Below are positions 1 to 58,066 of a stretch of DNA of 58,066 bases, in pieces; positions within the stretch are counted from its first letter, which is position 1, and the number at the start of each line of letters is the position of its first letter. The DNA lies in assembly GCA_012034795.1 (NCBI GenBank), contig JAAUOQ010000001.1:1-58066 (forward strand). The letters run 5' to 3'. Made by a program: the position numbers and the translations under genes. The stretch is from Leptolyngbyaceae cyanobacterium CRU_2_3 (GTDB lineage: Bacteria > Cyanobacteriota > Cyanobacteriia > Elainellales > Elainellaceae). The notes under the pieces were generated by a model, which had not been told where the DNA came from, did no database searches, and saw only the letters and a list, made by a program, of their open reading frames with translations.

Positions 1-352
1 GTCCAGCGAGTCGATTGGCAACCCGCTCTCTGCCAATGGTGCGACTGAAGTAAAAAGCGACCACTGCCGCTATAATTGCAGCCAAAACTGGTCCACACGG
101 TTCCTAGCCAAGTCCAAATAATCCACCCCCCGTCAGATTCAAAGCGGTGGAAGGCAAAACCAAGATAGTGGCTACAATATAGGCCAGGATGTAACAGATC
201 GGTCCCCAAACCCCTGCTCGGTGAACCATGATCTTGATCTGAGTGGGGTTCAGCCTGCCCATTGCCAATACCATCAACCCAGTGGCCAAGACACAAATCA
301 AGGTTAACAGGATGAGACTGTTGCGAGGTTTGAGGGGGTGAGGGCGTCTCAT
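1..352 (-). pseudogene. TVP38/DedA-type membrane protein, N-terminal part, frame broken
   Basis: An N-terminal membrane segment (residues about 12-32) and a second one ending in TALNLTGGGLFGLG match the start of TVP38/TMEM64 (SNARE-associated/DedA) inner-membrane proteins. A TAG at 104-106 stops the frame. Past it, the same frame resumes with LAAIIAAVVAFYFSRTIGRE, which is the expected family continuation. Between them another frame reads WLGTVWTS, the usual family filler. So one base is missing near 111-113 and one is extra in the TTTT run near 85, giving two compensating shifts. The gene also runs off the left edge of the window. It is either a decayed copy or a pair of sequencing errors. 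The function of the family (small-molecule or lipid transport) is not firmly known. Confidence 0.7.
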
Positions 353-523
353 GTTTGATCAATTACTAGGCAGATGGGGATATGGGGAGTGAGGGAGATG
401 GAGAGGTGGTTGGGCAGATGACCGATATTGAAGACAAGAGGGATGGTTTAACGGGGGTGAAATTTCAGTCATACTATCTTGAACCAAGGATGAAACCCAA
501 TCTTTTCAGGTTATGGATTCGAT

Positions 524-1426
524 ATGCAGCCTTCTGAATCCCATCAGGTCACCTACGGAACCCTCTATATTGTAGGGACGCCGATTGGCAATTTAGAAGA
601 TATGAGTTCGCGGGCGGTGCGGATTTTGCAAACGGTGGATATCATTGCTGCCGAGGATACCCGCCATACGGGGAAGCTCCTCCATCATTTTCAGGTCAAG
701 ACACCACAAATTAGCTATCACCAACATAATACCCAGCGCCGGACTCCTGAATTGATGGAGCGGTTATTGGCAGGTCAAAATCTGGCTTTAGTCAGTGATG
801 CAGGGATGCCTGGTATTTCTGATCCGGGGTTTGAGTTGGTGCGAGCTTGTGTGAATGCTGAGGTACCTGTGATACCGATACCGGGTGCCAATGCTGTGAT
901 CGCAGCCCTGATTGCCTCGGGATTACCCTGTGATCGCTTTTGCTTTGAAGGCTTTTTACCTAGCAAAGGCCAGAACCGCCAGCAACGACTCCAGAGCTTG
1001 AGAAGTGAACCGCGCACCATAGTTTTATATGAGGCTCCCCATCGCTTACGACAGACTTTACAGGATTTAGCGGATAGTATTGGCTCTGAGCGCCAGATTG
1101 CGATCGCCAAAGAACTCACCAAACGCTATGAAACGTTTTGGCGTGGATCGCTACAAGATGCGATCGCTCATTATCAAACTCAAGAACCGAAAGGGGAATT
1201 CACCCTGGTAGTAGCGGGTCAGACCCTTGCAGATCCACCCCCAAGCCATTCTGAGCTACGAGGAGAATTGCAACAACTCTTGGCTCAAGGCTGGTCACAC
1301 TCACAAGCCAGCCGCCACATTGCCCAAACCTATACGGTCTCTCGGCGTCAGGTCTATCAACTCGCCCTGGAAATTGAATCTATTAGCCCCTCCCCGATCC
1401 CCCCCTCCCAGCCCGACGACTTCTGA
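524..1426 (+). CDS. rsmI: 16S rRNA (cytidine(1402)-2'-O)-methyltransferase RsmI
   Basis: RsmI is a SAM-dependent methyltransferase that 2'-O-methylates C1402 in the decoding centre of 16S rRNA. The 300-residue product has the family signatures in order: GTLYIVGTPIGNLEDMS at the N-terminus, AEDTRHTGKLL near residue 42, SYHQHN, ALVSDAGMPGISDPG near residue 90, PIPGANA near 120 and FEGFLP near 145. Length is normal for the family. The start ATG at 524 is the first in frame and leaves a short N-terminal extension before GTLYIVG. It stands alone on the plus strand, with a divergent broken TVP38 gene upstream. The C-terminal proline-rich tail is variable in this family. Confidence 0.95.
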   Translation: MQPSESHQVTYGTLYIVGTPIGNLEDMSSRAVRILQTVDIIAAEDTRHTGKLLHHFQVKTPQISYHQHNTQRRTPELMERLLAGQNLALVSDAGMPGISDPGFELVRACVNAEVPVIPIPGANAVIAALIASGLPCDRFCFEGFLPSKGQNRQQRLQSLRSEPRTIVLYEAPHRLRQTLQDLADSIGSERQIAIAKELTKRYETFWRGSLQDAIAHYQTQEPKGEFTLVVAGQTLADPPPSHSELRGELQQLLAQGWSHSQASRHIAQTYTVSRRQVYQLALEIESISPSPIPPSQPDDF

Positions 1427-1575
1427 ATTGGCCTAAGTTCTATGCCCCACGTCCTAGCTTCTGCTGGGCTAGCTGAATACTCTGTGGCGTTTTCTTTGGG
1501 AATACCGCTTTTTAGCACTATTGGCTTAGGGCAACTCAGATCTTGCACCATTCTCAATTGTTCCGCACAGCACCG

Positions 1576-1653
1576 CCCTGGAATAAATTCCGGGCTAATA
1601 CCCAAAGTCCTCTCAAGAGGGCTGGGAAAAGAGTCCAGTCCATTTCAATGGAC
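1576..1653. repeat. three consecutive small hairpins
   Basis: Three inverted repeats follow one another: GGAATAAATTCC (1580-1591), AGTCCTCTCAAGAGGGCT (1606-1623) and GTCCATTTCAATGGAC (1638-1653). Serial subterminal hairpins of this kind occur at ends of IS200/IS605 elements, and a truncated transposase of another family lies just downstream. No IS200 protein is recognisable here, so this could be a solo IS end or a rho-independent region after rsmI. No T-run follows. Confidence 0.4.
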
Positions 1654-1711
1654 ATACTACTCAGGGCGTCAAATAGTTAACATAGTAATGTAGGAATTTC
1701 AACAAGATGCG

Positions 1712-1960
1712 ATGAAACTAAAGGATGCTCGCCACCTATCTGCCGATGCCCAAGAAGCCTTGCGTTATCGAGTCATCAATGCCATTGAAAATGGAATGAG
1801 CCAATCAGAAGCCGCAAGGGTCTTTAGTATATCAAGAACCGCTGTGCATCACTGGACAAAAGCGGTCAATGAACAAGGAGCTAAAGTGACCTTTCCCCGA
1901 AAAAGTGGACATTTCCGAAGAGTCGATAACCGAGGAGAAAGATTACTGAAGAAATTATAG
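1712..1960 (+). pseudogene. IS630-type transposase, N-terminal fragment
   Basis: The 82-residue ORF starts MKLKDARHLS and contains a clear helix-turn-helix (NGMSQSEAARVFSISRTAVHHW, residues about 28-49 in the protein, with the R-x-A-V recognition helix). This is typical of the N-terminal DNA-binding domain of IS630/Tc1-like cyanobacterial transposases. The complete enzyme would be about 280-340 residues with a DDE catalytic domain, and nothing resembling that domain follows. It is therefore a truncated remnant. The stop is within a sequence switch to unrelated DNA around 1960. Confidence 0.7.
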
Positions 1961-1984
1961 TGAGTCTCCCAATAGGCATTAGTA

Positions 1985-2196
1985 GGATCCGCGTTGAGAC
2001 GATTCTCTAACTCTCGAACTGAGATAATCTCCATCTGGCCTTCATAGCATCTCGGATACACCGTGCCTTTTCTAGGTACAGGAGTGCCATCACTAAATCT
2101 AAGAATGTCGTTTTCTCCAACCACTGCAATGGCAGGGGTATTTGCAGTAATATAGCATTGCGGATATCCGTAGTGCTATATCTCTTGAGGAGTTGA
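1985..2196 (-). pseudogene. decayed gene remnant of unknown family
   Basis: On the minus strand an ATG near 2185 begins MSTPQEI and meets a stop. Further in, the frame that reads VVGENDILRFSDGTPVPRKG and continues with MEIISVRELENR looks like natural protein sequence and runs into the truncated transposase at about 1960. Frame changes between the parts mean no intact protein. I do not recognise the family. The remainder of the gene-free stretch up to 2359 holds nothing I can support. Confidence 0.3.
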
Positions 2197-2359
2197 CATA
2201 GTCTAACTTTGAGCAACTACCTCAAAATTATCTCTTGACGGTAATCACCTGCTGAATTTGGGAAGTATGTACCCGATGATAAAAATAATGCCTTTGGTTT
2301 ACGGATGATCTGTAGCCCTAGGTGATGATTTTGGGGTATAGGTATAAGACGGAGCTAAC

Positions 2360-3019
2360 TCAAGGGGGCAGCGTTTCTTCTCGGCGGGCAACCAGAGCAA
2401 AAAAGGGGTCTCTTCCCCCGACACCTAGCCAAGATAGCAGAGCAGATTGAGGGCTTTGATCTACAATCACCTCTGGTGTACTCAAGCCTATGATAGAATG
2501 GATGTAGGATTGCACTAATTGTACCCGTTGGCTGTCTGTGCTATCTCGCCAGGCTTGAATAGCTTTCTGATAAAACATCCGATTAGAAAAGCTAACAATG
2601 ACAACACCCTTGGGTTTCAGAATCCGATGAATTTCACTAAAAATAGCCTCTGGATATTGCAGATACTGCACAGATACGGCTATCAATACTGCATCAAAGA
2701 TTGAATCACCGTAGGGTAGCTTGAGATCTTGATTGAGGTTTTGCAGAAAAAATTCATCTAGCCGTGGATTTTTAGCTAACTCTTCGGCATTGAGACCATG
2801 ACCAATCACCTGCTTAAACTGAATCTCATCGGGGAGATGGGACACCCAACTACTCATTAAATCCAGAATGGAATCTTCTGATTGCAAATACTGGCGATAG
2901 AGATCCGTCAGACGTTGGATAAAGCCTGAATCGACATGAGTGACCAATCGCGGGTAATCATAAAAAAAGGCATCATCGGTGTCATCTAACTTTTTCCGTT
3001 GATGAGGTTGCAGCAGCAT
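2360..3019 (-). CDS. class I SAM-dependent methyltransferase
   Basis: A methyltransferase-11-like domain is visible: motif I region around ILDLMSSWVSHLP, then GHGLNAEELAKN, a post-I acid, YGDSIFDAVLIAVSVQYL (motif IV region, residues about 105-120) and EIHRILKPKGVVIVSFSNRM (motif V/VI). The substrate is not predictable. I place the start at the ATG at 3019 (MLLQPHQRKK) because the longer reading frame would overlap the upstream acetyltransferase gene, which ends at 3030. The two genes are then 10 bp apart on the same strand and probably co-transcribed. Similar proteins are common in cyanobacterial genomes without assigned function. Confidence 0.75.
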   Translation of the reverse strand: MLLQPHQRKKLDDTDDAFFYDYPRLVTHVDSGFIQRLTDLYRQYLQSEDSILDLMSSWVSHLPDEIQFKQVIGHGLNAEELAKNPRLDEFFLQNLNQDLKLPYGDSIFDAVLIAVSVQYLQYPEAIFSEIHRILKPKGVVIVSFSNRMFYQKAIQAWRDSTDSQRVQLVQSYIHSIIGLSTPEVIVDQSPQSALLSWLGVGGRDPFFALVARREETLPP

Positions 3020-3029
3020 AATGAAATAC

Positions 3030-3635
3030 TTAGAGGGACTTAGACAGAAGCAACCGTTTGGATGGGGCAAAAATCAGGCTAGCTTGACGCGCATTTGGGT
3101 GTGTGAGTTGATAGCCCACTTTAGCGTAGAGACGTTGAGCAGGGGTGTTGTCATTCAAGACGTGGAGGTAGAGATGGTTCTGCCTCCATTGCCGGACAAT
3201 TGGCTCACAAGCCAGCAGTAATTGTTTACCCACCCCTTGAGAACGATAAGGGGGCACAACAGCCAGATTAGAAATATAGGCAACAGCAGGGGCAAAAGGA
3301 GACCAAGGGGAAAGGGGCTTGAGGCTAACTTCAACGGTACCGATAAGCTCAGAGGAGGTGCTACGCAGAATTTGAGCCCCGATTAAACGGGTATAGGGAG
3401 ACCGATGAACGCTATAGCGAGATTGCAGATCATGAAAGATCCCCATCTGCAACAGCGGCGTAAACCATGAGCGCCAGCCATCTTGTGGGTAGAAACAAAG
3501 ACTTAACAAGGCGGCCACTGCCGATAACTCCTGCTGCTTTAACGTGCATAGATGAAAAGGAATATCCATCTGGCAGATGGAGGGGGCATCATGGATGACT
3601 GGATTCTTGGGATCGAAAATACCTAAATCGGCCAC
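3030..3635 (-). CDS. GNAT family N-acetyltransferase
   Basis: The acetyl-CoA binding signature of GCN5-related acetyltransferases is present: AYISNLAVVPPYRSQGVGKQ (beta4/motif A, residues about 115-137), followed by HLYLHVLNDNTPAQRLYAKV (motif B), which is the usual C-terminal half. The substrate is unknown. The 201-residue frame starts with GTG at 3635. An internal ATG at 3569 (MDIPFHLCTL) begins nearer the conserved fold and is an equally plausible start. It is followed 10 bp later by a methyltransferase gene on the same strand. Confidence 0.8.
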   Translation of the reverse strand: MADLGIFDPKNPVIHDAPSICQMDIPFHLCTLKQQELSAVAALLSLCFYPQDGWRSWFTPLLQMGIFHDLQSRYSVHRSPYTRLIGAQILRSTSSELIGTVEVSLKPLSPWSPFAPAVAYISNLAVVPPYRSQGVGKQLLLACEPIVRQWRQNHLYLHVLNDNTPAQRLYAKVGYQLTHPNARQASLIFAPSKRLLLSKSL

Positions 3636-3730
3636 AAAAAGCTAGCAGAAAGCTGCACACAATAAATCAGGTCAGGAACAGGGTGTCTAAGCAGAGCGTG
3701 AGGAGCGCAAGACGGCAATGAAATTAATTA

Positions 3731-4636
3731 TTAAGAACCTTCTACGCCTCCTTCAGGATTAGTAGGGGCAGGGCTATCAGATTCAACATCCAATTCGCTC
3801 AAGGTTGACTGCATTTCAGGCGTAGCGAAGATGATTTTCGTATCGGCAATCAGTCGCTTACCCCAGAGGTTTTCTTCTAAAAAAGCAACTTTACCATAAC
3901 GGCCATCCAGTTTGAGGGCAGATTTTGCCAACGTTAGCCCCTCTTCTTTTTTGCCTTGAGTATAGGTGGCAACGGCCAAGGCTAACTGGGGTTCGCCAGA
4001 TTTTGCGTCAATGGCAATGGCGGCTTGCCATTGTTTCATGGCCTCGCTGGCATCCCCTTTTTCATAGTGAACTAGGCCAATATTGTTAAGGGCTGGCCAG
4101 AACTTTTTGTTCAGGTCTAAGGATTTTTTATATTGCTTGACAGCTTCTTTAAGTTTCCCCATTTTGTAGTAGGTGTTTCCCAAATCAAATAGCGCTTCAG
4201 GAACATCGGGTTTCAGTTTAAGCCCTAGGGTCAGGAGTTGGACGGCTTGGTCATATTTGCCTTGACCAAAATAAGCAGCACCGAGGCTGAAGTGTACACC
4301 CGCATTTTTAGGGTTGAGCGATCGCGACTTCTCTAGAGCCTGAATACCTTCATTGACTTGCTTTTGAGTTAGATATAGTCCCCCCAATAAAGCCCAGGTA
4401 TCCGGGGATTTGGGCGCAAGTTGGGTGGCTAATTTAGCTCTAGCCAAAGCAGGCACAATTTGCTGAAACTGGCTAAGGTAGACGGCCTCTTTGAACAAAC
4501 CCAGCCCCGTCTGCTCAAGCTGTTTAGAATCTAGCTTTAAGGTTCGAGGGACAACAGCTTGACCAAGGGCTGGTTGAACCATCGTTCCTAGCCCCATCGC
4601 TAGGAAAAACGAGATTAGGATTGAACGTTGGAGCAC
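3731..4636 (-). CDS. secreted or periplasmic TPR-repeat protein
   Basis: A signal peptide (about residues 1-25, hydrophobic FFLAMGLGTM core, ALGQA cleavage-like site) precedes at least five tetratricopeptide repeats. Typical repeats are SPDTWALLGGLYLTQK, AGVHFSLGAAYFGQGKYDQA, PEALFDLGNTYYKMGKLKEA and WPALNNIGLVHYEKGD. The C-terminal 60 residues are not repeat-like and end in an acidic/proline tail. TPR domains mediate protein-protein contacts, so the role is a scaffold, probably outside the cytoplasm; the partner is unknown. The start is GTG at 4636. The gene is monocistronic, with about 95 bp to its neighbour. Confidence 0.85.
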   Translation of the reverse strand: MLQRSILISFFLAMGLGTMVQPALGQAVVPRTLKLDSKQLEQTGLGLFKEAVYLSQFQQIVPALARAKLATQLAPKSPDTWALLGGLYLTQKQVNEGIQALEKSRSLNPKNAGVHFSLGAAYFGQGKYDQAVQLLTLGLKLKPDVPEALFDLGNTYYKMGKLKEAVKQYKKSLDLNKKFWPALNNIGLVHYEKGDASEAMKQWQAAIAIDAKSGEPQLALAVATYTQGKKEEGLTLAKSALKLDGRYGKVAFLEENLWGKRLIADTKIIFATPEMQSTLSELDVESDSPAPTNPEGGVEGS

Positions 4637-4844
4637 GGTAGCTGCCTATTGATAACATATTTACTAAGTTAGCTTAGCTTAGAATCTAAACGGTTGCTTG
4701 CATCAAGTGGAATAAAAGATTGAATTTCAGTTTGTTGCTTGGCTCTATTAAGCTGTTGACTAGGCGTTGCTTTTGTCCAGGTAAGCCGGTTGTTAGAATT
4801 ATTAAGTCTTTGTACAAGTTCCATTTTGTTGTGAGGGTAATTCA

Positions 4845-5021
4845 ATGGATAGTCAAATGATGCGCGATCGCATTACTTTGTTAGAGACCAAACGAGGGCT
4901 GTTGGTTCAACTGTTAGACCAACCGAATTTGGGCACATTACGAATTGACGTCAACCAGGCCCTAGAAGAAATGGACGATCTAATTGATGAGTTTAAGAAG
5001 ACTTTCCCTGCCAGTGCTTAG
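4845..5021 (+). CDS. small conserved-looking hypothetical protein (58 aa)
   Basis: A 58-residue ORF, MDSQMMRDRITLLETKRG followed by an amphipathic, acidic helix region (QALEEMDDLIDEFKKTFP), starts at ATG 4845 behind a GTGAGGG purine-rich ribosome binding site. It has strong coding character (regular charge pattern, no low complexity) and occupies the gap between two convergently arranged genes. It is probably a fully helical small soluble protein. I know of no function. Confidence 0.6.
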   Translation: MDSQMMRDRITLLETKRGLLVQLLDQPNLGTLRIDVNQALEEMDDLIDEFKKTFPASA

Positions 5022-5092
5022 TTAACTTTTAGAGGGAGCGTCCTGGTACTCCAGATAACAAAGGATCCTGGGTCATTAATAAACGGAGTTGG

Positions 5093-5820
5093 CTATGGTT
5101 TGAGTGAGGCTTGTAGAATCCACCGTTGCGTAAGGGTACCTAACAAAATTCCTAACCCCAGAATTAGCCAGAATCCAATGGGTGAATTTTCCAAGTTATT
5201 GGATAAATTCATGCCAAATAGGCTAGATAAAGCCGTTAACGGCAAAAAACAGCAGCCAAAAGGTTCAGTCGTTGTGCAGTTCGTACCGACTCTAGGCTAA
5301 GGCGGGTTTGTTCTTCTGCCCGCTTCGCTAGGTCAAACTCCAGGGCATTTTTGACATCGGTATAGAGTAAATCCAGGATTCGATCTATATCCTCGACCCA
5401 ATCCCGAAGATCAATGAGATCGCGGTCATCCGCAACTGCTTGCCGCGCGGCTTGTAGCGTATCTAGCATATTCTTAGCAGCCCGACAAAGGGGGGTTAAG
5501 GTTTCTAAAATCTCAAAAAAATCCTCTGCTCCCTCCGCCTTACTATAGTCTTGACTCAGCCGTTGTTCGGCTTTGCTATAGTCTTGCAGATGTTTTTGCA
5601 GTCTGGGTAAACCGTCGCCCCCTTCACTACATTTCCATGTTCCTTGAGGCTGTCGCCAGAAAAAAATACCTTGCCGTTGCCGACTCCCCGGTTGTGGCAC
5701 TCTATGCAGAACGAGTAAGAGGTGCCCTTGCCCTAGCATGGCTCGTTGTTTACCCGCCCCTTTTTGACCAAAGCGGCGTTTGATTTCTTCCGGTAACTGC
5801 CAGTTCGCTGGTAGCTGCAT
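5093..5820 (-). CDS. CorA-like divalent cation transporter (frameshifted)
   Basis: The N-terminal part (MQLPANWQLPEEIKRRFGQK..., start ATG 5820 after a GAGGAGAAG ribosome binding site) is soluble with a long helical segment ending VRTAQRLNLLAAVF. The frame then stops. If one base is added in the six-T run (plus-strand A run 5244-5249) the protein continues LPLTALSSLFGMNLSN and a second hydrophobic segment FWLILGLGILLGTLTQRW, ending at 5093. The GMN tripeptide after the first membrane helix is the hallmark of CorA Mg2+/Co2+ channels. So the intact product would be about 242 residues, two C-terminal transmembrane helices, inner membrane. It is shorter than E. coli CorA. The break could be a sequencing error. 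Confidence 0.75.
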
Positions 5821-6025
5821 GATCCTTCTCCTCATTCTCTTGGCATTCACTAGGCTCTGTTATCCAATTTACTGACCTGAATGGACAATTGGGCAGTGAT
5901 AGCGCTGAGCATGAAGGGTAAATTCATAGCCTGATCAGGGTGTTATACCAATTCTCCGTTATCTTCCCCACTTTCCTTAACCTCGCTCGGTAGCCTGATT
6001 ATCGAGAAATAGTATTAGTATTGCC

Positions 6026-7776
6026 CTAGAACGGACTGACAACAATGGAAAAAAACAGTTGACTGTTATCAAAACCACTGGATCGGGGTTCAACAGATGT
6101 GAGGGGAATACCCCAGTCTAAGTGAGCGGAGAGGGTATCTGACCACTGCCACCGCACCCCAAGACCTACAGCAGCCAAAGTTTTAGCATCGTCTTGGTTT
6201 TTAGCATTATTCCATCCCTGTCCTACATCGAAAAAAGGGGTCAACTGCAATAATCCTTCCTGGTTATTACCAAAACGAGCAAGGGGAACACGAAGTTCTG
6301 CTGAGCCAAACAACCCATTGTCGACTAACAATAGATTTTGAGGATAGCCGCGAATACTGTTGAGTCCACCTAAACCAAATTGCTGCAAGGGTACCAAAGC
6401 TCGATCTGCAAATTGCACGTTTGAGCGTAAGAGTAAGAGGGTATTCGGTGCCAATTGTTTCACCCATTGGGCTTGGCCGCGCCACAGCCAAAACAGCCCA
6501 TCTGGTGGGGTTGGATTACGGGTAGCCAAGGCATCTAGGCCAATCCCAAGCTCTGAGCGGAGAGCCAACACGGAGTCATTGCCTCGTTTCGTCCACTCTT
6601 GAAATAAGCGGAGTTGGGTAATTTCGGTACGTCCCTCATTATCTGACCCTGAAAGGTTGTCTAGAGGACCTCTAGGAATACCAAAACGCCCACCCAAAAA
6701 GGTTTCACTTTCCTGACGACCCAGGGCAATACCGAGAGCCAGTTCTTTCTCAGGTGTTTGGATGACAGGTTGACGAAAGGTGAGGCTCAGATCACGAGAG
6801 GTGCCTTCAATATTGAGTATATCGAAGGGTTCTTCAATGACCCGACTCCAAACTTGGGTAAAGCCCGTACTGATTGTGCCATTGCGGGCATTCACAGGAA
6901 AGGTGTAATTAAAACTGACTTCATTGCTGCCATCGGTATTGGCGTAACCCAATTGGATTGCATCGCCAAAACCGAAGAGGTTGGCTTCGCTAGCCACAAT
7001 TTGGCGTTGGATGCTACCAATGCTACCAGAGCGTTGATTATCCAAGGCTAACTGCACATCGAAGGTAGGAGCCTCTTCGACTTCAACTTGTAAAATGCTT
7101 AACCCTGGTTCTGAGCCAGCGGTTAATTCAGCAGCCAGATTCGCAATCAAAGGATCAATCTGGAGCAAGCGCATGGCTTCTAGGAGTTCATTGACGTTGA
7201 GGGGAGGGTCTGCACCCCGTTGCAAGCGATCGCGAACATAGCTTGACTTGAGATGCGTGTTCCCAGAAATTTCGATCGCTTGTAGTTTTCCTTCAATTAC
7301 TTGCAAGGTGACGATGCCATTCCCTACTTCTTGATTCGCTGGCAAATAGGCTCCTGATGTGATGTAGCCCTTGTCAATATAATGCTGGGTAATGGCTGAA
7401 CGGGCCGCTAAAAGTTGTGAGAAGGTTACCGCTGTCCCAGTAAAGTTTTTGGTAATTTCATCTAATTCTGCTTCAGTGAAGACAGTACTCCCCAGCACCC
7501 GATACTTACGGACAGTGATGACATCAGGGCTATCTGGGGAAGAAGGTTGGGGAATAGGTTGGGGGGTGCCTTGAGCAGATCCTCCGCTGGGGGCAATTGT
7601 TTCGGGATCTCGGAGGGTGGCTTAGGGAGAAGATCCGGTTGTGGGGGTTCAAGTGGAGAGGGGGTAGTCTGGGCATAGGTACTCAAGGGCAACAGACACC
7701 ATCCACTCAGTCCGAAAAAAAGTTTGAACAGTAGAAAACGCAAGCTAATAAAACAGCATTTAGGAGCCATCTTCAA
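6026..7776 (-). CDS. two-partner secretion outer-membrane protein, ShlB/FhaC/HecB (TpsB) family (frameshifted)
   Basis: TpsB proteins are 16-stranded outer-membrane barrels that secrete a large TpsA partner. The restored product has a signal peptide (LFFGLSGWCLLPLSTYAQ), a proline-rich linker, a first POTRA-2 domain starting VRKYRVLGSTVF, a second POTRA region (LQAIEISGNTHLKSSYVRDR), then the barrel with the family signature LGGLNSIRGYPQNLL near the C-terminus. It ends in a terminal phenylalanine. The frame breaks at the six-G run 7561-7566: adding one base joins signal peptide and body. No TpsA partner or haemagglutination-type protein is adjacent, so the substrate is unknown. Confidence 0.85.
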
Positions 7777-8024
7777 GATTTATCAGCAACTCTAATTAAC
7801 TGGATATGAAAGTAGCGATTCTACTTTAGTTAAGCTAACTTTAACATCATTATGCCTCCTGAAAATACGTATTTTTTGGCAAAAATGAGGATAGTCCATG
7901 GAGAAAAGTCATCTACTCTTTGATATCTTCTGCTGTAGCAAAGATCTTTAATAATCCATTGGAAACAGTCAAAGGTAAGAGACACTATAAGAGTATTTCA
8001 ACAGTAGGTACGAGTAGTACGCAC

Positions 8025-9017
8025 ATGCGGAAGTTATATTTCCTTGTCCCTGGTTTGGGCGGTCAGTTTGCTTGTGGTGGACTGTGGGCTGAATTGAAAA
8101 CCCTGAAATTGACCCAGCAAATCTGTGCGGCTGACGTGGTCACCTACAAGCAACGCCACCCCGACACCCTGTTCTTGGCCGATCTACTGGGACAACCGCA
8201 CCTGGATCAGATCATCTTTGTGATCAGTTGGGGGTTTGATGTGGGCAAATTGGCTCAGCAACTGCGGTCTTATAACGTGGTTTATCACGCTCACAGTGCG
8301 GGCTATGGGTTTAGCTTGCCAGCACGGGTGCCCATTATTACTGTCAGTCGGAATACGTTGGGATATTGGGGACAGCGATCGCCCCATTCCCTCCTTTACT
8401 ATCTACCCAACCAGATTTCCGATGATTTCTGTAATTTAAAGTTGGAACGGGACATCGATGTTTTAGTCCAAGCCCGCAAATCTTCTACCTATTTAATGCA
8501 AGATCTGATTCCGGCGTTGCAGCAAGTTTGTCAGGTCAAGGTGGTGGATAGCTATGTTGAGGGTTTGTCTCAACTCTTTAATCGAACCAAGGTCTATCTC
8601 TACGATTCTGCTGAATACTGGGCACAGCAAGGGGTGAGCGAAGGTTTTGGTTTACAACCAATGGAGGCTATGGCCTGTGGGTGTCAAGTGTTTTCGAGTC
8701 TCAATAGTGGCCTCTCAGATTATTTAGATCCCGGCTTTAACTGCTATAAAATTGCGGGTTATTCTCGACACTTTGATGTCCAGCGAATTTGCAACGTAAT
8801 TCAATCGGGTCAAGCGAGGGGCATCTCTGAGCAGGTTTTAGCAGAATACCGCGCCGACAATATCCGGCGGCGATTGCAGGTCATTTTGACTGAAATCAAT
8901 GATTTTTTTGATTCTCAACCCCACCAGCAAACGGCCATTGCTCCCCTGACGAAGATGCGCATCACACAGTTACGCTTACAGACCCTGTGGCGCAAACTCC
9001 AACGCAGACTCTCTTGA
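8025..9017 (+). CDS. glycosyltransferase (GT4-like C-terminal signature)
   Basis: The C-terminal half carries a pattern typical of GT-B retaining glycosyltransferases: RTKVYLYDSAEYWAQQGVSE followed by GFGLQPMEAMACGCQVF (the E-x7-E motif region, EGFGLQPMEAMA) and SSLNSGLSDYLDPGFN. The N-terminal half (LYFLVPGLGGQFACGGLWAE) resembles a Rossmann domain with a Gly-rich loop. I start at ATG 8025 (MRKLYFLV) rather than at the upstream TTG 7920 because the sequence before it is not protein-like. The acceptor sugar and pathway are unknown; no surface polysaccharide cluster is near. Confidence 0.75.
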   Translation: MRKLYFLVPGLGGQFACGGLWAELKTLKLTQQICAADVVTYKQRHPDTLFLADLLGQPHLDQIIFVISWGFDVGKLAQQLRSYNVVYHAHSAGYGFSLPARVPIITVSRNTLGYWGQRSPHSLLYYLPNQISDDFCNLKLERDIDVLVQARKSSTYLMQDLIPALQQVCQVKVVDSYVEGLSQLFNRTKVYLYDSAEYWAQQGVSEGFGLQPMEAMACGCQVFSSLNSGLSDYLDPGFNCYKIAGYSRHFDVQRICNVIQSGQARGISEQVLAEYRADNIRRRLQVILTEINDFFDSQPHQQTAIAPLTKMRITQLRLQTLWRKLQRRLS

Positions 9018-9065
9018 GGTCATGATCCGATTTGGGTGCATCAAAATAATCTGTAGGATCGTGGA

Positions 9066-9085
9066 TTACTCCCTTTCCGGAGTAA
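9066..9085. terminator. hairpin after glycosyltransferase gene
   Basis: TTACTCC and GGAGTAA form a 7-bp perfect stem with a short loop, about 50 bp after the glycosyltransferase stop. A T-rich stretch follows at some distance, so termination is plausible but not strong. Confidence 0.35.
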
Positions 9086-9272
9086 GATCCTGACTTTTCC
9101 CGTTATCTTTTTCAGAGATGAATCTAACTGTGGTTAAGATGCTTTGTAGCAATTGGGTGAGGGTGTGAGTGTCTTTCTATTGCCAAAACCATGGCTCAAA
9201 GTTATATTCAAAAATACTAAAATCGAACCACACTCGTGGCAGCTTTTCGTCTGCACACCATCATTTTTGACT

Positions 9273-9836
9273 ATGCGCCATCGTTGGATTCCACTGATCA
9301 CTCTAGGCTTGACGGCAGGTTTGTTTGTCCTGAGACAGCCTGTGCAGGCAGCAGAAGTTGCGATGGTCTCCGACTGGCCTTCGGCCATCGCACCCCCCCT
9401 ACCCGGTTTGGAAAAAGCGACGGAATATTTACCCCCTGTCGTTTACCCCATGCGCCTAGAACTCAATCTGGGCAAACGGCGCGTCACCCTCTACCAAAAT
9501 GACCAAGTCATTAAATCCTATCCCGTTGCCGTGGGTCGGGCAGGTTGGGGAACGCCCACAGGTACCTTTGCCGTCAAAACAAAGTATCGAAATCCTCCTT
9601 GGCAGAATCCTTTTAAGGGGTATGTGGTTCCAGGTGGCGATCCTGAAAATCCCTTGGGACGTCGTTGGATGGGGTTCTGGACCGATGGTAAGAACTGGAT
9701 TGGTTTTCATGGTACACCCAATCGTGAATCCGTAGGTACAGCCGCCTCCCACGGTTGTGTGCGCATGTATAACGAAGATATTGAAGAGTTGTTTGAGCTT
9801 GTGGCCATTGACACCCCAGTAAAAGTGATTCGTTAG
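9273..9836 (+). CDS. L,D-transpeptidase (YkuD domain), exported
   Basis: L,D-transpeptidases cross-link peptidoglycan or attach lipoproteins to it in the periplasm. The product has a signal peptide (MRHRWIPLITLGLTAGLFVL, ending near QAAEV), then the YkuD domain: RLELNLGKRRVTLYQND, VGRAGWGTPTGTF, and the catalytic motif HGTPNRESVGTAASHGCVRM with the active Cys in SHGC at about residue 167. The length of about 187 residues is normal for one-domain exported members. The start at ATG 9273 is chosen because it gives the signal peptide directly; the longer frame from 9153 adds non-conserved residues. Confidence 0.92.
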   Translation: MRHRWIPLITLGLTAGLFVLRQPVQAAEVAMVSDWPSAIAPPLPGLEKATEYLPPVVYPMRLELNLGKRRVTLYQNDQVIKSYPVAVGRAGWGTPTGTFAVKTKYRNPPWQNPFKGYVVPGGDPENPLGRRWMGFWTDGKNWIGFHGTPNRESVGTAASHGCVRMYNEDIEELFELVAIDTPVKVIR

Positions 9837-10025
9837 GCCAGGGACTCTTGTGATCCCAACCCCAAGGCGTGATGGTCCCCAAAGTGAGATATCCTTAAAG
9901 ATCAAGAAGCTGTTATGAGTGGGTAGTGTATCTAGCGTTGCCAGGTAGGCTTTGTTATTTGCCTGCTTTCAGGTTGAGATGCTAATCCTTGTTCATCACT
10001 AGGACATTCGGTTTAGGGACGAAGC

Positions 10026-11189
10026 ATGAACATTGTTATATTGGGCGGTGATGGGTTCTGCGGCTGGCCAACTGCGCTACATCTGTCTACACTTGGCCAC
10101 GATATTGTCATCGTCGATAATTTGTCTAGGCGCAACATTGATAATGAACTGGAAACCGACTCATTAACACCCATTAGCCCCATTTCCATTCGGCTAAAGA
10201 CTTGGCAAGACTTAACGGGCAATCATATCCAGTTTTATAACTTTAATATTGCGACGGAATATGATCGCCTATTGAATCTATTTTGTACCTATCGGCCTGA
10301 GGTCGTGGTTCACTTTGCCGAACAGCGAGCAGCGCCTTATTCGATGAAATCCTCTCGGCAAAAACGTTACACCGTTAACAATAATCTCAATGCTACCAAT
10401 AATGTCCTTGCAGCCATCGTTGAGTCGGGTTTAGACATTCATGTTGTCCACCTAGGTACTATGGGGGTTTATGGATACGGCACAGCAGGGATGAAAATCC
10501 CAGAAGGGTATTTAGATGTACAGGTTGTCATTGATACAGGTGAGGTAGTGGAAAAACAAATCCTCTATCCGGCGGATCCTGGCAGCATCTATCATATGAC
10601 CAAAACGCAAGATCAGCTCTTCTTTTATTACTACAATAAGAACGACAAAATCAGAATCACTGATTTGCACCAAGGGGTTGTCTGGGGCACCAATACCGAA
10701 GAAACCAAACGCGACGAACGACTGATTAATCGCTTTGACTACGATGGCGATTATGGTACCGTCCTAAACCGCTTCCTGATGCAGGCAGCCATTGGCCATC
10801 CCCTCACAGTACATGGCACAGGTGGTCAAACGAGAGCCTTTATTCATATTCAAGACACTGTTAAGTGTATTCAACTGGCCATCGAAAACCCCCCCGAATC
10901 TGGTGAGCGGGTGAAGATTTTTAATCAGGTGACGGAAACTCATCGAGTCAGAGATCTCGCCAAAATTATTGCCGACATTACGGGCGCTCAGATCAATCAC
11001 CTAGAGAATCCCAGAACAGAAGCGGCTGAAAATGACTTGTTTGTAGAGAATAAGTGTTTTATGGATCTAGGGCTACAACCCACCAAATTGGATGTGGGCT
11101 TAATGAAAGAGGTAACTGAGATTGCCGCTAAATATAAAGATCGCTGCGATCACTCGAAAATCTTATGCACATCCAAGTGGCGCAAGTAA
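10026..11189 (+). CDS. sqdB: UDP-sulfoquinovose synthase SqdB
   Basis: SqdB makes UDP-sulfoquinovose from UDP-glucose and sulfite for the thylakoid lipid SQDG. The protein is an extended short-chain dehydrogenase with the N-terminal NAD-binding motif MNIVILGGDGFCGWPTALHL, DNLSRRNIDNELE, the catalytic threonine segment HLGTMGVYGYGT near residue 145, and IPEGYLD. The SDR Tyr/Lys lies in SIYHMTKTQDQ (Y and K four apart). At 387 residues it is full length. The sqdX glycosyltransferase usually found beside it in many cyanobacteria is not adjacent here. No clear promoter is assigned. Confidence 0.95.
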   Translation: MNIVILGGDGFCGWPTALHLSTLGHDIVIVDNLSRRNIDNELETDSLTPISPISIRLKTWQDLTGNHIQFYNFNIATEYDRLLNLFCTYRPEVVVHFAEQRAAPYSMKSSRQKRYTVNNNLNATNNVLAAIVESGLDIHVVHLGTMGVYGYGTAGMKIPEGYLDVQVVIDTGEVVEKQILYPADPGSIYHMTKTQDQLFFYYYNKNDKIRITDLHQGVVWGTNTEETKRDERLINRFDYDGDYGTVLNRFLMQAAIGHPLTVHGTGGQTRAFIHIQDTVKCIQLAIENPPESGERVKIFNQVTETHRVRDLAKIIADITGAQINHLENPRTEAAENDLFVENKCFMDLGLQPTKLDVGLMKEVTEIAAKYKDRCDHSKILCTSKWRK

Positions 11190-11463
11190 TTGACTCTACG
11201 GTAGTCCACCAGATGTAAGGATAGAGCTTGGCGTTCGCGTTATAGAAATGCAAAAGATTTTGTTCCTCATACCGTTTTCTGCACTCCTAAAGAGTGACCC
11301 TTGACGCTCATCCCGCTAACGCTTTGTGTATAGCAGGAGATTCCCCGTTCACGAAGTCTTGACTAGATGCAGAATACTCCCCGCCATAACCTCTCTAGGG
11401 GCATTTTCACACAACGTTTTTTGAACCTATTGCGCAGTAACAATCCGCTAGCAATATCACGCT
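11190..11463. other. gene-free stretch before IS200 remnant
   Basis: Between sqdB and the transposase remnant I see no credible reading frame, no tRNA-like fold and no strong terminator. The sequence may be the degenerate 5' part of the same IS200-like insertion. Confidence 0.4.
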
Positions 11464-11616
11464 AGTCGACTGATTCGAAAAGAGTTTTCGGAACATCTTG
11501 GCAGCGTCTACCGCAAACCTGTGTTCTGGAGTTGTTCGTACTGCATCATTTCTTATGGTAGAGCACCTATCTCCCTTTTGAATCAGTACATCCAGCAACA
11601 AGCCGAGATTGACTGA
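11464..11616 (+). pseudogene. IS200/IS605 TnpA C-terminal remnant
   Basis: In the plus strand this 50-codon frame reads SRLIRKEF, then YRKPVFWSCSYCIISYG and [13 protein letters not shown] before a stop. This matches the C-terminal part of Y1 HUH transposases (catalytic tyrosine in SYC, followed by the QYI-QQ helix). The N-terminal HUH region is not recognisable upstream. Downstream, up to about 11715, comes a GC-rich segment (CTCCGACCGGCC, CGGTCGCCCATCC) resembling IS200/IS605 end DNA. The fragment directly precedes mnmG and probably displaced its original upstream region. Confidence 0.65.
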
Positions 11617-11782
11617 TGGTCTCCGACCGGCCTATGTCCTACGGACAGCACGCAATGGCCATCGCTCCCTCCGGTCGCCCATCCCTTCACCACCACCCAA
11701 GCCTTCGGCGATGGGCAGCACTGCGACAGATCTTGGTAGAACCACTAAAATTTTAAAAGCGATCCCTTTCTCAAGAGCGAAT

Positions 11783-13690
11783 ATGATATCTCCAGCATCG
11801 GTTGAATTTTTGGATGAGTTTGAGGTGATTGTCGTTGGGGGTGGCCATGCTGGTTGTGAGGCTGCTTTAGCGACAGCGCGCTTGGGGTGTAAGACCCTGC
11901 TGTTGACCTTGAATTTAGACAAGATTGCTTGGCAACCCTGCAATCCTGCCGTGGGGGCTCCTGCTAAATCGCAACTCACCCATGAAGTCGATGCCTTGGG
12001 GGGTGAAATTGGCAAAATGGCCGATCGCACCTATTTGCAAAAACGGCTGCTCAATCATTCCCGTGGTCCAGCGGTGTGGGCCTTGCGCGCCCAGACGGAT
12101 AAGCGCGAATACGCCGCCGTCATGAAAACCATTGTTGAAAACCAGGCTCATTTGATAGTACGAGAGGGGATGGTCACCGATTTGGTTCTGGGTGATCACG
12201 ATGAAGTGATTGGCGTGAAAACCTACTTTGGTGTGGCTTTTCGTTGTCAAACGGTGATTTTAACAACGGGCACCTTCTTAGGAGGCCGGATCTGGGTGGG
12301 GAATAAATCGATGGCCGCTGGTCGGGCTGGCGAGTTTGCCGCTGAGGGTCTAACCGAAACCCTGAATCAATTAGGCTTTGAAACAGGCCGATTAAAAACC
12401 GGGACTCCGGCGCGAGTAGACAAGCGCTCGGTGGACTATAGCCACATGGAGCCGCAACCCCCGGATGAACAAGTGCGCTGGTTTAGTTTTGACCCCACTG
12501 TTTGGATTGAGCGGGAGCAAATGAATTGCTATATTACTCGCACCACACCAGAAACCCATAAGCTGATTCAGGATAACTTGCATCTGTCGCCTGTCTATGG
12601 TGGCTGGGTGGAAGCCAAAGGCCCACGCTACTGCCCCAGTATTGAAGATAAGATTGTCCGGTTTGCCGATAAAGCCAGTCACCAAATTTTTATTGAACCC
12701 GAAGGGCGGGATATTCCTGAGCTGTATATTCAAGGGTTTTCGACGGGTCTACCCGAAGCTTTGCAGGTGGAATTGCTGCGATCGCTCCCCGGTCTCGAAC
12801 ATTGCACGATGCTGCGCCCCGCCTATGCCGTGGAATACGATTATCTACCTGCTACCCAGTGCTACCCCACCTTAATGACCAAGCGGATTGAGGGGCTCTT
12901 TTGTGCGGGGCAAATTAACGGCACCACAGGCTATGAAGAAGCCGCCGCCCAAGGAATTGTTGCCGGGATTAATGCCGCTCGCTTTGTCCACCAGGAAGAG
13001 ATGATAGTTTTCCCAAGGGCGGAGAGCTATATTGGCACCCTCATTGATGATCTATGCACTAAAGATCTGCGCGAACCCTATCGGATGTTGACGGGGCGAT
13101 CAGAGTATCGCCTGCTGTTGCGCTCCGATAATGCCGATCAACGCTTAACTCCCTTGGGACGAACTGTAGGTCTGATTGATGATCGCCGCTGGCAATTATT
13201 TACCAACAAACAAAGGGCGATCGCAGTCGAAAAAGAACGTCTGTATAGAACCCGGATCAAAGAACACGATCCTGTGGCTCAAGCCATTGTCGAGGCTACA
13301 GCCGAGAAAATCAAAGGAGCCATTTCCCTGTCTGATCTGCTACGCCGACCCCAGTTGCACTACTGCGATCTGGAACGCCAGGGGTTAGGGGTGACCACCC
13401 TAGCGGCGGCTGAGAAAGAAAGTGTAGAAATTGAGATCAAATATGCAGGCTATATTCAGCGGCAACAGCGGCAAATTGAACAAGTCCGTCGGCAAGAACA
13501 GCGTCCATTACCCCAAAATTTGGACTATGCCAAAATCGATACCCTGTCGATGGAAGCACGAGAAAAATTGGCCAAAGTCAAGCCTTTAACTCTTGGCCAA
13601 GCCTCGCGGATTGGCGGGGTGAATCCCTCAGATATCAATGCACTCTTGTTTTATCTAGAAACCGTATCTCGTTTATCCCCTGTGAGCTGA
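11783..13690 (+). CDS. mnmG: tRNA uridine-5-carboxymethylaminomethyl(34) synthesis enzyme MnmG (GidA)
   Basis: MnmG with MnmE installs the (carboxymethyl)aminomethyl group on wobble U34 of several tRNAs, using FAD, NADH and methylenetetrahydrofolate. The product has the FAD-binding dinucleotide motif [18 protein letters not shown], the signature [53 protein letters not shown] and the C-terminal helical domain ending [20 protein letters not shown]. About 635 residues is normal. I choose ATG 11783 (MISPASVEF) because the longer reading frame from 11609 passes through transposon-derived DNA. Confidence 0.95.
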
Positions 13691-13736
13691 GCGCCTGTGA
13701 TACCATGTTTAAAGTCTAGTGGGTTGTAATCAGCAT

Positions 13737-13810
13737 CGGGATGTAGCGCAGCTTGGTAGCGCGCCTGCTTTGGGAGCAGGATGTCGCAGGTTCGAATCCT
13801 GTCATCCCGA
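13737..13810 (+). tRNA. tRNA-Pro(TGG)
   Basis: A complete cloverleaf can be drawn: acceptor CGGGATG/CATCCCG, D-arm with GCGCAGCTTGGTAGCGC, anticodon stem CCTGC/GCAGG with loop around TTTGGGA and anticodon TGG (proline), T-arm with GTTCGAATCC. Discriminator A at 13810; CCA is not encoded. An integrase gene begins 200 bp downstream, so the 3' end of this tRNA is the likely attachment site of the following element. Confidence 0.95.
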
Positions 13811-14010
13811 TTTAGATTAGAGTTTTCTTTAAGCCTAATTGGGGCGACTTTTTTTGCTGCATCAAAGCTTTCGACGGTTTTTATCGCTCTGATTTTTGCG
13901 CTCCAGTTGAGTCAAGGTGTGGATAGTTCTGCCGAGTTTTGTCGATTTCTGTCCAAAAACTGGTGTAAGATTGGTGTAAATTGGGTAGCTAGTTTGCTCT
14001 TTTACACCGT

Positions 14011-15198
14011 ATGACGACCTTAATCAAAGACACTTCTGGCAGGACTTCTAAAGGATCGGTAGCAATTCTGTGTAGTAACAGCCGCCTTCAGCTTCGGTTC
14101 AACTATGGGGGCAAGCGTCACTACCTGTCGCTGGGGTTGCCTGATACAAAGGTAAATCGCAAGGCGGCTGAACTTAAAGTTCAAATTATTGAGCGCGATA
14201 TTGCTTACGGAGAAGTGGATTTAACGCTTCAGAAATATAAGCCCCAAAATAGCCTGGGGGCAGTAAGTCTTGAGGGGCTAGAGCCAGACTTGCGTGACCT
14301 CTGGGAAAAGTGGGTAGACTACCGGAAGCCACAACTGGAAGCCAAGACGTTGGAATGGTTTAGTACGATGGGTAACCATATTCATCGGATGCCTGTCTAT
14401 ACCCTCGATCAATCCCACCAGATTCGAGATTGGATCGTTGCCAATATTGCTGCTGATATGGGCAAACGCCTCTTAACCCGGATCAATGCCTGTTGTAAGT
14501 GGGCGCTTAAGACGGGGTTGATTGCCCAAAATCCATTTGAGGGAATGGCGGCTGAAATTAAGTTAACTAAAGCTCAAAATACCGATCATTTCGAGATCGA
14601 TCCTTTTGCTCGTGAAGAGCAGGAGGCAATCATCAATGCTTTCGAGACGCATCGATATCATAAGATTTATGCGCCGCTTGTCAGATTTTTGTTTCTGACG
14701 GGGTGTAGACCTTCCGAAGCCTTGGGTTTGAAGTGGCGGCATGTAGATGATGACAAAATCCTGTTTAAAGAAGCCGTGGTTTATGCTAACGGCAAGCCTA
14801 CTGCAAAGGGATCCACGAAAACTGGCAAAGATCGGTTTTTCCCGATTAACAAGACCTTAGGAGCATTCTTGGATTCGATTAAGCTAGAAAATGCCAAATC
14901 TGAGGATCTTCTATTCAATATTGACGGGAAACCGATGAACTATAATCTCTTCTGGAGAGCTTGGCATGGGCGCAAGTCTGGGAAGAAGCGGTATGTTGGG
15001 GTTGTTACGAACTTAGCAGAGCAGGGGCAAATTAAACGCTATCGCCATCCATATCAGTGCCGTCATACCTTTATTACTCAATGCTTAGAAGCAGGCGTGC
15101 CCATTCCTCAAGTTGCCAAGTGGGTCGGCAATAGCCCTACGATTATCATGCAGCATTATGCAGGCATCCTTTCTTCTGTTCAGGTTCCAGAGTTCTAG
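14011..15198 (+). CDS. tyrosine-type site-specific integrase
   Basis: The integrase catalyses site-specific integration and excision. The C-terminal catalytic domain shows box I arginine in LFLTGCRPSEALGLKW (about residue 225), box II as YQCRHTFITQCLEAG with the second Arg-His, and the C-terminal NSPTIIMQHYAGIL carrying the catalytic His and nucleophilic Tyr. In box II the usual H-x-x-R is Y-x-x-R. The N-terminal Arm-type and core-binding regions (residues about 20-190) are as expected for a 395-residue phage/ICE integrase. The position right after tRNA-Pro supports integration at that tRNA. It converges with the small gene at 15210. Confidence 0.9.
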   Translation: MTTLIKDTSGRTSKGSVAILCSNSRLQLRFNYGGKRHYLSLGLPDTKVNRKAAELKVQIIERDIAYGEVDLTLQKYKPQNSLGAVSLEGLEPDLRDLWEKWVDYRKPQLEAKTLEWFSTMGNHIHRMPVYTLDQSHQIRDWIVANIAADMGKRLLTRINACCKWALKTGLIAQNPFEGMAAEIKLTKAQNTDHFEIDPFAREEQEAIINAFETHRYHKIYAPLVRFLFLTGCRPSEALGLKWRHVDDDKILFKEAVVYANGKPTAKGSTKTGKDRFFPINKTLGAFLDSIKLENAKSEDLLFNIDGKPMNYNLFWRAWHGRKSGKKRYVGVVTNLAEQGQIKRYRHPYQCRHTFITQCLEAGVPIPQVAKWVGNSPTIIMQHYAGILSSVQVPEF

Positions 15199-15209
15199 CT
15201 CGGCTCTTT

Positions 15210-15542
15210 TTACACTCGCTTTATGCGTTGTCCTTTGGGCTTAGCTTGATTGCTGAGTAGACTTGCTTGGAAATTTTCAATGGCTCTCAGATGAGCTTCT
15301 GGATCGTGCCGATTGACTACCCAGTCAATCATGAGAGGCAAGTTATAAAGAATTAAACGGCTGTTAACTTCAGAATAGTGGATACCCTGAATCAGGGATC
15401 CTTCTCTCCGTAGGCTTTGTAACGTTTTTGTAGATAGACCTAGTTTTTCCTGCAACAGGGCAGGATCTACAAACAACTCTCTGAGAATTACTTCTGGCAA
15501 GGAAAATTTGACGTTGGAGTTGGGAGTACTGGATAAGCTCAT
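15210..15542 (-). CDS. small DNA-binding protein, possible excisionase
   Basis: About 110 residues with a likely helix-turn-helix in LLQEKLGLSTKTLQSLRREG (residues about 31-50), followed by GIHYSEVNSRLILYNLPLMI. This layout (HTH, then a wing-like beta pair and a basic tail KPKGQRIKRV) resembles Xis/MerR-type excisionase helpers. Its position tail-to-tail with the integrase fits such a role, but I have no direct family match. Start taken at ATG 15542; a TTG two codons upstream is possible. Confidence 0.6.
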   Translation of the reverse strand: MSLSSTPNSNVKFSLPEVILRELFVDPALLQEKLGLSTKTLQSLRREGSLIQGIHYSEVNSRLILYNLPLMIDWVVNRHDPEAHLRAIENFQASLLSNQAKPKGQRIKRV

Positions 15543-15603
15543 TGGCAAGTCGTTTCTTCAAGCGTGTCTAAGTCAAGCGTTAAGAGTGTCGAGATGATCT
15601 GAG

Positions 15604-18600
15604 TCATTGAATTTTCCTGAGGTAACGAATTTCAATCTGATGGGAATGCACCCATTGCCTTGCCTTAACCTTTGCAGTCCCTGCTTCAATGGCCAGTACC
15701 TGTAAGTCTTTACCCCAACAGGTGACTTTCATCGCTCCATCTGGACCCCGGTATCGACAGACATCGCCGATCTGAATCTTAGCCCCCACAAAATTAGGCG
15801 ATCGAGCTTTAGGCGGTTGGGGTTGTGCAGTGGTGACAAACTCGGCATTGTTTAGGACAGAACCTCCTTGGGGTAGGACTTTTCGGCTCTGCCAACCTGG
15901 TGACAGTATGGTGACAACTGCACCATTCTTGGTGACACTGGGTTGATTTATGGTGACACTCGGATTGTCGCTGGTGACAGTCCCGTTCTGAGAGTGTCTT
16001 ACCGGAGTAAGTTCGCGCTCATTTGTCTCGGCAGTCCAATTGTCACCAGCGTTCAGGAGACTGTCACCAAATTCTGAGGGATTGTCACCACTTTTTTGGG
16101 GATTGTCACCAGTATTTGGATGACTGTCACCACGGTTAATGACTTGAATTTCCAAACGATTCCCTTCATTTCGGTCGATCGCCAGACCCATTGTCACCAA
16201 TTCGCGCATCAATCCTCGGATTTGATCGAGGGTAGCTTTGCGATCGTATACAGCCCTGGCTCGGTAAATATCCCTGGCGGTCACCCATCCCTTGCGTTGA
16301 GAAAGCGATAATATTTTGCAGTAGCTGGGGGTGAGGTCGCCATCGAGGGCGTCCCCTTCACTGTGAATCAACTTCACCTGACCCAGATAAAACTTGCTGA
16401 GTTGAATTGCGGTTCGCAGGGTTGTTTCGGATATTTGCTCCCCTGGAGTCTGTCCAGCGATCGCGGCATTGAGACAGTGCAACAGTAGAGCCAACACGCC
16501 AGTATCGCTCTTGAACTTGGCGTAGACTGCCCGCAGGCTCTGTTTAACTTCTGCCAGCCGAAGCCGATCCAGCTCGTTATACCAGTGGATATACCATTCC
16601 TGGGCCGCTGGGCTGAGACGATAGGTTGTGGTCGGGAACTCGGCCAACCGTCGATAGATACCGTAGAGAAAGTCTGAAATATCAAGATGAACCGCATTTT
16701 CAGGATAGGAAGCGGGGCGAATGGGTAGGAAGCACCAGAGAAAGCGTGCCCACTGCCCGGAAGGATCGGAAAAGTCGCCCATCAGCGATCGCAGGGTATC
16801 CGGTTGGGTGCTGCCCGTGATGGAATAAGCAGAGCGGGCAATGAACAGGCGTTTGCCCCCTGCCCGATCCACCTTCTGGGCGCTGCCATCCCGACCGGAC
16901 AGAAGGGATTCTTTATCGGTACCGCGACCGCTACGGTACTGGTTTTGTCCTCGGATGAGCGCGGATAACTCATCGAACCAACCCAGGAAGCCAGACTTCG
17001 GTTGATTGGCCTGAATTTGTACAACGGCCTCACGGGTAGCATCCGTGGTGAAATAGTCTCTGGGTTTCGGTTTTTGGGGTGCGGCCTGTCCCGCCTCTTT
17101 GGATTGCCTGCATTCGTCTTCCCAGGTTTCCAGGGCAGCTCGGTAGACTTCTTCAGCCTCGGCTTGCAGACGAAACAGGGGCTTGAGGATGATTTTCTGA
17201 GAGGGGGACTTACCGCTGCCGCTCTCGGCCACAATGCCCGTGTAGAGAATGGGGTAGACCAGTACCCGTGTTCAGTTCCAGTTCTGTACCTACAGGCAAC
17301 AGGCTGCCCGCTGTAGGTAAAAGCGTTGTGAGCATTGCCATGCTGGTCGTCCCCATCCAGTAAGCGATTTGCTCTAAGGGGTGAGCCAGAAGCGAATCGA
17401 GGTATTGGTTTAAGGTGGGGTGATAGGATGCCAAACGGGTTAGGCGATCGATTTCCGTGCGGGTTTCGCTACGAGACTGCTGGTGCTCCAGTTCCTGTTG
17501 AATGTTTTTTACCAGGAACCAGAGGGTGCTCTCTGGTTTGCCGATGCGAGAAGCCCAAGTCATCACTTGCGCGGTGAGTTGGGTATCCGTGGGGGCACCG
17601 GAAACAAATTGACGAATTTGAAGTTGGAGTTCCTCTAAGCTCAGAGCTTGAGGATCTGCTGTTGATGTAGACGGGGAAATCGGTTGAACAGGTAAGGAAA
17701 CCGGATGCTGTTCTGCCCGAACCTGTCGCCATAGCCAGCCTTTGATGCAGCTTTCAATCTGGTCTGGCGACAAGCTGGAGCCGGGATTGTCTTTCAAAGC
17801 TGACTTCCAAAGGCGATCGCTATCTTTTTGACTCAGTGGAGGTGTGCAGCGAGAACAAAATTCGTCCAAGTGGCGATGGGGGTCGCCTGTATAGGACTGA
17901 CCAATGCTTTCCAGATAACGAGCTGTTCCCAGAAGATCGCGTGCTAATTTGGCTCCTGTGTTGTCCCGGTTGCCCTGAATGGCTCCCGCCAAAGATTCTC
18001 GGCTGGTTTTACTGAGGCAGATCTTCAAGGGAACCGACTGGTTGATGGGGAGCCGGAACTGTCGTTCAAACTCTGCCCAACTTGGGGAAGTGGGTTGCGA
18101 TGCAGACTGCATCTGCTGGACGATCCATTGAGGGGCGATCACAATGTCGCACTCGGCAAAACTCTGCCCTGGTAGATAGCGATAAACGCCAGTGGTAGGG
18201 TGATGACCCAGCACAACCGACTGACACCCATCCCAGCGAAACTCCAGCATCTCAGCTTTGCCGTCGTCGCCTGTGGTCCCCGTCTTCAGCTTGCGAGTGA
18301 CAACCTGTTGCCAGTCTTGTTGGGGCAGGCGGTAGATCAGTTGGTAGCGTCCAGGTCTACCGGAGGTGATTCCCACAGTCCGGGGCAGAGCTTCATCCAG
18401 AGAAAGTCCTGAAAGGGTCTCGATCAAGCGATCGCAGGAGTCTCCATCATGATCCAGAAACACCAATCCATCGGACGGCGTTCCACAGAGCACCCCCACT
18501 GCTTTACACCGCCCCGCCCGAATCTCGGATTCAATTTGCGCTTTGCTCAGGGGCGATCTTTGCCAGTTGGGTAGGTAGGGCGCTTTATGGGCACCGACTG

Positions 18601-18676
18601 CAACTAGGGCCAAGTCCTCCGGTAACGCTGCTAATTGTTCCAGCAAGTGTCCGGCATTCATCTCAATAGTCTTCAA
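15604..18676 (-). CDS. primase-polymerase N-terminal domain plus DUF3987 helicase-type replication protein (frameshifted)
   Basis: The N-terminal part (residues 1-230) is a bifunctional primase/polymerase-like domain: VGVLCGTPSDGLVFLDHDGD carries the D-x-D catalytic pair, followed by TSGRPGRYQLIYR and FRWDGCQSVVLGHHP. The middle is a DUF3987 region with a P-loop AESGSGKSP, typical of DnaB/SF3-like ATPases of cyanobacterial plasmids and phages. The two halves are in different frames. The downstream frame is open only after a TGA at 17272-17274, so one extra base lies between about 17210 and 17271, e.g. in the CCC at 17265-17267. The joined product is about 1020 residues. The C-terminal third is low complexity with G-D and V-T heptads caused by the DNA repeat array at 15832-16198, then ends in a small beta domain (QIGDVCRYRGPDGAMKV). 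It probably starts replication of the element. Confidence 0.75.
15832..16198. repeat. iteron-like array: twelve TGGTGACA motifs in two opposed arms
   Basis: GGTGACA occurs on the plus strand at 15832, 15899, 15910, 15931, 15952 and 15973. Its complement TGTCACC occurs at 16041, 16062, 16083, 16104, 16125 and 16192. Within the arms the spacing is exactly 21 bp (two helical turns), with one 11-bp step (15899 to 15910). The three larger gaps are 67, 68 and 67 bp. In the centre (15998-16011) lies CTTACCGGAGTAAG with a 5-bp stem. Copies are read in different codon frames (G-D, V-T, L-S-P), so the DNA motif and not the protein is conserved. Such ordered, inverted arrays are typical of initiator or partition protein binding sites; here it is a candidate replication origin inside the replication gene. 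Confidence 0.85.
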
Positions 18677-19856
18677 ATTCAGCAGGTGTAGCGGATTCAG
18701 TCGGGGTTACTGCTTCAATGCGCTCTACGCGAACCGTGCCATTTGCGCGTGTTCCCGTAATTTCGACTTTTTGTAAGGACGGTAGACAATCTGCTAACCA
18801 GTTGGCAGTGTCTCCGAAGGCTTCGCAGTAGTACTGTATGACTCGATCTTCAGTCCAACAATCGAAGGGGAAGCTAATGAAGACAGAACCATCGTTGTCA
18901 AAGCGCAAACTGTTCAGCACTTCTTCAGAATTGGGAATGGTGCCCACACCAGAGAAGGGTTCGGGTTTGACCCGCTGTCCAAAGGCAACATGGTCATGGT
19001 GTGCTCGGATCAGAATTTGACCTGTCTCAGAATTTTTAGGAATAAACAGATCTCGCCAATTCACGCCGTGGAGGGTGATTTCAGCCCTGCCTCTGCGGGA
19101 GACTGGCTTGGATTTACCAAAATTCTCGGCATTGAACACGGGCACAATGCGATCGCTCAAATAGCAGACATACGCGCCCTGCTCGGAACGTCGTAGGCTC
19201 ATCTTGGCTTGAACAATCCCTAGAGAAAGAGCTTCCTGGTTTAGCTCTCCGGTAAAGCGTTTTCCAGCCGTTTTGGCTGCTTTGAAAAAGGCTTTGGACA
19301 GTTCGCGCTGAAATTCCCGCAATTCGACGCCAAAGGAAGCTCCAAAGGCACCCTTGGCTTTAAGTTGGAGCGGCGCATCCTGAAGCAGTCGGTGCTGCCG
19401 ATCTAAAAAGAACACTAGATATCGAGTGGCCTGGTAAAAATCCTGACCGCCATTTCTGACGCGCAAACCAATGTCCGTCAGTTGCCCCTGGTCGTACATG
19501 GCCCCTAGCCACTCAAACTTGCCCCACTGGTTTCTGCCATAGCCTTCCAGGGCGGTTTGACGAATCACGCAGAGGCGAAGAATTTGGGTTAAGTAACCCT
19601 CGTCTTCCACCTCGGTCTCGCCGGACTCAAAGGTGGCCGTGAACGGCTGCCAGTCCTCTGAAGGCTGAAAATTGACCGCTTCGGCACAGTCCCGCTTTAG
19701 GAACAGTCCGAAGGGCAGCTTTTTATCCTTGGGCGTAATCAGTTGCACCCAGGGCAAGGCAGCACTTTGGACGACGTTGTCGCTGTAGCGATCAAAGTCA
19801 AACTCCTCCGCTGACGGAGTGGGTTGAGCTTTGTTGGATGGATACGCGGGGGTCAT
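18663..19856 (-). CDS. DUF5895-type protein of cyanobacterial mobile replicons
   Basis: A 397-residue soluble protein with an N-terminal segment YSDNVVQSAALPWVQLITPK, LPFGLFLKRDCAEAVNF and a central YLVFFLDRQHRLLQDAPLQL. It resembles the DUF5895 proteins that accompany primase genes on cyanobacterial plasmids and integrated elements; the function is unknown. It overlaps the start of the primase gene by 14 bp on the same strand, so both are probably translated from one mRNA. The C-terminus is acidic and threonine-rich. The assignment to DUF5895 is by memory of sequence character and should be treated as tentative. Confidence 0.6.
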   Translation of the reverse strand: MTPAYPSNKAQPTPSAEEFDFDRYSDNVVQSAALPWVQLITPKDKKLPFGLFLKRDCAEAVNFQPSEDWQPFTATFESGETEVEDEGYLTQILRLCVIRQTALEGYGRNQWGKFEWLGAMYDQGQLTDIGLRVRNGGQDFYQATRYLVFFLDRQHRLLQDAPLQLKAKGAFGASFGVELREFQRELSKAFFKAAKTAGKRFTGELNQEALSLGIVQAKMSLRRSEQGAYVCYLSDRIVPVFNAENFGKSKPVSRRGRAEITLHGVNWRDLFIPKNSETGQILIRAHHDHVAFGQRVKPEPFSGVGTIPNSEEVLNSLRFDNDGSVFISFPFDCWTEDRVIQYYCEAFGDTANWLADCLPSLQKVEITGTRANGTVRVERIEAVTPTESATPAEFEDY

Positions 19857-19873
19857 GGCTCTTACGGGTGTGT

Positions 19874-20077
19874 CTAAGGATTGCGATCTGGAAAGACTTG
19901 TTCGACGGGCAGCTCCAACTTGGCTGCGATCGCGGCTTCGATCCGGCGAGAACGGCTTTGGGCATAGCGATACAGCGTTTGGCTAATCGCTTGGGGGGAA
20001 ACGTCGAGTTCTTGAGCCAGGGTAGACAGAGAAATGCCCTGCCTTGCCAGAGCCGCTTTGATATCAGCAGGGTGCAT
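19874..20077 (-). CDS. helix-turn-helix transcriptional regulator, Ner/Nlp-like
   Basis: From ATG 20077 the protein reads MHPADIKAALARQGISLS, then TLAQELDVSPQAISQTLYRY, a canonical helix-turn-helix, and RIEAAIAAKLELPVEQVFPD, which matches the Ner/Nlp (sugar-fermentation stimulation) family of small phage and bacterial regulators, about 67 residues. It is divergent from the S24 repressor gene with a shared 130-bp control region. The pair looks like a lysogeny-type switch controlling the element. The longer frame up to 20146 is not needed. Confidence 0.8.
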   Translation of the reverse strand: MHPADIKAALARQGISLSTLAQELDVSPQAISQTLYRYAQSRSRRIEAAIAAKLELPVEQVFPDRNP

Positions 20078-20208
20078 GATGTGGAGAATTGACTGTTTAT
20101 TTGCAACCAGAATGGGTAATATATTAACCATCCATGAATTTATCAATCCTGTCTAGTTGAAAATTTCACTAAAATGAAAAAACAAATGATTCATCGGAGC
20201 CGGAATCT
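20078..20208. promoter_or_regulatory. divergent control region with a candidate operator
   Basis: The AT-rich intergenic region between two divergent repressor genes contains the inverted repeat TTTCA-N6-TGAAA at 20164-20179, a plausible operator for the S24/XRE repressor. AT-rich blocks such as TAATATATTAAC could serve as promoter elements. Based on layout only. Confidence 0.45.
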
Positions 20209-20895
20209 TTGCAACCCCTGCCGCCTTCATCAGAGACCCTTGCAGAACGAGTGCAAAGCTTGCTGGGGGAAAGGAGCGCCCACGCTTTTGCGGTCAAGCA
20301 TGGGATTCCTTACACCACCTTGCAGCGGATTTTGCAGGGCAAAACCATCCCCAAAGGCAAACAATTGCAGGCGATCGCCCAAGCGGGGGAGGTGACGGTG
20401 GATTGGTTGCTGTATGGCGGGGAAAAGCCTCAACCCAACGCTCTAGACTCAGAGGTGACGATGCTGGAGCTGGGCGAGGAGAATGTTCGCATTCCCTTGA
20501 TCAATTTACAGGTAGGAGCTGGGAATGGTTATGAAGTCATAACGGAGGAGATCAGCGAATATTTGACGTTGCCTCGACGGTTGATTGCAAAGGAACGGGG
20601 GTTAAACCCCAATAGTCTGCACGCCGTCACGGTGATGGGGGATAGCATGTCCCCGGAATTCAACCCCGGCGATATAGTGTTTCTGGATGTAGAGAAGACC
20701 CATCCGGGTGAAGGGATTTACATTGTCCGGCTGGATAATGCGATCGTGATCAAGCGAATGCAGGTCTTGGCGGGGAAATCAATCAAGCTGAATAGCCACA
20801 ACCCGATCTATGAACCGATTACTATTGATTTAGAAACCAGTGGCGAAAGTTTTCAGATTCTCGGTCGAGTTGTGTGGAGTCTACGGAAGTTCTAA
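20209..20895 (+). CDS. XRE/S24 peptidase-type repressor (CI/LexA-like)
   Basis: Phage-type repressors of this class are inactivated by RecA-stimulated self-cleavage. The N-terminal HTH domain is AHAFAVKHGIPYTTLQRILQ (residues about 23-42). The C-terminal S24 domain carries the catalytic serine in VMGDSMSPEFNPGDIVFLD and the catalytic lysine in NAIVIKRMQV. Length (228 residues) and order are normal. The start is uncertain: no ATG precedes the domain in frame, and the TTG at 20209 or the GTG at 20251 must be used. It is divergent from the small HTH gene and probably keeps the element silent until DNA damage. Confidence 0.85.
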   Translation: MQPLPPSSETLAERVQSLLGERSAHAFAVKHGIPYTTLQRILQGKTIPKGKQLQAIAQAGEVTVDWLLYGGEKPQPNALDSEVTMLELGEENVRIPLINLQVGAGNGYEVITEEISEYLTLPRRLIAKERGLNPNSLHAVTVMGDSMSPEFNPGDIVFLDVEKTHPGEGIYIVRLDNAIVIKRMQVLAGKSIKLNSHNPIYEPITIDLETSGESFQILGRVVWSLRKF

Positions 20896-21010
20896 ATCAT
20901 GTGTTGGAGGTTCCATCTGTTTAGGGCGATCGCCCTTATCCCAGCCCTATTGACCCTATCTGTAAACTAGAGGAATAAAGGCTCATCTTTCTCTCAACCA
21001 ACAAACCCCC

Positions 21011-21331
21011 ATGACAACCGTTATTTCAGAACACATCCAAATCACTCCTGACGTCTGCGGCGGAAAGCCCCGCATTACGGGTCATCGCATTCGCGTGCAA
21101 GACATTGCAATTTGGTACGAACACCTCAGTATGTCCCCCGACGAAATTGTTTACCATTACCCCAGCATTACCCTGGCTGATGTCCACGCTGCCCTAGCCT
21201 ATTACTACGACCACCTAGACGAAATTCGCCAGGATATCCGCGAGAGCGAAGCCTTCGCCAGCCAACTGGCTGCCCAAACGTCCTCCATCCTGCAACGCAA
21301 ACTCAGGGAAAGAAATGTCAGGGCAGATTAA
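21011..21331 (+). CDS. DUF433 antitoxin
   Basis: The 106-residue protein contains the DUF433 signature ITPDVCGGKPRITGHRIRVQ and the WYEHLSMSPDEIVYHYPSIT segment, a DNA-binding fold common in cyanobacterial type II antitoxins. It overlaps the next gene by 17 bp, and that gene encodes a DUF5615 PIN-like protein, the standard partner. The antitoxin should bind and neutralise the toxin and repress its own operon. This pair may stabilise the element in the chromosome. Confidence 0.9.
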   Translation: MTTVISEHIQITPDVCGGKPRITGHRIRVQDIAIWYEHLSMSPDEIVYHYPSITLADVHAALAYYYDHLDEIRQDIRESEAFASQLAAQTSSILQRKLRERNVRAD

Positions 21332-21650
21332 GTTCCATCTTGACGAGAACGTCAGCAATGCTGTAGCCGAAGGCTTACGGAGACGAGGCATCGATGTGAC
21401 CACCACACCTGAACAAAATTTGATGGGAGCCTCAGACCCAGAACAAGTTGCCTTTGCACTTGAACGAAGACGGGTTATCTTCACCCAGGATGATGACTTT
21501 TTGAAACTCCATCAAGCCAATGTTTCCCACTCAGGCATCACCTATTGTCACCAGGGGAGCCGCACGATTGGAGAAATCGTTAAAACCCTTGCGCTAGTTT
21601 GGGAATGGGTTGAGCCAGAAGACATGATTGGACAAATTGAGTTTATCTAA
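21315..21650 (+). CDS. DUF5615 PIN-like toxin
   Basis: The 111-residue protein starts KFHLDENVSNAVAEGLRRRG, where D and N of LDEN are typical of the DUF5615 PIN-like nuclease. It continues with VIFTQDDDFLKLH, the second acidic cluster (T-x-D-x-D-F), and ITYCHQGSRTIGEIV. These acidic residues would bind Mg2+ for RNA cleavage. It overlaps the DUF433 antitoxin gene upstream. Target RNA unknown. Confidence 0.9.
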   Translation: MSGQIKFHLDENVSNAVAEGLRRRGIDVTTTPEQNLMGASDPEQVAFALERRRVIFTQDDDFLKLHQANVSHSGITYCHQGSRTIGEIVKTLALVWEWVEPEDMIGQIEFI

Positions 21651-21658
21651 CGATTTAT

Positions 21659-21946
21659 TCAAAACGGACAATCCATTTCAAATTGAGGACAGGCCGGATC
21701 GGAGCTGGCAACAGATTTACCTAGTTCGACTTCATCCCACTCATTTCGAGACAAGGTACAGGGGCAGTAACCGCTGGCCAGGTTGAAGCGGGAGGGATTA
21801 AAGTTGACACACTGCCCGCACACAGGGGAATCGTGATGCTGACTGGATTCAGTCTCGGAATCCTCCAATGGTTCGGGTTCATTGCCATACTCAACATAGG
21901 GGATGCCACCCACTTCTACCACTTGACGCTCGTATAGGCTAGACAT
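21659..21946 (-). CDS. small cysteine-containing hypothetical protein
   Basis: 95 residues, acidic N-terminal half, then Cys pairs CGQCVNFNPSRFNLASGYCP and a late CPQFEMDCPF. The pattern C-x2-C-x14-C-P-C suggests a metal or iron-sulfur binding site, but I recognise no family. It is convergent with the toxin gene, and the start at ATG 21946 is followed by a reasonable coding sequence. It belongs to the accessory set of the element. Confidence 0.55.
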   Translation of the reverse strand: MSSLYERQVVEVGGIPYVEYGNEPEPLEDSETESSQHHDSPVCGQCVNFNPSRFNLASGYCPCTLSRNEWDEVELGKSVASSDPACPQFEMDCPF

Positions 21947-21987
21947 AGTGTTTTTCCATTAACGACACCCCAAGCCGGAGGACTGTT

Positions 21988-22350
21988 ATGGATTTTTCTA
22001 GCCATTTACTTGAGCGAGTTCGTTTTCTAGCAGATCCTCAGACCCAATCCCTGCTGAAGTTTTGCCAATTGGCGATCGCCACCTTACACAATGCTCAGGT
22101 TCCACGGGTGTATTCAGATGAACCCGTGCAGGATGCACAAGTGCTCAGCATCCACTGTCCCAACCGCTTTAGTGCCGGTCGACTGGTGCCAAAGTTGATC
22201 GGTGGATTTGGATTGTCTATCCATCCCTTGGGGATTGAGCAAGTTCTTTTGAGCAATGGGGAAGGCTATGAAGCCCTCTATGTCTGGCAAAATGGCAGCT
22301 TTATGTTCACGATACCTGGACTTGATGCTGCCGCTCTGGATTTTGAGTAG
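21988..22350 (+). CDS. hypothetical protein of the element (120 aa)
   Basis: Starts at ATG 21988 behind GGAGGACTGTT, a strong ribosome binding site. The protein is soluble, with segments LLERVRFLADPQTQSLLKF and SIHCPNRFSAGRLVPKLIGG, without recognisable motif. It ends at a strong bidirectional hairpin shared with the convergent DUF932 gene. Function unknown. Confidence 0.6.
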   Translation: MDFSSHLLERVRFLADPQTQSLLKFCQLAIATLHNAQVPRVYSDEPVQDAQVLSIHCPNRFSAGRLVPKLIGGFGLSIHPLGIEQVLLSNGEGYEALYVWQNGSFMFTIPGLDAAALDFE

Positions 22351-22387
22351 GCAGGAGAAGAGCCTTGTGTCTTCTCCCCTCCCCTGC
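22351..22387. terminator. bidirectional hairpin terminator
   Basis: GGAGAAGA (22354-22361) and TCTTCTCC (22370-22377) form a perfect 8-bp stem, with a second outer pairing GCAG/CTGC. It lies between two convergent genes. Confidence 0.6.
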
Positions 22388-22395
22388 CTGGGACG

Positions 22396-23100
22396 CTAAA
22401 TCGCAAACAGATGCCCTAATCGTCGGTAAACATTTTCAGCCTTGGTATTGGAGTTGTACCGTTTTGCATTTTCAGTGAACGCCATCAGGAGATTGAATTG
22501 GGTCGGTTCTTGAAACTCAGGATGGCGGGGTTCTTGAAACTCTGACCAAATCGGCACCACCTCACTGCTGGCAATGATGTTATTTTCGGCAGCCCCAAAG
22601 ACGATCAATCGCGCTTCATCTTCAGATAAGCCTTCCATTTTCAGCCGCTCTAGGTTCTTTTGCAGGTTTTCCAATTGCTCTAGCAACCCGATAAAGGTTT
22701 GCTGAATATAGCGCAAGAACCCGTTGCGGGGAATATGCCGTTTGGTGAAGCTAAACTCGCCGCTGAAGGCCATGTTGTCGCAAACTATGACCCTCGATCC
22801 GGCACAGATACCCGCGCTCATCGACTTGTCATGACTGTTGCGAAAGCCAATCGACCAACGGTAATCGGGATGACTGGTTTGCTCAAAGTCAATCACCCCG
22901 AACATGCGAGTGCCTGATTTGTTCAGGCCATATTGCGATCGCTTTATCGTCAGGCTAGAGTCAGTGGCGGTGCTGAGTACCGTATCGACAATCTCATGGT
23001 GAGGAATGGGTTCGTAGGTTGAAGTCATTTCTGGTAATTCAACCTGAAGCAAATCGTCATAGGTGGTGCTGAACGCACCGCAGTGAAGTAAGAGGGACAT
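22396..23100 (-). CDS. DUF932 domain protein
   Basis: DUF932 proteins are encoded on plasmids, phages and integrated elements; the function is unknown. The 234-residue product from ATG 23100 (MSLLLHCGAF) is preceded by GGAGAAACC. It shows the family features: TMFGVIDF-like core (GTRMFGVIDFEQTSHPDYRW), IGFRNSHDKSMSAGICAGSR and VIVCDNMAFSGEF near the middle, then a helical region. The longer frame up to 23130 is unlikely because of the ribosome binding site position. The gene belongs to a same-strand set of accessory genes. Confidence 0.75.
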   Translation of the reverse strand: MSLLLHCGAFSTTYDDLLQVELPEMTSTYEPIPHHEIVDTVLSTATDSSLTIKRSQYGLNKSGTRMFGVIDFEQTSHPDYRWSIGFRNSHDKSMSAGICAGSRVIVCDNMAFSGEFSFTKRHIPRNGFLRYIQQTFIGLLEQLENLQKNLERLKMEGLSEDEARLIVFGAAENNIIASSEVVPIWSEFQEPRHPEFQEPTQFNLLMAFTENAKRYNSNTKAENVYRRLGHLFAI

Positions 23101-23128
23101 CGTGGTTTCTCCAATGTTGTCAGAAATC

Positions 23129-23157
23129 AACCAGGGGGGATCGCTCTCCCCCTGGTT
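23129..23157 (-). terminator. strong hairpin downstream of the 23164-23628 gene
   Basis: AACCAGGGGG (23129-23138) pairs perfectly with CCCCCTGGTT (23148-23157), a 10-bp stem directly after the stop of the minus-strand gene at 23164. It is likely a transcription terminator or an mRNA end-stabiliser between two genes of the accessory set. Confidence 0.6.
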
Positions 23158-23163
23158 TGTGGA

Positions 23164-23628
23164 TTAGTTCAGAATGCGGACGGCAAATACTTTGGCGCGA
23201 TCGCGCTTGCCCTGGTACTCAATCTCGATGGCAGTACCGGGTAGGATCTGAGCGTGTTCAAATGCACCTACCAGCGTCACGCCAGCATTCAGATACACCT
23301 CGCCGCTGGGGTCAAGCCATTGCACACAGTCCAGGGGGACTTTGTTGCCTGCATCATCTTTTTTCTGAACGGTTTTCAGACCCAAGAACACCCCGCGCAA
23401 TTTTTCGCCTTCGGCATTGAACTCCCGATAGCTGGGGGTTAGCGAAATTGCAGGTTTTAGAGTGTCCAACTGGGCAGCGGTTGTGAGAAAGGATGTGATA
23501 TCCGCTTCAGCTAACGCGGTGGGTAATGTGGTCAGCGCAGTTGCTTTGACCAGACCTGTTTCATCCACGGCCATCAGGGGCGATTCCTCTAATAGCTCCG
23601 TGTCAGAATGAATGGGTGTCTTTTTCAT
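23164..23628 (-). CDS. hypothetical protein of the element (about 154 aa)
   Basis: Start ATG 23628 (MKKTPIHSDTEL) behind AAGGAAA. The first 60 residues are Thr/Leu/Ala-rich and probably helical. The C-terminal half contains beta-rich segments KLRGVFLGLKTVQKKD, VPLDCVQWLDPSGEVYL and GTAIEIEYQGKRDRAKVFAV. The latter resembles a small OB-like or DNA-modulation fold, but this is only an impression. A conserved CAGTCCTACGG box lies 36 bp upstream. Confidence 0.55.
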   Translation of the reverse strand: MKKTPIHSDTELLEESPLMAVDETGLVKATALTTLPTALAEADITSFLTTAAQLDTLKPAISLTPSYREFNAEGEKLRGVFLGLKTVQKKDDAGNKVPLDCVQWLDPSGEVYLNAGVTLVGAFEHAQILPGTAIEIEYQGKRDRAKVFAVRILN

Positions 23629-23677
23629 GGTCATTTTCCTTATATTGAGCGGGTTTACGAATACCGTAGGACTGGGT

Positions 23678-24106
23678 TTAAGCAGCAACTTGGGTATTCA
23701 AATAGTCAGCCAAGGAACCGTAGCCACAGAACTTCAATGCCGCGTAAAGATGTTTGCAGCAGCCTTGTTTGAAAACCTGTCGCTGCTTTGCAAAATCCTC
23801 ACAGGTGCAGGTCACGCAACCGGACAACAATTGCACTTCATAGCGCGTCTCTTTGGTCTCATTGCGGACGGTGTAGGTGTTGCGGGCGAAGACTTGAGGA
23901 GTTACCAGCAGGGAGCGAGCAGCCGCTTTGCGCCAATCGACAAAGTGCTGCTTGAAGACTTTTTTGGAGAGGATTCTGGGGCGTTGCCCTTCGATATTGA
24001 CCCAGATGCCTGTTCCCCACACTTGCAGATCCAGAATCTCCTCAAGGTCTACACCCAACAAACGGGCAGCAGCAGATTTTGAATACAGTAGTTGTTCGGC
24101 AGTCAT
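23678..24106 (-). CDS. SWIM zinc finger protein
   Basis: From ATG 24106 (MTAEQLLYSK, preceded by AGGAGGTCTG) the 142-residue protein contains a SWIM-type motif C-x-C-xn-C-x-H: CVTCTCEDFAKQRQVF followed by GCCKHLYAAL (residues about 107-130). SWIM fingers bind DNA or proteins and are frequent on mobile elements. The N-terminal half is basic with a QHFVDWRKAAARSLL helix. The next gene lies about 50 bp downstream on the same strand. Role unknown. Confidence 0.75.
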   Translation of the reverse strand: MTAEQLLYSKSAAARLLGVDLEEILDLQVWGTGIWVNIEGQRPRILSKKVFKQHFVDWRKAAARSLLVTPQVFARNTYTVRNETKETRYEVQLLSGCVTCTCEDFAKQRQVFKQGCCKHLYAALKFCGYGSLADYLNTQVAA

Positions 24107-24172
24107 ATCAGACCTCCTGTACACTTCATGGATACCGAAGGACTGACATCGATTGCCTCCATATCAAATCAT

Positions 24173-24640
24173 TTAGGCTACTTGCAAGGATTGAATCAGT
24201 TGGGTTTTATTCATCCGACCGTAGTTGGAAATTCGGCGATCGCGGGCGATTCTCTTTAGCTCCCGGATAGTCATCGCTGCATATTGAAGTTCTCTCGCAG
24301 GAGGTAGCAGGTAGAGAACTGTTTGAGTCGGAGCCTTGAGCAGCAGTATCTTGGGAGTGGGAAGAAGCTGTAGGGGTAACTCCCAAGGATCTGGTACGAG
24401 GTCAAAATCACTTCTTGGCTCTGAAACAATAGGATTTAGGCTTTCAGATGCAATGATTTCCGATAGGCTTTCGATCATCGTTCTGTTTCGATATCGGTTT
24501 ATCCATGCTCTTAACCGAACGCCACAGTGATACGACCATTGACCACCTTCCACCAGAATTAGGGCAAGGGCGGTGACCAGACAGGCAATTGCTAGTAGAG
24601 TCAATTGACCCACCAAAACAGCAGAATGTTTAGATTGCAT
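24173..24640 (-). CDS. single-pass membrane protein with SAP/Rho-N-like C-terminus
   Basis: From ATG 24640 (MQSKHSAV, after AAGGAGATTTT) a hydrophobic helix LLAIACLVTALALILVEGG spans residues about 13-31. A long variable region follows. The C-terminus MTIRELKRIARDRRISNYGR then KTQLIQSL matches the SAP/Rho-N fold of small nucleic-acid-binding domains. A membrane anchor joined to a DNA-binding tail could tether the element's DNA to the membrane; this is inference. Confidence 0.6.
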   Translation of the reverse strand: MQSKHSAVLVGQLTLLAIACLVTALALILVEGGQWSYHCGVRLRAWINRYRNRTMIESLSEIIASESLNPIVSEPRSDFDLVPDPWELPLQLLPTPKILLLKAPTQTVLYLLPPARELQYAAMTIRELKRIARDRRISNYGRMNKTQLIQSLQVA

Positions 24641-24760
24641 AAAATCTCCTTGATGCCGGGAATCAGGTGTAGAGAAGATCCGGCAAAAAGTGCTGGGTGG
24701 CCTTGCACCACCATTGACGGCTTGAACCGCTGCACTGATTTCCACTATGCCGTAGGACTA

Positions 24761-25096
24761 TTACTGAAACACTTGTACAGGCTTACCTAAGCTTTTTGCC
24801 AATTGAATGCTGTGTTCGGTACCAGGACTCATCCCATTCCAGAACGCCAGCACCACATCGGCATGAGCAATGATGTCTCGGTTGCGTCGAATTCCGGCAC
24901 CTCTGCCGTACTTGCGCCACTCTGCTGGAAATACCTGTACGGTCAAGCCTCTGGATCGGGCTGCTTCTTCTGCAATGGTATCTACCCCTCTCGCTCCGCC
25001 ACTGACCAAAATGCAACCAGGGGGTAAGACTTCAACCATCTTTTGTACCAGATGGAGCTTGGCATAGTTCCGACTGCCAATGATAGCAACTTTCAT
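24761..25096 (-). CDS. SLOG-domain (DprA-like) nucleotide-binding protein
   Basis: From ATG 25096 (MKVAIIGSRNYAKL) the 111-residue Rossmann-like domain shows ILVSGGARGVDTIAEEAARS, the SLOG signature (SGGA-x-G-x-D), FPAEWRKYGRGAGIRRNRDI and HADVVLAFWNGMSPGTEHSI. SLOG proteins bind nucleotide-derived ligands and occur in defence and mobile elements. The sequence is short compared with DprA and has no DprA C-terminal domain. A role in DNA processing or nucleotide sensing is possible; unproven. Confidence 0.75.
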   Translation of the reverse strand: MKVAIIGSRNYAKLHLVQKMVEVLPPGCILVSGGARGVDTIAEEAARSRGLTVQVFPAEWRKYGRGAGIRRNRDIIAHADVVLAFWNGMSPGTEHSIQLAKSLGKPVQVFQ

Positions 25097-25155
25097 TCCC
25101 GTGCGAATGGACAGCATGATGACATTCCTACAACTTCACTTTCTCCGTAGGACTG

Positions 25156-25362
25156 TTTACCCTTTCACTTTTTTATTTTCTTCTTCTAATTTTTTGATTT
25201 TCCTTGTTTTTTCGATGCGCGGCTGCTTGGAGCAGCGGCGCTGAGGATAGGAGTGCAGCGGTGTGGATACACGGCTGCACACGATGAGGGGCGGCGGTAG
25301 TCGGGGAGCAAAGGGGGTTTGACTCCAAGACATCAATCCGCATCAATGGTCAAACCGCCTTT
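25156..25362. other. gene-free stretch, GC-rich
   Basis: No convincing coding frame. It contains a T-rich block (25165-25220) followed by GC-rich DNA leading into the hairpin at 25363. It may be regulatory or part of a transfer/replication site. Confidence 0.4.
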
Positions 25363-25405
25363 GTGGGGTGTGGGGGCGCGGTGGCGGGTGGGCCAAGCCC
25401 CCACA
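25363..25405. repeat. G/C-rich hairpin A
   Basis: GTGGGGGC pairs with GCCCCCAC around a loop containing TGGGCCAAG. A related hairpin with compensating base changes lies at 26521-26566. Confidence 0.55.
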
Positions 25406-25448
25406 GAACAAATCGCGCAGAGCGCATCCGCTTGGTGAAAAAGAGAAA

Positions 25449-25469
25449 AGCCCAGGCAGAACCTGGGCT
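25449..25469 (-). terminator. rho-independent terminator
   Basis: Minus-strand stem AGCCCAGG/CCTGGGCT with 5-base loop, followed by TTTTCTCTTTTTC, directly after the stop of the gene at 25477-25860. Confidence 0.75.
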
Positions 25470-25476
25470 GTGACCG

Positions 25477-25860
25477 CTAGCGGCTAAACCGGGCGGCAGA
25501 ACGCTGGGCATTTAACTCCAGCAAGTCTTCCAGGCTGGTACCAAAGTGCTTGTGAGCGTACTCAACCAGCTCCTCTAGCGTGGCATGGACAAACCCAGCA
25601 TCGAATTCTGCCTTGAACTCTTCCCATGCCTCAGCATAGAGCTGCTTGACTTCATCCGGGTCGTACTCGCCCGGTGCATACTGGCTTAGGGTGCCGAACT
25701 CCAGCGCCTCGCGGAAGATGTGCCCTTTGATTTGCTCCCACTGTAAAAAGCGAACGGTGTAGAAGACCGCTTGCCAGCGACGGAAGGAAGCCTTTTCTTC
25801 ACGCTGCTTGAGGGTGAGAACTTGGAACTTGGAACTGAGTGCAGATTGCTTGATAGCCAT
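25477..25860 (-). CDS. hypothetical protein of the element (127 aa)
   Basis: Start ATG 25860 behind CACAGGAGGCCCT. The protein is charged and helical with FRRWQAVFYTVRFLQWEQIK, EYDPDEVKQLYAEAWEEFKA and YAHKHFGTSLEDLLELN. No family recognised. A clear terminator follows. The leader with its ribosome binding site is duplicated in inverted orientation at 26133-26153. Confidence 0.6.
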   Translation of the reverse strand: MAIKQSALSSKFQVLTLKQREEKASFRRWQAVFYTVRFLQWEQIKGHIFREALEFGTLSQYAPGEYDPDEVKQLYAEAWEEFKAEFDAGFVHATLEELVEYAHKHFGTSLEDLLELNAQRSAARFSR

Positions 25861-25862
25861 AG

Positions 25863-26153
25863 GGCCTCCTGTGAATGAAAATTTATAAGCCCTGTGCGAC
25901 CCTGCTGCCAGCGATCGCCCAGGGGCGCGACAAACCGAGCGATCCAGCGAGGCTAGAAGTTTTTGCGAGTTACAGCGGCGTGGCGCTCCCTGACCCAGAG
26001 TTCCTTAAAAACAAGTTCATTCTCTGGGGCGGGGTTGATTTCAAGCGCCCACCGCTGTTCGAGAAAAAAGTTTTTGGCGCGTATACTTTACCCCTTGGCG
26101 ATCGCTGTTGCAGCAAAGGGTAGGCTCAAGGGCAAATTTTCATTCACAGGAGG
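25863..26153. repeat. 20-bp inverted repeat flanking 250 bp
   Basis: The sequence at 25863-25883 is the reverse complement of that at 26133-26153 (AAATTTTCATTCACAGGAGG, perfect over 20 bases). The left copy is the leader and ribosome binding site of the minus-strand gene at 25477-25860; the right copy is followed by no gene. The 250 bp between hold an ORF of doubtful coding value. Confidence 0.6.
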
Positions 26154-26520
26154 TCTTGGAGATCGCATCTGTTAGTTCTGTTCTGGTTCTTCCTTGACGC
26201 GGCGAGTTCAAAGGGTTCTGTGCTGGCAACTGAGTTTACACTCTGACTTGCAGTGGAGGGGCAGGGTGAATCTTTGAGGTGCGTTAGCGAAGCTCTTCGT
26301 AGGAATCGGATCGGCACTCCATTGGCGATGTTCTGACGAGACAGGATGGCAAGTCGCTTGAGGCAGGAATAGACAAGAGATTCGATGGAGTTTGTTCTAC
26401 GCTGGGGGCAACTGTTGAGCAGAAGCCCTGCCTAGTCTGCCCCTGCTTGAATCTCAGACTCATTGTATAACCGGAAAAGCCGCTGGTCATATTCAGGTTT
26501 TGCCGACTGCTGACGGGGGA
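26154..26520. other. gene-free stretch
   Basis: No supported gene on either strand. Possible junction zone between the integrative element and the metal island. Confidence 0.4.
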
Positions 26521-26566
26521 GATGGGGTGTGGGGTTGCGGCGGGAGGGATGGGCCAAGACCCCACT
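26521..26566. repeat. G/C-rich hairpin B
   Basis: GTGGGGT pairs with ACCCCAC around a loop that again contains TGGGCCAAG. Compared with hairpin A the stem bases changed on both sides and pairing is preserved. A TTTTT run follows closely. Confidence 0.55.
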
Positions 26567-26608
26567 GAATTTTTGCGCCCACTTTTCGCCGACAGGCGGG
26601 GCGGGGGT

Positions 26609-26637
26609 CTGGGGGTGGGCAAGTAACGCACCCCCAG
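26609..26637. repeat. G/C-rich hairpin C
   Basis: CTGGGGGTG (26609-26617) pairs perfectly with CACCCCCAG (26629-26637); the loop holds GGCAAG, similar to the other two hairpins. From here to 26825 I see no gene. Confidence 0.5.
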
Positions 26638-26825
26638 GTCTTTTGCTTCTGAGATTTCGCCGAGATCCTTTACCTGCTGGACAGCCACTGCGGACTCTTG
26701 GTGCGGAGCTGTCGCTGGATAATGAACCATTCGTGATAAACCACTGCTAGGAAAAACGCCTCGTCAGCCACTTTGTCGCAAACCGCCAAATATCCAGACA
26801 TGAATGGATCGTCGTGACAAGACTC

Positions 26826-28040
26826 TCATTGCACCAGCGCCAGACTCGGTTTGGCAAGAGCTGGAACAATGCGATCGCTAGCCATTCTCGCCCCAGAAAG
26901 GTTGCGGGCCACTGGCCCCACTTGCAGCCCAGCTAACCCACCCATGAGGTAGAGTTCACATCCTGGCCAACGCAGATGAGTATCCAAGACGGGTAAGCCG
27001 TTAACCATTTCATTGGGATAGGCAGCCAGAATTTCTTTGAATAGCGGCTGAGTCATGGCATCCAATTTCGTCCCAGTTGCCAGCCAAAGATGATCGCACT
27101 CCAGGCTCTCTCCATCCTGGCAGTGAATCTGCCAACGATTATTTTGCCAATGAGCTTCGGTAATCTGACAGTGCTCATGGATCGTCAACTTGCGCTGACG
27201 CTGGTGGCGGCGCAACGCCATCATCATCGCCGGGGTCATAGAGCCGCCATTGCGAGCCTGCTGAATCATCTCCCATCGCCTCTGGCAGTCCGGCTCGGCT
27301 GCAAATCCTTTCAGATATTTCGGCCCCAACCATCCTGGTTCAGCATCAAATAGCTTTTCCTGGAGATTACGGCGAACCATTAACAACACCTCAGCGCCAC
27401 GGGCAAGGGCACCAACCGCCAGATGACCACTGGTCAAGCCCCCACCAACAATCAAGATCCGCTCTCCCGCTAGCTGCAAATTGCGGAGATCTACTTGCTG
27501 GGAATGGCACAGTTGATCGCGGGGGTACGGCAACGGAATTCGAGCAACCCAATCTGGAACTTGAAGAGATCCACCACCGATCGCGAGAACAACGCGTCGG
27601 CTGAAGATGGAGTGCCCCTCTGCCAGCCACAAACGCCAGCGTGAGCGACTGCGATGGGTGATCGGTTCAATGCGCTGAACCTGTGCTGGTAAGACCCGCT
27701 CTCGAAGCTGCCACCGATCGATGAGATTCTGACAAAAATCCCCAAATAGCCGCGTTCCCGGTAAGTCGTAGGGAGGAAATAACTCCTGGGAACGAAATTC
27801 CGCAAAGGATCGGAGGGCACCAGAGTTGGGATCAGGATGATGGACAACGGGAGAACGCAAATGGGGAATTTCTAAAGCCGCAAATTGCTGATGCCATTGC
27901 CGCATCCAGGTGCCACTAGGATCTAACACCAGGAAGCTGTCTCTGAGGGTTTGGCGTTTTTGCAGCAGGTGAGCCACCAGCGTTAAGGCATGGGGGCCAG
28001 CTCCAATGATGGCAATGTCCGTGTTGTCTGGAAGTGACAT
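26826..28040 (-). CDS. FAD/NAD(P)-binding oxidoreductase, SidA/PvdA-like
   Basis: The protein begins TDIAIIGAGPHALTLVAHLL, a FAD-binding G-x-G-x2-A motif, has a second dinucleotide motif ERILIVGGGLTSGHLAVGAL near residue 215 and a terminal LYLMGGLAGLQVGPVARNLS. The overall layout (about 404 residues) resembles N-hydroxylating monooxygenases/flavin-containing oxidoreductases that act on amino acids or siderophore precursors. The start ATG 28040 (MSLPDNTD) is chosen; an ATG at 28055 is possible. It is divergent from the G3E-like gene, and the shared promoter carries a perfect Zur-like palindrome, so it is probably zinc-regulated. Substrate unknown; a metallophore role is speculation. Confidence 0.7.
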   Translation of the reverse strand: MSLPDNTDIAIIGAGPHALTLVAHLLQKRQTLRDSFLVLDPSGTWMRQWHQQFAALEIPHLRSPVVHHPDPNSGALRSFAEFRSQELFPPYDLPGTRLFGDFCQNLIDRWQLRERVLPAQVQRIEPITHRSRSRWRLWLAEGHSIFSRRVVLAIGGGSLQVPDWVARIPLPYPRDQLCHSQQVDLRNLQLAGERILIVGGGLTSGHLAVGALARGAEVLLMVRRNLQEKLFDAEPGWLGPKYLKGFAAEPDCQRRWEMIQQARNGGSMTPAMMMALRRHQRQRKLTIHEHCQITEAHWQNNRWQIHCQDGESLECDHLWLATGTKLDAMTQPLFKEILAAYPNEMVNGLPVLDTHLRWPGCELYLMGGLAGLQVGPVARNLSGARMASDRIVPALAKPSLALVQ

Positions 28041-28084
28041 TAAGGGTGAGTGCATTAGGAGGGCAAATTTATGGCAGAATATTT

Positions 28085-28099
28085 TGATAATGATTATCA
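28085..28099. promoter_or_regulatory. Zur-like box (perfect 7-1-7 palindrome)
   Basis: TGATAATGATTATCA is a perfect 7-1-7 inverted repeat between the FAD protein gene (minus) and the G3E-like gene (plus), 9 bp before the latter's ATG. It fits the cyanobacterial Zur consensus better than Fur, but binding must be tested. Confidence 0.8.
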
Positions 28100-28107
28100 T
28101 TATAATC

Positions 28108-28881
28108 ATGAGCAACAAAATTATTGCTGTGGCAGGGCCTCTAGGGGCAGGCAAAACAACCTGGATTTGTCAAAACTTCATGCTTCAAGCCCCTGAGTCT
28201 ATGTTGTATTTTTGTCCCGGTACTGACTCAGTCCCCATTGACTCAACCTACATGGCGGCTGAGTATCCTGGGGTGCAAATCCTGGCAGAGGGTCAGGACA
28301 TGGAACGACTGAAGCATGTATCAGGCTCAGAAACGGTCTATGTGGAGATCGGATTTCATCTGCAACTCTCGTCCCTGGAGGCGGTCTTAACGTCATTGCC
28401 CTGTACACGAATTGCGATTTTGCCGCCAGGAATGGAACAGACGGAATGGCACGCTTGGGCTGATACGATCGCCGTTGGAGCCGCCAGTCAAGCCATGCTG
28501 AACCCGTCTCAGCTTTGGCGATCGCCTCTGACTGGGCAAGTTCTTGACCCCGCCAGCCTGGATATGTTCTGGTATGAGCTGACAAAGGGTGCCTATGGTC
28601 AGGTGCAGCGGGCGAAGGGAATTTTTGATCTCACAGACGGACGGGCCTTTCACTTCAATTTTGTGGCGGGTCTGCTGCAAATGGAGACCACTGAACTAAA
28701 GCTTCCCCGCTGGCTGAAGGGCAGACCGGATCGCTTTAGTGGGATTGAAGTCGTAGGCGAGAACCTGGATCAGTCCGCTATTGCCCAAACTCTGAAGGAT
28801 TGCGGCCTAGAGGATCGGGCGATCGCCTACTACCAGCAACAAGTTAAAGACGTATTAGCCTCAGGAGCAGAAGCCGCATGA
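28108..28881 (+). CDS. divergent CobW/COG0523-like GTPase (no CxCC motif)
   Basis: G3E GTPases use GTP to deliver metals. The N-terminus IAVAGPLGAGKTTWICQNF is a Walker A P-loop. The usual GCICC metal motif that follows in COG0523 proteins is absent; the corresponding part reads LYFCPGTDSVPIDSTYMAAE. The later half contains DIFDLTDG-like segments (KGIFDLTDGRAFHFNFVAG) reminiscent of the CobW C-terminal domain. At 257 residues it is shorter than the canonical 330. The ATG at 28108 lies 9 bp after the Zur-like box; the longer frame from 28006 crosses the operator. It overlaps the next gene by 4 bp. Confidence 0.65.
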   Translation: MSNKIIAVAGPLGAGKTTWICQNFMLQAPESMLYFCPGTDSVPIDSTYMAAEYPGVQILAEGQDMERLKHVSGSETVYVEIGFHLQLSSLEAVLTSLPCTRIAILPPGMEQTEWHAWADTIAVGAASQAMLNPSQLWRSPLTGQVLDPASLDMFWYELTKGAYGQVQRAKGIFDLTDGRAFHFNFVAGLLQMETTELKLPRWLKGRPDRFSGIEVVGENLDQSAIAQTLKDCGLEDRAIAYYQQQVKDVLASGAEAA

Positions 28882-29690
28882 AAATCGCAGTCATCTCTTG
28901 TATTCACGGCAATTATGAAGCCTTGAATGTGGTGCTGTCCGATATTGACAATCAAAAGGCTGACAAAATCTACTGTTTAGGAGATCTAGTGGGCTATGGA
29001 CCGCATCCCAATGCCGTCGTGGAGATGATTCGCGCTCTGGATATTCCCACCTGTCAGGGGTGTTGGGATGAAGACATTGTGGAGGGGTTGAATGCCTGTG
29101 AATGCAGCTATCCCTCTTTGCTGGCGGAGAAGCGAGGCAAGTTAGCCCATGAATGGACCAACCAAACGATTCATCCAGAAGGACGGGAGTATCTGGCCCA
29201 ATTGCCCTTGAGTTTGCGCGACAATAACCTCTGCTTTGTGCATGGCAGCCCTCATAATCAGCATGAGTATTTAATGCCGGAAGTGGATGCGTTTGTGGCG
29301 ATGGAGCGGGTACTGGCGACAGGCGCTGATATTTTGTTTTGTGGTCATACCCATGTGCCCTATGTGCGATCGCTCGATGCAGGGCAACTCCAAATCCGTC
29401 TCAAATTAACAGATAAATCAGAAAAAGATATGCGTTTTTCGGCACCGCTCAAACGCATTGTTAATGCTGGCTCAGTCGGAGAACCCCGTCATGGCAGACC
29501 CAATGCCACCTACGTTATCTATGATGTTGATACCGATCAAATCACACTACGTGAAGTGGAATATGACTATCAAAAAACCTGTGCTGCTATTGTCGAAAAC
29601 GGATTGCCTCCGATCTTTGCGTGGCGGTTAGCCAGGGGACTGGAGTTTGCCGAACGAGCCGATGATCCAACCCATGTGTGTGAGCGCTGA
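28878..29690 (+). CDS. calcineurin-like metallophosphoesterase, YfcE-like, with altered metal ligands
   Basis: The five metallophosphoesterase blocks are visible: KIAVISCIHGNYEALN (usual SDIHGN has Asp, here Cys), YCLGDLVGYGPHPNAVVE, CQGCWDEDIVE (usual GNHD/GNWD has Asn, here Cys), CFVHGSPHNQ and ILFCGHTHVPYVRS. The two Cys replacements sit at metal-binding positions and may shift metal preference away from the usual Mn/Fe/Zn pair. Translation is coupled to the upstream GTPase by a 4-bp overlap, so the pair is Zur-regulated. Substrate unknown (phosphodiester or phosphomonoester). An IS4-type element inserted exactly at its 3' end without changing the last residues. Confidence 0.85.
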   Translation: MKIAVISCIHGNYEALNVVLSDIDNQKADKIYCLGDLVGYGPHPNAVVEMIRALDIPTCQGCWDEDIVEGLNACECSYPSLLAEKRGKLAHEWTNQTIHPEGREYLAQLPLSLRDNNLCFVHGSPHNQHEYLMPEVDAFVAMERVLATGADILFCGHTHVPYVRSLDAGQLQIRLKLTDKSEKDMRFSAPLKRIVNAGSVGEPRHGRPNATYVIYDVDTDQITLREVEYDYQKTCAAIVENGLPPIFAWRLARGLEFAERADDPTHVCER

Positions 29691-30828
29691 GTACAGGACA
29701 AAAGCTTGCAAAAGTTGGAGAGGAAAGGGTTTCATGAGAATTACAACATTCTAGAGATGAAACCCTATGAATCAGGTTACTTTACTTCGAGAAACCTTGC
29801 GTCCCCACCTGGGATGGCATGGGGCAAGATTGAACTTCTTAGCCACCTTTCTCATCGCCTTAGTACGGGTCAAAACGGTTAACTTCAGCGAATTAGCGAG
29901 TGGCTTTAGTGGCAGCGCTCACCCCGATTCTCATTTCAAACGCTTGCAACGGTTTTTCCGTCACTATGCGTTTGATGTGGCTGAACTTGTCCAAGCGGGG
30001 ATGACGCTGATGAGGATTCCTGAGCCGTGGGTGCTCTCTATCGACCGCACCGAGTGGCAGTTCGGCGATTGCATCTTCAATATTTTGATGTTGGGGGTGG
30101 TGCATCAGGGGGTGGCGTTCCCCTTGGTTTGGTGTTTGCTCGACAAGCGGGGCAATTCTAACACCCACGAACGCATTGACCTGTTCAATCAGTTTCTGGC
30201 GCGCTTTGAAGGGCACCAGATTGCCTGCCTGACGGCTGACCGCGAGTTCCTCGGTCAAGGGTGGTTTGAGTATTTGCTCACCGAACCGCTGACGCCGTTT
30301 CGGATTCGCATTCGCCAAAATCACACCCTCAGCGATGGGCATCAACGTCTCAGCGTCAGAACCTTGTTTCAAGATTTACAGGTGGGGCAGCACAAAGTTC
30401 TGCGGCATCAACGATCCCTCTGGGGGCAATGGGTTTACATTGCTGCCTTGCGCCTAGACGATGGGGAGTTGCTCGTGGTTGCCACCCAGAGCGCCCCCAA
30501 ATCCGCGATCGCCGATTACGCCAAACGTTGGGGGATTGAAACCCTGTTTGGCATCTTTAAGACCCGCGGATTTTGCTTGGAATCCACTCATCTGACTGAC
30601 CCAGAACGATTAAGCAAGCTTTTAGCCCTGTTGTCGTTAGCCTTGTGTTGGGTGTTCTTGACGGGGGAGTGGTTGCATCGTCTCAAACCGCTCACGCTCA
30701 AGAAACATGGGCGCAGAGCCAAGAGCCTTTTTCGCTATGGCTTTGACTATTTACGCAATATTGTCCTTAACTTGGAACGAAAAATGGATGAGTTTCTCAA
30801 TGTCCTACAGTTTTTGTCCTGTACTTAG
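29687..30828 (+). mobile_element. IS4-family insertion sequence, complete, with 9-bp target duplication
   Basis: Terminal inverted repeats CTGAGTACAGGACAAAA (29687-29703) and its complement at 30812-30828 match in 16 of 17 positions. The flanks carry the direct repeat GTGTGAGCG (29678-29686 and 30829-30837), a 9-bp target duplication. Length 1142 bp. The transposase stop codon lies inside the right repeat. Insertion lies at the junction of two genes of the operon. Confidence 0.9.
29767..30828 (+). CDS. IS4-family DDE transposase
   Basis: 353 residues. The N-terminal DNA-binding region (LNFLATFLIALVRVKTVNFS) precedes the DDE catalytic core: VLSIDRTEWQFG (first Asp), LTADREFLGQGWF (second Asp), and the Y-(2)-R-(3)-E-(6)-K type motif YAKRWGIETLFGIFKTRGF with the catalytic Glu. 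This Y2-R-E-K pattern is the hallmark of IS4. It is intact and starts at ATG 29767 about 80 bp inside the left end. Confidence 0.9.
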   Translation: MNQVTLLRETLRPHLGWHGARLNFLATFLIALVRVKTVNFSELASGFSGSAHPDSHFKRLQRFFRHYAFDVAELVQAGMTLMRIPEPWVLSIDRTEWQFGDCIFNILMLGVVHQGVAFPLVWCLLDKRGNSNTHERIDLFNQFLARFEGHQIACLTADREFLGQGWFEYLLTEPLTPFRIRIRQNHTLSDGHQRLSVRTLFQDLQVGQHKVLRHQRSLWGQWVYIAALRLDDGELLVVATQSAPKSAIADYAKRWGIETLFGIFKTRGFCLESTHLTDPERLSKLLALLSLALCWVFLTGEWLHRLKPLTLKKHGRRAKSLFRYGFDYLRNIVLNLERKMDEFLNVLQFLSCT

Positions 30829-30842
30829 GTGTGAGCGATAAG

Positions 30843-31544
30843 ATGGCCAATCACCCTTTTGACTTTGATTCCTCTTCTGCTCTACCTGCTACCGAGTATG
30901 ACGTAGCGGTTCGTCAGAGCATTCCAGGATACGATGCTCTGCTGAGTATGCTGGCGGCTTTATTCCAAATCTACCTAACCAATGGTGCTCATATTTTGAT
31001 CGTGGCGGCAGGAGGCGGCAACGAGATTATTACTCTGGGGCAAACGAATGCAACCTGGCAATTTACTGGCGTAGATCCTTCTGAACAGATGCTGGCGTTG
31101 GCTCAATCAAAAGTTGAATCCGTTGGACTGGGCGATCGCGTCACGTTACATCGTGGCATCGCACAGGATCTGCCAATACAGCCATTCAATGCTGCAACAA
31201 GTCTACTGGTGATGCATTTTCTACCAGATGACGGTACTAAATCGGATTATTTGCAGGCGATCTCATCTCGTCTTCAACCCGGAAGTCCATTTGTGTTAGC
31301 GGATTTGCAGGGAGATAAACAATCAGAGACATTTGAACGATTAGCGAATGGATGGCAAACACGAGCGCGATTGGCAGGAATGGAACCAGAGCGGGTTGCT
31401 GAATTGGGCAATAGAACCCGGCAACATCTCCCCTGTGTTCCAGAAGCACGAACGCTAGAGCTGTTGGAACAGGCTGGCTTTAGAGAAACAACCCGGTTTT
31501 ATACTGGCTTTGTTTTCACGGGCTGGTTGGCGTTTCGAGAGTAG
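30843..31544 (+). CDS. class I SAM-dependent methyltransferase
   Basis: The methyltransferase fold is visible: motif I HILIVAAGGGNEIITLGQ (residues about 52-69), the acidic end of beta2 in FTGVDPSEQMLALAQ, and LPIQPFNAATSLLVMHFLPD. Substrate unknown. Before the IS insertion its ATG would have stood 4 bp after the metallophosphoesterase stop, so it was originally translationally linked to the zinc-controlled pair. The GTG at 30831 lies in the IS target duplication; ATG 30843 (MANHPFDF) is preferred. Confidence 0.8.
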   Translation: MANHPFDFDSSSALPATEYDVAVRQSIPGYDALLSMLAALFQIYLTNGAHILIVAAGGGNEIITLGQTNATWQFTGVDPSEQMLALAQSKVESVGLGDRVTLHRGIAQDLPIQPFNAATSLLVMHFLPDDGTKSDYLQAISSRLQPGSPFVLADLQGDKQSETFERLANGWQTRARLAGMEPERVAELGNRTRQHLPCVPEARTLELLEQAGFRETTRFYTGFVFTGWLAFRE

Positions 31545-31577
31545 TTACAAGTTACTCAAGATTTTGGTGTTGAAACA

Positions 31578-32312
31578 ATGACTCATTGGGCAATTTTGAG
31601 CGGAATCGAAGGCAATTTAGCAGCGTATGAAGCAGTGCTGGCAGATATCAAACGGCAACGGCAACCTGTCGAAGAACTGTATATTTTGGGTGATGCGATT
31701 GCTGCAACCTCTGAAAGTGCAAAAGTAATTCAGCGGATCAGATCGCCTCGATCGAATGAACCTGAACCTCAAGTTTGTCAAGGTTGGTGGGAAGAGCAGT
31801 TGCTGATTTTGCATGGATTAGGTCGGACGGGGGAACCTACCGAACTGATTGAGCGCTATGGCATAGCAATGGTGAAAACGCTGTGGGATGCGATCCCGCA
31901 AGACATGGTGGAGTGGGTGCGATCGCTCGACTTTGGTTTCTTTGAACTGGATTGCCTATTAATTCATGGCAGCAGCGTCAGCATCAGCGATGAATTGACA
32001 CCCGATACACCCCCAATGCAAATGCTGGATCGCGTGATGCGGATGGATGCTAACAATCTTTTTTGTGGTCGCTCTGGATTGACGTTTCAATATAAAATTC
32101 AGCACGGCAGCGTAACATCCAGCATTACAACCTTAGACCAGGCAACCTCACCTCAAGCCACGCTCGTTAAACCTCGACAAGTGATCGGTGTAGGAAATAT
32201 CGGACGAATTCCCGGACAAGCAACGTATACGCTCTACAATCCCAACACCAACCGGGTTGAATTTAGAACAGTACGCTATGGTTCAGGAAAAGGGTTTCAG
32301 GTGACCCAGTGA
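31578..32312 (+). CDS. degenerate metallophosphoesterase-like protein
   Basis: This 244-residue protein aligns by eye with the metallophosphoesterase at 28878, but most metal ligands are lost. WAILSGIEGNLAAYEAVLAD replaces SDIHGN (Gly, Glu), LYILGDAIAATSES keeps GD, CQGWWEEQLL replaces GNHD, LLIHGSS keeps the His, and CGRSGLTFQYK replaces GHTH. It is probably an enzymatically inactive paralogue, perhaps a regulatory partner of the first copy. It lies 33 bp after the methyltransferase gene, same strand. Confidence 0.7.
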   Translation: MTHWAILSGIEGNLAAYEAVLADIKRQRQPVEELYILGDAIAATSESAKVIQRIRSPRSNEPEPQVCQGWWEEQLLILHGLGRTGEPTELIERYGIAMVKTLWDAIPQDMVEWVRSLDFGFFELDCLLIHGSSVSISDELTPDTPPMQMLDRVMRMDANNLFCGRSGLTFQYKIQHGSVTSSITTLDQATSPQATLVKPRQVIGVGNIGRIPGQATYTLYNPNTNRVEFRTVRYGSGKGFQVTQ

Positions 32313-32321
32313 TGATACACA

Positions 32322-32720
32322 CTATCTCCAAACAATGCTGTTTATGACATCAAAATGAAAGTCATACGTCCAGATGGCGACTCTCAAACGCTGAGAAATT
32401 GCGGCTGTGGTAGCATCAAACAGCGTAATTGCTTGATCTGGGTAGCGTTGAATAATTTGAGTAGCCGTCCGATAATCTTCAAGAGTAGGTTGCAGTCGTT
32501 CTGTCCCAATCGAAATTTCCTGAATGTAGCGAAACCCTATCTGAATTCCTAGCCGTTTGAGAATGAGGCTGTGGGTCTCCAAGAAAACCGGATAGGGGAG
32601 CAATACTGTGAGATTTTGCTGTGTCAGACGCTCAACTTCTGCAAGAGCTTGTGAGTGATAGCTATCGCTTGGATCATAGGCAGCATAGAGTGGCCCGGTA
32701 TCAGCGATCACGCTTCTCAT
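32322..32720 (-). CDS. PIN-domain ribonuclease toxin (VapC-like)
   Basis: PIN nucleases have four acidic residues. Here RSVIADTGPLYAAYDPSDSY carries the first Asp and Asp-Tyr pair, VFLETHSLILKRLG the Glu, and ITLFDATTAAISQRLRV the later Asp. 132 residues, normal. It overlaps the antitoxin gene upstream by 4 bp. It probably cleaves tRNA or rRNA when the antitoxin is lost. Convergent with the metallophosphoesterase-like gene. Confidence 0.88.
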   Translation of the reverse strand: MRSVIADTGPLYAAYDPSDSYHSQALAEVERLTQQNLTVLLPYPVFLETHSLILKRLGIQIGFRYIQEISIGTERLQPTLEDYRTATQIIQRYPDQAITLFDATTAAISQRLRVAIWTYDFHFDVINSIVWR

Positions 32721-32968
32721 ACTGAGGGGTTTTGCTCAAAGTTAGAAAGAACTTGATCGTGATTAATTGAGGTATCACTGTAGCCGCTGCCCTGAGTGGC
32801 AGGGGTAATACGCAGGCGTTTCTGAGAGCCAAGATATCCTCGTTCAGCGAGAAAGGTTTGCAAGGCGGTTTGCAGAACGTTAGGAATGTCGGTTGGAGTC
32901 GGCTGATCTTGGATATAATCAGCGATCGCTTGGGCAATGTCATCAGGAAGTTCAGTATTTAGGTTCAT
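32717..32968 (-). CDS. antitoxin of the PIN-domain toxin
   Basis: From ATG 32968 (MNLNTELPDD) the 83-residue protein contains an N-terminal helical region IAQAIADYIQDQPT, LQTALQTFLAERGYLGSQKR and a disordered acidic tail, as in small antitoxins preceding PIN toxins. It overlaps the toxin by 4 bp. An in-frame start 24 bp upstream exists but is less likely. Confidence 0.75.
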   Translation of the reverse strand: MNLNTELPDDIAQAIADYIQDQPTPTDIPNVLQTALQTFLAERGYLGSQKRLRITPATQGSGYSDTSINHDQVLSNFEQNPSV

Positions 32969-33122
32969 GGTCAGCCTATCGAACAGTCTCATCCTAATTG
33001 TAAGACTGAAGTCGCAGTTGCACCTTCAATACTTACTGCATCAAGGCACGCGTCGTAGCCAAGTATGTGAGGCAGTGGGCTGTGTACCTACGAGATGCTG
33101 ACGAGTTGGATAGACTTGTATC

Positions 33123-33768
33123 TCAAGGGCGGACTGAGCGAATTGGTGCGTCCAAGTGGTTTTGCGTGCTAATTCCGTTAGCATGGCGCTTGCTGAGTTG
33201 TAATGTCTGCCAAACCAGCACACTATGAATCCCGATCAGGGCGATCGCCCAAGTGGCATTTCCTTGAAAAATTCCCCACAGAATGGGCGGTGTGAAACTA
33301 TCGCATCCCCCCAAGACTATACATGCCAGCCAAATCACCAGCTCATAAACTCCAAAACCTGCCACTAGCGAAGTTGCTAGCCAGACACCGTAGCCAGTCA
33401 AACCCTGTTGACTGAGCTTGGGTTTTACCGATGCCAGCAGCATGACTAGAATCGCTCCCAATGCCAACACTGGACCCCAAGCAAAGGTCGTGAGTGTCCA
33501 GGGATAGTGGCGAATGGTAAATCCCAGACCCTGGTTCACCAGCCACATACTGAGAACTGTGATTAGTGCCGTCGACGGGGAGGGTAGCTCCAGCGATCGC
33601 ACCGAACCCAACCAAGGGAACCGTGCAGGTATACACCACATTACTCATCGTTCCCAGGCTTAAAAGCAGGAAAAACCATAGGCGGCTGGTCGCGATCGTT
33701 TCCCATCCCTGGTGCCAATCCAGGACGGTTAATGGTTTGACCACGATTTTCGATTCAACATAACTCAT
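33123..33768 (-). CDS. polytopic membrane protein (frameshifted)
   Basis: The joined product is about 214 residues with five or six transmembrane segments: LWFFLLLSLGTMSNVVYTCT, VPLVGFGAIAGATLP, LITVLSMWLVNQGLGF, WGPVLALGAILVMLL, GYGVWLATSLVAGFGVYELV and ATWAIALIGIHSVLV. One extra base in the four-G run 33577-33580 splits it. It lies 72 bp downstream of the 2Fe-2S protein gene and belongs to the TonB-receptor operon. Family not recognised; possibly an accessory inner-membrane transporter. Confidence 0.65.
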
Positions 33769-33840
33769 AGTCGGCTCTCCTTTGCATAAAATTTGGGTGA
33801 ATCTGGTTTAGAACAAGCAGGCTAGTGAGGGCAAACGCCA

Positions 33841-34749
33841 TCAGCGAGAAACTGAATGGACTGGCTGAGCTTGCGTGGCTGCAACGGGTGGGTAACGATG
33901 ATCGGCAATCGGGTTTCCCTGCACGACATGTTCTTGCACAATGCGCTGGGCGATCGTCGGAGTGACGCGGGTGTACCAAGTCCGGTCACCGGAGTAAAAC
34001 ACTACAGGGCCAGACTTACACACCTCTAGACATCCGGAGGTCATTACATAAACATCAAGTCCTGCTGCTTTGACCGCAGTTTGCAGTGACTCAATGATGG
34101 GTTCCCATTCCTGGGAGGGGTAGCACCGACTAGAGCGACAGACCGATAGATAAGGTCGCTTGAGTGGGTTTTGCTCAAAGGGAATGGGGCGCGTGCCTAG
34201 AACATAGGTCTCGCGTAATTCTTGATAAAGGCTGAGTTTCTCAAGCTGCGGTTTGCCCTCCGGTAATAGGTTTTCTTCCTCGTCCACAAAGGGGTTCGGC
34301 AAAAATAAATTCATCATTTTTTCATCTGCCCCATTCCAGAATTGAATGCCCCAACTGCGAGCTTCTCCCCGTTCATTTAACCGCCGATATAGGGATGCCC
34401 GATGAATTAACCGTTGCTGCCGCAGTTCCGGCGGCGTTTTCTCCAGAGGCCCGCCCAGATGGTCTTCCAGGCAGAGATGTAGGTGCCATGCCTCGGTCAC
34501 GACGGTGAGATAGCCATCGTAGAGGATGCAGATTTTGGGCGCTTGGGTAAATTCCAACTCCAGCACGCTCCCTTCCACCACATGACCAATTTGGGTTTCC
34601 TGCCAGCGCTCCTGAAACAGGGTGTAAAGGAGGGGGCCAGTGACATCAATCGTGCAGGGAAAGTCTTCGTACTCAATTTGTCCACCCGTTGGCAGCGCTT
34701 CTGTAATAGTGCGATTGAGTGGTGTAACTTGGCGTAAGAATTCATCCAT
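33841..34749 (-). CDS. protein with C-terminal (2Fe-2S) thioredoxin-like ferredoxin domain
   Basis: Start ATG 34749 (MDEFLRQVTP) follows TTAGGAGATTAATT, a strong ribosome binding site, 10 bp after the receptor gene. The C-terminal 100 residues contain SVCRSSRCYPSQEWEPIIES and VMTSGCLEVCKSGPVVFYSG: the C-x4-C ... C-x3-C cysteines of thioredoxin-fold 2Fe-2S ferredoxins. The first 180 residues (DVTGPLLYTLFQERWQET, CILYDGYLTVVTEAWHLHLC) form an unknown domain resembling metal- or heme-handling proteins. As a second gene of a receptor operon it may reduce or release the imported substrate. Confidence 0.75.
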   Translation of the reverse strand: MDEFLRQVTPLNRTITEALPTGGQIEYEDFPCTIDVTGPLLYTLFQERWQETQIGHVVEGSVLELEFTQAPKICILYDGYLTVVTEAWHLHLCLEDHLGGPLEKTPPELRQQRLIHRASLYRRLNERGEARSWGIQFWNGADEKMMNLFLPNPFVDEEENLLPEGKPQLEKLSLYQELRETYVLGTRPIPFEQNPLKRPYLSVCRSSRCYPSQEWEPIIESLQTAVKAAGLDVYVMTSGCLEVCKSGPVVFYSGDRTWYTRVTPTIAQRIVQEHVVQGNPIADHRYPPVAATQAQPVHSVSR

Positions 34750-34759
34750 AATTAATCTC

Positions 34760-36777
34760 CTAAAATGTGGCACTGATACCAACCCGAAAGCTGCGTCCCA
34801 CAGCGGGATAGCCAGGATATTGCTCATACTGTTGATTGAATAGATTATCCAGGCTCCCGTTGAATACGACCGTCCTACCCAGGGGGATACGAAGTTTAAG
34901 ATCGACCGTGCTGTATCCGGGTAATGACTCGGTATTCGTGTTGTTGACGAAGTAATTGCTGAGATAGCGCAGAATGACTGCCGCATAAATTCCTTTGGGC
35001 GTTTCGTAGGCGAATCCAAGATTCAGGGTGTCTGCTCCGCGAAAACTTAGTTCGTTGCCTTCGATGTCAGCACTGCGATCGCGGACAATCCGAGGATCGT
35101 TCAACGTGTAATTTGCAAAGGCATACACATTGCGAGCCAGTTGAACATTCAAGTCTGCTTCCAGTCCCAATGTTCTGACGCGCCCAATATTTTCATAGGT
35201 GCTGGGTGAGCCAAACTTGAAGTTGATCAAATCATCAATGCGATTGCTGAAAAAGGTCAGTCGCAGCAACCCAACCTTCCCCAATTGCTGATCAATTCCA
35301 ACATCAAAGCTATCGCCTTTTTCGGGCTTCAAATCTGGGTTGCCGACCACATTAAAGGCGGCTAATCCTTCTAGGTTTGAGATCTGCGGTGCCCGAAAAC
35401 TCCTAGCGTAGTTGGCTCTGAGCGTGGTGCTAGAACCAATCTTCAACCGTGCACCCACACTGGGAGAGGTAAATGATCCATTCACCAGACTGTTGAAATC
35501 TTGCCGCAGTCCCAAATTGACGCTGAAGCTAGGGGTGAATTTCACCTCATAACGGGCGAAGAGTGCACCTTGACTGATGTCACCGTCATAGTTAACATCG
35601 GTCGTATTCAACCCGTAGGTGAAGGTGGTGTTGCGCGATCGCGTATTGCGGTAATCGAAGCCATAGGTGAGGGTTTGATTTTAGCAAACTGCCAGTTGTG
35701 CTGCACCTGCACACCCGCTGCCCTGCGATTCACATTATCTTTGGTGCCAAAGGTATTGGGATCGGGGTTATTGTAATTGTAGTTGAGGAAATCGGCATAG
35801 ACGCGACTGGTTAATACGGAATCGTTGCCGCTGCCCAACTTGGATTCCCAAACCAGATCCAACAGGACTTCATCTGTGTATTGTTCTGCTTTGGATGTAA
35901 GCGTGTTGAATGCTCCAATGCTGTCTGGAATGGGCACTCCACCTGCAACGCCAAATTGCTTGGTGAGATAGAGGGTCCTAAAGCTGAGTTTATTGCGATC
36001 GCCCAGTTGCCCTTCTAGCTTCAAATTCAGGTTGTTATACAACACACCGGCATTCTTACGCCGATCCTCTAGATTAATGCGATCAATCTTGAAGGGAAAA
36101 TCATTCTCTGCCTGGATGCGCGCGTATCCCAATGTCCAGCCCAAGCCGCCAGTTTTTCCTCGTGCTTGAATTGCCTGCTCATTTAAGCCAAAGCTACCCG
36201 CTGCCGTCCGCACAGTAACTTCTGGTTTTGCTGAGGGCGATCGGGTGACGATGTTAATCACTCCGCCGAGAGCATCGGAGCCATAGAGCGTCGAGCCACC
36301 ACCCGGCAATAGCTCAATCCGTTCCACATTATCGGTGGTAAATTCGGACAGATCAAACCCACCGAAAAAGCCAACATCATTGATCGAGCGACCATCGAGC
36401 AAAATCAAGACCTGTGCCGAATTGCCGCCGCGAATAAACTGGCTGCTGAGTGCTCCCAATTGTCCTCCGGCTGTACCATCGCTGAGAATTCCCGGCAGAT
36501 ATTTTAAGGCTTCCTGAACCGTTCTCGCTCCCTGCGCTTCAATTTGCTCCCGGTTAATCACATACACCGGACGGGTGGAGTCTTTTACCGTGGCTTCCCG
36601 TCGAAACGGAGCAAACACAGGTTGATTCAGAATTTTCCCCGTGACGGTGATCTCTTCTTCACCTTCCTCCAATAAGTCCGATGCCGCAGGTTGGGCGTTG
36701 ACAGTGGGACATTGCGTGACGATGACTCCCAACGCTACGGCAACGCCCAACCATCTAGTTCGATACCCATGATTCAT
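34760..36777 (-). CDS. TonB-dependent outer-membrane receptor, probable zinc (ZnuD-like) (frameshifted)
   Basis: The product from ATG 36777 (MNHGYRTRWL) has a signal peptide, a TonB box (EEEITVTGK), a plug domain (RPVYVINREQIEAQGARTVQ, FIRGGNSAQVLILLDGRSIN, VERIELLPGGGSTLYGSDAL) and a C-terminal beta-barrel ending VGRSFRVGISATF with terminal Phe. One base is missing in the four-T run 35678-35681. With it the joining segment reads AKNQTLTYGFDYR and the protein is about 673 residues. A Zur-like box in front suggests zinc import. BtuB-type (cobalamin) use cannot be excluded because a cobalamin riboswitch lies 1 kb upstream. It is followed by two genes of the same operon. Confidence 0.85.
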
Positions 36778-36864
36778 TTCGCTTGTTCTCACACGACAGT
36801 ATTCCCATAGATATCAGGGGTTTCAAGTGTCTTTAAGTTCAATCACTTGCATTATGATACTATA

Positions 36865-36893
36865 AGAATGATTATCATTATCATTATCATTAT
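36865..36893. promoter_or_regulatory. Zur-like box, overlapping tandem repeats
   Basis: AATGATTATCATTATCATT with a palindromic core ATGATTATCAT (36868-36878) repeats the TGATAAT half site three to four times, about 90 bp before the TonB receptor start on the minus strand. Overlapping half sites are consistent with multiple Zur dimers. Confidence 0.7.
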
Positions 36894-36933
36894 TTTATTG
36901 TAAAATTCTGACTACTCAGCTTGATAGTCAGGG

Positions 36934-37347
36934 TTATAGATGTTCACAGCGCAACGTCCAACGCTTGGAGTCCAGCGGCAAATGGGGTAAGACAGCGTGT
37001 ATTCCTTGCTTCACGGCATCTGGACGTTCCTTGTGGGGAACTTTGCCGTCGGCGTAAGCCACATACTGACCGCTAAATTGCAGCAGTTCAGGCACAGAAT
37101 CAGTTGGAGAAAGGTTGCTCAAGATGAATGTGAGTTTGTTGGGGGCTGCGAATGCCACCACACAAGCATGGCTACAGGCTCCGAGGCAGCGCACCGGATG
37201 GAGATGAATGTTCTCACAAATACTATCCGGTGCTAATCCTGCGCTCAAGCGATCGAATAAAGATTGCCCTGCGCTCAATTCAGCCTGGTTTCCATCCGTT
37301 TTGGAGAAACGGCAAAGCACACACACAAACAACGTATGTTGAGTCAT
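36934..37347 (-). CDS. DUF1636 metal-binding-like protein
   Basis: DUF1636 proteins have a thioredoxin-like 2Fe-2S ferredoxin pattern and are repeatedly found with CobW/zinc and cobalamin genes. Here LFVCVLCRFSKTDGN gives the first Cys pair and HPVRCLGACSHACVVAFAAP the second cluster. A typical C-terminal segment AYADGKVPHKERPDAVKQG is present. 137 residues is normal. It lies about 510 bp downstream of a cobalamin riboswitch on the same strand. A second DUF1636 protein lies at 51461. Confidence 0.8.
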   Translation of the reverse strand: MTQHTLFVCVLCRFSKTDGNQAELSAGQSLFDRLSAGLAPDSICENIHLHPVRCLGACSHACVVAFAAPNKLTFILSNLSPTDSVPELLQFSGQYVAYADGKVPHKERPDAVKQGIHAVLPHLPLDSKRWTLRCEHL

Positions 37348-37857
37348 GATAGTTTAGATTTGGTATGGCAATAGAGTTGTTGTTGCAGCAGTTGCAGCAT
37401 CTAAACTGCAATCAAAACGAATTCACTGAAGAATCTACAATCAATTGAGTAGTGAGGCTGATACAACACCCACCCATTGATTTGCCAGCAGAATGCCGCT
37501 TTGGGATGTGGCAGAACTCAACCACAACGCAATTAACCACCCCATGCTTCGCCTCACGCAACTGTGGTGGCTAAATCTGGGTTGCATTGAGGCGCTGAGA
37601 AGATCGATAGATCGCGATCGCTGCCAGACTCATCATCACGCCCCTGAGCGCGATCTGTCAGTTGAGAAACATCGCATGGTGAAGCCGTGAACTTGATACT
37701 TCACACGCCAACCGCAACCGAAAAAAGCTTTTAGACATCATCTGTACCTCGCAGATAGAAGTGAACATCAACTATGATCGGCGGGCACCCTGACTTCAGA
37801 GAGTTTTAAGTTCTTAGTTCTGAGTTAGATTAACAAACTCAAAATTCAAAGCTCATA
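37348..37857. other. long leader or gene-free stretch between riboswitch and DUF1636 gene
   Basis: I see no credible gene on either strand; only a short ORF starting MMSKSFFRLRLACE on the minus strand. The stretch is either a long leader or a place where a first gene of a B12-controlled operon was lost. Confidence 0.45.
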
Positions 37858-37965
37858 ACTTCTTTCACAGTTGCGGGACAGCGCCGGATTCACACCGGAC
37901 TTTCCCCCTTGCGTTTGATGGCTGCTCCCCATCAGAACCGACATTGCTTTGAATATTAGCATGAC
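37858..37965 (-). ncRNA. cobalamin riboswitch
   Basis: On the minus strand the B12 box and P-stem sequence is unmistakable: GGGGGAAAGTCCGGTGTGAA, then TCCGGCGCTGTCCCGCAACT and GTGA, with the upstream element GGGGAGCAGCCATC. The expected ON/OFF behaviour is repression of the downstream minus-strand gene(s), here the DUF1636 gene, when cobalamin is high. The 3' expression-platform hairpin was not identified. Extent is approximate. Confidence 0.85.
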
Positions 37966-38207
37966 TGAGGAGAAATGGTGCAAATTGTTAAACGGCTCCT
38001 GACGGCTTTGATTTGGATAGACAGCCTGATTTAACCCAGCAATCAAAGAGTGACCTTGGGAATTGTCCACTTTTTCGAGACAAGGTCACTCCCTACTTCC
38101 CACTCCCATTCCCCTAAAACGTAAACGAAATTGTCCCAACACCGTGAATGGTTTGTCATGATAACGCCAGCCTGCTGAAGGGATAGAATAGGGACAGGCG
38201 TTCAACG

Positions 38208-38546
38208 GTGGCGATCGTGCAAATCTCTTTAGCAGAAGCATCGGCAGAATTAGTGAGTTTGGTTGAAGCAGCGTTGACAGGCGAGGAAGTTGTGATCCTC
38301 AAGGATAATCAGCCGATTATGAAGCTGACTCCGTTGGAGCTATCCCAGAAGCGCCGTCCAGCTAAGGCTGGTAGTGCCAAAGGGCTGGATGCTTTATGTC
38401 AGCCTCGCTTGAGCAAGAAGTTTTGTCTGGGGCGAACCTCGAAAAGCCTTCTCAGACAGAAGACTTACACCTATCCGCCCTTTAAGTGTGAGTGGTCTGA
38501 GGAACGTTACTTACTCCATCCTTTGTCAGCTTGCGCTAGGACGTAA
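38208..38546 (+). pseudogene. Phd/YefM-type antitoxin with disrupted C-terminus
   Basis: The first 50 residues (VQISLAEASAELVSLVEAAL, GEEVVILKDNQPIMKLTPLE) match prevent-host-death antitoxins, with a GTG start at 38208. After SAKGL the expected acidic C-terminal tail (MSDDFDxPLEE-like) is absent; the frame continues with unrelated Cys/Lys-rich residues. No toxin gene follows. It is probably a decayed antitoxin orphan. Confidence 0.6.
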
Positions 38547-38610
38547 GCAGCAACGGCTTCAATTTCCTCTGGTTTGAGCTTGCTTTTGAAAGCAGGCATC
38601 ACCCCTCTGC
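38507..38610 (-). pseudogene. cytochrome c6 C-terminal remnant
   Basis: On the minus strand the frame reads [20 protein letters not shown] followed by [10 protein letters not shown] and a stop, which is the C-terminal third of cytochrome c6 (PetJ/c553). It includes the Met (in VMPAF) that serves as axial heme ligand. The heme-binding CxxCH and signal peptide are missing. This is a truncated gene end, just upstream of the minus-strand cydB stop. Confidence 0.75.
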
Positions 38611-38653
38611 TTGGCAAAAGTAAATGATAGGGTTTCTTCGCTTCACTACCGTC

Positions 38654-39667
38654 CTAATCTCCATAAGCACTCCCAGCGACCTTTCCGCGAAACACCACAT
38701 ATTGGTAGATGTTGTAGAACAACATAATGGGAATTAAAAACCCAACAAAAATGATCATAAAGACTAGGGCACTGGGCGCAGCGGCAGCTTGATAAATGGT
38801 GATTTGCGTAGGGATGATGTAGGGAAACACAACCAGTCCCAACCCAATGAAGGTGAGTAGGAAAATCAAAATTGTCCAGATAAACGGGGTGCGTTCTTCC
38901 TCACGGTTGAGGCTGCGGAGCAACAGCCAGACTAACAGCAGCCCCAGTAGCGGAATCACGGCAAAGATATAAAGCAACGGTGGGCTGAATAAGCGGATGC
39001 GTGCTGTTTCATAAAACACAGGCGTAGCGATCGTGATTAAAATGGCACCAATTAACGTTGTTACAGCGGCAAGCTTGGCAGTACGGAAATGAGTTTTTTG
39101 CAGTTCACCCTCGGTTTTCAAAATCAAGTAGGTAGAGCCAATCAAAACGTAGCCTTGGATGAGCGTGAGTGCGACCAGAAGCGATCGCCAATCTAACCAA
39201 TCCCAAGTTGAGCCAATAAAATGACCTGCCTCATCCACTGAAATGCCTTCAATCACACTACCTAAAACAAATCCCTGTCCCAGTGCAGCGAGAAAACTTC
39301 CAGCCCCAAAGGCAATATTCCAAACCAGTTTGCGGTTGGAATGCTCGCGAAATTCAAATGCCACGGCTCGAAAGATCAACCCAAAAATCATCATGAAAAT
39401 GGGGATATAGAGCGCACTTAGAATGGTGGCATAGGCAAGCGGAAACGCCCCAAACAAAGCACCGCCCATCACGACTAGCCAGGTTTCATTGGCATCCCAT
39501 ACGTTGCCTAGACTCGTCATCAAAAGGCTGCGACGTTCCTCATCAGAACTCGTCAGTGACAAAATCCCCACGCCTAAATCAAACCCATCTAACATGACGT
39601 AGAGGAACAGGAACAATCCCAAAATCACAAACCAGACCTGGGGCAGGAAATGTAAAAGTGCGTCCAT
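38654..39667 (-). CDS. cydB: cytochrome bd-type quinol oxidase subunit II CydB
   Basis: CydB pairs with CydA to reduce O2 with plastoquinol. The protein is 337 residues with eight or nine hydrophobic helices. It has LFLFLYVMLDGFDLGVGILS (the conserved DGFD motif), NVWDANETWLVVMGGALFGA and a WDWLDWRSLLVALTLIQGYV region. It starts 8 bp after cydA. Cyanobacterial homologues are sometimes called cyanide-insensitive oxidase. Confidence 0.92.
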   Translation of the reverse strand: MDALLHFLPQVWFVILGLFLFLYVMLDGFDLGVGILSLTSSDEERRSLLMTSLGNVWDANETWLVVMGGALFGAFPLAYATILSALYIPIFMMIFGLIFRAVAFEFREHSNRKLVWNIAFGAGSFLAALGQGFVLGSVIEGISVDEAGHFIGSTWDWLDWRSLLVALTLIQGYVLIGSTYLILKTEGELQKTHFRTAKLAAVTTLIGAILITIATPVFYETARIRLFSPPLLYIFAVIPLLGLLLVWLLLRSLNREEERTPFIWTILIFLLTFIGLGLVVFPYIIPTQITIYQAAAAPSALVFMIIFVGFLIPIMLFYNIYQYVVFRGKVAGSAYGD

Positions 39668-39675
39668 TGATGCTC

Positions 39676-41120
39676 CTACTGTTGTGCTTCGACGGGGCGT
39701 TGATCAGGGACAAATTCTGCTGGGGTCGTGTCTACAGCAGGTTGGTTATCAAGTCCGGGGACTGGGAGTTCTAGATTTGGACCTTTGCGGATGATGCGGC
39801 TGCCGAAGTACAGAGTTGAAACAAACAGAATGGAATAGATCACGGTAAAAGCAATTAGAGAAGCGAGGACGTTACTCGCTGGGATATTGGAAGCGGCATC
39901 AGCCGTGCGAATTTGTCCATAGAGTGTCCAGGGTTGCCGACCCACACAGCGTACAATCCAACCGGCTTCAACAGCGATGTAGCCCAGGGGAGCAGCAAAA
40001 ATCCAGGCGCGTAACAGCCATTTTTGTCGATCGATTTTTCTGAAGCAAGATTGCCCAAGATCCACTGCAACACACTCCACAGCATCAGTCCCGCCAGGAA
40101 GAAACCAATTCCGCTCATGAGGCGAAACGAATAGTAGATGAGTCCCACCATGCGAGGGCGATCGCTTGGTGTCCATTCTTTCAAACCCAGAACAGATTCA
40201 GATAGATTCGGTTTGAATTCTAGAATGTAGCCCAGTGCGTTGGGAATCGTAATTTCCCATTGGTTCTTTTCACCGCTTTCATCAGGTAATGCCAGTAAGC
40301 TCCAGTCAGCAGGCTGTCCGGCTGGTGAGGTTTCCCACTTGGCTTCCATGGCGGCTAATTTTGTCGGCTGGTAATGATAGACCTGTTCAGCGCTTAAATG
40401 ACCAATGTAAATTTGTAATGGGGCAACTACGATCGCAGCGGCTAGGACAATTTTCAGCGATCGCTCAAAGAAAGCCTGATGACGCTGGTTTAAAATATAC
40501 CAGGCGCTAATGCCACCAATCACAAATAGCGACGTTTCCAGCGTGGCAAAGAACATATGCGACACGCTTTTGACCATAAAGGGATTCAAGATTGCCTGGA
40601 AGTAATCGTTGACAACAAACTTGCCATTCACCATTTCTCCGCCCGATGGTGATTGCAGCCAGGAATTCGCCACCAAAATCCAGAAGGTAGACAGGTTGGC
40701 ACCAAAAGCAACCATGATCGTTGCTAGGTAGTGAATCACTGGATGCACCCGCCCCCAACCAAACAGCATGATGCCCAGGAATCCAGCTTCCAGCATGAAA
40801 GCCATTGCGCCTTCAAAGCCGAGAATACTGCCGAAGAAATCGCCCACTGCCTCTGAGAACGGTGCCCAGTTCGTGCCAAACTGAAATTCCATTGGCAGCC
40901 CCGATGCCACCCCAATCCCGAAGTTGAGAACGTAGAGCTTTGACCAAAAGCGGGCATGGTGGTAATAATCTGGATTGCGCGTCTTCAGCCACAGCCCTTC
41001 GACAATGACAAGATAAATTGCCATCCCGGTGGTTAGGACGGGCCAGAGCATATGAAAGATGGCAGTCAGCGCAAACTGCATCCGCGACAGTGCCACTGTA
41101 TTGGATAAAATTTCGACCAT
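39676..41120 (-). CDS. cydA: cytochrome bd-type quinol oxidase subunit I CydA (frameshifted)
   Basis: The N-terminal part has LSRMQFALTAIFHMLWPVLT with the axial His, PMEFQFGTNWAPFSEAVGDF, GFEGAMAFMLEAGFLGIMLF and FATLETSLFVIGGISAWYIL. It breaks at the five-T run 40021-40025. Adding one base restores KWLLRAWIFAAPLGYIAVEA and the family signature GWIVRCVGRQPWTLYGQIRT to 39676. The restored protein is about 482 residues with nine helices and a short Q-loop (cyanobacterial type). Zur (minus) lies upstream, the cydB gene downstream. Confidence 0.9.
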
Positions 41121-41276
41121 GTGTTGTTTGGTTCAGCTTAAATGCTGATCTGAGTGAATATGCTGCTTATGAGTATAGCCAGCTAGATTGCAAACCATGG
41201 CATTTTGCGAGAAAGTCTTAAGGTGCTTTGACAGTGGGTAAGACGAGCCTGGAACCCTAAGACAACACGTCATACA

Positions 41277-41702
41277 TCACTCAACCTGATGGGTGCACGG
41301 CTCACACAGTCCAAAGAATTCTAACGTGTGGTAATAGATTTTGAACGGAATGGGATGCTGCAAGGGCGCTTTTAACTCTTGTACAGGACAGTGATCCAGA
41401 GGAAAAGACTGACCACATTGCAAACAGGTGAGATAATGCTGATCGGTGAGGACTGGACTGTATAGCGATTCCCCATTTGTCCCGGTACGGCTCCTGATCA
41501 ACCCATGCAATTTTAAGGTTTCCAAAGCCCGATACACCGTTGCCAGCCCGATCGCCTGCTGCTGACGCATCATGCCATACAACTCCTGAGCCGAGAGGGG
41601 ATGGGGTTGCTGATGCAAGACATCCAACACGGCTTGCTGGTTTCGGGTCAGGTGGTACATCGGATGCCCATTATCTTGCTGAGGCAGAGAATTACTTTTC
41701 AC
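41277..41702 (-). CDS. zur: Fur-family regulator, probable zinc uptake regulator Zur
   Basis: The protein starts with the winged-helix domain: MYHLTRNQQAVLDVLHQQPH, LSAQELYGMMRQQQAIGLAT and VYRALETLKLHGLIRSR. The C-terminal domain has the structural zinc Cys pairs CLQCGQSFPLDHCP and GLCEPCTHQVE, with the His ligands in between. Start GTG 41702 or ATG 41660 (MYHLTRN). It is divergent from hemB across a Zur-like box, suggesting autoregulation and Zur rather than Fur or PerR identity. The neighbouring gene set agrees. Confidence 0.9.
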   Translation of the reverse strand: MKSNSLPQQDNGHPMYHLTRNQQAVLDVLHQQPHPLSAQELYGMMRQQQAIGLATVYRALETLKLHGLIRSRTGTNGESLYSPVLTDQHYLTCLQCGQSFPLDHCPVQELKAPLQHPIPFKIYYHTLEFFGLCEPCTHQVE

Positions 41703-41723
41703 ATGGATTACTGTAGAATGAGT

Positions 41724-42803
<1,080 letters not shown>

Positions 42804-42879
42804 ATGGGGGAGTCGTTCATGCACCCCCCCCACCCCTTCACCCCTTTACTTTTTCAACTCGTTGTGAGGATATTTTCAG

Positions 42880-43983
42880 ATGATTGACTCAAAAACAAGA
42901 CTACAGACCTCCACTCATCTCGTCCGTCGGTTGTCTGTGGCGGTTGTATCAGCGATCGCAGTCAGCTTAGGAAGCTGTGCAACCAATACGCCGTCTACGA
43001 CGGAATCACCTCAAGCCCAATCGTCCCCAGCAGCAGCAACGGATGAGTTGCAAGTCGTGACGACCTTCTTGCCAATTACCCAGTTTACTAAGGCAGTGGC
43101 AGGCGATCGCGCGGAAGTCACACAACTGCTGCCGACTAATGTAGGTCCCCATGATTTCCAGGCCAGACCGGAGGATGCTCAGAAGTTGGCGAAAGCCGAT
43201 GTGCTGGTACAAAACGGGCTGGAGATGGAAGAATTTTTGGAGGATCTGGTCAAGAATGCGGGAAATGCCAACCTGAAAGTGATTGACTCTAGCAAAGGGG
43301 TGAAAACGATCGCCAATGAAGCGATTGAGGGGCACGACCATGAGCATGGTGCAGATGAGAAAAAAGAGGAAGCCGAGCATGAGCATGGAGCCTATAATCC
43401 CCATGTCTGGCTTGACCCCAAACGAGCGATGCAGCAGGTAGAACGCATTCGGGATGGACTGATTGCGGCTGATCCAGCCGGGAAAGAAGTCTACACGGCA
43501 AACGCCGCCGCTTACATTCAAAAGTTGCGGGATCTGGATGCCGAAACCACGAAACTGCTGCAACCCTATACGGGTAAAACCTTTGTGGCCTTCCATGACT
43601 TTGCCCCCTACTTTGCTCAGAGCTACAACTTGAAAGCTAATTTTCTGGTGGATTTGCCGGAAGAAAATCCCTCCCCGGATGATATTAAACGAGTGACGGA
43701 TGAGGTGAAGGAATCCAATCTCAAGGCGATTCTCACCGAACCCCAAGCGGGTGAAAATGCATTTGCAGGGCTGGCAAAAGACTTAAACGTCAAAATCAGC
43801 ACCTTTGATCCGATCGAAACGGGAGGCCCCGAAGCCCTAGAGCCGGACTATTACATCCAGACCATGCGTCAAAACGTTCAGGGTTTGGTGAGCGCTTTTG
43901 GTGGCTCAACCCAGTCCGTGTTGCCCCTCTGGATACCTCAGCCTGTTGCCGTCGTGCCCCAGCGAGTTGGAGTCAGGTTTTAG
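42880..43983 (+). CDS. znuA: zinc ABC transporter substrate-binding lipoprotein ZnuA
   Basis: ZnuA captures Zn2+ in the periplasm for ZnuBC. It has a lipoprotein-type signal (VAVVSAIAVSLGSCATN, lipobox LGSC), the metal His residues in LLPTNVGPHDFQARPED, YNPHVWLDPKRAMQQVE and FVAFHDFAPYFAQ, and a short His/Asp/Glu-rich loop GHDHEHGADEKKEEAEHEHG (residues about 148-167). 367 residues. It follows hemB in 76 bp and precedes znuC in 14 bp. Confidence 0.95.
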   Translation: MIDSKTRLQTSTHLVRRLSVAVVSAIAVSLGSCATNTPSTTESPQAQSSPAAATDELQVVTTFLPITQFTKAVAGDRAEVTQLLPTNVGPHDFQARPEDAQKLAKADVLVQNGLEMEEFLEDLVKNAGNANLKVIDSSKGVKTIANEAIEGHDHEHGADEKKEEAEHEHGAYNPHVWLDPKRAMQQVERIRDGLIAADPAGKEVYTANAAAYIQKLRDLDAETTKLLQPYTGKTFVAFHDFAPYFAQSYNLKANFLVDLPEENPSPDDIKRVTDEVKESNLKAILTEPQAGENAFAGLAKDLNVKISTFDPIETGGPEALEPDYYIQTMRQNVQGLVSAFGGSTQSVLPLWIPQPVAVVPQRVGVRF

Positions 43984-43997
43984 GAGGTCTTTTCTAC

Positions 43998-44762
43998 TTG
44001 AAAGAGGTTGTACTCGCAGTTGAACAGCTCACGGTTTATCGGGAAACCTACGCGGCAGTGCAGGAGGTTTCGTTTTCCCTGGAGGCAGGCACCGATACGG
44101 CAATTGTCGGCCCTAACGGGGCAGGCAAAAGTACCCTAGTGCAAGCGATACTGGGCATTTTGCCACAGCAGGCAGGGAAGGTTTTTATCCTGGGACAACC
44201 TCTGCGCCGCCCAGGTTCACTTGCACCACAAATTCGTCAACAGATTGCCTATCTACCGCAAAACTTCCTGGTCGATCGCCGCATTCCCATGACGGTAGAA
44301 GAACTGGTGGGTTTGGGCTGGGATAGGCTAGGGTTTCAGGTGCCCTGGAAAGACCAGAGAAAGCGTCGTCATGCGGTTCGGGACGCTTTGGCAAGAGTGG
44401 ATGCGCTCCATCTAAAGCGTCAACTGATCAGCGGGCTTTCTGGCGGGGAAACAAAGCGAGTGCTGCTGGCCTATTGCCTGGTTTACCCACGCCGATTGCT
44501 GATCCTTGATGAGGCTCCGGCTGGATTGGATCTGCGCGGTGAGACCGAGTTTTATCAATTGCTCTATCAACTCAAGCAAGAGCAAGACTGGGCAATTTTG
44601 CAGGTTTCCCATGATTTAGACATGGTAAGACGACACTGCGATCGCGTCCTCTGCCTAAATCGCACCTTACGCTGTCAAGGCACCCCAGATGTGGCGCTCT
44701 CGCCTGAGAATCTCTCTGCTGCCTACGGGTCTGAATTTGTCAGATATCGTCATCGGAATTAG
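43998..44762 (+). CDS. znuC: zinc ABC transporter ATP-binding protein ZnuC
   Basis: ABC ATPase with Walker A IVGPNGAGKSTLVQAI, Q-loop IAYLPQNFLVDRR, signature ISGLSGGETKRVLLAYCLVY and Walker B LLILDEAPAGLDLRGE. 254 residues. The start is TTG 43998 with an AGGAGG ribosome binding site 9 bp before it. It lies 14 bp after znuA. The permease gene znuB is 2 kb away, separated by an IS and an EfeO-like gene. Confidence 0.92.
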   Translation: MKEVVLAVEQLTVYRETYAAVQEVSFSLEAGTDTAIVGPNGAGKSTLVQAILGILPQQAGKVFILGQPLRRPGSLAPQIRQQIAYLPQNFLVDRRIPMTVEELVGLGWDRLGFQVPWKDQRKRRHAVRDALARVDALHLKRQLISGLSGGETKRVLLAYCLVYPRRLLILDEAPAGLDLRGETEFYQLLYQLKQEQDWAILQVSHDLDMVRRHCDRVLCLNRTLRCQGTPDVALSPENLSAAYGSEFVRYRHRN

Positions 44763-44926
44763 GGGAGAGTGGGGAATGGGGAGTATGGGAGTCTATTGTA
44801 GACCTTGGTTCTTGCGACAGAGATCACCTATTCTTCCAGGGCAAACGCACACGTTTCTTAACACGCTATATCTAGTGGCATAGAAACTCTACTGACACTA
44901 AAGTGAAAATAAATATTCTCAATAAG

Positions 44927-44960
44927 CCTCTCTAATTAGGAAATTTCTCAATTAGAGAGG
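44927..44960. terminator. long perfect hairpin after znuC
   Basis: CCTCTCTAATT (44927-44937) pairs perfectly with AATTAGAGAGG (44950-44960), an 11-bp stem, 160 bp after znuC. No T-run follows, so its role is open: terminator or protein-binding palindrome. Confidence 0.5.
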
Positions 44961-44997
44961 TCAAAATGAGCTTTATTGTCTCCTTCTGGGTGGGTTA

Positions 44998-45548
44998 AAA
45001 CCCTCGCCTTCAGGCGAAGGCTTCAGCGGGAACCCACGAGCATGTTAAATTCTGAGCGTGAAAGAGTATCGTCGGGGCGCTCACACCGTTTTTGAGATTC
45101 ACCTGCACTTGGTGTGGGTGACAAAGTACCGTCGCAAAGCCCTGATGGGAGAAGTAGGCTTGAGAGTCCGAGAATTGATCCGGCAAGTCTGTCAACAGCA
45201 GCAAGTGACGATTTTGAAAGGTCATGTCTCGAAAGATCATGTGCATCTGTTCGTGTCATCCCGCCACAGGTAACGATTAGTCGTTTAGTGCAAGGGTTGA
45301 AAGGAAAAACAGCCTACAAATTGCTGCAAGAGTTTCCGCATTTGCGCAAGAAATTTTGGGGTCGTCATATTTGGGCGCGGGGGTATTTTTGTTGCAGTAG
45401 TGGGAATGTGACTGATGAAATCGTGATGCAGTACATCGAGAATCAAAATCACGAGGGAGAAGACGCAGATTTTAAAGTTGAAGGCGAAGACTAGGACTTT
45501 CAGTCCGTTTTCAGAAGCCACCGCTCTTCTAGGCGGTGGTCTGTTCAC
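44998..45548 (+). mobile_element. IS200/IS605-group element (tnpA only)
   Basis: The tnpA gene is flanked by subterminal hairpins: left CCTCGCC...GGCGAAGG around 45002-45020, right CCACCGC/GCGGTGG (45519-45540). No tnpB. The element lies inside the zinc transporter locus, between znuC and the EfeO-like gene. Ends are approximate. Confidence 0.7.
45058..45494 (+). CDS. IS200/IS605 transposase TnpA (frameshifted)
   Basis: Y1 HUH transposase: N-terminal HLHLVWVTKYRRKALMG, the HUH motif in KDHVHLFVS and, after a one-base shift, PPQVTISRLVQGLKGKTAYK and GYFCCSSGNVTDEIVMQYIE with the catalytic tyrosine. The frame breaks around 45257-45260, where one base is missing. About 145 residues when joined. 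Whether it is active depends on that base. Confidence 0.85.
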
Positions 45549-45597
45549 TGATATATAACGTTTTGTATGCGTTTGCCCTGCCTATTCTTCCAAGACT

Positions 45598-45616
45598 ATT
45601 GACAATTATTCTCAAT
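45598..45616. promoter_or_regulatory. Fur/Zur-like palindrome before the EfeO-like gene
   Basis: ATTGACAATTATTCTCAAT is an imperfect palindrome with TTGAcAA/TTcTCAA arms, about 205 bp upstream of the EfeO-like start. The rest of the 45549-45821 gap shows no gene. Confidence 0.45.
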
Positions 45617-45821
45617 AGATTTACTCTAGCTCATGGTTTAAAAAGGGTTAGCGCTTAATACCCGGATCACACAGTTGAGGTCTTAGTTTCCTCCAAGTCT
45701 CCTCTAACCTATTTCTCTTCGCCGTTGGCAGGTTATGGCACTTGCTCTTTTCAGTAATAGAAACTGATGTCAGAGCGGTTTACAACTAGAGAACAGTACT
45801 TTTGATGTATTTGGAAAAGTT

Positions 45822-46697
45822 ATGAAAAAGTTGATGGCATTATTTGCAACTGGTTTGATGATAGTTCTGCTCTCCACTAGTTGTTTTACACCTCAATCAG
45901 GCACAAGCCAAACTCCGCAGCCAACAACTCCGCAGCCCGTTGCAAAAGCTCTATACCCAGAAGCTGTGGCAACAGGGGTTGAGTACTTTAAAAAACAGGC
46001 GGCTGTTCAGTTATCTCTCACGGAGAAGCTCCTAGATGCCTTGAAGGGCGGTGATTTGGCGCAAGCTAAGGAAGCTTACATCAATGCTCGTCCGCCCTAC
46101 GAGGAGATAGAAGTTTACGCCCTGAGTTTTGAGCAAGAGGATACAGATATAGATGCACGTCCCTACGCGATCGACGGGGGGGAAACATCTCCGGAATTTC
46201 GGAGTTTTCATCGAGTAGAAGCTCTATTGTTTCGAGATGGCGATACCAAAGCGGCTATCCCTTACACAGAAGGTTTAGTTAAAACTGTTAAGTCCTTAAT
46301 TCAGAAGCTAGATGAGCCAGCTAATTTTAATGCTGCCTTGAACTTTCAAGGCATGTTGAACCTGGCAACGGAGGTTCCAGCCAAAAAAATATCTAGTGAG
46401 GAAGAGACTTGGTCTGATCAAAGTCTGCTGATCTTCAAGCATAACTGGATTGGCATCCAAAGCCAGTTTGAGCCGTACAAATCCAAGCTCAGTGCTGAAT
46501 TAGTTGCTGAGGTGGAAAATGCCTATCAGCAATGTCTCAACACTGTAAAACCTTTCTTTAATTCTGGCAAAATTGCGGCTAAGCCTTATAGTACTTTAAG
46601 TGTTGAGCAACGGGGAGCAATTGTGACCGCAAGCTATCGCTACCGGGATGCTCTATCTGAGGCTAGGAAAGCTTTGAAGATCCCTGAGCCAGCTTAG
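45822..46697 (+). CDS. EfeO/EfeM-family (imelysin-like) lipoprotein
   Basis: The protein has a lipoprotein signal (FATGLMIVLLSTSCFTP, lipobox STSC) and a helical imelysin-type body. The metal-site motif H-x2-E appears in SFHRVEALLFRDGDT, and the typical ARPPYEEIEVYAL and ARPYAIDGG motifs are present. EfeO/EfeM proteins take part in iron uptake (EfeUOB) or related metal binding. About 291 residues. No EfeU or EfeB is adjacent. Its place between znuC and znuB hints at a role in zinc or iron import. Confidence 0.85.
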   Translation: MKKLMALFATGLMIVLLSTSCFTPQSGTSQTPQPTTPQPVAKALYPEAVATGVEYFKKQAAVQLSLTEKLLDALKGGDLAQAKEAYINARPPYEEIEVYALSFEQEDTDIDARPYAIDGGETSPEFRSFHRVEALLFRDGDTKAAIPYTEGLVKTVKSLIQKLDEPANFNAALNFQGMLNLATEVPAKKISSEEETWSDQSLLIFKHNWIGIQSQFEPYKSKLSAELVAEVENAYQQCLNTVKPFFNSGKIAAKPYSTLSVEQRGAIVTASYRYRDALSEARKALKIPEPA

Positions 46698-46791
46698 GGC
46701 GCTGATCGATTATCAGATAGCAAGATATATGTACATCATCTAAGTGCGGAACAAGAAGTAGAGATCATGATTCTTCCCTCCTCCCCCCCGT

Positions 46792-47634
46792 ATGCCCCTT
46801 CAAACCGACTTCATCCGCATCATCGAACTGTTTCAACTTCCCGCCATGCAACGTGCCATGCTGGGCGGCATTCTCACAGGTTTAATGGGAGGAGTGCTGG
46901 GCAGCTTTACAGTTTTGCGCCAGTTGTCTTTCTTCAGCGATGCCTTGGGACACTCCGCATTACTAGGCATTAGTATTGGGTTACTCTTGGGGTTAAATCC
47001 ATCGGTGGTCTTGCTGCCCTTTGCCGTGGCGTTTGCCTTGATTGTGACCTACTTGCTGGAACGTACCCTCTTATGGACAGATGCTTTACTCAACATCATC
47101 TATTCTTCATCGCTAGCGATCGCCATCATCACCCTCAGCTTTGTTGGGCAATACAAGGGCGGACTGCATCACCTGTTGTTTGGCGACATTTTGGCAGTCC
47201 AAGAACTCGATTTAGTTTTTAGCAGTTTGCTGTTAATCATCTGTGTTGTGTTTATCGGACTGACGTTGCGAACGCAAATGTTGTTGACGTTGCATGAACC
47301 GTTGGCGATCGCACGGGGAGTTTCAGCATCTGCTCATCGCACTACTTTTATTGTGTTGTTGTCGTTGGTCGTGGGAGTGTCGATCAAGGCGATCGGGGTG
47401 TTGCTGGTGAGTGCATTTGTCGTGATTCCGGCTTGCGCTGCTCAGTTGCTCAGTCGCACATTCACAAATTATGTGGTGCTATCCGCAGGGTTAGGGGCAT
47501 TGAGTGCTTTGCTTGGAATGCTCGTTTCAGCCAGTTTCAATTTACCATCGGGTCCCAGTATCGTCGCAATACAGTTAGCGATTTTTCTAATCGCAATGGC
47601 ATTACCTCGATTGCGTGTCTTGGAACAGGGGTAG
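46792..47634 (+). CDS. znuB: zinc ABC transporter permease ZnuB
   Basis: ZnuB-type permease with about eight transmembrane helices: MLGGILTGLMGGVLGSFTVL, LGHSALLGISIGLLLGLNPS (the conserved SDALGHSALLG), LGDILAVQELDL-like FGDILAVQELDLVF, and a C-terminal VLLVSAFVVIPACAAQLLSR. 280 residues, full length. It works with ZnuA and ZnuC at 42.9-44.8 kb. Confidence 0.92.
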   Translation: MPLQTDFIRIIELFQLPAMQRAMLGGILTGLMGGVLGSFTVLRQLSFFSDALGHSALLGISIGLLLGLNPSVVLLPFAVAFALIVTYLLERTLLWTDALLNIIYSSSLAIAIITLSFVGQYKGGLHHLLFGDILAVQELDLVFSSLLLIICVVFIGLTLRTQMLLTLHEPLAIARGVSASAHRTTFIVLLSLVVGVSIKAIGVLLVSAFVVIPACAAQLLSRTFTNYVVLSAGLGALSALLGMLVSASFNLPSGPSIVAIQLAIFLIAMALPRLRVLEQG

Positions 47635-47718
47635 ATGAGGATTCGGCAGAGTTTTTCTTTCCAGAGTGAGGGGCGATTGTCCCTTCATCCCCAACCAGTC
47701 ACGATTAACCATCATTTT

Positions 47719-47949
47719 TCATCTTGATGCAAGCGTTACCCCGCTAGCCCATTCGATGGTTCCTTCTGATTCTGAAAAGCGATCAAACAATTCGGTCAGC
47801 GCCTCTTCACCCGCAATATCTCCATGACTGACAAACTTCTCGACATCTACCGAACCATCACCTAAGAATTCAATTTCCCATCGCTCTCCGGGTACAGCGA
47901 TCGCAACCATCACAGCTTCATCCCGATGATGTGCTAAAGAGTAACTCAT
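47719..47949 (-). CDS. small conserved protein of unknown function (76 aa)
   Basis: Reads HRDEAVMVAIAVPGERWEIE followed by FLGDGSVDVEKFVSHGDIAG. This resembles a small soluble protein I recall as widespread in cyanobacteria, without domain assignment. It is on the strand opposite to the zinc genes, with a 400-bp gap to thrS. Confidence 0.6.
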   Translation of the reverse strand: MSYSLAHHRDEAVMVAIAVPGERWEIEFLGDGSVDVEKFVSHGDIAGEEALTELFDRFSESEGTIEWASGVTLASR

Positions 47950-48319
47950 TTTTTCCTATTCCAGCTTGTTCAAGAATGCTAGCAATTTATCAAAGATAGG
48001 ATTGTTCACTTGTCAAACCTCCGGTCACTCAGCAATTTGAGAACCACTCTAAAGCCAGGAACATTATCTTTGCGCCCTGCTCAACCTATTCCCAGGTCAT
48101 TGCGCTAAATTCCTCCCAACTTGGCGATCCTTCATGGAAGTTGCGCTTGCTTGATGCTAGCTCTTTTGGTTTTGAGAATATCAGTGACTCTCTGACCTGC
48201 GAATCGATGCGCGATACAGCTTCCTCCTCACAGACTACTGCCGATTGTAGTAGGTTCGCAGAAGCGATGGCGATTTTTCTAATCTACACCTACCAGCAGG
48301 GGCATCCTCATGTTAAAGT
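47950..48319. other. gene-free stretch upstream of thrS promoter
   Basis: No supported gene. A minus-strand run reading GSPSWEEFSAMTWE near 48110 looks protein-like but is bounded by stops; it may be a remnant. Confidence 0.4.
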
Positions 48320-48338
48320 GAGAATGATTATCATTTTA
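48320..48338 (+). promoter_or_regulatory. Zur-like box before thrS
   Basis: AATGATTATCATT (48323-48335) is a perfect 6-1-6 palindrome 12 bp before the thrS ATG. Together with its flanks it is almost identical to the box before sufE. Confidence 0.8.
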
Positions 48339-48347
48339 TAGTTGAGT

Positions 48348-50222
48348 ATGGTCAGCCAGATTCCCCGTCCATTTCTTAAAGCGCAAAATTTTCAAAACGA
48401 TCCGCAAACCCTGCTGCGGACTCGACATACCTGTGCCCATGTGCTAGCGATGGCAGTGCAAACGCTCTTCCCGGAGACCAAAGTGACGATTGGACCCTGG
48501 ACAGACACTGGCTTCTACTATGACTTCGATCGTCAAGATCCCTTCACGCCAGACGACCTGACTCAAATTGAAGCCGAGATGCGGCGAATCATACAGGCAA
48601 ATCTGCCCATCATTCAGGAAGTGGTAGATCGGGAGCAGATTCGGGCAGAAATTGAGCAACTGGGCGAACTTTACAAACTGGAAATCCTCGACAGCATTCC
48701 TGCTGATGAACCGATTACTCGTTATTTCATTGGTTGTGCAGATACCCTGCAAGGGGTGTCAGAGGCTTCCTTACTTCACATTACTGCTGACACTCTGACA
48801 CCCAAAAAGCTAGGGCGGGATTGTTGGTGGGACTTGTGTGCCGGACCTCATCTCAACTACACGGGCGAAATTAACCCCGATGCTTTTGCCCTGGAAAGTG
48901 TGGCTGGAGCCTATTGGCGAGGCGATGAAACCCAGCCACAGTTGCAACGCATTTACGGGACAGCCTGGGAAACCCCAGAACAACTTCAGGCATATCTGAC
49001 TCAGAAAGAAGAGGCGAAACGCCGCGACCACCGAAAATTGGGACAAGACCTAGATCTATTTAGTATCCAGGAGGATGCAGGCGGGGGATTGGTTTTCTGG
49101 CATCCCAAAGGGGCACGGATGCGGCTACTGATTGAAGACTACTGGCGAAAAGCGCATCTGGATGGAGGGTACGAACTACTCTACACCCCGCATATCGCCA
49201 ATCTTGATCTCTGGAAAACATCGGGACACTTTGACTTCTACCGCGAGAATATGTTTGACCAGATGGAGCTTGAGGCGCAGCAGTATCAACTGAAGCCGAT
49301 GAATTGCCCGTTTCATGTGTTGACCTATCAAAGCCATTTGCACTCCTATCGGGAACTGCCCATCCGCTGGGCAGAGTTGGGCACCGTGTATCGCTATGAG
49401 CGATCGGGCGTATTGCATGGACTAATGCGAGTACGCGGCTTTACCCAGGATGATGCTCATATTTTTTGTCTGCCCGAACAGGTGACAGATGAGATTCTGG
49501 GTGTGTTGAATTTGACCGAGCAGATTTTGTCGGAGTTTGGCTTCGCTGAGTATGAAGTGTACCTTTCTACTCGTCCTGGCAAGTCTGTGGGTACGGACGA
49601 CATTTGGAAATTAGCTACGGATGCGCTGGTTCAAGCTTTAGACACAAAGGGTTGGGACTATGTGACGGACGAAGGCGGTGGTGCGTTTTATGGTCCCAAA
49701 ATCGACATCAAGATCAAGGATGCGATCGCCCGTCAGTGGCAATGCTCTACGATTCAAGTCGATTTCAATTTGCCCGATCGCTTTGATATGGAATACGTGG
49801 CGGCGGACGGTTCGCGCCAGCGTCCGATTATGATTCACCGCGCCATCTTTGGATCATTAGAACGCTTCTTTGGCATCTTAATTGAAAACTATGCCGGGGA
49901 TTTCCCCCTCTGGTTGGCTCCAGTGCAGGTGCGGCTGTTGCCCGTGAGTGATGAGCAGCGAGCCTATGCAGCCGCGATCGCCCTGCAACTCAAACAACTC
50001 GGCTATCGGGTTGAGGTGGATCACAGCGGCGATCGCCTCGGCAAACAAATTCGCACCGCAGAGCTGGCAAAAATTCCCGTCGTTGCGGTTGTTGGTAAGC
50101 GAGAAGTAGAAAACCAGACCTTGAGCGTGCGAACCCGCCAATCAGGAGAACTCGGATCGTTAACGCTGTCAGAACTTCAGGAAAAAATGCAGCAAGCCAT
50201 GATGAGCAAACAACAGATTTAG
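48348..50222 (+). CDS. thrS: threonyl-tRNA synthetase ThrS (probable zinc-regulated isoform)
   Basis: ThrRS attaches Thr to tRNA-Thr. The protein begins directly with the editing domain: TRHTCAHVLAMAVQTLFPET (H-x3-H) and DLCAGPHLNYTG (C-x3-H), without a TGS domain. The catalytic core has FHVLTYQSHLHSYRELPIRW, AELGTVYRYERSGVLHGLMR, RGFTQDDAHIFC and MIHRAIFGSLERFFGILIEN. The active-site zinc ligands Cys (MNCPFH), His (DDAHIF) and His (MIHRAI) are retained. 624 residues from ATG 48348. The Zur-like box is 12 bp upstream, so it is probably the low-zinc paralogue of the housekeeping enzyme. Confidence 0.95.
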   Translation: MVSQIPRPFLKAQNFQNDPQTLLRTRHTCAHVLAMAVQTLFPETKVTIGPWTDTGFYYDFDRQDPFTPDDLTQIEAEMRRIIQANLPIIQEVVDREQIRAEIEQLGELYKLEILDSIPADEPITRYFIGCADTLQGVSEASLLHITADTLTPKKLGRDCWWDLCAGPHLNYTGEINPDAFALESVAGAYWRGDETQPQLQRIYGTAWETPEQLQAYLTQKEEAKRRDHRKLGQDLDLFSIQEDAGGGLVFWHPKGARMRLLIEDYWRKAHLDGGYELLYTPHIANLDLWKTSGHFDFYRENMFDQMELEAQQYQLKPMNCPFHVLTYQSHLHSYRELPIRWAELGTVYRYERSGVLHGLMRVRGFTQDDAHIFCLPEQVTDEILGVLNLTEQILSEFGFAEYEVYLSTRPGKSVGTDDIWKLATDALVQALDTKGWDYVTDEGGGAFYGPKIDIKIKDAIARQWQCSTIQVDFNLPDRFDMEYVAADGSRQRPIMIHRAIFGSLERFFGILIENYAGDFPLWLAPVQVRLLPVSDEQRAYAAAIALQLKQLGYRVEVDHSGDRLGKQIRTAELAKIPVVAVVGKREVENQTLSVRTRQSGELGSLTLSELQEKMQQAMMSKQQI

Positions 50223-50234
50223 ATCAGGAGGAAC

Positions 50235-50636
50235 ATGAAAGTTGCATACGTTTTTGCTCATCCTCGCGGTGGCACTTACAAATTAGGGCAAATGATTCTG
50301 CCTCAGATAGAAGTGGGTGTACATGGGGTTGACGTTGCGGGAATGTTCTTCTTCGATGACAACTGCTTCGTTCTGCGAAAGGGTGATCCGATTGGAGAAC
50401 GATTGGCAAAGGTGGCAAAAGCACAAAACATTCTGTTGATGATGTGCGATCTGTGTGCCCTGGAACGAAACCTGGCAGAAGGTGAACCACGCTGGTGCAA
50501 TCCTGATGGAACCGGGCGCAAGGAACCGGGTAAGTGCATCGTCAAAGATGTCGTGGCAGGAGTGACCGTTGGTTGCTTCCCAGACTTGTACACGGCATTA
50601 AGCGGCAATCTTCCTGATCAGGTCATTACCTTATGA
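50235..50636 (+). CDS. DsrE-like protein, SaoD-type, cysteine-rich
   Basis: 133 residues from ATG 50235 behind AGGAGGAAC. The fold start MKVAYVFAHPRGGTYKLGQM followed by VHGVDVAGMFFFDDNCFVLR resembles DsrE-type sulfur proteins. Cysteines are in MMCDLCALERN, RWCNPDG, GKCIVKD and TVGCFPDLY. Resemblance to SaoD-labelled proteins is from memory. Its position behind thrS and in front of the iota-CA-like gene indicates a zinc-starvation role; sulfur or metal carrier function is inference. Confidence 0.55.
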   Translation: MKVAYVFAHPRGGTYKLGQMILPQIEVGVHGVDVAGMFFFDDNCFVLRKGDPIGERLAKVAKAQNILLMMCDLCALERNLAEGEPRWCNPDGTGRKEPGKCIVKDVVAGVTVGCFPDLYTALSGNLPDQVITL

Positions 50637-51115
50637 GAAAAATCACACTGTTTATCTTTGGCTTATTTGCACTGCTACTCCTTGTTTGTAGCCCTGCCTA
50701 TGCCGCTACCAATTGCCCAACGGTTACCAAAGCTGAGATTGCTGCACTGTTTGAGCAATGGGATCAATCACTGCAAACGGGCAAGCCCAGTGAAGTTGCC
50801 AAGAATTATGCGGATGAGGCAATTCTGGTTCCTACGGTTTCTAACAAAGTACGGCACACCCAGCCTGAAATTGAGGATTACTTTCAACGCTTTCTCAAGC
50901 TTAAACCCGATGGTCGCATTGAGGAGCAAAATATCCAGATTTATTGTGATGTAGCGATTAACTCCGGTATTTATGCCTTTGCAGTAGTCAAGGATGGTCA
51001 ACCTTCAGAAGTGAAAGCACGATATACGTTTGTTTACCATAAAGTGGGCGATCGCTGGTTGATTGTCGATCATCATTCGTCAGAAATGCCGGAAAAGACA
51101 GCCAAGGCAGCTTAG
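50633..51115 (+). CDS. exported SnoaL-fold protein resembling iota-class carbonic anhydrase
   Basis: A signal peptide (IFGLFALLLLVCSPAYAATN) precedes a SgcJ/EcaC/CaMKII-AD domain: TKAEIAALFEQWDQSLQTGK, NYADEAILVPTVSNKVRHTQ, IEDYFQRFLKLKPDGRIEEQ, and the C-terminal YHKVGDRWLIVDHHSSEMPE. The terminal HHSS-x-MP motif is characteristic of the COG4337 iota-carbonic anhydrases, some of which work without any metal. Length 160 fits. If correct, it interconverts CO2 and bicarbonate in periplasm or thylakoid lumen. It overlaps the DsrE-like gene by 4 bp (ATGA), so the two are translationally coupled. Other SnoaL-type functions remain possible. Confidence 0.75.
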   Translation: MRKITLFIFGLFALLLLVCSPAYAATNCPTVTKAEIAALFEQWDQSLQTGKPSEVAKNYADEAILVPTVSNKVRHTQPEIEDYFQRFLKLKPDGRIEEQNIQIYCDVAINSGIYAFAVVKDGQPSEVKARYTFVYHKVGDRWLIVDHHSSEMPEKTAKAA

Positions 51116-51196
51116 AGCAAAGATCCCATTTGGGCACTTGCCCTTAATACATGTCTCATTTACTCGGCTCACCATTCAGTCTACTGGAGTGATTTC

Positions 51197-51454
51197 ATGA
51201 ATCTTTTTTCACAGTCAAAACTCAAAGCCGATCCTGCCAAGGTGCAGCAACTCAAAACCTGGATCTATGAACGCTTGAAACTAGATCCAGAAATTACAGT
51301 CTCCATTAGTCAACTTCAGTGCAAAGAGCCAGGATGCCCACCGATTGAGACAGCAATTGCCGTTCTAACCCAACCCGCCCAACAGTTTAAAGTCCATAAA
51401 ACCATTGATGAGATTGAACAAGCCGATTTAATTCAAGCCTTTCAAGCAAAGTAG
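51197..51454 (+). CDS. small protein of the zinc island (85 aa)
   Basis: The product has two helical segments (VQQLKTWIYERLKLDPEITV) and a conserved-looking core QLQCKEPGCPPIETAIAVLT with two Cys, followed by KVHKTIDEIEQADLIQAF. Proteins with the C-KEPGCPP-x-ET core are seen with CobW/zinc genes, but the function is not known to me. It lies 6 bp upstream of the DUF1636 gene and shares its mRNA. Confidence 0.6.
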   Translation: MNLFSQSKLKADPAKVQQLKTWIYERLKLDPEITVSISQLQCKEPGCPPIETAIAVLTQPAQQFKVHKTIDEIEQADLIQAFQAK

Positions 51455-51460
51455 GTAATC

Positions 51461-51841
51461 ATGCCCCAACACGTTCTATTTGTCTGTAAGTCCTGTACCT
51501 TCTCATCAACGCAACGAGAATATATGGGACAACGCGGCGGTTATCACTTACTCCAGAGTTTATTACATCAGCAACAACAATGGACACTCCAGCCTGAATA
51601 CAAAATTGAAGCCGTCGAGTGCTTGAGTGGCTGTAATCGAGCCTGCGTAATTGCCCTTACTGCTCCTAACAAAACTACCTTGATGTTTGGCGATTTACCT
51701 GCCTTACAAAGTGCTTCAGCAATTCTGCAAATGGCAAAACAATACCATGCTAGTACAGACGGAATCGTTCCCCGTCAAGAACGTCCTGAAATCCTCAAGA
51801 AGGGAATTCTGGCGAGAATTCCGCCCCTGCCCAGTTGCTAG
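51461..51841 (+). CDS. DUF1636 metal-binding-like protein (second copy)
   Basis: LFVCKSCTFSSTQREYMGQR and IEAVECLSGCNRACVIALTA give the two Cys clusters (C-x2-C and C-x3-C-x3-C). The C-terminal IVPRQERPEILKKGILARIP matches the other copy at 36934. 126 residues. It is part of the thrS-led plus-strand gene row and very likely Zur-responsive. Confidence 0.8.
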   Translation: MPQHVLFVCKSCTFSSTQREYMGQRGGYHLLQSLLHQQQQWTLQPEYKIEAVECLSGCNRACVIALTAPNKTTLMFGDLPALQSASAILQMAKQYHASTDGIVPRQERPEILKKGILARIPPLPSC

Positions 51842-51857
51842 ATCTGGATGGTTGACC

Positions 51858-52115
51858 ATGACTCAAGTTCTTGACTATTTACCCTGTGGACAGAAAGCAA
51901 AAATTCTGTGTTGCTACACCAACACGACTCGCCATATCCAAATTGCCCGTATTTCTAATATTCCTCATTGGTACTTTGAGAAAGCCGTTTTACCAAGCGA
52001 AAGACTTTTGTTTGAAACACACCCAGATGCCTGGTTAGAGATTTATAGCAGTGAACAGTGTAGTGCGATTTTAGCAGAACGAATTCTGTGCCACTGCTTA
52101 CAAGTAATCGTTTAA
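51858..52115 (+). CDS. DUF1830 protein
   Basis: The 85-residue product from ATG 51858 (MTQVLDYLPCGQ) has the DUF1830 signature ILCCYTNTTRHIQIARISNI then PHWYFEKAVLPSERLLFE, a small cyanobacteria-specific family with CC and C-x-C residues (late HCLQ). Function unknown; other genomes link it to iron or metal limitation. It lies 16 bp after the DUF1636 gene, same strand. Confidence 0.8.
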   Translation: MTQVLDYLPCGQKAKILCCYTNTTRHIQIARISNIPHWYFEKAVLPSERLLFETHPDAWLEIYSSEQCSAILAERILCHCLQVIV

Positions 52116-52138
52116 TATATCTGAGCAATCTATCGATG

Positions 52139-52708
52139 GCTAACCTCACTCTAATCGCACCAAAGTTGGATGGTTCGGCAATAAGCACATTTAAGCGTCG
52201 AGAACACCTCTCGCCCCGTGAAAATACCCTCTGGCACATTGAAGCTGGGACGGTGCGTACTTACACGCTCACTGAAGATGGCACCCTCATTGTTCTGGGA
52301 TTTTGGGGTTTGGGAGATACCGTAGGTCAACCTTTCACCTGTATCCAGCCCTATGCAGTGGAGTGTTTGACGGATGTTAAGGTTCGTTCGATCCAGCCTG
52401 AAGAATGCGGTCATTTAAATCAGGTGCTACTGTCTCACCTCCACCAAACCCAAGTGTTATTGCGGCTTCGCAGTGGGCAGATTCACCAACGGTTACAGCA
52501 GTTATTAGAGTGGCTAACTGATAAGTTTGGTCGTGAATCAGAGCAGGGGCAATTGATTCAGCTACGCCTAACCCATCAGGATATTGCAGACACACTAGGC
52601 ACTACACGAGTAACCGTAACCCGCTTACTCAGTCAGTTTAAGCAGGAAGGTCGCATTGATTGGATTGACCAATACCTGTTGCTACCCCGAAAACTACATA
52701 TTTGTTGA
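52139..52708 (+). CDS. Crp/Fnr-family transcriptional regulator
   Basis: N-terminal cNMP-binding-like beta-roll (LSPRENTLWHIEAGTVRTYT, LGFWGLGDTVGQPFT) and C-terminal winged HTH LTHQDIADTLGTTRVTVTRL. No obvious ligand Cys cluster of Fnr type. I start at ATG 52139 (MANLTLIAP); an upstream GTG at 52088 would overlap the DUF1830 gene. It may control part of the metal island; targets unknown. It closes the thrS-led gene row, and the next gene has its own Zur-like box. Confidence 0.85.
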   Translation, partial: ANLTLIAPKLDGSAISTFKRREHLSPRENTLWHIEAGTVRTYTLTEDGTLIVLGFWGLGDTVGQPFTCIQPYAVECLTDVKVRSIQPEECGHLNQVLLSHLHQTQVLLRLRSGQIHQRLQQLLEWLTDKFGRESEQGQLIQLRLTHQDIADTLGTTRVTVTRLLSQFKQEGRIDWIDQYLLLPRKLHIC

Positions 52709-52848
52709 CATCTAGCTCGTCCTTTGGCATTCACCCAGGATACAGACATTTCACCCACGTATCCAGGTCATAAATTTTATCCAAGCCTATTGGCAGAGGC
52801 AAGCCCTGAATCACAAACCTGTCCAAAGTGCCAAAAATTCTGTATTAT

Positions 52849-52868
52849 GAGAATGATTATCATTTTAT
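52849..52868 (+). promoter_or_regulatory. Zur-like box before sufE
   Basis: AATGATTATCATT (52852-52864), perfect 6-1-6 palindrome, about 20 bp before the sufE ATG. GAGAATGATTATCATTTTAT is shared with the thrS box. Confidence 0.8.
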
Positions 52869-52883
52869 ATTACCTGGATTGCT

Positions 52884-53345
52884 ATGTCCGCTGCCGTCAA
52901 GCCTCTCCCCCCAAACCTGGAACAGATTATCCAGCGGTTCCAGCAAATCTCTGAACCCAGGCGGCGCTTTGAGTATTTGCTCTGGTTTGCCAAGCGGGTG
53001 CCAGAATTGCCTGAAGCTGAGGCAGTGGCAGAAAACAAAGTGCCGGGGTGTGTATCCCAGGTTTACATCACAGCGGCTCTTCACAACGGCAAAGTCACGT
53101 TTCAGGGGAGGTCTGATGCCCAAATTCCCAAAGGTCTGGTCGGATTGCTGATCGAAGGACTGAATGGGTTATCCCCTGATGAAGTTCTCCAACTCACGCC
53201 AGATTTTATTCAACAGACAGGTTTGAATGTCAGTCTCACCCCCTCTCGGAGCAACGGGTTTTACAACATCTTCAAATTCATGCAGCACAAGGTTGCAGCA
53301 TTTCAGGTTGCTGATTCACAGGTTCTGAATCGGAGGAATTTATGA
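52884..53345 (+). CDS. sufE: SufE-family sulfur acceptor
   Basis: SufE takes persulfide from the cysteine desulfurase SufS for Fe-S assembly. LEQIIQRFQQISEPRRRFEY and the active cysteine in AENKVPGCVSQVYITAAL are clear. 153 residues. The start ATG 52884 follows the Zur-like box. It overlaps the first G3E gene by 4 bp. A zinc-regulated SufE is unexpected: SufS/SufU systems in other bacteria need zinc (SufU), whereas SufE does not, so SufE could substitute; this is inference. Confidence 0.9.
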   Translation: MSAAVKPLPPNLEQIIQRFQQISEPRRRFEYLLWFAKRVPELPEAEAVAENKVPGCVSQVYITAALHNGKVTFQGRSDAQIPKGLVGLLIEGLNGLSPDEVLQLTPDFIQQTGLNVSLTPSRSNGFYNIFKFMQHKVAAFQVADSQVLNRRNL

Positions 53346-54340
53346 CCCATACTGTTGTGCAGACTCGTTCAGAATCCGTCACCGTTCCTAAGCGAGGAAC
53401 ACCCGTTACGCTGATCACAGGCTTTTTGGGCAGTGGTAAAACGACCCTGCTGAACCACATTTTGAACAATCGCCAAGACCTCAAAGTAGCCGTGATTGTG
53501 AATGAATTTGGCAATATTCACATCGACTCCCAGTTATTGGTATCCGTTGATGAAAATATGGTGCAATTGGGCAATGGCTGTATTTGTTGCACCATTAATC
53601 AGAGCTTGATTGATACGGTTTGCGAATTGGTCAATCCCGGTGATGCAGTGGACTACATTGTGATTGAAACCACAGGGGTTGCCGATCCATTGCCTATCAT
53701 GCTGAGTTTTATCAGTACCGAGTTGCGAGATGTCACTTATATTGATTCAATTCTGACGGTTCTGGATGCAGAGTCCTTCATGCCCAATCACTACGATAGT
53801 GAAGCGGCACTCAATCAGTTGATCTATGGCGACATTATCCTATTAAACAAAACTGATTTGATTGAGCGCGATCGCATTGATGAACTAGAAACTTATATTC
53901 GCTCCATTAAGCAGAGTGCCAGAGTCATCCAAACTCAGCATGGACAGGTGTCGTTACCGTTAATTTTAGATGTTGGATTTAACGACCCCGGCACTTACCT
54001 CACACACGATCTGACAGAGTATCATACCCGTCATGATCATCATTCTGATCATCTGGAGAATGATGGGTTTATGGCAGTTTCATTTGAGAGTGAAAAGCCT
54101 CTTGATTTACCTAAATTTCAGAACTTCCTTGACCATCTACCCCTGGATCTATACCGTGCCAAAGGAATTCTCTGGTTTCAGGGGAGTCAATTGCGCTATG
54201 TGTTTCAACTGAGTGGTCAGCGGTGTGACTTAAGAAACACTCATTTGCAGCCACCGGATCGGAATCAACTCGTGTTTATTGGACGAAATCTGGATGTAAG
54301 CACAATCAAGCAGCAATTAACAGATTGCATTGCCATTTAA
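53342..54340 (+). CDS. COG0523 G3E GTPase, zinc metallochaperone type (copy 1)
   Basis: Walker [18 protein letters not shown], the metal motif [40 protein letters not shown] (G4) and a C-terminal CobW domain (GFMAVSFESEKPLDLPKFQN, ILWFQGSQLRYVFQLSGQRC). A short His-rich linker HTRHDHHSDHLEND is present. 332 residues. It overlaps sufE by 4 bp. It probably hands zinc to selected enzymes when zinc is low. Confidence 0.93.
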   Translation: MTHTVVQTRSESVTVPKRGTPVTLITGFLGSGKTTLLNHILNNRQDLKVAVIVNEFGNIHIDSQLLVSVDENMVQLGNGCICCTINQSLIDTVCELVNPGDAVDYIVIETTGVADPLPIMLSFISTELRDVTYIDSILTVLDAESFMPNHYDSEAALNQLIYGDIILLNKTDLIERDRIDELETYIRSIKQSARVIQTQHGQVSLPLILDVGFNDPGTYLTHDLTEYHTRHDHHSDHLENDGFMAVSFESEKPLDLPKFQNFLDHLPLDLYRAKGILWFQGSQLRYVFQLSGQRCDLRNTHLQPPDRNQLVFIGRNLDVSTIKQQLTDCIAI

Positions 54341-54370
54341 TATGAACATTTTTAGCTGAGGAGCTTTGAT

Positions 54371-55426
54371 ATGACTAGCACCATGATTGCAACCAACACT
54401 ACCTCCCTAGAGCTTCCCAAACAAGGAATGCCGATCACAATTATTACTGGCTTTTTGGGCAGTGGCAAAACCACTTTGCTGAATCACATTTTGAACAATC
54501 GCCGTGATTTAAAGGTTGCGGTGCTTGTAAACGAATTTGGCGATATTAACATCGATAGCCAATTACTCGTGTCGATGGATGAAGATATGGTAGAGCTGAG
54601 CAATGGCTGCATTTGTTGCACCATTAATGATGGACTGGTGGATGCCGTATATCGAGTGCTGGAACGAGAAGATCGGGTCGATTATATGGTGATTGAAACC
54701 ACTGGCGTTGCTGACCCATTACCGATCATATTGACATTTTTAGGAACTGAACTGCGCGACTTCACTCGCTTGGACTCAATTATCACCCTTGTTGACGCCG
54801 AAACCTTTACGCCAGAGCATTTCGAGAGTGAAGCAGCGCTTAAGCAAATTACCTGTGCCGATGTCACAATACTGAACAAAACCGATTTGGCATCACCTCA
54901 GAAAGTGAAGGAATTAGAGGCATACATTGGCACAGTGAAAGTTGGAGCCAGAATTTTGCATAGTCAACACGGTAAGGTGTCGCTGCCGCTCATTTTAGAT
55001 GTGGGGTATAACAACCCGGAAGCCTATGCCGATTTAGTTCAGGAAGAAGTTGAACAAACCCAGCATGACCATCACCACTCGCATGATCGCCATGAAGATC
55101 AACATCACCATGAACATCATCATCACCATTCAGCTCACCTTGACAACGATGGGTTTGTGTCCATTTCCTTTGAGAGCGATCGCCCCTTTGATGTCAAAAA
55201 GTTTGAAACCTTTCTGCAAAATGATTTACCTCAGGAAGTCTTCCGAGCAAAAGGAATTCTCTGGTTCGCCGAAAGCAACTTACGCAACATCTTCCAACTC
55301 AGTGGCCCTCGCTATGACCTGCAAGCGGAAGAATGGCGCACCCCACCCAAGAACCAGCTTGTGTTTATTGGGCGCAATCTAAATGCCGATCAACTGCGAC
55401 AGCAGCTAGCAGATTGTCTCGCCTGA
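54371..55426 (+). CDS. COG0523 G3E GTPase with His-rich linker (copy 2)
   Basis: Close tandem copy of the preceding gene ([42 protein letters not shown]). It differs by a long His-rich stretch at residues about 230-255 (HDHHHSHDRHEDQHHHEHHH) between GTPase and CobW domains, likely metal storage or relay. 351 residues. Ribosome binding site GAGGAG 30 bp after copy 1. The folE gene follows at 96 bp. Confidence 0.93.
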   Translation: MTSTMIATNTTSLELPKQGMPITIITGFLGSGKTTLLNHILNNRRDLKVAVLVNEFGDINIDSQLLVSMDEDMVELSNGCICCTINDGLVDAVYRVLEREDRVDYMVIETTGVADPLPIILTFLGTELRDFTRLDSIITLVDAETFTPEHFESEAALKQITCADVTILNKTDLASPQKVKELEAYIGTVKVGARILHSQHGKVSLPLILDVGYNNPEAYADLVQEEVEQTQHDHHHSHDRHEDQHHHEHHHHHSAHLDNDGFVSISFESDRPFDVKKFETFLQNDLPQEVFRAKGILWFAESNLRNIFQLSGPRYDLQAEEWRTPPKNQLVFIGRNLNADQLRQQLADCLA

Positions 55427-55522
55427 TCATTAGTCTTGCAGCAGTTCAGTCGTCTGCTGGAAGAAGGGACGTACCGCGTTCCCTATTTCTGCGGCTGATA
55501 ATCACTTAATCTAAATTCACTC

Positions 55523-56161
55523 ATGACTCTATCAATCTCACCCGACGATGTCCGTAAGCAACTCATCAGCACTGAAACTGAACTCCCCGTTTCTGAAGCG
55601 GAAATGCAGCAAGCCGTTCGCACCTTGCTGCTTGGCATGGGTGAAGATCCCGATCGCGAAGGACTGCGCGACACCCCTAAACGAGTGGTTAAAGCGCTCA
55701 AATTCCTGACCTCTGGCTATCAGCAATCCCTGGATGAGTTGCTCAACGGAGCCGTGTTTCACGAAGATGCCAGTGAAATGGTGTTGGTGCGCGATATTGA
55801 TCTGTTCAGCTCCTGCGAGCATCACATTCTACCCATTCTAGGGCGTGCTCACGTCGCCTATATTCCTAACGGCAAAGTCATTGGCTTATCCAAAATTGCT
55901 CGGATTTGCGAAATGTATGCCCGTCGCCTGCAAGTGCAAGAACGTTTGACCCATCAAATTGCTGATGCTCTGCAAGGCTTGCTCAAACCTCAAGGTGTAG
56001 CAGTGGTTGTCGAAGCTACCCATATGTGTATGGTGATGCGGGGTGTACAAAAGCCAGGTTCCTGGACAGTAACAAGTTCAATGCAGGGAGTGTTTGCCGA
56101 TGATGCTAGAACCCGCCAGGAATTTATGGAATTAATTCGCCATAGCCCATCGTTTCATTAG
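55523..56161 (+). CDS. folE: GTP cyclohydrolase I FolE
   Basis: FolE makes 7,8-dihydroneopterin triphosphate for folate and related pterins and uses an active-site zinc. Motifs: [20 protein letters not shown] (Cys and His ligands), [37 protein letters not shown] and [20 protein letters not shown] (second Cys ligand). All three zinc ligands are present. 212 residues. Located between two G3E genes, it is the expected client of these GTPases. Confidence 0.93.
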
Positions 56162-56224
56162 GAAGTGAATAGGGGAGTGGAGTCATTCTACTTCCCGCTC
56201 TCTACCCACTACCCATGTGAATTT

Positions 56225-57184
56225 ATGTCCGATCCCACACCTACTGACACCAAACTACCTGTAACCATTATCACAGGCTTTTTAGGCAGCGGTAAAACAA
56301 CACTGTTGAACTACATTCTGCAAAATTTTGAGCATTACAAAGTTGCAGTTTTAGTGAATGAATTTGGTGACATCAATATTGATAGTCAGCTTTTGATCGC
56401 GGTCGAAGAAGACATGATTGAACTGACGAACGGCTGCATCTGTTGCACTATCAATGACAACCTGGCAGATGCCGCCTATCGAGTATTAGAGCGTCGAGAC
56501 CGAATTGAGTATTTAATTGTTGAAACAACCGGAGTTGCAGATCCCCTGCCGATCGCCCTTACATTCTTAGGAACTGATTTACGAGAGCATACTCAACTCG
56601 ATGCAATTCTCACAGTTGTCGATGTGTCTACCTTTACTCCAGCACACTATTTTAGTGATGCTGCCATGAGTCAGATTACCTATAGTGACATTATTTTATT
56701 TAATAAAATTGATTTACTGCCTGAAGCTGAAGTGGATGAGCTGGAAGGGCATATTGGTTCGATTAAAGCAGGGGCCAGGATTTTGCGCTCCCAATATGGA
56801 AAGGTTTCACTCTCACTGATTCTGGATGTGAATCTTGCGGAATCAGGTTCTTCGGAAAAAACACTTACAGCACCTGCACCTAGTTCCACACACCTCAACA
56901 GCGATGGATATATGGCGGTTTCATTTCAGAGCGATCGCCCCTTATCCGTTAAAAAGTTTCAACAGTTTTTGGATTATCACCTTCCTGATAATGTATTCCG
57001 GGCAAAAGGGGTTCTCTACTTCGATGAAAGTCCTAAACGGCATTTATTCCAACTCAGCGGTAAACGGTTTACGATCGACGATAGCGAGTGGAAAGGTTCT
57101 CCTAAAAATCAGATGGTGTTGATTGGACGCAAACTAGATTCACTCTTCCTCATCCAAGCACTGAATAATTGTTTGACTCGGTAA
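56225..57184 (+). CDS. COG0523 G3E GTPase (copy 3)
   Basis: From ATG 56225 ([12 protein letters not shown]) the protein reads [61 protein letters not shown] and the CobW C-terminal domain ([40 protein letters not shown]). 319 residues. No His-rich linker. The hisI gene starts 5 bp later, so the two are tightly coupled. Confidence 0.93.
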
Positions 57185-57189
57185 GAACG

Positions 57190-57534
57190 ATGAATCAAGA
57201 CCTTCTTTGGCTAGAGCAACTTAAATTTAACGACATGGGTTTGATTCCGGCGATTGCCCAAGACTATCAAGATAATACTGTTTTGATGGTGGCATGGATG
57301 AACCACGAATCAATCCGGCAAACGCTAGAAACAGGAGAAGCCCATTATTGGAGTCGCTCTCGTACTGAACTTTGGCACAAGGGTGCAACCTCTGGACATA
57401 TTCAGAAAGTCAAAGCACTGTACTACGACTGTGATGCAGATACCCTTTTGCTGAAGATTGAACAGGTTGGTGATGTTGCCTGTCATACTGGAGCTAGGAG
57501 TTGCTTCTTTAATCGAGTCGCGTTGAAACCATAA
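57190..57534 (+). CDS. hisI: phosphoribosyl-AMP cyclohydrolase HisI (stand-alone)
   Basis: HisI opens the purine ring of phosphoribosyl-AMP in histidine synthesis; it needs zinc and Mg. Motifs: [58 protein letters not shown] and [12 protein letters not shown] (zinc Cys residues in DCDAD, ACHTG and RSCF). 114 residues, without the HisE domain found in HisIE fusions, as is usual for low-zinc paralogues. Five bp after the third G3E gene. Confidence 0.92.
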
Positions 57535-57544
57535 TTCCATCGTG

Positions 57545-58036
57545 CTATCTCTGTTTTGCGTGTTGAACTATTAACTCGTTGCCGCGTTGCCGTGTTTTAG
57601 GATTAATGCTAAACAGACGCACATATTGATGTGGATAGTGCTGTAAAAGTTGTGCTACTGTGGCGATCGCCTCCTCTTCCTGCATCGTTTTAATCACGCC
57701 ACAATCTGACCAAGAATTTGCCCGAAATCGCCGCGTATCAGCTTGTTCCACTCCAATATAAAATTTCTGGCTTAACACCTCTTGAATCCAGGCGATCGCT
57801 TGAGCATCTAGAGGTGAGGATGGGCGATGTCCATTGCTAGAAGCAGGCTGAACGGTTGGGTGTCCGTTAGGTTCATTGCGAATGGTAGCAATACAAACAT
57901 CGTCTTCGGCACACAAATAGCCCTGACGTAGCTTTTGATCCCACATTCCGCTGTTTCGAGGAGCCAAAAAATAATTAAGATCAGAACCCTTTGGTAGCAA
58001 TACTCTTGGCGATTTAGCTATTTTTGAGATAATCAA
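57545..58036 (-). CDS. protein with Rubisco small-subunit-like (SSUL) domain
   Basis: The C-terminal part reads LDAQAIAWIQEVLSQKFYIG, VEQADTRRFRANSWSDCGVI and YPHQYVRLFSINPKTRQ. This matches the SSUL repeats of CcmM and the tail of cyanobacterial Rubisco activase (conserved E-x-A-D-x-RRF and S-W). The first 60 residues (YFLAPRNSGMWDQKLRQGYL, AEDDVCIATIRNEPNG) are not from CcmM's carbonic-anhydrase domain and are unknown. Start is TTG 58036 in the given frame; the true start may lie beyond the window or at the ATG 57946. Convergent with hisI. Confidence 0.7.
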   Translation of the reverse strand: MIISKIAKSPRVLLPKGSDLNYFLAPRNSGMWDQKLRQGYLCAEDDVCIATIRNEPNGHPTVQPASSNGHRPSSPLDAQAIAWIQEVLSQKFYIGVEQADTRRFRANSWSDCGVIKTMQEEEAIATVAQLLQHYPHQYVRLFSINPKTRQRGNELIVQHAKQR

Positions 58037-58049
58037 TCCATATTCTCAA
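58024..58049. promoter_or_regulatory. palindromic box near the SSUL gene start
   Basis: TTGAGA (58024-58029) and TCTCAA (58044-58049) flank an AT-rich 14-bp centre containing TATTCTCAATA-like sequence. This may be a Fur/Zur-type operator for the minus-strand gene; weak evidence. Confidence 0.35.
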
Positions 58050-58066
58050 TAAGATGAAATGATTGA

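Follow-up and report, generated by a model that had tools for sequence, protein, structure and literature searches.

An inverted two-arm iteron array inside a Prim-Pol/DUF3987 gene: a probable replication origin of a cyanobacterial integrative element

The window, a 58,066-nucleotide stretch of DNA from the Leptolyngbyaceae cyanobacterium CRU_2_3, carries an inverted two-arm array of short words within a primase-helicase gene, and this array is a real DNA element. It is probably the replication origin of the integrative element in which it lies, a replicon of the Prim-Pol/DUF3987 type, and would be bound by the winged helix encoded in the same gene. The complete array (15831–16199) holds twelve exact copies of TGGTGACA, six in each orientation, all of which had been seen in an earlier note on this DNA and were found again. 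Copies of the plus-strand arm (15831–15979) start at 15831, 15898, 15909, 15930, 15951 and 15972, and those of the minus-strand arm (16041–16199) at 16041, 16062, 16083, 16104, 16125 and 16192; the earlier note had the minus-strand starts right, but it placed each plus-strand start one base too high. The start-to-start distances are 67, 11, 21, 21, 21, 69, 21, 21, 21, 21 and 67 bp. The 21-bp steps and 67-bp gaps had been recognised, but the 11-bp step had been missed and the central distance is 69 bp, not 68. How exceptional is such a cluster? About two copies of TGGTGACA are expected by chance in the 58-kb window, none of 100 shuffles reaches 14, and outside the array the word occurs as two single copies only (21546 and 56365). 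The pair TGGTGACA-N(0-30)-TGGTGACA is confined to the array, its sole cluster, across the 4.19 Mb genome assembly. Among plasmids, there is no DNA match to the array itself. Read as protein, the copies give GD five times, VT six times and SP once, which bears out the statement that the motif is read in different codon frames. The central spacer (15980–16040; 61 bp, about half A+T, with a value of about 0.49 for the array centre) does include the palindrome CTTACCGGAGTAAG at 15998–16011, as reported before, but this is probably incidental because it is not kept in the three closest relatives, and it was dropped as a functional part. No DnaA-box-like TTWTNCACA is found near the window array.

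The host gene is read from the minus strand and is split into two open reading frames. The upstream half encodes the Prim-Pol (AEP primase) domain (17210–18676), and the downstream half (15604–17232) a DUF3987 helicase-like domain (residues 1–289), a winged helix, the array-coded segment and a small C-terminal domain. As the AlphaFold model of the whole helicase frame is poor (mean pLDDT 50.5), the fold search was restricted to the winged-helix segment. For this segment AlphaFold predicts a winged helix between the helicase and the array (pLDDT 78), and its best Foldseek matches in the PDB are winged-helix proteins (such as MecI, SmtB, PerR and CadC; best E 0.0045, probability 1.00). This domain (residues 302–364, 16141–16329), with its recognition helix at about residues 335–347, is the proposed reader of the iterons. 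The segment that follows (residues 367–485, codons 15778–16134) has a pLDDT of 22–26 over most of its length and is thus predicted to be disordered; its codons hold all array copies but one, the exception being the minus-strand copy at 16192, which falls in the winged-helix codons LVTM and is one of the VT copies. An origin can plausibly be written inside a gene here because the segment that it encodes is predicted to be disordered. Where DUF3987 is fused to an AEP primase, it is a predicted helicase of mobile elements (PMC5862659), and the PICMI satellite primase, modelled with DUF3987 by its discoverers, takes part in PICMI replication (PMC10803314). The window gene has the same order, an AEP primase followed by DUF3987 on a mobile element, with the two halves separated by a frameshift: where the frames meet (17210–17232), it is short of 8 bp compared with its close relatives L001, L002 and L003. 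Near the same junction L001 has an in-frame TAG stop, and L003 lacks one base close to the array. The window and close-relative sequences are metagenome assemblies or similar, and these lesions may be real decay or assembly error; the window copy itself may be dead or misassembled. The array is kept in all four copies despite the lesions.

The surroundings of the array are those of an integrative element, with a tRNA-Pro (13736–13811, plus strand; the probable integration target), a tyrosine integrase (14011–15198, plus strand), a small gene for an excisionase-like protein (15210–15548, minus strand; a weak match to PHROG 539, E 2e-4) and an S24/CI-like repressor (20209–20895, plus strand) divergent from the primase operon. 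A DUF5895 gene (18663–19856, minus strand) lies directly upstream of the primase gene and is a possible partner in the replication module. Genes tested rightward from about 26.8 kb look chromosomal, and neither an exact search at 15 bp or more nor one with three mismatches found a second att site or right end. A second tRNA-Pro on another contig (G000:C1:3623-3697) is 99% identical to the one beside the integrase and may be either a paralogue or the opposite flank of an integration. No close relatives were found in viral_contigs, and phages gave one weak match.

Is it the DNA or the protein that is kept? L001, L002 and L003 have 9, 11 and 12 exact copies of TGGTGACA, respectively, in the same inverted layout. 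In the four-sequence alignment with the window, 72 of 88 motif columns are invariant compared with 98 of 246 spacer columns (Fisher p 6e-12). Between the window and L002, identity is 88% in motif columns, 50% in spacers and 76% in the winged-helix code. The earlier note had held that constraint acts on the DNA, and had named as evidence to the contrary homologous genes that keep the amino-acid heptads and lose the nucleotide motif; the relatives display the opposite, with motif columns kept and spacers not.

More distant homologues offer the same picture with different words. A protein search gave 44 plasmids with homologues, nearly all cyanobacterial, of which most of the best were taken; this sample is seeded by matches to the window protein and hence non-random. 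A region starting 200 bp short of the domain end and running to 900 bp beyond it was scanned for 7-mers present at least twice per orientation. In DUF3987 primase-helicase relatives of 25–96% identity, an inverted two-arm array is found in the same place, just 3' of the code for helicase and winged helix, and the word differs with the replicon: CGGTAGACA, AAGTAGACA, TGTAGACA, AGTTGACA, CAGTAGTC and TGTCGGC, and in the wider survey AAGTAGAC, AGTGGAC, TGTTGACC, TGTCAGC, AATAGACA, TTAGGGAT and others. At least six inverted copies are present in 26 of 36 such regions, with the remaining 10 below this threshold; of 426 tiles from other parts of these records, 11 reach it (Fisher p 7e-26; redundancy-thinned set). 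When DUF3987 genes are drawn from across the phylum, only a minority have an array and most of the distant family members lack one; because of this minority, the array is, as far as these sequences go, a feature of a subset of the DUF3987 family. Its position varies as well: it may lie within the gene, over the stop codon or past the gene. In the Nodosilinea/Leptolyngbya group, an inverted CGGTAGAC(A) array begins directly after the code for DUF3987 and the winged helix, and the stop codon falls within it, leaving most of the array non-coding. On a 13-kb plasmid of Picosynechococcus PCC 8807, a 12-copy inverted AGTAGAC array (L072:5602-5888) is intergenic, about 1 kb upstream of the DUF3987 gene and not at its 3' end. 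The arrays of L004 and L021 are degenerate, as judged by eye. True plasmids with both homologue and array are as small as 7.6 kb: on pOSC7112.05 (L062, 7,645 bp), which has the array, the DUF3987 protein is the sole recognisable replication protein. That the array is kept beside the same replication gene even where it is non-coding supports the earlier reading of it as an origin.

Three further repeats were seen along the way. On pOSC7112.05 there is a separate direct-repeat array of seven GTTACAGA copies (L062:308-630), possibly a partition or regulatory site. Tildeniella has a second inverted cluster, of GGTAGACA, about 1.7 kb downstream of the first (L013:8761-8971), which may duplicate the origin region, and a genome of the phylum survey has a 15-copy inverted GATCGAC cluster upstream of its DUF3987 domain match (L051:893-1264).

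Across replicons, the arrays share an architecture as well as a place. They reach up to 21 sites over 200–400 bp in two opposing arms, and the words occupy several reading frames. In many arms, words 9–12 bp apart form an outer block, which is separated by about 42, 54 or 66 bp from an inner block with words about 9 bp apart; then comes a centre of about 30–170 bp and the opposing arm. Same-orientation distances above 25 bp have a period near 11 bp, which is matched by none of 500 jitters and by none of 500 codon-wise jitters. There is no strong A+T-rich unwinding element, most centres being only a few percent above the gene in A+T, and in eleven complete plasmids the turning point of the cumulative GC skew is not at the array.

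What reads the words? Among 18 replicons, word similarity tracks the identity of the recognition helix of the winged helix once helicase identity is removed (partial Mantel r 0.44; p 0.0002 and 0.0006 in two runs), and its correlation with helicase identity is near zero. A strand-free comparison gives r 0.38, and dropping near relatives gives r 0.42–0.46; the four variants together span partial r 0.38–0.46 with p 0.0002–0.0016, values in which some residual relatedness is possible. That the word and the recognition helix change together from one replicon to the next is a second support for the origin reading. We infer from this covariation that the primase-helicase encoded by the same gene binds the words through its winged helix.

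How might such an array start replication? In the mechanism that we propose, the winged helix C-terminal of the helicase would bind words of 7–9 bp, and each of the two opposing arms would hold a helicase assembly, probably a hexamer, with the central spacer between them. Both assemblies would then melt the DNA and leave in opposite directions, with the fused primase domain making the primers. The origin would occupy codons of a predicted disordered segment and hence be tolerated inside the gene. Initiator and cognate origin would travel as one piece, the word changing together with the recognition helix.

Other explanations can be given for a cluster of short words beside a replication gene. 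One is a partition or incompatibility site, a centromere-like array bound by a partition protein with the replication gene merely adjacent. Centromeres can be arrays of short repeats, and many of these plasmids have genes for ParA, ParB, ParM or ParG. The array, however, stays 3' of the initiator's domains and does not follow the par genes, its word covaries with the initiator's own winged helix, and pOSC7112.05 has an array and no recognised partition gene, nor did one turn up among the window element proteins tested; we regard a partition site as unlikely. An autoregulatory operator, at which the primase, the S24 repressor or the DUF5895 protein would bind and control, for example, the excisionase-like gene, seems just as unlikely. 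Clustered words are typical of operators too, and a small gene does lie downstream on the same strand, but the array is located at the operon's 3' end, the downstream genes differ between replicons, words upstream of genes are at background level, and up to 21 sites per 200–400 bp in two opposing arms far exceed a normal operator.

The arms could also act through their structure, extruding as a cruciform or hairpin in the way of the 100-nt stem-loop proposed 3' of orf904 in pRN1, whose type of initiator is likewise a primase-helicase-winged-helix protein (PMC4234260). A single strand of the window array folds better than shuffles (z -3.6), but any inverted set of words would do so; across replicons exact mirror or dyad symmetry is no better than in gap-shuffled nulls, and it is the words that are kept and not a stem. 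A structural origin is accordingly given little credence, slightly below that of the two binding sites above. Least probable is that the words only mirror a repeated peptide (xxGDxxx and xxVTxxx heptads) left by local duplication. Steps of 21 bp keep the frame, and 369 of 618 same-orientation distances pooled from 19 arrays are multiples of three. However, the two arms differ in the peptides that they encode, copies lie in several frames, L002 spacers are down to 50% identity with words at 88%, arrays run past stop codons with words persisting in non-coding DNA, and the encoded stretch is predicted to be disordered. Mixed frames, spacer divergence and differing arm peptides rule out the peptide repeat as the cause of the array.

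Reading the array as an origin bound by its own initiator has consequences beyond this element. It seems reasonably likely that a widespread class of cyanobacterial replicons carries its origin in the disordered-linker code of the initiator gene, with two phased arms and a free word of 7–9 bp that coevolves with the recognition helix. If true, each plasmid or element would be a self-contained, re-codable lock and key of origin and initiator. Dozens of cyanobacterial plasmids and integrated elements gain a concrete candidate origin with its cognate initiator; in the literature searched, no paper joins DUF3987, cyanobacteria and replication. With a motif code readable against the recognition helix, the specificity of initiators and the compatibility of plasmids can be tested directly, and cyanobacterial genetics would gain new replicons. 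Do coexisting plasmids need different words? The plasmids of Crinalium PCC 9333 follow such a rule and those of Scytonema HK-05 and Allocoleopsis PCC 7113 seem to, some of the arrays being weak, but it fails for Nostoc CENA543 and was abandoned: two coexisting plasmids of this strain (L080 and L095) share a GCCGACA array and have DUF3987 domains that are 98% identical, a pair that sits badly with simple iteron incompatibility.

The earlier note knew of no described system with this geometry inside a primase gene, but precedents for the geometry exist in the origins of SaPI/PICI elements and in the lambda origin within gene O. The cyanobacterial plasmid initiator CyRepA (PMC10079941) likewise has primase- and helicase-like parts, but these are DUF3854 and DEXDc domains and the required region takes in sequence upstream of the gene; in the window protein DUF3854 is absent, and only Prim-Pol and DUF3987 were found. 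The iteron plasmids P1, R6K and RK2 (PMC5043065) share multiple, helically phased, replicon-specific words, but most of theirs are direct repeats, they lie next to an A+T-rich region that has DnaA sites, and they are read by other initiator families, whereas here there are two opposing arms and no DnaA-box-like site near the window array. Prim-Pol/SF3/winged-helix initiators of the pRN1 type (PMC4234260) also join primase, helicase and winged helix in one protein with the origin just 3' of the gene, but that origin is a 100-nt stem-loop in which no iterons were found, and a conserved long stem-loop is not seen here, the mirror register being no better than null across replicons. In SCCmec, Cch2 (PMC7581432) is a helicase that loads itself and binds dsDNA with a C-terminal domain, and its iteron site follows directly downstream. 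The DUF3987 helicase with its predicted winged helix has a comparable domain order, but the SCCmec site has only three AAGTG iterons and is intergenic, and a D5-type helicase is paired there with a separate polymerase-primase. Like the array here, the lambda origin (PMC5043065) has iterons nested in the coding sequence of its own initiator. O, however, is a dimer-binding initiator of another family, in place of which Prim-Pol and DUF3987 domains are found here, and the four inverted-repeat iterons of lambda beside a 40-bp A+T-rich region differ from the two-armed set of 10–20 short words. In SaPI/PICI origins, two iteron sets come immediately 3' of rep, and Rep has a C-terminal origin-binding domain (PMC6092414, PMC7581432). 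The likeness lies in two short-iteron sets on the 3' side of an initiator-helicase gene, in an integrase, an excisionase and a CI-like repressor nearby, and in an initiator that is sometimes primase-fused in SaPI/PICI. The differences are an initiator of Prim-Pol and DUF3987, arms in opposite orientation, an array that lies for the most part within the 3' end of the coding sequence instead of following it, a centre that is not clearly A+T-rich where SaPI/PICI have an A+T-rich region between the iteron sets, and homologues that are natural plasmids as well as integrated elements. A SaPI/PICI-like layout, without a clear A+T-rich centre, is now seen in another replicon family, and the array, which would act much as PICI and lambda origins do, is most likely a nested iteron origin of a new variety, outside both of those families.

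What the first reader, a model, noticed from the sequence alone, without database searches (positions are those of the whole stretch)
50633..51115. Iota-type (possibly metal-free) carbonic anhydrase inside a Zur-regulated gene row
The protein has a signal peptide and the C-terminal HHSS-x-MP motif of COG4337 iota-carbonic anhydrases, translationally coupled to a DsrE-like gene behind a Zur-boxed thrS. Established: some cyanobacterial iota-CAs act without metal. Inference: under zinc shortage it would replace zinc-dependent carbonic anhydrase, so zinc sparing would extend to CO2 handling.
Basis: partly seen in the sequence, partly recalled or inferred. Interest (0 to 1): 0.82.

Follow-up and report, generated by a model that had tools for sequence, protein, structure and literature searches.

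The report
Zinc-shortage-switched carbonic anhydrase in cyanobacteria
A cyanobacterium keeps an exported carbonic anhydrase of an unusual class in a gene row that is probably switched on when zinc runs out, and relatives put a second carbonic-anhydrase-like protein under the same switch, suggesting that zinc saving reaches carbon dioxide handling.

Summary
The gene is real (50633-51115, 160 aa, signal-peptide-like start, HHSSxMP end) and overlaps its dsrE neighbour by ATGA behind a Zur box and thrS. The family label needs correction: the protein belongs to the COG4875 branch of iota carbonic anhydrases (best solved relative 3H51), not to COG4337, the branch shown to work without metal. The four residues essential in metal-free All2909 are kept, but characterised COG4875 enzymes are reported as Mn- or Zn-dependent, so "metal-free" is untested here. 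Operon-linked Zur boxes occur at 14 of 60 cyanobacterial COG4875 loci, in several gene orders and two clades, against 0 of 38 COG4337 loci; one box lies directly before the gene. One relative sits in a carboxysome operon. A short CcmM paralogue (gamma-CA domain plus one Rubisco-small-subunit-like domain) has a Zur box about 22 bp before its start in 7 of 7 testable genomes, against none at 31 full-length ccmM loci; a piece of it lies at the window's end. Best reading: a Zur-derepressed, exported back-up carbonic anhydrase. Activity, metal need and regulation remain to be measured.

The parts
50633..51115 (+). COG4875-type iota carbonic anhydrase, 160 aa, predicted exported
50633..50704 (+). 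signal-peptide-like segment MRKITLFIFGLFALLLLVCSPAYA (read by eye; no predictor run)
   Evidence: hydrophobic N-terminus in relatives
50834..50836 (+). Thr68, aligns with essential Thr106 of All2909
   Evidence: T in 52 of 54 COG4875 rows
50879..50881 (+). Tyr83, aligns with essential Tyr124 of All2909
   Evidence: Y in 54 of 54 COG4875 rows
51071..51082 (+). HHSS motif, residues 147-150 (His148 and Ser150 align with essential His197 and Ser199 of All2909)
   Evidence: 51 of 51 COG4875 rows with letters there
50235..50636 (+). SaoD/DsrE family protein (NF040913), ATGA overlap with the CA gene
48342..50222 (+). threonyl-tRNA synthetase, second-copy type (thrS2)
   Evidence: Anabaena thrS2 is Zur-repressed
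48319..48333 (+). Zur box in front of thrS2-dsrE-iotaCA
51197..51454 (+). small protein, no family found
51461..51841 (+). DUF1636 protein
52136..52708 (+). Crp/Fnr-type regulator
52848..52862 (+). Zur box in front of sufE-cobW-cobW-folE-cobW-hisI
52884..53345 (+). SufE-like protein
53342..54340 (+). CobW (COG0523) GTPase
54371..55426 (+). CobW-like (COG0523) GTPase
55523..56161 (+). GTP cyclohydrolase I (FolE)
56165..57184 (+). CobW-like GTPase (by similarity to its neighbours)
57169..57534 (+). phosphoribosyl-AMP cyclohydrolase (HisI)
57545..58036 (-). C-terminal piece of a short CcmM-like protein, convergent with hisI, gamma-CA part missing at the contig end
   Evidence: same order cobW-hisI><ccmM in four relatives
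41277..41702 (-). Fur-family regulator, probably Zur (by context)
41727..41741 (+). weaker Zur-type site between zur and hemB
41742..42803 (+). porphobilinogen synthase (HemB)
42880..43983 (+). zinc ABC transporter binding protein (ZnuA-like)
43998..44762 (+). zinc ABC transporter ATPase (ZnuC-like)
45600..45614 (+). Zur-type box before the EfeO/imelysin-like gene
46792..47634 (+). zinc ABC transporter permease (ZnuB-like)

Best explanation
The gene encodes an exported, single-domain iota-class carbonic anhydrase of the COG4875 branch. While zinc is sufficient, zinc-loaded Zur sits on the box before thrS2 and keeps the row silent. When zinc falls, Zur leaves and thrS2-dsrE-iotaCA is transcribed together; the CA is translated by coupling to dsrE and exported. 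In the periplasm it hydrates CO2 with the Thr68-Tyr83-His148-Ser150 pocket, standing in for the apparently Tat-exported zinc beta-CA that the same genome encodes. In relatives the Zur regulon also holds a short CcmM paralogue (gamma-CA domain plus one SSUL), so the zinc response would cover both extracytoplasmic and carboxysomal CO2 handling. Shown here: gene, family branch, catalytic residues, Zur-type box, recurrence of the association, zinc-gene surroundings, zinc CA counterparts. Inferred: Zur binding, export, CA activity, lack of a zinc need, and the back-up role.
For: Family: CaMKII_AD E 1.7e-23; 3H51 E 7e-35; a profile of 11 COG4875 sequences finds 3H51 at 3e-51 and the proven iota-CA 7C5X at 5e-18. 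T/Y/H/S of All2909 kept. Zur: 15-bp box plus 15 of 16 positions of the RegPrecise consensus; 4 of 5 genome-wide palindromes lie in this window. Recurrence: Zur-boxed thrS2-dsrE-iotaCA on 4 relative contigs (one near-identical to the window), thrS2-iotaCA-hisI-short ccmM (G233), a box about 150 bp before the iotaCA ORF (G239), a box kept while dsrE decayed (Rhizonema), and boxes before a separate picocyanobacterial clade; 14 of 50 COG4875 loci against 0.33 expected, 0 of 38 COG4337 loci. CO2 link: ccmKKLMN-iotaCA in G056/L039; short CcmM with Zur box in 7 of 7 testable genomes. Counterparts: the own genome has two beta-CAs, one with a twin-arginine-like leader, and no alpha-CA found. thrS2 in Anabaena is Zur-repressed and rises 200-fold under zinc shortage (PMC4787780, passages).
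Against: No CA assay exists for this clade as far as I found. Characterised COG4875 proteins are reported to use Mn (T. pseudonana) or Zn (B. territorii), so zinc independence is not a given. ThrS2 of the same kind of row still needs zinc in Anabaena, so the row is not made only of zinc-free substitutes. The Phe138-bearing segment of COG4337 enzymes is absent. Most cyanobacterial COG4875 genes have no Zur box (46 of 60), and the four proteobacterial plasmid homologues looked at are not in zinc surroundings. In picocyanobacteria the box lies between divergent genes and could serve the other one. The own genome is 69% complete.
Confidence: 0.62

Rival explanations
1. Zur-controlled CA that still needs a metal (Mn, Zn or Fe): an acclimation paralogue, like ThrS2, that gains from induction, affinity or location rather than from doing without metal.
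For: COG4875 enzymes reported as Mn- or Zn-dependent; ThrS2 remains zinc-dependent; the short CcmM keeps the gamma-CA histidines (role recalled).
Against: The pocket residues match the metal-free All2909, and Hirakawa et al. [quoted passage not shown]
Confidence: 0.25
2. The Zur box serves thrS2 (or divergent neighbours); the iota-CA is a passenger with its own promoter and no zinc response.
For: In the window the box lies 2.3 kb upstream of the CA gene, and most COG4875 genes lack a box.
Against: ATGA overlap with dsrE; box directly before the CA ORF in G239 and before a decayed dsrE in Rhizonema; different neighbours in different genomes.
Confidence: 0.08
3. An NTF2-fold periplasmic protein of another function (for example zinc binding or envelope stress), not a carbonic anhydrase.
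For: NCBIfam files it only under the broad SgcJ/EcaC subfamily TIGR02246; NTF2-like folds serve many functions (general knowledge); no assay in this clade was found.
Against: HHSS and the T/Y pocket are conserved throughout the clade; ccmKKLMN-iotaCA row in G056; strong profile match to 3H51 and to the proven iota-CA 7C5X.
Confidence: 0.12

Closest known systems
COG4875 iota-CAs: Thalassiosira pseudonana LCIP63, Burkholderia territorii BteCA-iota, and the related Xanthomonas campestris 3H51
   Same: CaMKII_AD/NTF2-like domain, HHSS motif, single domain and signal peptide in bacteria, best structural match 3H51
   Different: linked to Zur boxes and thrS2-dsrE; metal need of the window protein unknown
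COG4337 metal-free iota-CAs: All2909 (7C5V) and Bn86287 (7C5X)
   Same: fold family, HHSS, essential Thr/Tyr/His/Ser
   Different: separate fully supported branch; Phe138-bearing segment absent; no operon-linked Zur box at 38 COG4337 loci, with one borderline case (L123)
Zur-regulated carbonic anhydrase paralogues: gamma-CA Cam (Pseudomonas and other proteobacteria), ytiB in Bacillus subtilis
   Same: a CA under Zur, Cam being proposed to replace zinc CAs (PMC2770081 passages; PMC6103462 passages)
   Different: other CA classes and other bacteria; here an exported iota-CA and, in relatives, a short CcmM
Anabaena thrS2 operon of the Zur regulon
   Same: Zur-controlled thrS2 co-transcribed with zinc genes including a COG0523 gene (PMC4787780 passages)
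   Different: no iota-CA appears in the passages seen; the window adds dsrE-iotaCA

Membership tests
iota-class CA, COG4875 branch | CaMKII_AD/NTF2-like domain closest to 3H51 | tested here: met
iota-class CA, COG4875 branch | C-terminal HHSS motif | tested here: met
iota-class CA, COG4875 branch | catalytic-pocket Thr, Tyr, His, Ser | tested here: met
   T68, Y83, H148, S150
iota-class CA, COG4875 branch | placement in the COG4875 clade | tested here: met
   SH-aLRT 100
iota-class CA, COG4875 branch | CO2 hydration activity | not testable with these tools
   needs an assay
COG4337 metal-free iota-CA | closest to All2909/Bn86287 in sequence and tree | tested here: not met
COG4337 metal-free iota-CA | Phe138-bearing segment of the cavity | tested here: not met
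   gap in 54 of 54 COG4875 rows
COG4337 metal-free iota-CA | activity without metal | not testable with these tools
   needs metal-free assay and ICP-MS
cyanobacterial Zur regulon | Zur box upstream of the transcription unit | tested here: met
cyanobacterial Zur regulon | zinc-homeostasis neighbours (zur, znuABC, cobW, folE, hisI, hemB) | tested here: met
cyanobacterial Zur regulon | association conserved in relatives | tested here: met
cyanobacterial Zur regulon | Zur binding and zinc-responsive expression | not testable with these tools
   needs EMSA and expression data

The most novel reading that the evidence does not exclude
Some cyanobacteria carry a Zur-controlled, two-compartment CO2-handling back-up: an exported iota-CA that needs no zinc (perhaps no metal) and a stripped-down CcmM (gamma-CA domain plus one SSUL) that would alter carboxysome assembly or supply carboxysomal CA activity in zinc-starved cells. 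The zinc regulator would then act directly on the CO2-concentrating mechanism.
Probability: 0.42. Interest if true: 0.82.

Novelty: new variant of a known kind. Interest (0 to 1): 0.64.

Why it matters
Carbonic anhydrase is a major zinc consumer in photosynthetic microbes. That Zur controls CAs was known for gamma-CA Cam (predicted) and ytiB in other bacteria; an iota-CA in cyanobacterial Zur rows, plus a Zur-boxed short CcmM, would tie zinc sensing directly to CO2 handling and give a physiological reason for keeping metal-sparing CA classes. It also supplies a clear test of whether COG4875 enzymes can work without zinc. The paper searches found no report of either link (iota-CA with Zur; ccmM or carboxysome with Zur; hits were judged from listings and the passages cited), though subscription papers are mostly not held, and the main Anabaena Zur regulon paper was not.

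Tried and rejected
Rejected: COG4337 membership. Rejected as main reading: chance box and a non-CA SgcJ/EcaC protein (TIGR02246 is broad; the CA pocket is conserved). Considered: Fur instead of Zur for the box. The sequence types are similar (recalled), but the targets here are zinc genes and the site matches the RegPrecise Zur consensus quoted in PMC9337993.

Led nowhere: the AlphaFold2 model from 6 sequences had mean pLDDT 40 and was not used or searched. Four proteobacterial plasmid homologues gave no zinc context. The genome's fifth box lies at a contig edge (C368:113) with no target readable. The 14.7 kb contig of the MAG CSU_1_3 (L004/L034), 99-100% identical in most proteins, may be cross-binned and is not counted as independent evidence. 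Nostoc L008 has a stop inside the CA reading frame, and its contig starts too early to see a box.

Selection told: of 32 new picocyanobacterial places, 22 were fetched with wide flanks and enter the 50 loci; the other 10 were scanned only +-1.5 kb (no site), giving 14 of 60. Of 53 COG4337 places, 38 were scanned. With a looser rule (23-bp consensus, up to 4 mismatches, 2.6 kb upstream, operon structure ignored) 19 of 50 COG4875 loci (4.7 expected) and 7 of 38 COG4337 loci (8.4 expected) had a site. One COG4337 locus (L123, G216) lies 222 bp downstream of a Zur-boxed flavoprotein-like gene, just outside the 200-bp operon rule, so COG4337 may not be wholly free of the link. The tree used every third COG4337 row (13 of 38).

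Full report
The observation. A 160-residue ORF lies exactly at 50633-51115. It begins with a hydrophobic, signal-peptide-like stretch (judged by eye) and ends HHSSEMPEKTAKAA. The start codon overlaps the stop of the dsrE-like gene as ATGA. That gene follows thrS by 12 bp, and a box TGAGAATGATTATCA sits at 48319-48333, just before thrS. The dsrE-like protein is NCBIfam NF040913, SaoD/DsrE family, over its cut-off.

Which iota-CA. Pfam gives CaMKII_AD, E 1.7e-23. The nearest solved chain is 3H51 of Xanthomonas campestris, E 7e-35; the COG4337 enzyme 7C5X comes second at 2e-6. A profile of 11 relatives repeats this order, 3e-51 and 5e-18. Hirakawa et al. 2021 (PMC8132391; abstract, two sections and passages read) show metal-free activity for COG4337 proteins and describe COG4875 as a related group with a metal reported, Mn for Thalassiosira and Zn for Burkholderia. 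They relate 3H51 to the iota-CAs of the diatom and Burkholderia. A tree of 67 rows (54 COG4875, 13 COG4337) splits the two with SH-aLRT 100, and the window protein is COG4875. The COG4337 reference used was checked against the PDB: 7C5V, E 2e-87.

Catalytic residues. Aligned to the COG4337 set, the window keeps Thr68, Tyr83, His148 and Ser150, the counterparts of Thr106, Tyr124, His197 and Ser199, whose alanine mutants of All2909 are inactive. Among COG4875 rows T is kept in 52 of 54, Y in 54 of 54, and HHSS in all 51 rows with letters there. The Phe138-bearing segment of COG4337 is absent from all 54. Two cysteines, 28 and 105, are conserved in 50 of 53 and 49 of 54, which would suit a disulphide in an exported protein (inference).

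Is it Zur. The surroundings are a zinc row: a Fur-family regulator, hemB, znuA-, znuC- and znuB-like genes, thrS2, then sufE, three cobW-type GTPases, folE and hisI behind a second box at 52848. The palindrome TGANAATNATTNTCA occurs 5 times in the 4.19 Mb assembly, 4 of them in this window, with 0 for the reversed control. Against the 23-bp RegPrecise consensus quoted in PMC9337993 (passages) the thrS and sufE boxes have 1 mismatch of 16 and the boxes at 28084 and 36862 none. In Anabaena thrS2 is in a Zur-repressed operon and rises 200-fold in low zinc (PMC4787780, passages); a review lists thrS2 in the Anabaena Zur regulon (PMC6103462, passages). That ThrS2 still needs zinc is a caution against reading every gene of the row as zinc-free.

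Recurrence. COG4875 genes are patchy: 3 of 36 genomes of the window's order, 24 of 388 across the class, 36 of 399 in a picocyanobacterial order, 3 of 29 in the order of G233 (all three Zur-boxed). Gene orders seen with a box: thrS2-dsrE-iotaCA (window, L034, L035, L036, L037); thrS2-iotaCA-hisI-short ccmM (L040, G233); a box about 150 bp before the CA ORF, then hisI (L038, G239); box, decayed dsrE, then a CA gene that runs off the contig without a stop (L010, Rhizonema). In a separate picocyanobacterial clade the box lies between the CA gene and a divergent cobW, or a divergent cluster with hisI- and znu-like genes. Scanning the operon-upstream region, 14 of 50 COG4875 loci have a site with at most 1 mismatch (shuffles: mean 0.33, largest 2); 0 of 38 COG4337 loci do (mean 0.45). 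Adding the ten loci scanned only makes it 14 of 60. Four further picocyanobacterial loci have a position-conserved site with 2 mismatches. Counting these, the Zur label needs 3 changes on the tree against 16 when shuffled. Related genomes are not independent, and L034 is nearly identical to the window.

Link to CO2. In G056 (L039), whose protein is 65% identical to the window's, the gene lies 80 bp downstream of ccmN in a ccmK-ccmK-ccmL-ccmM-ccmN row; CcmL, CcmM and CcmN score over their NCBIfam cut-offs. In G233 the Zur-boxed row includes a 310-aa CcmM-like protein. Searching with it uncovered short CcmM paralogues (about 310-320 aa: gamma-CA domain plus one SSUL). In the class-wide search seven genomes whose short ccmM has a readable upstream side (G020, G317, G041, G023, G246, G181, G212) have a Zur box at a fixed place about 22 bp before the start, with 0-2 mismatches to the 23-bp consensus; an eighth (G021) is cut by its contig. 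None of 22 full-length ccmM loci from that call, nor of 9, has one; these are the best-scoring matches, not a random draw. The short forms keep the histidines in VVIHG/VVHG and THMALIHG (their role as gamma-CA metal ligands is recalled). In four relatives the short ccmM is convergent with hisI and a cobW-like gene. The window shows the same order at its right end, where 57545-58036 on the minus strand is a C-terminal CcmM piece with NF053794 E 2e-31 and no gamma-CA part; the contig stops there.

What would be replaced. The own assembly has two beta-CAs and no alpha-CA found, at 69% completeness. One beta-CA has a leader with the twin-arginine-like pattern SRRNLLQF (pattern recalled), so a zinc CA for the periplasm is likely present. 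Similar leaders occur in several Zur-boxed relatives, and also in G003, in which no COG4875 gene was found, so this is permissive rather than diagnostic evidence.

How it most likely works, and limits. Zinc shortage lifts Zur; the row is made; the exported iota-CA keeps CO2 hydration going outside the cytoplasm when the zinc beta-CA loses metal. Steps shown: gene, family branch, residues, boxes, recurrence. Steps inferred: binding, induction, export, activity, metal independence. If the protein needs Zn, as reported for B. territorii (PMC8128165, abstract in listing), it would be an acclimation paralogue instead.

Known and new. A Zur-regulated CA is not new as a kind: gamma-CA Cam was predicted in proteobacteria (PMC2770081, passages) and ytiB is listed for Bacillus subtilis (PMC6103462, passages). 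An iota-CA and a short CcmM under Zur in cyanobacteria did not turn up in the searches made; the Anabaena regulon paper itself was not held. Hence a new variant of a known kind.

Noticed in passing
L200-L206 (short ccmM starts at locus position about 1501 on its strand); window 57545-58036 -: Short CcmM paralogues (gamma-CA domain plus one SSUL) with a Zur box about 22 bp before the start in 7 of 7 testable genomes, none at 31 full-length ccmM loci.
   Followed up: partly
L039 2587-6849 (G056): COG4875 iota-CA gene 80 bp downstream of ccmN in a ccmKKLMN carboxysome row.
   Followed up: partly
L123 557-2587 (G216): A COG4337 iota-CA gene 222 bp downstream of a Zur-boxed flavoprotein-like gene (label read from the sequence); the window has a similar-looking ORF at 26826-28154 beside a Zur box.
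   Followed up: no
window 28006-28881, 26826-28154: Perfect Zur-consensus site at 28084-28106 inside two divergent overlapping ORFs' 5' regions; the 291-aa ORF had no NCBIfam match.
   Followed up: no
window 33841-36792 -: A region I read as TonB-receptor-like (no family search succeeded), split over three overlapping ORFs, with a Zur box upstream at 36862; possibly frameshifted.
   Followed up: no
L004/L034 against window 41.3-55.8 kb: A 14.7 kb contig of the MAG CSU_1_3 (another family by group code) is 99-100% identical in most proteins; transfer or cross-binning.
   Followed up: no
L008 2386-2889: Nostoc CHAB 5715 iota-CA has a stop inside the frame and follows, by 37 bp, a gene 57% identical to the window's TonB-receptor-like ORF.
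   Followed up: no
window 45058-45494: ORFs that look like an IS200-type transposase remnant (recalled; not searched) lie inside the znu row between znuC- and znuB-like genes.
   Followed up: no
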